The notes under the pieces: generated by a model | The model's input: the letters and a program-made list of their open reading frames with translations, nothing else | What the model was told of the DNA's origin: nothing | Database searches by the model: none | Made by a program: the position numbers and the translations under genes | Shown here: in pieces, positions 1 through 27,702 of the stretch | Layout of the letters: every line of letters begins with the position of its first letter | How positions within the stretch are numbered: position 1 is the first letter of the stretch | Assembly: GCA_016935955.1 (NCBI GenBank) | Contig: JAFGPY010000392.1 | Coordinates: 1-27,702 of the forward strand | Source: Planctomycetota bacterium | GTDB lineage: Bacteria; Planctomycetota; Phycisphaerae; FEN-1346; JAACEH01 | DNA: 27,702 bases | Direction: 5' to 3'

Positions 1-56
1 TCGTAGTCCTCCGTCGTCCGACTGTACATGTGACTGTGCATGTCAATGATTCGCAT
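1..56 (-). CDS. TatD-like metal-dependent hydrolase, N-terminal fragment (runs off the left edge)
   Basis: Only the first 18 codons lie in the window. They read MRIIDMHSHMYSRTTEDY, and the early D-x-H-x-H is the N-terminal metal-binding signature of the amidohydrolase/TatD superfamily. The wording (IID-HxHM-SRTT-DY) closely resembles a group of TatD-like hydrolases I recall. The start is supported by an AAGGAG ribosome-binding site at 63-68, seven bases upstream. The gene is the last visible member of the minus-strand series that begins with the ABC transporters, 99 bp after the permease stop. Function beyond 'metal-dependent hydrolase' cannot be stated from 18 residues. Confidence 0.6.
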   Translation of the reverse strand, partial: MRIIDMHSHMYSRTTEDY

Positions 57-155
57 GAGAGACTCCTTTCGGTTTGGCATGATCCCGCGGCGCCGGTAGC
101 GTCGCATTTCCGTCTAGCCGAGTCGCGCTCCACAAAAGGCGGTGTGTCAGTCGCC

Positions 156-2969
156 TCAGAAGGCGCTGGCGCCGTCCTGCAGCAAATCAAGGGGACGCCT
201 GCGTCCCGCATTGACAGCCGGCCAGGATGCGGCCAGTGCCGTGAACACGAGCAGCAGCAACCCACCAACGACGGTGCCGGCGACCGGGATGACCAGGTCG
301 GGGTCGAGTCCCCCAAAGAAGCTCATGCGGGACGCGGCACCCACGCCGCACCAGCCGGCGACCAGACCGAAGACCAGGCTGAGCAGACAGGCCACCGTGC
401 CGACCAGCAGACCCTCGGCGAGAATCAGCCGCACGATGGTCCAGCGAGTGAACCCGATGGCGCGCAGGACGCCCAGTTCCCAGTACCTGGCCCGGACCGA
501 AGCCAGGATCAGGTTCAGCAGGCCCAGGCAGGCGATGAGCACGACGACCAGGGGCAGCACGCTGGCGGCCCAGATCCAGCGTTGGGACGCCTTGAGCACC
601 ATCTGTCGGGTCCGCTCGACGGTGCTGACCCGCACGGCGGGACCCTCGTCCTCGGTCGAGGCGGCGGGCTTGCCGGCGGTCACAATGTCGTTGACCTTGC
701 GTTGCAGGATCTGTGGATCAACGCGGCTTCTTGTGCAGCGCAGCCAGACATGAGAGGCGTTCCTCAGATCGAAGTCGGCCGCAACGGACTCGTAGTCGGT
801 GAAGACCAGGGCGGCCGTGCGGTGCGTCCGCATTCGCAGGCCGGCGAGCTTGGACACCCAGTGCCATCCGGGCAGGCGCACGGCGCCGACAATCGTGTAG
901 GTCCGGGGCTCGAGCGCGTTCTCGGGCGGCACCACGGTGAAGGTGTCGCCGACCGAGAGACCGGTCTCTTTCAGGAAATGGTCGGGCACCACGCAGGCGT
1001 GGCCCTGGGCCATGCGGGCGATGGCCGTCTCCGGCGTGCCGGCGACCCACTCGAAGTCGAGCAGCGGCGACGCGCCGCCCAGCGCTCGTTGCGGATCGAG
1101 GCCGATCATGGTGACGTTGTCCTGGCGGATGATTGAAGCCCGGCGCGCACTGCCGGTCAGGTCCTCTTTCAGCCTGGGTTGCTCGACGACCGCAGGGAGG
1201 CAGCAACTGGAGTCGATGCCGTCCAGCCGGGCAATGGCGGCGACCTGGTCCGCCGTGGCGCCCTCGGAGCCGAAGGCGATTATGGCGTCGGGCGCCCAGG
1301 GCCCGGGCACGAAGGCGCTCAGCATGGTGAATCCCCACGTCTGAATGGCCAGGAACAGGCCCAGGCCGATGGTCAGTGCGATGGCCGCCCCCGCGCTGCG
1401 CCAAAGGTGCGAACTGAGTTGCTGGCCGAGAAGCCGCGGACTGATCCCGAGCACCCGGGCCAACACCGGGCTGATAAATCGGTCGACCAGAACCACCAGG
1501 GCCGGAGCCAACAGCAACACGCCTGTGGCCAAGCTGACGAAGCCGAGGGCCATGCAGGGAATCACCGGCCCTTTGAGGCTGGGCATCAGCGCGAAGCTAA
1601 TCAGCGGATCGGCGGCCACCAGGGCTGCACCGATAACGATAAGCCAGGGCGATGCCGCCCGGCGAGCGGCTTGGCCGGCGTTCATGCCGGGGGCGACCAC
1701 GTCCAGCGGTCGCACGCGTGTAGCCCTGGCGGCCGGAATGATCGACGCCAGCAGCGCACCGCCAAACGAAGAGACGGCCGCCAGGGTCACACTCAGCCAG
1801 CCGATGGTCGGGTTGTGGCGGAGCATCTCGCCACCGACCAAGGAGATCAGCCGCAGGGCCAGCGCGGCCAAGCCCAGACCGCCGGCGAAGCCGAGCGCGG
1901 CCAGAACCAGTCCCTCGATCACGATCACCACAGCGACCTGGCTGCGCGTGAGGGCCACGGCCCGCAGCAGAGCGAACTGGCGGATGCGTTCGGTCACGCC
2001 CATGTTCAGCGTGTTGAAGACCATTAGGAAGGCCAGGAGCATACTGACGCCCGTTGCGGCATAAGCCTGCAGGGACATATTTCGTGCGGCCTCGGCTTCG
2101 TCCAGCGTCTCCTCGAGATCGAAGTCTTCCTGGAACTGTTGCGGGTTGGCGCCGCTGGCCAGCCGCGGGCCCCAATCGTAACGGAACTTGTGCACGTCGA
2201 CCCCCGGAGCCAGGGTGACCCCGACGAAGGTGATGCGGCGGGGCCGCTTGTGGATCCGCTCGGCGTCCTTCATGGAGACGTACGCTCCGGCGATGCTGGG
2301 GCTGGGCAGCTTCACGCTGCCGACACGGGATCCGGTGATGGTTGCCAGAGGATTGTCGACTATGCCGACGACCGTCGCGGTCGGAGCATCGTCCGCGCGG
2401 CCGATCAGGAAGGTGTCGCCCAGATCGAGGCCCAGCCTCCTGGCGACCTCGTCACTGAGGCAGGCGGGAATCGTTTCGCCGTTGGAGGTCTGGGCGTCGA
2501 GCCATGAGCCGCTCTGCATGTCGAACGGCGCCGCCGGGGCATCGGTCGCCAGCAGCATGACCTCGTTGGGCGGCCGCGGACCGGTGTCGCCTTCGGACAG
2601 GCCACTCGGGTCTTCAGGGGGCGGCGCGTCGCGGTCGGGACGGCGTGATTGTGCCACCGGCCGCACGCTGATGCGCTCGGCCCACATGGGATCGGCGGCG
2701 GTCACGGCCGGATCAGATCGCAGTTCGGTCACCACCGATGGCGGCACCTCGCGGTCCAGCGCGCGGCTGATGGGGTCCACCGAGAGGATGTACCGGCCCA
2801 GGGCTCGCTGGGCGAACACGTCGTAGCTCTTCAGCAGGGCCTCGTAGGTGCCGACGACCCAGACGACGACGCACGTGGCCGCCATGATGGCCAGGACCGA
2901 GAGAACGCACCGCGCGATTCTGGCCCGCAGGAAAGCGGCCGCCAGGCGAACAGGCAGGAGCATCCTCAT
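156..2969 (-). CDS. ABC transporter permease, FtsX/MacB fold, two-domain (unit B)
   Basis: A 937-residue inner-membrane permease. An N-terminal membrane segment (about residues 12-35) is followed by a large extracytoplasmic MacB-PCD-like region. A first FtsX block with several helices follows (NTLNMGVTERIRQFALLRAV near residue 320), then a second extracytoplasmic domain and a C-terminal FtsX block (YWELGVLRAIGFTRW). This double layout suits an exporter or a LolCDE/MacB-like mechanotransmission machine acting on envelope substrates; the substrate is unknown. The frame is open a further 72 codons upstream, but I start at the ATG that overlaps the TGA of the ATPase gene (ATGA), which gives normal coupling. 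It is clearly paralogous to the permease at 3807-6596: the second periplasmic domains share a G-x-DP-R motif, CVVPDHF and YTIVG. It is transcribed with its ATPase. Confidence 0.9.
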   Translation of the reverse strand: MRMLLPVRLAAAFLRARIARCVLSVLAIMAATCVVVWVVGTYEALLKSYDVFAQRALGRYILSVDPISRALDREVPPSVVTELRSDPAVTAADPMWAERISVRPVAQSRRPDRDAPPPEDPSGLSEGDTGPRPPNEVMLLATDAPAAPFDMQSGSWLDAQTSNGETIPACLSDEVARRLGLDLGDTFLIGRADDAPTATVVGIVDNPLATITGSRVGSVKLPSPSIAGAYVSMKDAERIHKRPRRITFVGVTLAPGVDVHKFRYDWGPRLASGANPQQFQEDFDLEETLDEAEAARNMSLQAYAATGVSMLLAFLMVFNTLNMGVTERIRQFALLRAVALTRSQVAVVIVIEGLVLAALGFAGGLGLAALALRLISLVGGEMLRHNPTIGWLSVTLAAVSSFGGALLASIIPAARATRVRPLDVVAPGMNAGQAARRAASPWLIVIGAALVAADPLISFALMPSLKGPVIPCMALGFVSLATGVLLLAPALVVLVDRFISPVLARVLGISPRLLGQQLSSHLWRSAGAAIALTIGLGLFLAIQTWGFTMLSAFVPGPWAPDAIIAFGSEGATADQVAAIARLDGIDSSCCLPAVVEQPRLKEDLTGSARRASIIRQDNVTMIGLDPQRALGGASPLLDFEWVAGTPETAIARMAQGHACVVPDHFLKETGLSVGDTFTVVPPENALEPRTYTIVGAVRLPGWHWVSKLAGLRMRTHRTAALVFTDYESVAADFDLRNASHVWLRCTRSRVDPQILQRKVNDIVTAGKPAASTEDEGPAVRVSTVERTRQMVLKASQRWIWAASVLPLVVVLIACLGLLNLILASVRARYWELGVLRAIGFTRWTIVRLILAEGLLVGTVACLLSLVFGLVAGWCGVGAASRMSFFGGLDPDLVIPVAGTVVGGLLLLVFTALAASWPAVNAGRRRPLDLLQDGASAF

Positions 2970-3721
2970 AGCTGGCCTCCCACGGTCCGCTTGACCTGCG
3001 TGGACTCGCGGTACCGATGCGCCAGGGCCAGGGCGTCGTCGCAGTCCTTCGTGGAGAAGGCGTCCACGGCCTTTCCGTCTCGCAACGTGACCACGCGGTC
3101 GGCCCACATGGCGACGCTGGCCTCGTGGGTCACCATGACGATGGTGCGATGCTGTTTGTCGCACAGGTCGCGCAGCGTCTGGCAAAGCTCCTGCCCGGCG
3201 ACGGAATCGAGGCTGCCGGTCGGCTCGTCCAGGAGCAGGATGGCCGGATCGCCGATGAGGGCCCGTGCGATCGCCGTGCGTTGCTGCTCGCCGCCGGAGA
3301 GGGCCTGCGGTTTGTGCGTGCGGCGGTCGGCCATGCCGAGTTGCGTCAGCAGAGCATTGACCTTGGCGTCCAAGCCGTCGGTGCTGACGGCGGGAAGACG
3401 CACGTTCTCTTCCGCACTCAGCACGGGGATGAGGTTGAAGGCCTGAAAGACAATGCCGATCCTCTTGCGGCGGAAGGTCGTGAGCTTGGCGTCGGAGAGT
3501 CTGGACAGGTCCTGCCCTTCAACGAGGACGCGTCCGGCGTCGATGTTCGTGAGGCCGGCCATGGCATGCAGCAGCGTGCTCTTGCCCGAACCCGAAGCGC
3601 CCATGACAGCCACGAACTCGCCGTCCTCGATCTTCAGATTGACGCCGTCCAAGGCACGGACGACGCGGTTTCCCTGGCAGAAGCACTTCTTGACGCCTTG
3701 AACTTCAAGCGGACACACCAT
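2966..3721 (-). CDS. ABC transporter ATPase, LolD/MacB family (unit B)
   Basis: A 251-residue cytoplasmic ATPase that powers the permease overlapping its 3' end. Visible motifs are Walker A GASGSGKST at 41-49, a Q-loop Q in VFQAFNLIP near 93, signature LSGGEQQ at 141-147, Walker B ILLLDEP at 161-167 with PTGSLD after it, and an H-loop His at 199. FQAFNLIP and GEQQR are typical of the LolD/MacB/FtsE group. I chose the ATG at 3719-3721 because GGAGG lies nine bases upstream. An in-frame TTG 18 bp earlier would place that Shine-Dalgarno inside the coding region. The gene lies 85 bp after the upstream permease stop and is probably in the same operon. Confidence 0.92.
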   Translation of the reverse strand: MVCPLEVQGVKKCFCQGNRVVRALDGVNLKIEDGEFVAVMGASGSGKSTLLHAMAGLTNIDAGRVLVEGQDLSRLSDAKLTTFRRKRIGIVFQAFNLIPVLSAEENVRLPAVSTDGLDAKVNALLTQLGMADRRTHKPQALSGGEQQRTAIARALIGDPAILLLDEPTGSLDSVAGQELCQTLRDLCDKQHRTIVMVTHEASVAMWADRVVTLRDGKAVDAFSTKDCDDALALAHRYRESTQVKRTVGGQL

Positions 3722-3806
3722 GAACAGGAACCTCCACAATGGGCTTCAACGACTTCTCATGCTTACGTCGTGAGACGTTCGGCAACAGAGGGCGGAGCGC
3801 ACGGCG

Positions 3807-6596
3807 TCATGCGGCCAACCGTCCTCCCTGGATGTACTTCAACGGTTCCCTGGTCGCGGCGTGGATGGCCGGGATGATTCCCGCCACGATGCACAGACCG
3901 AAGGCCAGCGCAAATCCGATGGCCAGGTACGCCCACGGCAGGACCAGTGGCGGCGTGTGGCCGCCGAAGAAGAAGAACAGCGTGCACAGCCGCGTGCCGC
4001 ACCACGCCAGGCCGATGCCTGCCACCAGGCTCAGCATGCATGCGGCCCCGCAGATCATGATCGACTCGCCGAGAATGAGCCGCAACAGTTGCCCGCCCGT
4101 CAGGCCGACGCCGCGCAGCACGCCGAATTGCCAGAAACGGCTGCGGACCGAGGCCACGATGGTGTTGAACACAGCCAGCGACGAGATGCATAGCGTGATC
4201 AACGGCAACCACGTAAGCGCCCAGATGACGTCGTTGGCCCGGCGGTAGAGCATGTTGAGCACTTCCTCGCGGTCGGTCACCTTGACGTACTGGCTTCCGA
4301 CCGACGTCCGGCCGACCTGCGGCAAATCAACTTCGATGCCGGCACCGCGGCGGGCCAGAGGCTCCAGTTGCTTCTGAATCTGCTTGCCCGTGATGCCCTT
4401 CTCGACGTTGGCCCAGAAGTAGCTGACGCGATCCAGGGCGAAGTCGGCCCGGGCCTGCTCGTAGTCCACGAAGATCATGGCCAGGGCCCGGCCGGCGCGG
4501 CGGCGAGTCTCGGAGAATTTCGTCAGCCAGTTCCAGCCCGGCACCGAGGCGACGCCGACAATGGTGTAGCTGACCTGACGCCCGGGGACGTTCGGAACCT
4601 GGACGCTGAACGAGTCGCCCATCTTCAGGCCGGTCTGCGTGCAGAAGTGGTCGGGCACGACGCAGCCGTGCCCCGCGGCCATGCCCCGTGCGGCCTCGGC
4701 CGGCGTGCCTTCGATGAAGTCCAGATCGAACAGCGGGCGATCGTCGCCGAAAGTCCGCCGCGGATCCACGCCCATCACCATCAGATGCTGCTGCTGGGCG
4801 TCGATGTGGGCGAACGCCGGCGAAGCCAGCATCTCGTCGGTCAATCGCGGCTGCTCGACGGCCATGGGCAGGCACTCGCCGGCCTTGATGCCGGACGCGG
4901 CCTGGGCCTCGGCCACCGCGCTGTCGGGCAGGCCGGCGGGCAGGACGGCGATCAGCATCCGTGGCAGGCCCTCGGTCGGCGTGAAGGGCACGAGCATCGA
5001 GTAGCCCCAGACCAAGCTGGTGATGAACAGGGCCAGGCCGATTGACAGGGCGATGGTTGTGCCGGTGGTCCGCCACAGGTTGCCCGAGAGCTGCTGGCGC
5101 AGGAATCGCCGGTCGAGCCGCAGCTCCCAGGCCACCAGCGGGCCGAAGAGCTTCTCGGCGACCACCACGGCCAGCGGGGTGATCAGAACGAAGCCGAGGA
5201 TCATGGCCAGGCTGCCGACAAGCGGCGTGCCGAAACCGCGCGGACCCCAACCCCAGAAGTGGGCCAGCGCCGAGCGAACGCCCTCGTTGCTACGAGCCAG
5301 GACGATGATCGCCGGGTTGACGGCGACGAGGATCGCACCGGCCAGGACCATGGTCCGGGGGAACGCTCCGGGTCGCGGCGCGCCCTGGCCGCCGAGGATG
5401 TCAACAGGATTGATGCGCCAGGTCTGCCAGGCCGGAAGAATCGCCGCCGCCAAAGCTCCGATGAGCGAGGCCACGAGCGAGATCTGCACAACCGACCTGC
5501 CCAGTGGTGCGGCCGAGAACATGCTCGACCGGAACATGGCCATGTGGCCGGACAGGAGGTGCCCGACGACCAGGAATCCCTTGATCAGCACCAGTCCGAT
5601 CGCCCAGCCCGCAGTGGCGAAGAGCAGCGACTCGAGCACGACCATCAGAATCAGTTGGAGCCGCGACAAGGCCAGGGCTCGCAGGATGGCGAACTGCCGG
5701 ATTCGCTCGCGGACGTTGGTGCTCAGGGTGACGAAGACGATGAACAGCGCCGCCAGGAAAGCCAGGATCGTGGCGTTGGCGAAAAGCATCTGCTGCATGC
5801 TTCCGGGCGGGGCGCCCATCGGGTCGTCGTTCTGGGCCTTCAGCAGACGCAGGGTGGCTTCGGGCTGAGCGGCGGCGAGCTCCTCCTGCCAGGCCTGAGC
5901 GAATTCCTGGGCCGCTTCCGGATCTTTCAGGACGATGCAGAGGGTGCTTGGGCGATCGCCGTAACCGTTAAGCGTCTCGGCCGTAGCCAGCGAGATGAAC
6001 ACGTCGGCCAGGTGTGCCGGGGGCATCCTCCGAACGCCGGGCACCATGGCGGGAGGACCGGGAACAACTCCCACCACCTTGAGCGTCACCTCGTCGCCCA
6101 TCCCGGCGATGATCAGCTCGTCGCCGATCTTCAGTCGCATGCGCTGCTTGAACTGCTCGCCGATGACCGCCTCGTTCGGCTCGTCGCCGAGCCAGCGGCC
6201 TTCGGTGATTTCTTGCGGCGGTTCCTTGGCTCCCGTGCCGATGGTCGTCGTGCCGCCGAACGGGCCGCGAGCGGGAGGCGCTTCGGGCTCGATCTGACGA
6301 ACGCGGGTTCTCACGGCGGCATCGATCTCCGCCACGGCGTCGTCGCCGCGGAGGGCCTCGATGATGGTCGGGTCGAGCTGCATGCCGCGGAAGTCTTTCG
6401 GCGTGATCACCGCGTCGAAGCGACCCTGCTGCTTCGACGCGTCGTCGACCTGCGACCGAATGACCGTGAAGCCCCGCAGGTTCCAGGCCACCAAGCTGAC
6501 CGACACGGCGATGCCCAACAGGGTGACCAGCGTGCGGAACCGGTGCTGGACGTTCGGCCCGATCACGAGCCGCAACAGAACGGAGAGCCTCTTCAT
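3807..6596 (-). CDS. ABC transporter permease, FtsX/MacB fold, two-domain (unit A)
   Basis: A 929-residue inner-membrane permease with the same plan as unit B. It has a membrane segment at about 22-40, a large extracytoplasmic domain, a first FtsX block near 275-400 (NVRERIRQFAILRALALSR), a middle membrane region, a second extracytoplasmic domain with GHGCVVPDHF and YTIVGVASVPGW, and a C-terminal FtsX block (FWQFGVLRGVGLTGGQ). The start ATG overlaps the ATPase stop (ATGA) and has GGAGG seven bases upstream, inside the ATPase 3' end. It would form a dimeric or heterodimeric transporter with the neighbouring ATPase. Similarity to the second permease suggests a tandem duplication of the whole unit. 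Substrate unknown. Confidence 0.9.
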   Translation of the reverse strand: MKRLSVLLRLVIGPNVQHRFRTLVTLLGIAVSVSLVAWNLRGFTVIRSQVDDASKQQGRFDAVITPKDFRGMQLDPTIIEALRGDDAVAEIDAAVRTRVRQIEPEAPPARGPFGGTTTIGTGAKEPPQEITEGRWLGDEPNEAVIGEQFKQRMRLKIGDELIIAGMGDEVTLKVVGVVPGPPAMVPGVRRMPPAHLADVFISLATAETLNGYGDRPSTLCIVLKDPEAAQEFAQAWQEELAAAQPEATLRLLKAQNDDPMGAPPGSMQQMLFANATILAFLAALFIVFVTLSTNVRERIRQFAILRALALSRLQLILMVVLESLLFATAGWAIGLVLIKGFLVVGHLLSGHMAMFRSSMFSAAPLGRSVVQISLVASLIGALAAAILPAWQTWRINPVDILGGQGAPRPGAFPRTMVLAGAILVAVNPAIIVLARSNEGVRSALAHFWGWGPRGFGTPLVGSLAMILGFVLITPLAVVVAEKLFGPLVAWELRLDRRFLRQQLSGNLWRTTGTTIALSIGLALFITSLVWGYSMLVPFTPTEGLPRMLIAVLPAGLPDSAVAEAQAASGIKAGECLPMAVEQPRLTDEMLASPAFAHIDAQQQHLMVMGVDPRRTFGDDRPLFDLDFIEGTPAEAARGMAAGHGCVVPDHFCTQTGLKMGDSFSVQVPNVPGRQVSYTIVGVASVPGWNWLTKFSETRRRAGRALAMIFVDYEQARADFALDRVSYFWANVEKGITGKQIQKQLEPLARRGAGIEVDLPQVGRTSVGSQYVKVTDREEVLNMLYRRANDVIWALTWLPLITLCISSLAVFNTIVASVRSRFWQFGVLRGVGLTGGQLLRLILGESIMICGAACMLSLVAGIGLAWCGTRLCTLFFFFGGHTPPLVLPWAYLAIGFALAFGLCIVAGIIPAIHAATREPLKYIQGGRLAA

Positions 6597-7369
6597 CCGC
6601 GCACCTCCTGGCAGTCGGCTTCCATGAGGTCGATGTAGCGCTGGGCCAGGTCCTGCACCGTGGCGTATTCGCTACGGTCGGTCTGGCCGACAAGTTGACC
6701 GTCTTTGAGAATCAGGATCTTCTCCGCCGCGAAAGCCACGGCCGGGTTGTGAGTCACCATGAGGACGGTGGTCCCGTTCTCCAGGCAGAGTTTGCGGAAC
6801 GTGTCGCAGAGCCTGCGTCCGTTGACCGAGTCGAGGCTGCCGGTCGGCTCGTCGGCCAGGACGATCGAAGGGTTCGTCACCAGGGCCCGGGCGATAGCGA
6901 ACCGTTGTTGTTCGCCGCCGCTCATGGAGTCCGGTCGCCGGGTGCGGACGCCCGACAGGCCGAGGTGCTCGACCAGGCGGGCCACGCCGTCGCTGCCGTT
7001 GCTCCGTCCTCCCAGCAGCATCGGCAGGGCGATGTTCTCCTCACCGGTCAGCGTAGGAATGAGATTGAAGGCCTGGAACACCAGGCCGATGTTCTTCCGG
7101 CGGAACACGGTGCGGGCGCGCTCGCTCAACGCGTGAATGTCCGTGCCGCCGATGCGGATCGTTCCCTCGTCCGGCCGCGTCAGACCGGCCACCAGGTGCA
7201 GCAACGTGCTCTTGCCCGAACCCGAGGCGCCCATGACTGCGGCGAAGTCGCCGTGCGAGAGGGTCAGGCTGACATCGCGAACAGCCTCCACGACCCCATG
7301 GCCGGGATGGAACCGCTTGCAGAGACCGTCGATCTGGAGGATGGGGTCCGATGAGGTCGCACGCTTCAT
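6593..7369 (-). CDS. ABC transporter ATPase, LolD/MacB family (unit A)
   Basis: A 258-residue ATPase and the first gene of the four-gene minus-strand ABC series. Walker A GASGSGKST is at 47-55, VFQAFNLIPT surrounds the Q-loop near 99, signature MSGGEQQ is at 149-155, Walker B is ILADEP-like (VLADEP at 170-175), and the H-loop His is at 207. The frame is open upstream, but I take the ATG at 7367-7369, which has AAGGA eight bases upstream. The 3' end overlaps the permease start by four bases. It differs from its paralogue at 2966-3721 mainly at the two ends. No clear promoter was identified upstream. Confidence 0.92.
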   Translation of the reverse strand: MKRATSSDPILQIDGLCKRFHPGHGVVEAVRDVSLTLSHGDFAAVMGASGSGKSTLLHLVAGLTRPDEGTIRIGGTDIHALSERARTVFRRKNIGLVFQAFNLIPTLTGEENIALPMLLGGRSNGSDGVARLVEHLGLSGVRTRRPDSMSGGEQQRFAIARALVTNPSIVLADEPTGSLDSVNGRRLCDTFRKLCLENGTTVLMVTHNPAVAFAAEKILILKDGQLVGQTDRSEYATVQDLAQRYIDLMEADCQEVRG

Positions 7370-8031
7370 GTGCACAGTCCTTTCGATATTGACCACGTGA
7401 GTACCGATAGCACCGTTAACCAACTCGCAGCCGGGTGGCCGCGACCTGTGTCAGTCTGCAGACACGACCGGCAGGCAGGCACGTGCCTTGGTGGGGCCGC
7501 GAGGTTCGCCCCGGCTGCTTTGGCAATCGCCGGACGGCCAGAATCAAAAACAACCGTGCAAACCGCATACCATGGACCGGCTGTCACCCCATGGAGAACA
7601 GGACCGACCTGCCCGGTTGTCGTCGGCCGCGGCTTGGCCGGGAGCGGTGCCCAGAAGGCTCGCCCATTCAGAGAGTGGTGCTGTCACTGCGCGTGTTGGT
7701 GCAACACCTTGTGTGATAAGCGGTTGTGCTGGATTCGGGCGCCGTTGCCGTGGTGCTGTCGGTGAGACTGCACTGGACTGCGCGAGCCCATGTTGTGGCT
7801 GTGTAACATGTGTTGATCACAGTCTTTGGGAGCGAAATCCGCGTCCCATGGTCTCCGCATTGATAGACGACCGCACACAATTGGTCTGTCACGCCCAATC
7901 CGTGCACAGGTTTTGTGCATTTTCGGCATCAATGCTTGTCGTGTGTATAGTGCGGGAACCATCACAAGTGCCGACGACGCCGGGATACGCCGGAAGTGGC
8001 AGGAGGGCGGAAACTGTGCGTCGTCTCGGTC
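7370..8031. other. Intergenic region, no supported gene
   Basis: About 660 bp between the ABC series and the nikR stop. Several open frames cross it, but all are low-complexity, Cys/Arg/Pro-rich translations with no recognisable motif or ribosome-binding site. Structure seen: an inverted repeat TGCACA-N5-TGTGCA at 7903-7919, and a short hairpin GTGTTG-GTG-CAACAC near 7695. The motif GTGCACAG occurs at about 7903 and again just upstream of the ABC ATPase start. It may hold the promoter of the ABC series, but none is clear enough to mark. Confidence 0.5.
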
Positions 8032-8448
8032 TTAGCGCAATTGCCGGCCGGTGGTACTTGCAGCTAACTTGGCGTGCAGAACGCCCTTTTCGCGCTGAAG
8101 GCGGTTGGTCAGTTCCCGAATGTCCTTGCCCCGGCCGCGGACCATGATCATCTCCGCGCAGAGGTGCTCGTCCAGGTGGACGTGGGTCGTAGCCAGAACC
8201 TTGCCGGTGAAATGATGCTGCTGGTGAATCAGCCGCTCGGTCAGTCCCCGGGTGTGATGGTCGTAGATGAGGGAAATCGTGCCCAGCAGGGTCCCTGGGC
8301 TCTCCCACTCCTGCCCCACCAGGTGATCCCGTACCAGGTCGCGGACGAACTCCGAGCGGTTCCCGTAGCCGCTCTCGGCCACCATGGTCTCCAACTTCTC
8401 GAAGAGCGATCTGGGAATGGACAGACTGACGCGGACCAATTCGGACAT
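8032..8448 (-). CDS. nikR: Nickel-responsive ribbon-helix-helix regulator NikR
   Basis: A 138-residue protein of normal NikR length. The N-terminal ribbon-helix-helix DNA-binding domain begins VRVSLSIPRSLFEKLE and continues with GNRSEFVRDLVRDHL. The C-terminal ACT-like domain holds the high-affinity nickel set. H78, H89, H91 and C97 have the same spacing as H76, H87, H89 and C95 of E. coli NikR (visible as THVHLDEHLC). With nickel bound, NikR tetramers bind an inverted repeat and repress nickel uptake genes. The start is the ATG with GGGAG six bases upstream; the frame extends 14 codons further without support. The gene is divergent from the uptake operon at 8641, with a NikR-type operator between them. 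One cannot exclude cobalt sensing, but the ligand set argues for nickel. Confidence 0.93.
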   Translation of the reverse strand: MSELVRVSLSIPRSLFEKLETMVAESGYGNRSEFVRDLVRDHLVGQEWESPGTLLGTISLIYDHHTRGLTERLIHQQHHFTGKVLATTHVHLDEHLCAEMIMVRGRGKDIRELTNRLQREKGVLHAKLAASTTGRQLR

Positions 8449-8477
8449 GCCGTGCTCCCTTCGTTGAACCGACGCAC

Positions 8478-8506
8478 ATCGTACCGGCATCGCGGCAGGG
8501 CGTCAA
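8478..8506 (-). promoter_or_regulatory. nikR promoter, sigma-70 type
   Basis: Read on the minus strand: -35 TTGACG (8501-8506), a 17-base spacer, then -10 TACGAT (8478-8483). The -10 lies about 30 bases upstream of the nikR ATG. The NikR-type repeat at 8592 is 85 bases upstream of this -35, so nikR itself is probably not strongly autoregulated by that site. Confidence 0.55.
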
Positions 8507-8591
8507 GCCGTCGGCGGCCAGGCATGAGGCCATGCCAGCTGCCGCGTCGCGGAGAAGTTGAGGAAAAATGAGTTGCATTGCCGTGCTGATG

Positions 8592-8618
8592 GTATTACAC
8601 TTGCCATATTCGTAATAC
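8592..8618. promoter_or_regulatory. Putative NikR operator GTATTAC-N13-GTAATAC
   Basis: A perfect 7+7 inverted repeat separated by 13 bases (half-sites 8592-8598 and 8612-8618), 22 bases before the start of the plus-strand uptake operon and divergent to nikR. NikR operators are widely spaced inverted repeats: GTATGA-N16-TCATAC in E. coli, and GTGTTAC/GTAACAC types in other phyla. The geometry (27 bp overall against 28 bp) and sequence fit. The position suits repression of the 8641 operon when nickel is replete. The GTATTAC or GTAATAC arms may overlap the core promoter, which I could not define separately. Confidence 0.75.
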
Positions 8619-8640
8619 GACCCGGGGGACTTACGCGGCG

Positions 8641-9264
8641 ATGATCGTGTACCGTCTGAATTCTGGCTGCGGTCGGCCTGCCTTCACGGTGGTCGAGCTG
8701 CTGATTGTCGTGGCCATCGTGGCCGTGCTGCTGTCGTTGCTGGTTCCGGTGTGCGCCACGGGGCTGGCCATGGCCCGTCAGGCGGCGTGCCTGACGAACC
8801 TTCGCTGCCTGGCCACGGCCGTCAAGCTCTACACCGGGGACCACAGGGGCATGTATCCCCGGGCTTGGACGAACGACTCGTGCCGCTGGATGGACCTGCT
8901 CAAGCCGTACGTGGACAAGTCGGCGGAAGTCTATTGCTGTCCGAGCGACGATGAGCGTGTGCCGCTGGCGTGGGACGACGAGATCATCATGAGCTACGGC
9001 ATCAACTGTTTCCGCTTCAAGGACGACACCCATTGTTTCTGGTACGGCGTGTCGACCATCGGCGTGAAACGGCCCGGGGAAACGATCCTGCTGGCCGATT
9101 GCACGCCGGGCACGTACTACGTCGGCGGGGGTAAGAGGTTCCGGGAGCCGGTATCCGGCGTGGACTATCGACACGTCGACGAGAGTTTCAATGCCGTCTT
9201 TTGTGACGGTCACGCGGAGAACCTGAAGACAACGACGCAGGAGGACTGGGACGCTTCACAGTAG
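8641..9264 (+). CDS. Cys-rich type II pseudopilin-like protein (prepilin N-terminus, H-X10-DG C-terminus)
   Basis: A 207-residue protein. A short leader ends in A14, followed by the methylation/cleavage segment FTVVELLIVVAIVAVLLSLL (15-34) with the conserved Glu at mature position 5. This is a class III prepilin signal processed by a prepilin peptidase. The C-terminus carries RHVDESFNAVFCDGH, a variant of the H-X9-DG motif common in planctomycete and verrucomicrobial pseudopilins. There are 11 cysteines, ten of them after the cleavage site (including CC at 99-100 and C188 beside the DG), which is unusual for this family. GGGGGA lies upstream but is about 11 bases away, so the start is moderately certain. 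It is the first gene after the NikR box, which suggests a role in nickel-limited growth. Confidence 0.85.
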   Translation: MIVYRLNSGCGRPAFTVVELLIVVAIVAVLLSLLVPVCATGLAMARQAACLTNLRCLATAVKLYTGDHRGMYPRAWTNDSCRWMDLLKPYVDKSAEVYCCPSDDERVPLAWDDEIIMSYGINCFRFKDDTHCFWYGVSTIGVKRPGETILLADCTPGTYYVGGGKRFREPVSGVDYRHVDESFNAVFCDGHAENLKTTTQEDWDASQ

Positions 9265-9326
9265 ATGGGTCTCGAACGTCGAGCCGCACGGCGTCCCGAC
9301 GCAACACAGACAGGGAGGGTGAAAGA

Positions 9327-10346
9327 ATGGCAAGGGGATTGATGGTCTGGGCACTTATCGCGGCGGTTCTGGGGGCGACGGCCGGGCAGGCCTATGCGGG
9401 CTTCTCGCTGTCGGGGTACGACCTTCAGGTTATCCAGTCGCAGCAGGGGATTGAGCACGGCGGGGCCAGTTTCCTGACCAACGCCCTGTGGGGCTCCAGC
9501 GGTCTGGACACGCCCATCAGCACCGGCTTTGTGCTGCCGTCGTGCGACGGCGTGGTCACCTCGCGGCTCTACCTGGACATCTGGGGCGGCACCAATGCCT
9601 ATACCGCCCAGGTGACCGGGACCCTGAACGGCACGAGCCTGGGCGTGGTGAATCTCGGCGGCACCGACAATGCCGGCGCCACGTACAGCACGACGGAAAC
9701 GTCCGTCTACGGTTCGGGCTACGGCGTGTGGCAGACGGCCTACAGCAACATCGCCTCCCTTCTTTACACCGACGGAACGGCCAATGAACTGAGCTTCACG
9801 ATCACCGATCCGAACGACGACTTCGACGGCCGCGTCTATTCGGCCACGCTCGTGACGATCTACACCGACTCGTCGATCACCGGCAGCCTGGACTACTACC
9901 TGGCCGAGGCCGACGGCACGCTTCGCAAGACGCCGGGCAGCACCGGATCGCCCGCCGAAATGACGTTGTCGCTGAACGACTTGGATGTTCTCAACGTGAC
10001 CTCGGCGACCTACACGGCCAGCTACACCCACGGCAACGCAGGGCAGATGGACCAGATCTACTTCAACGACACCGCCCTGGGCGACGCGTCGAATGACGTG
10101 GCCGTCGGAGCCATGGGTATCTACGGACCGGATGTCCCGACGTTCGACGTGACGGACCTGCTGGCGGTCGATTCCGCGGTTCGCTACAGCGTCCTGGAGA
10201 GCGAACTGGGCACCGGTTGCGAGAGCAGTCTGCGGGCCAACATCGGCCTGCTGACGGTCAATCATGCCGTGCCGGAGCCCGCGACGATAGGCTTTCTGGC
10301 CATCGGCCTGGCGGCGTTGGCGTCCAGGAGGGCGGCCGGGCGGTGA
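9327..10346 (+). CDS. Secreted PEP-CTERM protein, DUF3344-like
   Basis: A 339-residue exported protein. The signal peptide ends near AYA at residues 22-24. The middle is Thr/Ser/Gly/Asp-rich and beta-sheet-like. It contains SRLYLDIWGGTNAYT, FDGRVYSATLVTIYTD, a YYLAEADGTL motif and GQMDQIYFNDTALGD. I recall this pattern from DUF3344-type surface proteins of methanogens and some bacteria; this is from memory, not a search. The last 25 residues (315-339) form a PEP-CTERM sorting signal: VPEP, a hydrophobic helix, then SRR. It would be cut by an exosortase or archaeosortase-like enzyme and retained at the surface. AGGGAGG lies eight bases before the ATG. Its stop overlaps the GTG of the binding-protein gene, so it belongs to the uptake operon. 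It may bind the imported metal complex at the surface (inference). Confidence 0.85.
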   Translation: MARGLMVWALIAAVLGATAGQAYAGFSLSGYDLQVIQSQQGIEHGGASFLTNALWGSSGLDTPISTGFVLPSCDGVVTSRLYLDIWGGTNAYTAQVTGTLNGTSLGVVNLGGTDNAGATYSTTETSVYGSGYGVWQTAYSNIASLLYTDGTANELSFTITDPNDDFDGRVYSATLVTIYTDSSITGSLDYYLAEADGTLRKTPGSTGSPAEMTLSLNDLDVLNVTSATYTASYTHGNAGQMDQIYFNDTALGDASNDVAVGAMGIYGPDVPTFDVTDLLAVDSAVRYSVLESELGTGCESSLRANIGLLTVNHAVPEPATIGFLAIGLAALASRRAAGR

Positions 10347-11284
10347 GTCGCAAGAGGCAGATCCTCCTCGTGGCACTTGCGGGGCTGCTTGTCGTGGCGA
10401 GCCTGGCATGGGTGGCCGCGCGGATTTCGCCAGAGGGCGACCCCGGTATGGCCGCGCGGCGGCACGTTACCGATATGACGGGACGCGACGTGGCGATTCC
10501 CTCCTGCCCGCGCCGCATCCTGAGCCTCTGTACCTCGGCGACGGACACGATGGTGTGGATCGGTGCCGGCGATCTGTTGGCGGCCATCGACGAGTATGGT
10601 TGCACGGTGCCCGGAGTCGAACGGGCCGAGGTCATCGGCAAAGGCAGCGCCGTTTCGCAGGAGGCGATCCTCTCCCGACGAATCGACCTGGCCTTCATCT
10701 GGTGGTACCAGGACGATGCGGCCGCGATGCTGGAGAGGTTGTCCGTGCCGGTCGTGCGTGTCCGGTCGGCCCGTGCCGCCGAGGTGCCGGCCATGATCCG
10801 GCTCGTGGGCCGGTGCGTTGGCTACGGCGAGACGGCTGACCGGGAGGCCGCACGGGTCGAGCAGTTCCTGGAACTGGCGGCGACGGTGCCCGACGCTGCG
10901 GCGACCACGCGGCCGCGGGTCTACCTGGAAATGTACGGCGCCTACAAGACCCTCGGCCGCGACACCTACTGCGACGACCTGATCCGCCTGGCCGGCGGCG
11001 ACAACGTTGCGGCCGAGGCGACGGGCAGTGTGTTGCTGTCGGCCGAGCGGCTGATTCATTCGGCCCCGGACGCCGTTCTGCTCGTTGAGGATTTCGGTGA
11101 CGCCGCGACGATTGCCGCGCGGCCGGGCATGGCCGAACTTGCAGCCGTGCGCCACGGACGCGTCGTCGCGCTGGAGCGCCGCTGGCTCATCGCCGGCCCG
11201 GCGATGCCCGAGGCCGTACAACGTATCCGCGAGTTGCTCGCCACGGCGGCCGCGGCTGAAAGGACTGCCCATGGCCTTCCATAA
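10343..11284 (+). CDS. Periplasmic binding protein of a FecBCD/BtuFCD-type ABC importer
   Basis: A 313-residue protein starting at GTG 10343, which overlaps the previous stop (GTGA) with GGAGG about 11 bases upstream. N-terminal residues 7-26 are a membrane anchor or uncleaved signal with no lipobox Cys. The rest matches the class III binding-protein fold (PF01497 type). The core is VTDMTGRDVAIPSCPRRILS, TDTMVWIGAGDLLAAIDEYG and AILSRRIDLAFIWW, and the far lobe carries YCDDLIRLAGGDNVA and AVRHGRVVALE. The usual substrates are ferric siderophores, heme, cobalamin or, in some bacteria, nickel chelates. Its place behind a NikR box favours nickel or a nickel complex. Cysteines at 55, 63 and 87 are not general family features and could take part in metal handling (inference). 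Confidence 0.88.
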   Translation: MSRKRQILLVALAGLLVVASLAWVAARISPEGDPGMAARRHVTDMTGRDVAIPSCPRRILSLCTSATDTMVWIGAGDLLAAIDEYGCTVPGVERAEVIGKGSAVSQEAILSRRIDLAFIWWYQDDAAAMLERLSVPVVRVRSARAAEVPAMIRLVGRCVGYGETADREAARVEQFLELAATVPDAAATTRPRVYLEMYGAYKTLGRDTYCDDLIRLAGGDNVAAEATGSVLLSAERLIHSAPDAVLLVEDFGDAATIAARPGMAELAAVRHGRVVALERRWLIAGPAMPEAVQRIRELLATAAAAERTAHGLP

Positions 11285-12008
11285 GATCACCTACCATCCC
11301 ACATACCGTTTCGCGACTGTGCACAACTACGGCTGCACGTTCCGCTGTCCCATATGCAGCTACAAACTGCGCAGCGGGGCGGACGGCGCGCCGGGACACG
11401 CGTATCCGAAGCCCGAGCGGTTCCTGAGCCTCCGGGCAATCAAGGAGACCCTGTGCTCGGTTGCCCCTGAGAAGGTCTACTTCATGGGCGGCGAGCCCAC
11501 CGTGGCCAAGGAGTTGCCGGACCTGCTCGACTTCGCGCGAAACGCTCTGGCCGCCACGACCTATCTCGGCCACACCAACGGCAGCCGGTTGCCGCTGGCC
11601 AATCTGAACGGCGCCAACGTCGGGTTGAAGGCCTGGGACGAGTCGGTGCACCAGGCTTACACCGGGCGACCGAAGCGGCCGATCTTCGACAACTTCGCGG
11701 CCGCCGTCGACGCGGGGCTCGAGATGAAAGCCAACGTCGTCTACGTGCCGGGGTTGGTCGATCTCGATCAGGTCGAGGCCATCGCCGCGTGGCTGGCCGG
11801 GCTCAACGCCGACATCCCGTTCCACGTCATGGGCTACATTCCTGTCCCGGGCCAGCCGTATTCGCGGCCGACCGACGAGCAGATGAGTGAGGCGGTGGCT
11901 GCTTGTCGCAGGCACCTTGCTCACGTGGCCGCGTCTCACCTGACGAGCCAGGAGGCCCTGGACCTGTCGGCTCGCGACGATCGGTTCCAGGTGAAACAGA
12001 TTGCTTAG
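11271..12008 (+). CDS. Radical SAM protein, PflA-like, embedded in the uptake operon
   Basis: A 245-residue protein with the canonical CX3CX2C cluster motif (C22, C26, C29, in GCTFRCPICSYK) that ligates the 4Fe-4S cluster. It also has a GGEP motif at 73-76 for SAM binding. The rest looks like a partial TIM barrel of the pyruvate-formate-lyase-activase group. No auxiliary cluster or SPASM Cys motif is visible in the C-terminal part. The ATG at 11271 overlaps the binding-protein gene by 14 bases and has AAAGGA seven bases upstream, so translation is coupled. The permease gene begins 12 bases after its stop. Such an enzyme is not a standard part of an ABC importer. It may modify a chelator, a protein partner or the imported ligand. 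Reaction unknown. Confidence 0.88.
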   Translation: MAFHKITYHPTYRFATVHNYGCTFRCPICSYKLRSGADGAPGHAYPKPERFLSLRAIKETLCSVAPEKVYFMGGEPTVAKELPDLLDFARNALAATTYLGHTNGSRLPLANLNGANVGLKAWDESVHQAYTGRPKRPIFDNFAAAVDAGLEMKANVVYVPGLVDLDQVEAIAAWLAGLNADIPFHVMGYIPVPGQPYSRPTDEQMSEAVAACRRHLAHVAASHLTSQEALDLSARDDRFQVKQIA

Positions 12009-12020
12009 CGGACCCGTGCC

Positions 12021-13049
12021 ATGTCCACCTGTCCTCATCCCGTTCGGCCCTCTCGCCTGATCGCCGCACTGCTGGCGCTCACGGTGCTTGCCGCGCTGGC
12101 GGCTCTGGCGGTTGGTGATACGTGGATTTCCCCTGTCCAGGCCGTGCGGCTCTGTTGGCAGGCGTTTTGCGATTCCGCCTGCCAGGATGCCGACGCGCGG
12201 ATTCTCGTGTCGATTCGCCTGCCGCGCATCGTCATGGCCTTGATGGTCGGCGCGGCCATGGGCCTGGCGGGCGTCGCGTCGCAGACGCTCTTCCGCAATC
12301 CGCTGGCCAGTCCCTACGTGGTCGGCGTCTCAAGCGGCGCAGCCGCCGGAGCGGTCTTCGGATTGCTCGTGGTGGGCAAGACGATCGGTTTCGCCGCACT
12401 GCCGGTCTTCAGCGTCGCCAGCGGCCTGGCCGTCATGGCGGCCGTCTATAGCCTGGCTCGGCGCGGTGGCCACTTCGGACAATCGCTGCTCCTGGCCGGC
12501 ATTGCCGTCAGCGCCTTCTGTTCCGCCCTCACGGCCGTGGCCCTCTACCTGGCCGGCGAACGGCTCCAGACGCTCGTCTTCTGGCTCATGGGCGGACTGT
12601 GGCAGTCGAGTTGGCGCGACGCGCTGGTGATGGTTCCCGTGACCGGCGTCGCGGGTCTGGCCCTCGTCTACCTGGCGCCGGCCATGGACGTTGCGCTTGT
12701 GGGCGAGCGGTCGGCCCGCGACCTGGGCGTCGGCGTGCGGCGGCTCCAGCTCCGGCTCCTCGTCATCGTCGCGGTCGTTACCTCGGTGGCTGTCAGTCTG
12801 ACCGGAATCATTGGCTTCGTCGGCCTGATCGTGCCGCACTTTCTGCGACTCTTGTGCGGTGCCGGCCATCGCGGACTGGTGCCGGCATCGGCGCTGGGCG
12901 GCGCGCTGCTTCTGCTGGTCACCGACACGCTGGCGCGTACCGTCGCCGCACCGGCCGAGGTTCCTGTGGGTATTCTCACCGCCCTGGTCGGAGCCCCGGC
13001 CTTTCTGTGGCTCCTCCAGCGGCGAAACCGAGGGCGGCGCGACGCATGA
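12021..13049 (+). CDS. FecCD/BtuC-type ABC importer permease
   Basis: A 342-residue, roughly ten-helix inner-membrane protein. Family motifs are RLPRI at 66-70, GLAGVASQTLFRNPLASP from 81, GVSSGAAAG from 102, GFVGLIVPHFLR at 265-276 (cytoplasmic coupling region) and a closing PAEVPVGILTALVGAPAF. Length and motif order are normal for FecC/FecD/BtuC. Only one permease gene is present, so it would act as a homodimer, as BtuC does. The stop overlaps the ATPase start (ATGA). The Shine-Dalgarno is weak, consistent with coupling to the radical SAM gene 12 bases upstream. Confidence 0.93.
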   Translation: MSTCPHPVRPSRLIAALLALTVLAALAALAVGDTWISPVQAVRLCWQAFCDSACQDADARILVSIRLPRIVMALMVGAAMGLAGVASQTLFRNPLASPYVVGVSSGAAAGAVFGLLVVGKTIGFAALPVFSVASGLAVMAAVYSLARRGGHFGQSLLLAGIAVSAFCSALTAVALYLAGERLQTLVFWLMGGLWQSSWRDALVMVPVTGVAGLALVYLAPAMDVALVGERSARDLGVGVRRLQLRLLVIVAVVTSVAVSLTGIIGFVGLIVPHFLRLLCGAGHRGLVPASALGGALLLLVTDTLARTVAAPAEVPVGILTALVGAPAFLWLLQRRNRGRRDA

Positions 13050-13843
13050 ACCTGAAAGCCGACGCTCTCGTCTTCGCCTATCGTTCGGACCGTCCGGTGC
13101 TTCGCGGCGTGACGCTGGACGTTGTCCCCGGCCGCGTGACGGCCCTCTTCGGCCTCAATGGGTGCGGCAAGAGCACGCTGCTGCGATGCCTCAACGGTGC
13201 CTTGCGGCCGCAGGCGGGGCGCGTGCTGCTGGACGGGCGGCCGGTCAACAGCATGACGCCGCGCGAGGTCGCCTGTCACGTTGCCGTGGTGCCGCAGGAT
13301 ACGCCGACCGACGTTCCGTTCACCGCAACCGAGATGGTGATGCTCGGCCGCTACGCCCGTAGCGGCGCCTGGGGCGAGCAGTCCGTCCAGGACCACACCG
13401 TGGTGCGCCAGTGCCTGGAGCGGGTCGAGGCCGCCGACCTGGCCGACCGATGGTTCTCGGAACTGAGCGGCGGCGAGCGTCAGCGGGTCATCATCGCCCG
13501 CGCCCTGGCCCAGCAGGGCAGGATCCTTCTGCTCGACGAGCCGGCCTCGCATCTGGACATCGCCCATCAGTTGGAACTCTATCGCCAGGTGCGACGCCTC
13601 GCCGGCGAAGGGCAGGCCGTGCTGATGGTCTGCCACGACCTCTTTCTGGCTCCGCTGTACGTTGACACCGCCATCCTGATGACCGCGGGCCGAATCCTGG
13701 CTGCAGGCACGCCGCGGGAAGTCCTGACGCCGGCCCATCTCGAGACAGCCTTCGGCATTCGGGCTGAGGCGGCGTGGAAACCCGATGGGACCGTGCAAAT
13801 GCAATTGCCGTCGTCGCCCGACCGCGCCCACGGGGGCGAATGA
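13046..13843 (+). CDS. FecE/BtuD-type ABC importer ATPase
   Basis: A 265-residue ATPase. Walker A is GLNGCGKST at 36-44, the Q-loop is VVPQDTP near 83, the signature LSGGERQ is at 140-146, Walker B LLLDEP is at 161-166 followed by ASHLDIAHQ, and the H-loop His is at 197 (VCHDLF). The D-loop wording and ALAQ...LLLDEPASHLD are typical of the iron-chelate/cobalamin/heme importer ATPases (FhuC, FecE, BtuD). The true start is the ATG overlapping the permease stop; a longer open frame upstream is a shadow of the permease gene. It completes a FecBCD-type importer and is the last gene of the operon, followed by a 119-bp gap. Confidence 0.93.
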   Translation: MNLKADALVFAYRSDRPVLRGVTLDVVPGRVTALFGLNGCGKSTLLRCLNGALRPQAGRVLLDGRPVNSMTPREVACHVAVVPQDTPTDVPFTATEMVMLGRYARSGAWGEQSVQDHTVVRQCLERVEAADLADRWFSELSGGERQRVIIARALAQQGRILLLDEPASHLDIAHQLELYRQVRRLAGEGQAVLMVCHDLFLAPLYVDTAILMTAGRILAAGTPREVLTPAHLETAFGIRAEAAWKPDGTVQMQLPSSPDRAHGGE

Positions 13844-13962
13844 CGCGGATTCGCAGGAACCGGCTCAGCGGAGCGCCGTTTACCAGTTCATGGAAACGTG
13901 AGGCATCCGCAACGGTCAGTTGACGGGATGGTCTCGCAGGTAACCCACCGGAGGAACACGAC

Positions 13963-16281
13963 ATGATGATGCGTAATGCCGGTCGACTCGTGACGGTCTG
14001 GGCCATCGGCCTGGGCCTTCTCGTTGCGGGATGCCAGCCGCAGGTGCAGCAAGACAGCCCGACGCTGACGGAACGGGACCTCATCTTCGGTCCCTACGTC
14101 AGTGCGGTGTCTCCCTCGGGTGCGAAGGTGCACTGGATCGCGCCGGCAGGGGTGAAAGGCTCATGTCGCCTGTTGGGCGACACTTCAGATGCCGCCGTGA
14201 AGGTCGAGACCTCGGCCATCACCGGTCGCAAGGAGATCCGCCACACGGCGACGATCACCGGCCTGGCACCTGACCGGTGGCACCGTTACGAGGTCGGCTC
14301 CGGCGGGGAGCGGGTCGAAGGCTCGTTCCGCACGCCCCCGGCCGCCGGCAGCAAAGAGGCCTTCCACTTCGTCATCACCGGCGACACACAGAGCAAGCCG
14401 CTTCGCATTCGCGCCGTGGCCGAGGCGATCGCCGGCGAGGCGCCGGCCTTCATTGTTCATACGGGCGACTACTGCAACAACACCGCCGACTGGAACCAGC
14501 TGGAGGCCCAGTTCTTCGAACCCTGGCGCGACCTGCTGCACAGGACTCCCGTCTGGCCGGCCCGCGGCAACCACGAGTACGGCATCCAGCCCTTCGCCGA
14601 CATCTTTGCCCGGTCGCCGACGCAGCCGTGGTACTCCTTCGACTACGCCAACCTCCACGTCGTCATTCTCGACCAGTGGAACCTCGAAGACAGCGACGAA
14701 ATGGAGCCGGAGCGGATGACCGCTATGGCCGAGTGGCTCGACCGCGACTTGGCCGCAGTCAAGGGACGTGCCGACTGGATCATCGTTGCCGGGCACCAGC
14801 AGATGTTCAACGTCGCGGGCCACGGGAGCACGTGGGGACACGAGCAGATCCTTCCGGTTCTCTATAAGCACGGGGTGGACCTCGTCGTCAGCGGACACTC
14901 GCACCTGTACGAGCGTTTCGTGCCCATCGGCCCGCCCGATGCCAAGCCGATTCATTTTCTGGTCTCCGGCGGTGCCGGGGGACCCAACTATCCGTCCGTG
15001 CCCAGCCCGATCCTGGTGCGGAGCCATGCCGCCCCACACTATTGCCTCTATCACATCGAGGGCGACCGGCTCGACCTGACGGTGAGGGGTTCGAGCGGCA
15101 CGGTCATCGACACGATGACGCTCACCAAAACGGGTGGCTCGCTCTCGCCGAACATCATGGCCGCCGCCATCACGCCCGAGGACGCCATGCGGCTGCTGAA
15201 GATCTACAAGGGCCTCGGCGTCAACGTCACCGAGCGTCCCGTGGCCGGCCGCGCCATGATCTGCACGCTGTCGCCGCGGCGGTTTCCAGCGGGCAGCAAG
15301 GTGACCGTCGGCACCGACCCCGGCAGCCCGTGGGCCGTCGAGGAAGCCACCTTCATCGCACCTGAGGAAGAGCCGCAGAGTGCCGCGGCGGAACCGACGG
15401 CGACGAATGAGAACGAGGATGGGCAGGAGGAGAATAGGCCTGCGCCGTGGCTCCTGCGGGCCAAGCCGCCGGCGGACGTTCTGCTGGGCGGCCACGGGTT
15501 CAGCCCCGAACTGTCGGTGGCCATCCGTCTGGAGTACAAGGGCCGCACGTGGTTCTGTCCCTCGGTGCCTGTCGGCCTGCACGAGGAGAGCGTTCGCCGC
15601 CTCGCGCCGCAGCCGGTGGTGGTCGACGTGCCTCCGGCACCGGCCGTTGTCATGACACAACGGTCCAGTTCGGGAGGCATCGTCCTGGATGGCGGGCTGG
15701 ACGACTGGAAGGACGTTCCCTTTCTGCGTCTGCCATCGACTGGCACCGCCAGCCGCACCATGAAACTGGCTTGGACGCCGGAGGCGATCTACGGTGCGGT
15801 CGTGGTCGAGCAGGGAGCGATTCACGTTGACGGCGAACTCCCCTGGAATGCCGACAGCCTGGAGATCAACCTGGAGCCCGACGCCCTGCGGCGGCTCAAC
15901 ATGCCGTCGCGTGGCCCGACCGCGAAACTCTTCTTTTGGCCTGAGCCCGGAAGCGATGGCGGCAAGGCTTCGTACAAGCGCCAGGGCGGTCGGTTGCCCG
16001 GAGGCTCCGTGCAGGCGGTCTGGCAGAAGACGCCGACCGGCTACACGATGGAGTTCCGCATCTCGGCCCGAGCCCTGACTGTGAGGCGCGCAGGCGCAGC
16101 CCGACCGGAGGCCGGCGCACCTCCGCATGAGACGCCGTTGGCCGCGGGCCGCACGGTCGGCCTGGACCTTATCCTGCGGCACGACGGCGAAGTGATCGAA
16201 CGCCTTGCCGACACGCGCGGCCTTCGCTCCACGTGGGGCTCGCCGATCTACTGGGGACAGATCCGGCTGTCGGGGCAGTAG
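13963..16281 (+). CDS. Lipoprotein metallophosphoesterase (purple acid phosphatase-like) with CBM9-like C-terminus
   Basis: A 772-residue exported lipoprotein; the lipobox LVAGC gives a lipidated Cys24. A fibronectin-III-like domain of the purple-acid-phosphatase type spans about 40-125 (AKVHWIAPAG; TITGLAPDRWHRYEV). It is followed by a calcineurin-like metallophosphoesterase domain: GDTQ (D141), HTGDY (D169), GNHEY (202-206), AGHQQ (277-280) and SGHSHLYER (310-318). These supply the two-metal site. An acidic linker (467-491) leads to a further domain and, from about 572, a CBM9-like module (LDGGLDDWKDVPF). GGAGG sits eight bases before the first of three ATG codons. It is probably a surface or periplasmic phosphatase that scavenges phosphate near polysaccharide (inference). 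It is 119 bp beyond the importer operon and has its own ribosome-binding site. Confidence 0.88.
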   Translation: MMMRNAGRLVTVWAIGLGLLVAGCQPQVQQDSPTLTERDLIFGPYVSAVSPSGAKVHWIAPAGVKGSCRLLGDTSDAAVKVETSAITGRKEIRHTATITGLAPDRWHRYEVGSGGERVEGSFRTPPAAGSKEAFHFVITGDTQSKPLRIRAVAEAIAGEAPAFIVHTGDYCNNTADWNQLEAQFFEPWRDLLHRTPVWPARGNHEYGIQPFADIFARSPTQPWYSFDYANLHVVILDQWNLEDSDEMEPERMTAMAEWLDRDLAAVKGRADWIIVAGHQQMFNVAGHGSTWGHEQILPVLYKHGVDLVVSGHSHLYERFVPIGPPDAKPIHFLVSGGAGGPNYPSVPSPILVRSHAAPHYCLYHIEGDRLDLTVRGSSGTVIDTMTLTKTGGSLSPNIMAAAITPEDAMRLLKIYKGLGVNVTERPVAGRAMICTLSPRRFPAGSKVTVGTDPGSPWAVEEATFIAPEEEPQSAAAEPTATNENEDGQEENRPAPWLLRAKPPADVLLGGHGFSPELSVAIRLEYKGRTWFCPSVPVGLHEESVRRLAPQPVVVDVPPAPAVVMTQRSSSGGIVLDGGLDDWKDVPFLRLPSTGTASRTMKLAWTPEAIYGAVVVEQGAIHVDGELPWNADSLEINLEPDALRRLNMPSRGPTAKLFFWPEPGSDGGKASYKRQGGRLPGGSVQAVWQKTPTGYTMEFRISARALTVRRAGAARPEAGAPPHETPLAAGRTVGLDLILRHDGEVIERLADTRGLRSTWGSPIYWGQIRLSGQ

Positions 16282-16742
16282 ACTTCAGCGACACCGCAGA
16301 CTCTTGGCAGCCCCGAGCAGGGGGCGTCAGCGATCGCGCAGCGCCGGTGCGGCTAGCGGTTACATCTCGCGTCACGGAACTCGCGCGATGCCAGAGCGAT
16401 GAAACGTTTCCTGGCGGCCTTCACGGATTCCTTGGTTCGCTCGGCCTGCTGGTCGCCGGTCTCGCGGGCCTGGCGGCGCGACGGCGCGGATAGGAAATTC
16501 GCGAGAGCGGAACCATCACTTGTCTGTCGCCTCTCAGGAAGTGCTTCAGCCGATGCACAGGGCATCCCTCTGTCCGGCCAGGGCAAGGGGAACGCCCTCC
16601 GGCTGAATTCTCGCAGGCTGCGCATCGTCCCTGTTGCCTAGCGGCTGGTTCGCCTCCGTAGACTCAGGGTGGGCGGTAATCACCGGCAGGGGGCTATCGT
16701 TGGCGTCGTCAAACCTATGGGGGGCGATTCAGTCACGCGTGA
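16282..16742. other. Intergenic region, no intact gene supported
   Basis: About 460 bp between the convergent phosphoesterase (plus) and the FG-GAP-like gene (minus). No frame shows a ribosome-binding site with a recognisable protein. A perfect palindrome TCACGCGTGA lies at 16733-16742, directly abutting the stop of the minus-strand gene. I see no obvious GC hairpin with a T-run to call a terminator. A possible sorting-tail remnant is listed separately. Confidence 0.5.
16401..16493 (+). pseudogene. Possible remnant of a surface-protein C-terminal sorting tail
   Basis: The last 30 codons of an open frame read as PGG, a Gly/Leu/Ala hydrophobic stretch, then LAARRRG and a stop. This is the shape of a PEP-CTERM or GlyGly-CTERM tail: small residues, helix, Arg cluster. 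The VPEP box is absent and the upstream 55 codons look non-coding. It may be the 3' end of a deleted surface-protein gene, or chance in GC-rich DNA. Confidence 0.22.
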
Positions 16743-17303
16743 TCAGGGTTCCAGGACGACGTCGGCGACGGCTCCGGACTCACCGGTAGCAGACACCACG
16801 TTCTTCACGCAACTTGGTCGGCCTGGCTCGCTCCAGCGAAGGGTGCAGGGAAACTCGTTGCCGAGCGTGAAGACGACCGGCAGACCCCGTCCGGAAACCG
16901 TGGCGGCGCCGACGCACACCGGAACCTTGTCACCCTGCCAGACGCTGACGGTGACAGGGCCAAGGTCGTGCCGCGTCGGTCGTACACGGAGCATTGGCTT
17001 GTTGAAGGCATCATTGTAGTGGCAGACAACCGTTCCGTCGCTGAAGGCGACAGCCAGGTCCACGGCTCCATCGCCATTGAAGTCAGCCAGGGCGCACGCC
17101 CGCTGGCCGGCATCGGTTCCCGGCGATCCGTCACCCTTCGCACTCGGCGGCAGCAGGCGTAGCTCGCCCTCCTCGCCGAAACAGCGGAAGCCACGGTTGA
17201 AATGGTAGAGGAACTCGTTCTTCTCGTGCAGCAGGCAAAGACGCCTGATCAAGTCAGCGAGAACGATATCGCTCCCTGCGGGCAGCGATCGGCCTCCGTT
17301 CAA
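16743..17303 (-). CDS. FG-GAP/VCBS-like repeat protein, short, possibly N-terminally truncated
   Basis: A 186-residue hypothetical protein. One calcium-loop-like motif DFNGDGAVD (74-82) sits in a LADFNGDGAVDLAVAFSDG unit, the form of an FG-GAP/VCBS beta-propeller repeat. The first 40 residues (DIVLADL, then LLHEKNEFLYHFNRGFRCF) look like an earlier repeat that lacks its D-x-D-G loop. The C-terminal half is beta-rich. No signal peptide is present. The start is a TTG overlapping the upstream stop (TTGA), which suggests translational coupling to the secreted protein at 17300. Normal family members are secreted and longer, so this may be a decayed or rearranged piece of a larger protein. Function unknown. 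Confidence 0.6.
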   Translation of the reverse strand: MNGGRSLPAGSDIVLADLIRRLCLLHEKNEFLYHFNRGFRCFGEEGELRLLPPSAKGDGSPGTDAGQRACALADFNGDGAVDLAVAFSDGTVVCHYNDAFNKPMLRVRPTRHDLGPVTVSVWQGDKVPVCVGAATVSGRGLPVVFTLGNEFPCTLRWSEPGRPSCVKNVVSATGESGAVADVVLEP

Positions 17304-18265
17304 TCCTCAAAGAAGTCGAGATAGTCGATCCACGCGCCGTTGTGCCACCGCTGTCCGGACGGCACGAGGAACTCCACGATCACGGGCACGTCCTTGCCGG
17401 CCGATTCCTGGAGATCGATCTTCAAGTCGGACCACGCCGAGGGTTCGATCCGCTGGGCCAGTAGTTCCTTGCCCTCGGCCTCGACGCGGAAGGTCAGGGC
17501 GAACTCTTGAGGCTTGACGCCCGCGTGAAGGAACCTGCACTTACCGACGTTGCGGACGGTATTGCGCACCCTGTGCCCAAGACGTTCCATCTGCGAGGCC
17601 AGGGCGTCTGTGTCCTTTTCGGGGTTCACCGTGGTCGCGTACAGGACACCCTTGCGGCCATCGACCTCGTCCATCAGCTTCAGACACGAGCGATGGATCG
17701 TGCCCTGAGTGTTGTGGATCCAGTCGGGCTTGACGTCCTTGCGGCCGCCGACGATCTTCCAGGCCAGCAGTCCATGCAGACACTGCGGATCGGCCTGGAT
17801 ATTGGTCATCCAGAGTTCGCCGACCTCCTCGGGTTGGGTGAACTTCCTGCCGGGGGCCGCGGCGGCATACTGCTTGCGGTCCTTCTCGAACTGCGCGTCG
17901 AGCCGCTTCAGGGCCACTTCGGTCCACTTGCGGAGTTGGGCCGTCTGCGGGGCTTTGGCCCGCTTGGGCTCCTCCAGTACGCGCAGCAGAATATGGCCGA
18001 ACGCCCCCGCCTGATCGCGGTCGTTCAACTTGCCCAGGGCGGCAACCAGATGTTTCAGGGTCTCGGGCTTGGAAATGTCCCGCCAGAGGTCGGCCATGGC
18101 AATCCGCTTGACCTGGGCGTAGTCGCCGCGTCGGGCTAGCATGTCCATGGCCTCGGCGGGAGTCATGGTTGTCTTGCTGGTCTGCTGGGCGCCAAGCGGC
18201 CCAGATATCAGGGCCGCCACCAGCATGGCCGAGACCACCGTCCCAAGCGCAATTACGGACCTCAT
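17300..18265 (-). CDS. Secreted hypothetical protein with NPCBM-like C-terminal domain
   Basis: A 321-residue exported protein. It has a signal peptide over residues 1-26 (hydrophobic, ending GPLGA before QQ) and a helical middle region rich in Lys, Arg and Ala (about 35-150). The beta-rich C-terminus (about 220-321) reads MERLGHRVRNTVRNVGKC, then RVEAEGKELLAQ, then VPVIVEFLVPSG, resembling NPCBM/galactose-binding-like domains. G-rich sequence upstream of the ATG (GGGGATGGGAA) may serve as the ribosome-binding site. The stop overlaps the TTG start of the FG-GAP-like gene. I do not recognise a specific family; a role at the cell surface or on polysaccharide is only inferred from the C-terminal fold. 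Confidence 0.75.
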   Translation of the reverse strand: MRSVIALGTVVSAMLVAALISGPLGAQQTSKTTMTPAEAMDMLARRGDYAQVKRIAMADLWRDISKPETLKHLVAALGKLNDRDQAGAFGHILLRVLEEPKRAKAPQTAQLRKWTEVALKRLDAQFEKDRKQYAAAAPGRKFTQPEEVGELWMTNIQADPQCLHGLLAWKIVGGRKDVKPDWIHNTQGTIHRSCLKLMDEVDGRKGVLYATTVNPEKDTDALASQMERLGHRVRNTVRNVGKCRFLHAGVKPQEFALTFRVEAEGKELLAQRIEPSAWSDLKIDLQESAGKDVPVIVEFLVPSGQRWHNGAWIDYLDFFED

Positions 18266-18367
18266 TTCCCATCCCCTGTCTGCAGCGCAACCGCTCTCGG
18301 GCGAATGCCCTACAACATAAACACGCGTGGCGCCGGAAGGTCTTAGCGGAATTCAGTTTCAGCATGG

Positions 18368-18425
18368 CTCAGTCGCTGCGGAGGTTGGCAAGGGGTTTCC
18401 CGACGCATTGGGACGAGCGACTGAG
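18368..18425. repeat. Perfect 10-bp inverted repeat with 38-base loop
   Basis: CTCAGTCGCT at 18368-18377 is the exact reverse complement of AGCGACTGAG at 18416-18425. It lies between arsM and the secreted-protein gene, both on the minus strand. No T-run follows on either strand, so it is not a clear intrinsic terminator. It could still end or separate the two transcription units. A repeat of this size is expected about once by chance in a window this long. Confidence 0.35.
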
Positions 18426-18470
18426 AACGCTGATGGAAGATAACGGAGGCGTATCGCCGAGAACGTTCCT

Positions 18471-19244
18471 TCATTTCACTGCCATAACGGTAATGCTAGC
18501 CGCGACGCCAGCCAGAACATCGGCCGACCCGCTGGTGACCGGGTCGTCGCAGGCGCTGGCTGCCTGATAGGTGTGGTCGCTGAGAATCTCGACCTTCTGG
18601 AAACCGGCGGCTCGCGCAGCGGCAAGGTAATCCTCTCGCAGTAGGGCTCCGGCGATGCAGGCGGCGTAGAGGTCGGCGTCGTTCATCGCTGACTCCGGGA
18701 GTGGACGGTTCAGAACGATGTCGCTCACGATCATGCGGCCGCCGAGTTTAAGGACGCGTTGGACCTCGCGAAAGACCTGCGGTTTGTCGGGCGAGAGGTT
18801 GATGACGCAGTTGGAGATCACCACGTCGACCGAGGCGTCTTCGACCGGCAGGTTCTCGATGGTCCCTTCGCGGAACTCGACGTTCGCCAGGCCGGTGGCC
18901 TGGAAGAACTTGACCGCGTTCTTACGGGCCAGAGCCAGCATCTCGGGCGTCATGTCCACGCCGATGGCCCGGCCGGCGTCACCGACCTTCTGAGCGGCCA
19001 GGAAAACGTCCTTCCCGGCTCCACTGCCGAGATCGAGCACCACGTCGCCCGGGTTGATGTAGCCGAAGGCCAGCGGGTTGCCGCACGACAAACCCAATTC
19101 GGTCTCGGGCACAGGGTGGTCCGGCACAGTGTATGCCTTGTTGTCGCCGCAGCAGGAACTGCTTGCCCCGCAGCAGGATTGCTTGCGAGCCACGTCGGCG
19201 TAGGCGTCGCGGACCAACTTGTGAGTCTTCTCGTTCTGTGCCAT
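18471..19244 (-). CDS. arsM: Arsenite S-adenosylmethionine methyltransferase ArsM
   Basis: A 257-residue cytoplasmic methyltransferase. The SAM-binding motif is DLGSGAGKDVFLAA near 71-84, then GVDMTPEML. The arsenic-binding cysteines are C54 (SCGNPLAFG), C146 (SNCVINL) and C196 (AACIAGALLREDY), matching the three conserved Cys of algal ArsM. Extra Cys pairs at 24-25 and 31-32 (CCGASSSCCG) form the N-terminal Cys-rich leader often seen in ArsM. It converts As(III) to methylated arsenicals. I start at the ATG with AAAGGGA about six bases upstream; 17 further codons upstream lack support. It is the last gene of arsR-acr3-arsM, 19 bases after acr3. Its methylated products could be substrates of the ArsP-type permease in the neighbouring operon. 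Confidence 0.93.
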   Translation of the reverse strand: MAQNEKTHKLVRDAYADVARKQSCCGASSSCCGDNKAYTVPDHPVPETELGLSCGNPLAFGYINPGDVVLDLGSGAGKDVFLAAQKVGDAGRAIGVDMTPEMLALARKNAVKFFQATGLANVEFREGTIENLPVEDASVDVVISNCVINLSPDKPQVFREVQRVLKLGGRMIVSDIVLNRPLPESAMNDADLYAACIAGALLREDYLAAARAAGFQKVEILSDHTYQAASACDDPVTSGSADVLAGVAASITVMAVK

Positions 19245-19263
19245 GGTTTGTCCCTTTCGGCGG

Positions 19264-20481
19264 CTATGCGGTGGGCGCGATTGCCCCTGCCTCACCTGCG
19301 TCCCTGAACCAGTGCTGAGTCCTCAGGCAGATCTTGACCAGCATGAGCATCACCGGTACCTCGATCAGGACGCCGACTACGGTGGCCAGGGCGGCACCGC
19401 TCGAGAGACCGAAGAGCATGACCGCCGTGGCGATGGCCACCTCGAAGTGGTTCGATGCGCCAATCATTGCCGAAGGAGCGGCATCCTGGTAGTTGAGCTT
19501 CAGCAGCTGCGCCAGGCCGTAGCCCAGGCCGAAGATCAGCACGGTTTGAATGAAGAGGGGCACGGCAATCCAGAGGATGGTCAGCGGGTCATTGAGGATC
19601 GTTTCGCCCTTGAAGCTGAAGAGGAGCACGAGCGTGGCCAGCAGAGCGAGGATGGTGATGGGCGTCAGGACATGCAGGAACTTCTGCTCGAACCACTCGC
19701 GCCCCCTGGTGGCGATGATCCACTTGCGCGACAGGTACCCGGCCACCAACGGCAGGGCGACATAGATACCGATGGAAAACACCAGGGCTTCCCACGGCAC
19801 GGGCAAGCGCCCGACGCCCAGCAGGAAGCCGCCCAGTGGGCCATAGAGGAAAAGCATGGTCAGCGAGTTGATGGCCACCATCACCAGCGTGTGGCCGTCG
19901 TTGCCTTTGGCCAGGTAGCCCCACACGAGCACCATGGCCGTACATGGGGCAATACCCAGCAGGATGCAGCCGGCCAGGTAGCTGCGCCACAGGGGCACCT
20001 GGAGCATCTTCACGCCCTCGTGCATCACCACCGTTCCCGAGCCGTGGCTGGCGCCGACTGGCAGGTCGAGACCCAGCGGCATCTTGACGTAATCCAAAGC
20101 GTCCGGGCCGATGAAGTGGCAGAAGAGCGTGCCCAGGAACAGCAGGGCGATGGTGTACATGGTGAAGGGCTTCACGGCCCAGTTGACGAAGAGGGTCAGG
20201 CCGACGGGCTTTACGCTCTTGCCGGCCTTGATGACCTCGGCGAAGTCGATCTTGACCATGATTGGGTACATCATCAGGAACAGGCACACGGCGATGGGAA
20301 TCGAGACCACCGGCGCGCCGTTGACCCTGATGGCCATGCCGTCGAGCGACCTGGCAACGCCGGGCGAGACCTTGCCCAGGAGAACTCCCCCGCCGATGCA
20401 GAGCAGCACCCAGACGGTCAGGAATCGTTCAAAGACGCTCAGGCCCTTGGGCTTCTTGGCGATGGAGGCTTCGGTGGCCAT
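19264..20481 (-). CDS. acr3: Arsenite efflux permease, ACR3 family
   Basis: A 405-residue, roughly ten-helix inner-membrane carrier that exports arsenite. Family landmarks are the conserved Cys180 in [20 protein letters not shown] and Glu347 in [14 protein letters not shown]. The equivalents of both are needed for transport in characterised ACR3 proteins. An extra hydrophilic segment (about 135-160, containing [14 protein letters not shown]) lies before the Cys-containing helix. AAAGG lies a few bases before the ATG. It is 23 bases downstream of arsR and 19 bases upstream of arsM, so the three form one unit. No arsA ATPase is present, as expected for ACR3. Confidence 0.94.
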
Positions 20482-20504
20482 GGCTCAGCCTTTCTTCTCC
20501 AGCG

Positions 20505-20864
20505 TCAGGTACGATAGCACTCGCACAGGGCTTCCTTGCTGGCCTTGCGGACGGCCTTGGTCCGATGCGCGTTCTCGCGAATGGCTTTGTCGCCGGCCAG
20601 ACACGACCGCACCCAGACGAGTGCCCCCTCACTGCACGCCTCGGCATCCTCCGGCAACCGGTAGTACATCCAGCGACCGTCTTTGCGCGACTCCACGAGC
20701 CGCGCCTGATAGAGCACCGACATGTGCTTGGAGACCGTCGAGGGGGCCAGGCCCAGAAGCTCAACGAGCTGGCAGACGCAGAGTTCGCCCCCCGTGAGGG
20801 CCATCAGGGCCCGCACGCGGTTCTCGTCCGACAGTGCCTTGGCAACAGCCAGGAACTCGCGCAT
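20505..20864 (-). CDS. arsR: ArsR/SmtB-family arsenic-responsive repressor (arsR-acr3-arsM unit)
   Basis: A 119-residue winged-helix repressor. The metalloid-binding ELCVC box (C29, C31) is on the third helix, followed by recognition helix APSTVSKHMSVLYQARLV and wing KDGRWMYYRL. Further cysteines at 77, 88, 114 and 116 could provide additional ligands. It would release its operator on binding As(III) or Sb(III). AGGAGG lies six bases before the ATG. Directly upstream are a near-consensus sigma-70 promoter and an inverted repeat overlapping the -10. It heads the unit with acr3 and arsM. Confidence 0.93.
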   Translation of the reverse strand: MREFLAVAKALSDENRVRALMALTGGELCVCQLVELLGLAPSTVSKHMSVLYQARLVESRKDGRWMYYRLPEDAEACSEGALVWVRSCLAGDKAIRENAHRTKAVRKASKEALCECYRT

Positions 20865-20887
20865 CGCACGCCTCCTATTGATACGTC

Positions 20888-20907
20888 ACTTCGCCACGCA
20901 ACGAAGT
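20888..20907. promoter_or_regulatory. Putative ArsR operator, inverted repeat ACTTCG-N8-CGAAGT
   Basis: A perfect 6+6 inverted repeat that overlaps the last bases of the -10 element and the expected transcription start of arsR-acr3-arsM. This is the position at which ArsR repressors normally block RNA polymerase. It differs from the GTGA/TCAC-type repeats that control the second ArsR, so the two regulators probably have separate targets. Confidence 0.5.
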
Positions 20908-20933
20908 ATACATCCGCCACCGCATGTTGTCAA
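20905..20933 (-). promoter_or_regulatory. Near-consensus sigma-70 promoter of arsR-acr3-arsM
   Basis: Read on the minus strand: -35 TTGACA (20928-20933), a 17-base spacer, then -10 TATACT (20905-20910), about 40 bases before the arsR ATG. It is an exact -35 consensus with one mismatch in the -10, the strongest promoter match I see in the window. Confidence 0.7.
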
Positions 20934-20972
20934 GCTGTCTGTCTGGAGGAGACCGGACCTGCTTGTTCTGGT

Positions 20973-21311
20973 TCAGGCCGAGTCCTTGGAAAGGCGGATC
21001 GCGATGTCGGCTGGCAGAGCCAGCCCAGCGGCAACCTGCATCGCTTTGAACAGGCCCGTCGGTACAGCACACCCCGCGCAGCAACCCTTGAGCGTCTGAC
21101 GGACGCAGCCCAGCAGCACACTTTCGGCGGCCGGGTTGATCTCTTGGAAGGCGTCCAGTGGCTGCACTGCATTCAGGGCATCAGCCACGTGGCCGATCTT
21201 TTCGCAGTCCGTCTCGATCGCCTGTGTCACGTACTGATCGTCGTCGCACAGGGCTGCGACGCGGGTTTTGAACCCGCACACGCCGGCTTCGATTTCCGCA
21301 GTCGCTTTCAT
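20973..21311 (-). CDS. Small Cys-rich DUF6951-like protein
   Basis: A 112-residue protein opening with IEAGVCGFKTRV and containing ETDCEKIGHVADAL and a GCCAGCAVPTGLFKAMQVAAGLALPADI block. This layout fits the small DUF6951 group I recall from anaerobes. Seven cysteines (12, 22, 36, 69, 77, 78, 81) suggest thiol chemistry or metal(loid) binding. GAAAGGA lies shortly before the ATG. It is 24 bases after the ArsG-family permease, last gene of the long minus-strand operon and just upstream of the arsR promoter. Function is not established. Confidence 0.8.
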   Translation of the reverse strand: MKATAEIEAGVCGFKTRVAALCDDDQYVTQAIETDCEKIGHVADALNAVQPLDAFQEINPAAESVLLGCVRQTLKGCCAGCAVPTGLFKAMQVAAGLALPADIAIRLSKDSA

Positions 21312-21335
21312 GGCATCCTTTCAGTCGGCCGCATG

Positions 21336-22067
21336 CTATGTGCCGGGCGTCAGTTTGAGGCCCCAGATGTGAGTCAGGATGGAGTAGATGCCGGCCAGGA
21401 TGAAGATCGTTCCCGCCGCTAGGCGGAACCATCGCTCGATCTGCGTCAGGCGGTTGAAGGCCCTCCCGACGTACTGACCGGCGAAGGCGATCAGCAGGGC
21501 AAAACCCAGCACCGGCACTGCCGTGCCTACGCCATAGACCAATGGCGGCAAGACCGCATTGCCGTGTTCGGCCGAAAGGACCAATGCGCTCAGGAACAGG
21601 GCAATCGATGGCGGGCAGAAGGCCAGGGCAAAGAGGACGCCCAGCGGCAGCGCCCAGACGGGGCCGCCGCCGACTGCCCGCTCCTGAAGCCGCGCGCCGC
21701 CCACGCCGACGGAGAAGCTGAACTCCAGCAGGCCCGACAGGATCATCCCCACCAGGAGCAGGGCTGGTCCGAGGGCCAGGTTGCCGTATCGCTGAAGATA
21801 TCGGGACGTCGGGCTGGCGAACTCCTTCAGGTTGCCCTGGCCGCTGCTCAGAGCCTGGAACGCCCACAGCAGCGCCACGCCCAGGACCACGTAGACCAGT
21901 GTGCGGCCCAGCGTGTAGAAAAGGGCTGAGAGCATCACTCGGCGTGTGCTGCCGACGTTGCGGCTCAGGAAACTGATGGCCGCGATGTTGGTTGCCAGCG
22001 GGCACGGACTGACGGCCGTCATCAGGCCGAAGACGAAGACCGTACCGAGAACAGCGAGAGGGATCAT
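21336..22067 (-). CDS. arsG: CcdA/DsbD-like permease of the ArsG family
   Basis: A 243-residue, six- to eight-helix inner-membrane protein of the LysE/CcdA superfamily. It has the paired half-motifs AVSPCPLATNIAAISFLSRN (C22) and ALAFCPPSIALFLS (C151). CcdA-like proteins with this CPLATN/CPPSIA pair next to ArsF-type proteins are the ArsG group. ArsG is described in Shewanella as the efflux permease for aromatic aminophenyl arsenicals, encoded with ArsE and ArsF. An alternative role is electron transfer across the membrane to the periplasmic thioredoxin-like proteins encoded upstream. The start overlaps the ArsF stop (ATGA), showing tight coupling. Confidence 0.8.
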   Translation of the reverse strand: MIPLAVLGTVFVFGLMTAVSPCPLATNIAAISFLSRNVGSTRRVMLSALFYTLGRTLVYVVLGVALLWAFQALSSGQGNLKEFASPTSRYLQRYGNLALGPALLLVGMILSGLLEFSFSVGVGGARLQERAVGGGPVWALPLGVLFALAFCPPSIALFLSALVLSAEHGNAVLPPLVYGVGTAVPVLGFALLIAFAGQYVGRAFNRLTQIERWFRLAAGTIFILAGIYSILTHIWGLKLTPGT

Positions 22068-22573
22068 TCCTTGCCTCCCCCGAGGCAGGTGCGAATGCCC
22101 TGGCGAATGTAATCGGTGAGTTGCTCGCGGTCGCCGGCCAGTTCCATGACCTTATCGAGCCGCATACGCTGGGCTTCCTGGCCGTCGCGGAAGCGGACCA
22201 CGATCACCATGTTGCTGCCCACGTTGTACATGTCGGCCAAGGACTCGTTCTCTCGTTCCAGGTAGTTAAGCGAGGCATAGGTAATCCGCCCGGAAGCGAC
22301 CTCGGCGGCGAACTCGTTGCGCACCAGGGCCTCGGCCGTCGTGTCGATCATCGTACAGGTGATACACGGTAGGCCGTGCATGTAGTAGACCATTACCTTG
22401 TCCGTCGCAGCCACCTCGCCACTGGCCGTCGTCGGCTGGGCCGACCCCGAGGTCGGGGCCGGCAGCACCGTCTCGCGGTTGCCCGCCGGTGCCGTCTCGC
22501 GGCCGATGGCATAGCCGATGCTCACCAGCAGGAACGCCAGCAGCAGGTTGCTCAGGATCTTCTTGGCTTTCAT
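22064..22573 (-). CDS. arsF: ArsF-family thioredoxin-like exported protein (copy 1)
   Basis: A 169-residue protein with an N-terminal membrane segment (7-24), a Thr/Pro/Ser linker, then a domain opening VMVYYMHGLPCITCTMID with a CxxC (C70, C73). Next come an EAL-x-FAAEVASGRI segment, NYLERENESLADMYNV and a final Cys163. This matches ArsF-family proteins, annotated elsewhere as a subunit of a nitrophenyl-arsenical nitroreductase. The fold looks thioredoxin-like, facing the periplasm. The Shine-Dalgarno is weak, but the gene is only 48 bases after the second ArsF and overlaps arsG. The assignment rests on motif memory and gene order. Confidence 0.75.
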   Translation of the reverse strand: MKAKKILSNLLLAFLLVSIGYAIGRETAPAGNRETVLPAPTSGSAQPTTASGEVAATDKVMVYYMHGLPCITCTMIDTTAEALVRNEFAAEVASGRITYASLNYLERENESLADMYNVGSNMVIVVRFRDGQEAQRMRLDKVMELAGDREQLTDYIRQGIRTCLGGGKE

Positions 22574-22621
22574 CGCCCGGTTCTCATTCTGCCCTGTGTT
22601 GGGCCATCCGTCTGTGCAGCA

Positions 22622-23071
22622 TCACTTGGCGGAGTCCAGGCACTCGCGAACGGTCCCGACCACGTACGTCTGGAATTCCGCTGGTTGACCGTAGAGCGAC
22701 CATGTCTTGTCCAGCACTTGGTGCGACATTTCCGCGCCGTTACGATACGAGACAAGTACCACCGACGGCATGGTAACCCCGTATCGTTGGGCCAGGTCGT
22801 CGCGCTCCTGGTAATCGAGCGTCTGCCACTTGATGCGCCCAGACGCCAACTCCGCGGCGAAGGCCTCCTGCACGGTCTCGTGAGATATCTGCTCGATCTT
22901 CATGCACGTCGGACACCGAAGCGTCCGGTGCATATAGTAGACCACCACGCCATCCTGCGGCGCGTCCGCGGCAAGCGTGTCCGTGGCCGTTGATGAGGTA
23001 GGCTCCGCGCTGTTGGACGCACAACCGGTCAGTGTCAGGCCAACTATACAGAGTAGCACGCACAATTTCAT
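22622..23071 (-). CDS. ArsF-family thioredoxin-like lipoprotein (copy 2)
   Basis: A 149-residue protein. The lipobox LTLTGC (C17) predicts a lipid anchor, unlike copy 1, which has a transmembrane anchor. The domain begins VVVYYMHRTLRCPTCMKIE with CxxC (C53, C56). It continues FAAELASGRIKWQTLDYQER, YGVTMPSVVLVSY and a C-terminal Cys144 (VRECLDSAK). It parallels copy 1 along its whole length, so the two are paralogues. GAGGAG lies seven bases before the ATG. A much longer open frame upstream is antisense/shadow of the neighbouring gene. The two copies could form a heteromeric redox complex or have different partners. Confidence 0.78.
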   Translation of the reverse strand: MKLCVLLCIVGLTLTGCASNSAEPTSSTATDTLAADAPQDGVVVYYMHRTLRCPTCMKIEQISHETVQEAFAAELASGRIKWQTLDYQERDDLAQRYGVTMPSVVLVSYRNGAEMSHQVLDKTWSLYGQPAEFQTYVVGTVRECLDSAK

Positions 23072-23094
23072 TATCGTTCTCCTCGTAGACACGA

Positions 23095-24372
23095 CTACTT
23101 GGGGGCGCACTCTCCCATCTTGCAGGCCTTGGCGATCTGTGCCGGCGACATCCGCATCTTGTCCCCCAGGGCCTGGTCGATGGTGATCATATTGCCGATC
23201 TCCGCCGGATTCTGGTCGGCCCATTTCTTCAGGTTCTCCAGGCTGGTGAAGAACCCCTGGTGGAAGCATCCGGCCGAGATGTAGGAGCCGTCGGCCGTCC
23301 TCCTCTTGCCGAACCAGGCCACAGCCGTCGCCGGCTCGATGGACTGGATGTAGCCGCCCAGGGTCCTGACGACAATCATCTCGCCGGTCAGGCGGTCCCG
23401 CTGATGGACCTCGATGCTCTTGCCGGTCCGTGCCGCCACGCCCATGGCGCAGTGCGAACAGCAGCCCCAACTGTGGACGCCGTCGATCTTCACCATCGCC
23501 GCATCCTCCGCGTAGACCGCCCGGTCGCAGAAGCCGCAGCGGGGGGCCAGTTCCTTCTGCTTCAAAACCTCGTAGCCGACGAGGCTGCCGCCCGCGGTCT
23601 TCTGTTCGGCTTCGGCTGCGACCCGGTCGGCGAAGGCCTTGATCGTCGGGCGTCCGGTCTTCTCTTCCAAGCCGTACAGGTAGACGGCCGTCGCCATGGG
23701 TATCAGCTTGCCCGTAGTCCAGTCTGTGACCGATGCCCTGGCGTCGAAGCCGGTCTTGTCCTGCGTCAGGCACGAGTACATGATGAACCAGCAGTGCGGC
23801 GAGCAGAGTTTCACGTCGCCCTTGTCGGTCTTGATGGCCACGGCAGTCTTCGCATCGACGTCGCCGTCGCAAAACTGACAGACCTTATCTTTCGGCCGGT
23901 CGTCGGCCCCGGCAGGCTCCAGGCGGCTGAAGGCCGGCTTCAGGGACTCCGCCGCGAAAGCGTAGCCCAGTTCGCGGAACTTGTCGAGGATGCCGTAACG
24001 CGAGATGAAGCCCTCGTGCCGCCAGAGTTCCTTGCCCTCGGTATCCAGGAACACCTGTGTCGGGATGAGCCTGATGCCGTACTGCCGGGCCAGGGCAACG
24101 TTCTCCCGTTTGCCCACGTCGGCGAACTCCACCGCGAGTTTGCCGGCGAACTCCTTCTTTATCTCTTCCAGCGCGGGCGCCATCAGCTTGCAGGGAATGC
24201 ACTCGGTGGAACCCAGGTCGACGAGCTTCGGCACCCCGGTCCGCTCCACGGCCGGCTTGCCCGGCGCCGGCTCGGCGGCCGACGACGACTCGCCCTGGAA
24301 CTGCCAGGCAATCACTGTTGCCATGCCTGCGGCCAGTATTGTCATGAGCCCCACTCGCAACACTCGAGCCAT
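23095..24372 (-). CDS. Exported thioredoxin fused to a Cys-rich NosL/TRASH-like double domain
   Basis: A 425-residue protein with three parts. A signal anchor spans about 5-24. A thioredoxin domain (about 45-137) has the active site CIPC at 58-61 and cis-Pro in IPTQVF. A long C-terminal region has paired Cys motifs: C165/C168 (CQFC), C190/C194 (CSPHC), C279/C282 (CGFC), C304/C305/C308 (CCSHC), C369 and C417/C422. The two CxxC...CxxxC units look like duplicated metal-binding modules related to NosL or TRASH domains. It probably delivers or receives electrons and metal(loid) ions at the membrane surface. AAGGAG lies eight bases before the ATG. Its neighbours are a small thioredoxin and two ArsF-type proteins, all thiol proteins of one operon. 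A specific substrate is not known. Confidence 0.8.
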   Translation of the reverse strand: MARVLRVGLMTILAAGMATVIAWQFQGESSSAAEPAPGKPAVERTGVPKLVDLGSTECIPCKLMAPALEEIKKEFAGKLAVEFADVGKRENVALARQYGIRLIPTQVFLDTEGKELWRHEGFISRYGILDKFRELGYAFAAESLKPAFSRLEPAGADDRPKDKVCQFCDGDVDAKTAVAIKTDKGDVKLCSPHCWFIMYSCLTQDKTGFDARASVTDWTTGKLIPMATAVYLYGLEEKTGRPTIKAFADRVAAEAEQKTAGGSLVGYEVLKQKELAPRCGFCDRAVYAEDAAMVKIDGVHSWGCCSHCAMGVAARTGKSIEVHQRDRLTGEMIVVRTLGGYIQSIEPATAVAWFGKRRTADGSYISAGCFHQGFFTSLENLKKWADQNPAEIGNMITIDQALGDKMRMSPAQIAKACKMGECAPK

Positions 24373-24520
24373 GTGTGTCACTCCTTCTGATTTCCAGATT
24401 CTCGCCGTCCACCGCGCCGCCTGCCACAGGACCAGAGTCCGGCCCGGCACGGTCCACATGGCGGCGTCGTTACGGCTTTCCCGCCACCTCCTCCGCACGG
24501 ACATTGACCCAACAGGTCAT

Positions 24521-24754
24521 TTACTTGAGCAGGCCTTTCACGGCCTCGACGTCCGGCACCTTGCCCACGACCTTCACCACGCCGTCGACCGCCAGGGCCG
24601 GTGTCATCATCACGCCGAAAGCCATAATCTCGTTGATGTCCGTGATCTTCTCGAGCGTGTACTCCAGTCCCAAGGCCTTGGCGGCCGCCTCGGCCGTCTC
24701 GGCCAGTTTCTTGCACTTGGGACATCCCGTCCCGAGAACTTGCAGTTTCTTCAT
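24521..24754 (-). CDS. Small thioredoxin-like redox-active disulfide protein
   Basis: A 77-residue protein of the 'redox-active disulfide protein 2' / MTH895 type. The start is MKKLQVLGTGCPKCKKL with CxxC at C11 and C14, and cis-Pro in VMMTPALAVDG. It is cytoplasmic, with no signal. A TTG nine bases earlier is in frame, but the GGAAGGGA ribosome-binding site abuts it directly, so the ATG nine bases further on is preferred. Such proteins usually sit beside ArsP/COG0701 permeases and CcdA-like proteins, as here. It may be the equivalent of ArsE in ArsEFG-type systems, but I cannot verify that. Confidence 0.85.
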   Translation of the reverse strand: MKKLQVLGTGCPKCKKLAETAEAAAKALGLEYTLEKITDINEIMAFGVMMTPALAVDGVVKVVGKVPDVEAVKGLLK

Positions 24755-24777
24755 CGTTCGCAATCCCTTCCCGATCC

Positions 24778-25197
24778 TCAGGCCTGAGCCAGCATCTCGC
24801 GGGCCTTGGCCATCACCTTGTTAACCTGTTCCTGCGTACAGCGGACGCCCTTGACCTTCTCGATGCCCAGGTCGGTCACCTTGAAATACTTGTAGTCCTT
24901 GATGCCGGCCTGGTCGAAAACCTTCTTTGCACAGTCCATCGGACAGCCGTCGATGACCAGATTCACGTCAGCATCCTTGGCTGTCTGCACCATGCCCTGA
25001 ATGCCGGCACCGATGCCCGCCAGGCAGAACATCGTCCCTTCGCCGGCGAACATCAACTCGCGGCAGGTCCGGTCGGCGATCTCGGCCACGTTGGCCCCGC
25101 CCGAGCAGGCGTAGAGCAGCACGGTTTTCTTGTTCCCTCCGCAGCACGAGGACGACTCGGCCTTCTGTGCTTTCCCGCCGCCACAACAATCGGCCAT
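24778..25197 (-). CDS. DGC-domain putative zinc-binding protein
   Basis: A 139-residue cytoplasmic protein. A Cys-rich tail at the N-terminus (DCCGGGK at 3-9 and SSCCGGNK at 17-24) is followed by VLLYACSGGANVAEIADRTC, FCLAGIGAG and the diagnostic DGCPMDCAKK (83-92). These define the DGC family of putative zinc-binding proteins. GGAGG lies about six bases upstream of the ATG. It is between the permease (21 bases) and the small thioredoxin (23 bases). Such proteins recur beside arsenic permeases and might bind or sense the metalloid through the CCGG tails; that is inference. ArsM in this window has a similar CCG...CCG leader. Confidence 0.85.
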   Translation of the reverse strand: MADCCGGGKAQKAESSSCCGGNKKTVLLYACSGGANVAEIADRTCRELMFAGEGTMFCLAGIGAGIQGMVQTAKDADVNLVIDGCPMDCAKKVFDQAGIKDYKYFKVTDLGIEKVKGVRCTQEQVNKVMAKAREMLAQA

Positions 25198-25218
25198 GAT
25201 CCACCTCCATTGAACGAA

Positions 25219-26760
25219 TCAGAAAAAGGCCCCGAAGATCATGCCGGAGATCGTAGCCATCACGACCACCAGCGAACAGAACACAATCGTTTTTCTTGCC
25301 CCCATGATACTACCGATGACCAGCATGTTCGGCAGCGACAGTGCCGGTCCGGCCAACAGAAGCGCCAACGCCGGTCCCTTGCCCATGCCCGAGCCGATCA
25401 ACCCTTGGAGGATCGGTACCTCTGTCAGCGTGGCAAAGTACATGAACGCCCCGAACAGGCTGGCGAAAAGATTGGTCCACAGCGGCCAGACAGCCCGTAC
25501 CACGCCGTCCAGCGGCCCGCCGTCCCAGCCGGTTGTCTGTAGCATGCGGTTCGGGCTGTCGCCCACGAGCATCTCTACGTACTTGCTCGGAATGAAGCCT
25601 TCATGGTCCGGCCGCCCCAGCAGGAACCCGGCCACCAGGACGCCGAAGAACAGAAGCGGCAGAATCTGCTTCGCGAAGCTCCAGGTAGCACTGAACCACT
25701 CGCCGCCCTCGCCCTTGTTCGTGCTGAGGACAATCGAGAGCCCGACGATGGTCGCCGAGAACGGAATGAGCACCCAAAGGCCGCCACTCGGAAGAGACAG
25801 GGCCAGAACGGCTGGCGGCAGCGCCGCCAGAACCACCTTCCACCACGCCACGTTGAGCCAGAAGATCAGGATCACGGCGAAGCCGACCGCAAACACCGCC
25901 GTGACTAGCCACTTGTTCTGCCACACCGTGGTCCAAAAGCCCGGCAGCACCGTTTTCTCAACGACCTCTGACGCCTTTAGATTCTCCTCGGTGCCCTCCT
26001 TGGGGCCCTCAAGGTACTTGACACGATAGACCGCCCCAGCGCCGTTCGGGTCTTCCGGGGCCTTGGTGATGGCGCCTCGCACCTGGCTGCCATCACTGAG
26101 CGTGAGCTGCCAATCATTCGGCGCACCCCAGTTGGCGAAGACCAGCACGCCGATCATCACGAAGAAGAACAGGGCGTTGTGAGACAGCGGCCGCGACACT
26201 TCAGGTTCCGGCATCCCCAGCTGCCCGTTGGCTTTCTCCGTCTCCTCCTTGCGATAGATGAGGTGCATAATGAGGCCGATGATCACGCTGAAACTGATTG
26301 CCCCTACGGCTCTGGCGATGCCGAGTTCAAGACCCAGGATGCGTGCTGTCAGAATAATGGCCAGCACGTTGATCGCCGGCCCGGAGTACAGAAACGCCGT
26401 CGCCGGTCCCAGCCCCGCGCCCATTCGCCAGATGCCGGCGAATAGCGGCAACACCGTGCACGAGCAAACCGCCAGGATTGATCCCGAGACGGCTGCCACA
26501 CCGTAGGCCAGCACTTTGTTGGCCTTCGCCCCCAGGTATTTCATGACCGAGGCCTGGCTGATGAACACCCCGATGGCCCCGGCGATGAAGAAGGCCGGTA
26601 CCAGGCACAAGAGCACGTGCTCGCGGGCATACCACTTGGCCAGGTACAGGGCTTCCATGATGCCCCAGGAGAACCGGTCCCAGCCGGTCGGCAGCCAGAA
26701 GAAGGCCAGGAACACGGCGACGATCCAGACGAGCTTCTTCCATTCCTGCTTCCAGTCCAC
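25219..26760 (-). CDS. COG0701 permease, ArsP-type (organoarsenical or metal efflux)
   Basis: A 513-residue inner-membrane protein of the predicted-permease family PF03773. Key motif: AVCSCTVLPLFAGIWRMGAG with Cys99 and Cys101, then a GPATAFLYSGPAINV stretch. The second half mirrors this with FATLTEVPILQGLIGSGMG and AGPALSLPNMLVIG. A hydrophilic, beta-rich insert of about 65 residues (211-275) interrupts the membrane part and is outside the minimal family core. ArsP members of this family export trivalent methylarsenicals; others move copper or zinc. AGGGAG lies upstream of the ATG. The gene follows arsR2 by 96 bp, with an operator copy in that gap, and heads the long thiol-protein operon. 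Confidence 0.87.
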   Translation of the reverse strand: MDWKQEWKKLVWIVAVFLAFFWLPTGWDRFSWGIMEALYLAKWYAREHVLLCLVPAFFIAGAIGVFISQASVMKYLGAKANKVLAYGVAAVSGSILAVCSCTVLPLFAGIWRMGAGLGPATAFLYSGPAINVLAIILTARILGLELGIARAVGAISFSVIIGLIMHLIYRKEETEKANGQLGMPEPEVSRPLSHNALFFFVMIGVLVFANWGAPNDWQLTLSDGSQVRGAITKAPEDPNGAGAVYRVKYLEGPKEGTEENLKASEVVEKTVLPGFWTTVWQNKWLVTAVFAVGFAVILIFWLNVAWWKVVLAALPPAVLALSLPSGGLWVLIPFSATIVGLSIVLSTNKGEGGEWFSATWSFAKQILPLLFFGVLVAGFLLGRPDHEGFIPSKYVEMLVGDSPNRMLQTTGWDGGPLDGVVRAVWPLWTNLFASLFGAFMYFATLTEVPILQGLIGSGMGKGPALALLLAGPALSLPNMLVIGSIMGARKTIVFCSLVVVMATISGMIFGAFF

Positions 26761-26812
26761 GGCTTGCTCCCTGCCTCAGGTCCGATTCGTCGCGCGTCCA
26801 ATATGTTACTTT

Positions 26813-26828
26813 GTGACGAATCACTCAC
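26813..26828. promoter_or_regulatory. Putative ArsR operator upstream of the ArsP-type permease
   Basis: GTGACGAATCACTCAC lies 52 bases before the permease ATG (minus strand) and matches the site upstream of arsR2 at 14 of 16 positions. Read on the minus strand it lies between a possible TTGCGT -35 and a TAACAT/CATATT -10, so binding would block the promoter. Confidence 0.6.
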
Positions 26829-26856
26829 GCAATCTGCGCAGAAGAACCGGCTTTTG

Positions 26857-27183
26857 TCATCGCCGTTTCAGCACCGCCGCCTCACTCCGTAGGCGTTCCT
26901 GGAGCACCTGCGTCACGCAACCCAGGAACTTCAGGATACAGGGCGTCCGCAAGCGGTACATGGCCCGCAGACCGTCCTTGCGATGATCCAGCACGCCGGC
27001 CTTGAGCATCAGCGTCAGGTGCCGCGAGACATTGGACCGCTTGGCCCCGACGTGCTCGGCGATGTCGCAGACGCACTGCTCGCCGTTCTTCAGGTAATCG
27101 ATGATCGCCAGCCGGATCGGGTGTCCGGCCGCCTGGATAACCTGGGCCTGCAGGTGATAGAGTCGCTGGGTGTCCCGATTCAT
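26857..27183 (-). CDS. arsR: ArsR/SmtB-family repressor (second copy, permease operon)
   Basis: A 108-residue winged-helix protein. It has a CVCD box (C37, C39), recognition helix AKRSNVSRHLTLMLKAGVL, wing KDGLRAMYRL and further cysteines in PCILKFLGC (C82, C89). The four Cys are placed as in ArsR proteins that occur beside COG0701 permeases and thioredoxin genes. GGAAGG precedes the ATG closely. It controls itself and probably the permease operon, since the same operator sequence occurs before both. It is distinct from the ELCVC-type ArsR at 20505. The inducer could be a trivalent methyl- or aromatic arsenical rather than arsenite (inference). Confidence 0.92.
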   Translation of the reverse strand: MNRDTQRLYHLQAQVIQAAGHPIRLAIIDYLKNGEQCVCDIAEHVGAKRSNVSRHLTLMLKAGVLDHRKDGLRAMYRLRTPCILKFLGCVTQVLQERLRSEAAVLKRR

Positions 27184-27196
27184 AGCCTTCCTCTGT

Positions 27197-27212
27197 GTGA
27201 GTAATCACTCAC
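27197..27212. promoter_or_regulatory. Putative ArsR operator upstream of arsR2
   Basis: GTGAGT-AATC-ACTCAC is a perfect 6+6 inverted repeat placed just downstream of the -10 and 13 bases before the arsR2 ATG. It is near-identical to the site at 26813-26828. Confidence 0.65.
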
Positions 27213-27240
27213 ATAATAGCGTAGTCGCCCCGGGCGTCAA
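27213..27240 (-). promoter_or_regulatory. arsR2 promoter, sigma-70 type
   Basis: Read on the minus strand: -35 TTGACG (27235-27240), a 16-base spacer, -10 TATTAT (27213-27218). The operator begins directly after the -10, which fits autorepression. Confidence 0.65.
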
Positions 27241-27702
27241 GAGGCATTTCATATTCGTCTCGCATGTCGACCGAACGTCAGTAACTGTAGTGGCCAGGTG
27301 CATTCGCTACTCGAACCGGACTGTCGCTAAACTCTGGCCCCTGATTTGTCACGATACGTAACCGGTCTCACTGCAGACCGTCGAGTCCGGGTTGGGGGGA
27401 TGCCAGATGGCCGAAAGCCCGTAGAAACAGGCCGAGAAGGACGAAGCCCGCGGCGGGTTGGCCGTTGGCTTCGGTACGAAAGAGAGACGGTTGCGGCAAG
27501 AAAAATGGTGGGGCAAACCGCGCTGTAACTCAAACGCTCTACAGAGAGGCGACCTACTGCTCCACAAAGATCAGGTCCTCTGTACGGAAACCCCAGGCCT
27601 TGGCCTTTGTCAGCAAGTAACCGTTCACGGCCCGGTGGGCAGTAGGGAGGGGGTGGGGTGGCTGGCGAAGTGAGCACCGAGGGTTTGATGGAGATACTGG
27701 AA
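27241..27702. other. Right-end region, no supported gene
   Basis: About 460 bp upstream of the arsR2 promoter. Two minus-strand frames run open from the right edge, ending at stops 27554-27556 and 27625-27627. The tail of the first (VNGYLLTKAKAWGFRTEDL, 19 residues of its last 24) looks protein-like, but its upstream part is Pro/His-rich and unconvincing. These could be the 3' end of a gene beyond the window, with or without a frameshift, or chance. No RNA gene or insertion-sequence end was recognised. Confidence 0.35.

Follow-up and report, generated by a model that had tools for sequence, protein, structure and literature searches.

A planctomycete operon with a NikR-type operator combines a FecBCD-type importer with a radical SAM enzyme, a candidate nickel-acquisition cassette

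Organization of the operon

The window analysed, a stretch of 27,702 nucleotides from a Planctomycetota bacterium (contig JAFGPY010000392.1), contains a six-gene operon preceded by a palindromic site and a nikR gene. The features identified were:

8032..8448, minus strand: nikR, nickel-responsive ribbon-helix-helix repressor (PF08753 and PF01402; NCBIfam NikR equivalog)
8592..8618, unstranded: NikR-type operator, a perfect palindrome flanked by nikR and the operon, with the same site class 5' of relatives
8641..9264, plus strand: type IV pilin-like protein with a C-terminal H-x10-DG motif (TIGR02532, 19.2 bits, cut-off 16.3)
9327..10346, plus strand: secreted DUF3344 protein with a PEP-CTERM sorting signal (PF11824, PF07589)
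10343..11284, plus strand: FecB/BtuF/CeuE-type substrate-binding protein (SBP; PF01497; GTG start)
11271..12008, plus strand: radical SAM enzyme (rSAM) of 245 aa with CxxxCxxC at C22/C26/C29 (PF04055)
12021..13049, plus strand: FecCD/BtuC-type permease (PF01032, E 7e-87)
13046..13843, plus strand: FecE/BtuD-type ABC ATPase (PF00005)

The order of the six genes is pilin, DUF3344/PEP-CTERM protein, PF01497 binding protein, rSAM, FecCD permease and ATPase, with intergenic gaps of +62, -4, -14, +12 and -4 bases. This agreed with the first-pass annotation, which had described six same-strand genes in this order with overlapping or near-touching ends. The PF01497 protein, the PF01032 permease and the ABC ATPase together make up a FecBCD-type ABC importer. 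The ECF subunits of NikMNQO (CbiM/NikM, CbiQ and CbiO) were not found in the operon, whose transport genes are those for PF01497, PF01032 and a single ABC ATPase.

The pilin-like protein had no Pfam match. Its residues E19, C50, C100, R177, H178, D189 and H191 were conserved in 29/29 operon pilins, and the C-terminal motif of the window protein is H178-x10-D189. Operon pilins outscored the other pilins of the same loci, a comparison that is circular because the HMM was derived from the operon pilins themselves. The DUF3344 protein was found in 9 of 58 relative loci. The AF2 model of the binding protein (pLDDT 92.8) tied in fold with H. pylori CeuE Ni-His, with heme and molybdate binding proteins and with BtuF. 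No histidine or cysteine is invariant in the binding protein family, which suggests recognition of a chelate. For the ATPase, the best NCBIfam models among the 25 matches listed were TIGR03873 and heme and corrinoid ATPases, each below its cut-off.

Operator and nikR

The site at 8592-8618 is the palindrome GTATTAC-N13-GTAATAC with 0 mismatches, as the first-pass annotation had read it when it proposed a perfect NikR-like repeat. It was the sole match in the window at ≤3 mismatches, compared to a mean of 0.06 in shuffles. An excerpt of PMC545781 gives the delta-proteobacterial NikR signal as GTGTTAC-[N13/14]-GTAACAC, to which the palindrome is close, the host here being a planctomycete. The operon thus has an inverted-repeat operator in the 27-28 bp range on its 5' side, as a NikR-controlled nickel operon should. 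A promoter and terminator scan gave no useful signal.

The nikR gene runs divergently from the operon and had been missed in the first-pass annotation. Its product has 138 aa from the ATG at 8448, and the longest ORF extends to 8490. The C-terminal nickel-binding domain PF08753 scored 96 bits (cut-off 22), the NCBIfam NikR equivalog was above its cut-off, and the best solved relative was the nickel responsive regulator 2bj1 (E 2e-34). Alignment with solved NikR proteins showed that H..HVH..C, which we take to be the nickel-site residues, are retained.

Radical SAM enzyme

The rSAM has the CxxxCxxC cluster motif and PF04055 domain of the radical SAM superfamily, forms a distinct family of approximately 245 residues and is the constant member of the system. 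A total of 36 positions, C22, C26 and C29 included, were invariant over 57 family members. Its AF2 model (pLDDT 95.2) was nearest in fold to PFL-activating enzyme (TM 0.70, 14% identity), and activases and NifB were among the near folds. Assignment as a PFL-AE-type activase is not supported despite the close fold, as no linked glycyl-radical enzyme gene was found in the operon or among the neighbour proteins scanned. Matches at E≤1e-3 included neither TIGR04107 nor HemN_C, which places the window rSAM outside ChuW/HutW.

Gene contexts and NikR boxes in relatives

The rSAM gene was flanked by binding protein and permease genes (SBP-rSAM-FecCD) in 27 of the 58 loci, and SBP-rSAM-FecCD-ATPase was found in three archaeal genomes, one beside a [NiFe]-hydrogenase, with rSAM identities of 34-36%. 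Conservation of gene order had been set beforehand as the test on which the first-pass proposal could fail, and the order was kept. Archaeal versions are without the pilin and without DUF3344. A TonB receptor takes the place of these two in Syntrophaceae, where the rSAM gene is last in an operon with an ECF transporter whose membrane subunit had no CbiM match. An NMT1-type ABC importer adjoins the rSAM gene in three loci (L039, L041 and L045), and a methyltransferase and a CobW/HypB-type GTPase adjoin it in six Methanomassiliicoccales loci. No importer was recognised beside it in 14 of 18 Thermoplasmatota loci, where neighbours were partly identified and some contigs were short. The importer type therefore varies between loci while the rSAM persists, and no neighbour cluster was common to all rSAM contexts.

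NikR-boxed rSAM loci were found in Planctomycetota, Lentisphaerota/Verrucomicrobiota, Syntrophaceae, Armatimonadota and Thermoplasmatota. The box lay 5' of 32/36 testable operons in NikR-bearing genomes compared to 1/10 in genomes without NikR (Fisher p 5.9e-6); 13 of the 58 loci were excluded as truncated or as having the rSAM gene 3' of other importer genes. The pattern set was broadened after the archaeal sites had been seen, and control windows scored with the same set gave 0, 2 and 16 hits of 455 at ≤0, ≤1 and ≤2 mismatches. The tree-corrected test had 5 pairs, which is too few, with a mean of 3.8 agreeing and 0 opposing (p 0.125); L046, whose NikR status was borrowed from L041 (same isolate name), was excluded from it. 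Overall, 26 box sites at ≤2 mismatches were found in 777 kb compared to 0-1 in five shuffles.

The box was directly 5' of the rSAM gene in 16 of the 18 Thermoplasmatota loci. Of the three distant archaeal operons, only one had a box at ≤1 mismatch. In related archaea, boxes of this class also lie 5' of CbiM/CbiQ/CbiO genes (L141 and L143) and of an SBP_bac_5/BPD/ABC importer of the peptide/nickel type (L142). NikR was undetected in 13 of 60 rSAM genomes, which are draft assemblies, and the rSAM was no predictor of NikR in the V. vadensis phylum sample (8/18 vs 89/270, p 0.32). No [NiFe]-hydrogenase match was found in 19 of the 60 rSAM genomes, six of which were also without LarA and CODH above cut-off; short PF00374 matches (positions 1-70) could come from complex I subunits that resemble hydrogenase.

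Relation to known systems

Helicobacter pylori NiuBDE is a precedent for FecBCD-type nickel import (PMC5140060, excerpt). Like NiuBDE, CeuE/FecDE and NikH of H. mustelae, the window operon encodes a FecBCD-type ABC importer, here with a predicted nickel cargo, and the modelled binding-protein fold is tied with CeuE. Unlike the window operon, NiuBDE is without a radical SAM enzyme, the word 'radical' being absent from PMC5140060, which also gives the outer-membrane step of NiuBDE as TonB-dependent whereas the window operon has the pilin and DUF3344 protein. The same class of NikR box is shared with NikMNQO and NikABCDE (PMC545781, excerpt, and the loci in relatives), but their transporter families differ from the FecBCD-type importer. 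Among 20 NikR loci of planctomycetes without the rSAM, the ATPase was closest to the ECF query in 11, and pilin, DUF3344 and rSAM were found in 0 at E≤1e-4.

The ChuW/HutW/HmuW systems are under Fur control and have FecBCD-type heme importers. Their rSAM, encoded with the uptake genes, frees the metal from the imported chelate without oxygen (PMC10404700, excerpt). The window resembles them in having an rSAM gene within an uptake operon, and metal release is predicted here by analogy; however, those enzymes act on iron and heme, and the window rSAM belongs to another family. No report of an rSAM in NikR-linked nickel uptake was found in the CC-licensed literature searched, and PMC3087415, PMC7689651 and PMC11591864, which each mention both NikR and radical SAM, draw no such link in the excerpts.

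Interpretation

Nickel is required by hydrogenases, CODH and methyl-coenzyme M reductase, and to our knowledge little is known of how environmental microbes acquire it from organic matter. The importer and rSAM cassette appears to be controlled by the nickel-sensing repressor. Nickel control of the operon is well supported by sequence, and the first-pass proposal that NikR controls a conserved importer and rSAM unit is strongly supported by the nikR gene, the boxes and the relatives. Of the nickel-limitation system it described, this NikR-linked unit stands, while the chelate substrate and surface capture would follow by inference and the role of the rSAM is unsettled.

The explanation that we tentatively favour, at a little under even confidence, is a NikR-repressed cassette that imports an organic nickel complex and opens its ligand inside the cell. 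The nikR gene, the box, the operon and their conservation are its computed part. When nickel is scarce, NikR would leave the box and so allow expression of the operon, whose importer (binding protein, FecCD permease and ATPase) would bring in the organic complex, not the bare ion. A nickel chelate is a plausible substrate. The rSAM would break or modify the ligand anaerobically in the cytoplasm, which by analogy with ChuW/HutW on heme is the best reading of its role, and the freed nickel would go to [NiFe]-hydrogenase, LarA-type racemases or similar. The HutW-like rSAM in a NikR-boxed operon next to the L028 locus speaks for this reading. From the gene set we also infer that the pilin and DUF3344/PEP-CTERM protein act in capture or passage at a diderm outer envelope; their absence from the archaeal versions suggests that they serve diderm envelopes. 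If true, a constant rSAM in NikR-boxed loci across these phyla would be a new metal-acquisition step, and a pilin-based alternative to TonB receptors is raised. That an apparently NikR-controlled cassette, present in several bacterial and archaeal phyla, pairs an importer of metal complexes with an rSAM suggests that nickel is freed from an organic compound under scarcity.

Dismantling of a chelator by the rSAM is preferred to its synthesis. Production of a nickelophore from a common metabolite, with the importer retrieving the nickel-loaded form, would fit a constant enzyme beside variable importers and the rSAM genes that lie right behind a NikR-type box without a recognised importer. It is nevertheless somewhat unlikely, since the recurring neighbour clusters, partly identified, showed no obvious exporter or further biosynthetic gene, and the known rSAM of a metal-chelate uptake operon, HmuW, is a release enzyme (PMC10404700, excerpt). 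The same importer-less boxed genes, the methyltransferase and GTPase of the Methanomassiliicoccales loci and the activase and NifB folds would also suit an rSAM whose role is to modify or mend some protein or cofactor required at low nickel and which is merely co-regulated with the importer. Against this, no neighbour cluster is common to all contexts and the tight SBP-rSAM-FecCD order is kept even at 34-36% identity, which makes such a role unlikely.

The similarity of the permease and binding protein to BtuC, BtuF and heme systems would agree with a corrinoid, heme or iron chelate as cargo, NikR control being incidental, but the NikR-type boxes and linked nikR genes render this improbable. 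It is less probable still that the window NikR senses zinc, cobalt or some other metal in place of nickel. The L141 and L143 loci do not alone name the metal because CbiM/Q/O transporters carry cobalt as well as nickel, and a response to another metal was suggested for Methanothermobacter NikR, where a nikR homolog adjoins putative zinc importer genes (PMC3087415, excerpt). The aligned H, HVH and C of the window NikR argue against it. A search of the window and of 19 relatives for cobalamin riboswitches came up empty, which counts against both of these last alternatives.

A narrower form of ligand opening, which we regard as rather unlikely, is salvage of nickel tetrapyrroles such as coenzyme F430 from dead methanogens. 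FecBCD or TonB/ECF systems would import the compound, the rSAM would open the macrocycle and a dedicated pilin would handle the outer-envelope step in PVC bacteria, giving what might be an anaerobic nickel counterpart to heme degradation. A constant rSAM in NikR-boxed loci would make nickel-chelate or F430 salvage testable directly through one small, well-modelled enzyme. This proposal draws on the rSAM bearers recorded as methanogens and syntrophs and on locus L028, where a perfect NikR-type box precedes a neighbouring operon that encodes a HutW-like rSAM with HemN_C; this was the only such locus among those scanned, and the TIGR04107 score was 223.8 bits, under the cut-off of 400.

NikR-type operator and gene content of the operon

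A palindrome, GTATTAC-N13-GTAATAC, was located at 8592-8618, confirming the perfect NikR-like repeat claimed by the first-pass annotation; nothing else in the window matched it at three or fewer mismatches (shuffles averaged 0.06). The six genes listed there, encoding a pilin, a DUF3344/PEP-CTERM protein, a PF01497 binding protein (SBP), a radical SAM enzyme (rSAM), a FecCD permease and an ABC ATPase, were also borne out, with gaps of +62, -4, -14, +12 and -4 bases. The divergent gene at 8032-8448, which that annotation had overlooked, was nikR (PF08753; NCBIfam NikR equivalog). The top solved relative of its product was 2bj1, a nickel responsive regulator (E 2e-34) presumably from P. horikoshii, and the H, HVH and C positions, which we take to be the nickel site, were aligned. 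The box closely resembles the delta-proteobacterial NikR signal GTGTTAC-[N13/14]-GTAACAC, for which PMC545781 lists sites including GTaTTAC-[N13]-GTAACAC.

Comparison with 19.5 kb of the closest genome (L147) gave protein matches only for nikR and the six genes, including frames antisense to them, which indicates a compact cassette. Other genes of the window included:
156-7423, - strand (opposite to the operon), beyond nikR: two MacB/FtsX-type permeases and two ABC ATPases
13963-16281, + strand, 119 bases past the operon: metallophosphatase carrying a CBM9 domain, with a purple-acid-phosphatase match below threshold
23095-24504, - strand: MerB (alkylmercury lyase) domain and thioredoxin domain in one ORF
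25219-26760, - strand, near the MerB ORF: ArsP_1-type permease

The metallophosphatase was in no neighbour cluster common to the loci. The MerB/ArsP_1 stretch is possibly a metal/metalloid resistance region.

The rSAM family

A protein search with the window rSAM produced 510 proteins at E≤0.001, with an identity of at least 67% among the 120 matches listed. Scanning one genome per species gave 58 rSAM loci from Planctomycetota, Lentisphaerota, Verrucomicrobiota, Thermodesulfobacteriota (Smithella and other Syntrophaceae), Myxococcota and Armatimonadota, and from archaea of the Thermoplasmatota. Alignment of 57 members (56 loci and the window; L046 and L056 excluded) showed 36 invariant positions, C22, C26 and C29 among them. 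Archaeal and bacterial sequences were intermixed in the tree, where L001 was the sister of the window (100/99). A sister family at approximately 30-39% identity included Methanobacterium, Methanobrevibacter and Caldilineae; represented by proteins P0182, P0192, P0211 and P0214, it extended to further Methanobacteriaceae, with one cluster present on 234 contigs.

Gene order in related loci

With contigs that ended early scored as misses, SBP was directly upstream of rSAM in 29 of the 58 loci and FecCD directly downstream in 28, while SBP-rSAM-FecCD occurred in 27, with the ATPase too in 26; pilin preceded SBP in 25, and DUF3344 was present in nine. The importer-rSAM core of the gene order that the first-pass annotation had proposed to look for elsewhere was recovered in these 27 loci and in three distant archaeal operons (34-36% rSAM identity; class of genome G005, Thermoplasmata). 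The latter kept SBP-rSAM-FecCD-ATPase without pilin or DUF3344; one (L140) adjoined a [NiFe]-hydrogenase, and another (L138) was the only one of the three with upstream boxes at ≤1 mismatch. In L004, rSAM was preceded by SBP, FecCD and ATPase.

Other importers were also found. The Syntrophaceae order, assigned by Pfam in L037 and by cluster in L040 and L047 (TonB gene outside the view in L040), was TonB, TonB receptor, fused CbiO, CbiQ, a membrane protein of ~210 residues and rSAM; NikR was encoded on that contig piece too. The membrane protein had no Pfam match at E≤1e-3 and is therefore not a recognisable CbiM/NikM; it may be an S component. Three Methanomassiliicoccales loci carried NMT1-type ABC importer genes near a NikR-boxed rSAM:
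L041, 5002-8001: divergent from rSAM, with the box between
L039, 629-3073: upstream of rSAM
L045, 1573-4995: upstream of rSAM

No importer was recognised beside rSAM in the other 14 of the 18 Thermoplasmatota loci, whose neighbours were identified only in part. Since one constant enzyme accompanies several importer types, the pattern suggests that rSAM acts on a ligand common to them. Downstream of rSAM in six Methanomassiliicoccales loci (L031, L033, L036, L039, L041 and L045) were a methyltransferase, a CobW/HypB-type GTPase and a Pfam-less protein, assigned by clusters and, for L039 only, by Pfam.

Probable NikR control across loci

Within the 777,045 bases of the 58 loci and the window, 26 sites had ≤2 mismatches to the window box, most of them just upstream of pilin or rSAM; five shuffles gave 0-1 each. 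When the pattern set was widened to half-site variants and searched at -450 to +150 of the operon start, a box was present in 32 of 36 testable operons of NikR-encoding genomes vs one of 10 without detected NikR (p 5.9e-6, which is optimistic because the sequences are related). The tree-corrected test gave five pairs, of which a mean of 3.8 agreed and none opposed (p 0.125). As a control, 455 other gene starts scanned likewise yielded no window at zero mismatches, two at ≤1 and 16 at ≤2. NikR was encoded in 47 of 60 rSAM genomes (13/15 and 34/46 in two sets sharing G013), including all three that carried distant homologs.

In Thermoplasmatota, a site at ≤2 mismatches preceded the rSAM start used by 22-72 bases in 16 of 18 loci, and in four archaeal genomes (G009, G015, G593 and G644) the only GTAACAC-N13-GTAATAM site with zero mismatches was at rSAM. 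In related archaea this box class was also upstream of CbiM/CbiQ/CbiO genes (L141, L143) and of an SBP_bac_5/BPD/ABC importer (L142). Many archaeal boxes upstream of rSAM (L031-L053) read GTAACAC-N13-GTAATAC/A, so that their half-sites resemble near direct repeats, unlike the window palindrome.

In 20 planctomycete NikR loci without rSAM (from 75 NikR genomes), the ATPase was closest to the ECF query in 11, with CbiQ matches in five, TonB-receptor matches in two, binding protein plus FecCD in one (L067), and pilin, DUF3344 or rSAM in none.

Nickel enzymes in rSAM genomes

[NiFe]-hydrogenase was matched in 41 of the 60 rSAM genomes (40 over cut-off) and the HypA cut-off was exceeded in 46. Among the 19 without a hydrogenase match, LarA-type proteins were over cut-off in 13, and neither LarA nor CODH was in six. 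Victivallis vadensis bears rSAM with no NikR, [NiFe]-hydrogenase or HypA detected in its genome and neither FecCD nor ATPase adjoining rSAM, and across 288 genomes of its phylum NikR occurred in 8/18 with rSAM vs 89/270 without (p 0.32). These absences weigh little because many rSAM genomes are draft assemblies. The V. vadensis locus (L025) retains pilin-SBP-rSAM without any detected FecCD, ATPase, box or NikR, and is possibly a decaying or re-wired version of the cassette.

Binding protein and proposed mechanism

Across 27 SBP sequences no His or Cys was invariant but D83, E107, W120, E196, Y198, E235 and R279 were, a residue pattern that would make binding of a chelate likelier than that of a bare ion. 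The SBP model was about as close to H. pylori CeuE with Ni-His as to heme binders, a molybdate binder and BtuF. A parallel was found in one locus:
L028, 121-5392: second operon adjoining the rSAM operon, with a perfect GTATTAC-N13-GTAATAC box in front

Its genes encode pilin, SBP, FecCD, ATPase and a HutW-like HemN-type radical SAM enzyme (best NCBIfam model ChuW/HutW, 223.8 bits, under the 400-bit cut-off), which was found in no other locus scanned.

The cassette parts are of known kinds; the CC-licensed literature searched yielded no mention of an rSAM as the constant component of loci with NikR boxes. In the tentatively preferred reading, given slightly less than an even chance, a nickel chelate would be imported by a nickel-repressed system, and rSAM would then open its ligand by radical chemistry. 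The proposal draws on two known cases: a ChuW/HutW-type enzyme encoded in a heme-uptake operon frees iron without oxygen (PMC10404700), and NiuBDE is a known FecBCD-type nickel importer (PMC5140060). Synthesis of a nickelophore ranks below chelate import with ligand opening and appears unlikely, and the bolder reading, salvage of a nickel tetrapyrrole, is more doubtful still. Finally, an outer-envelope role is likely, though still putative, for pilin and DUF3344, since the archaeal operons contain neither and a TonB receptor replaces them in Syntrophaceae.
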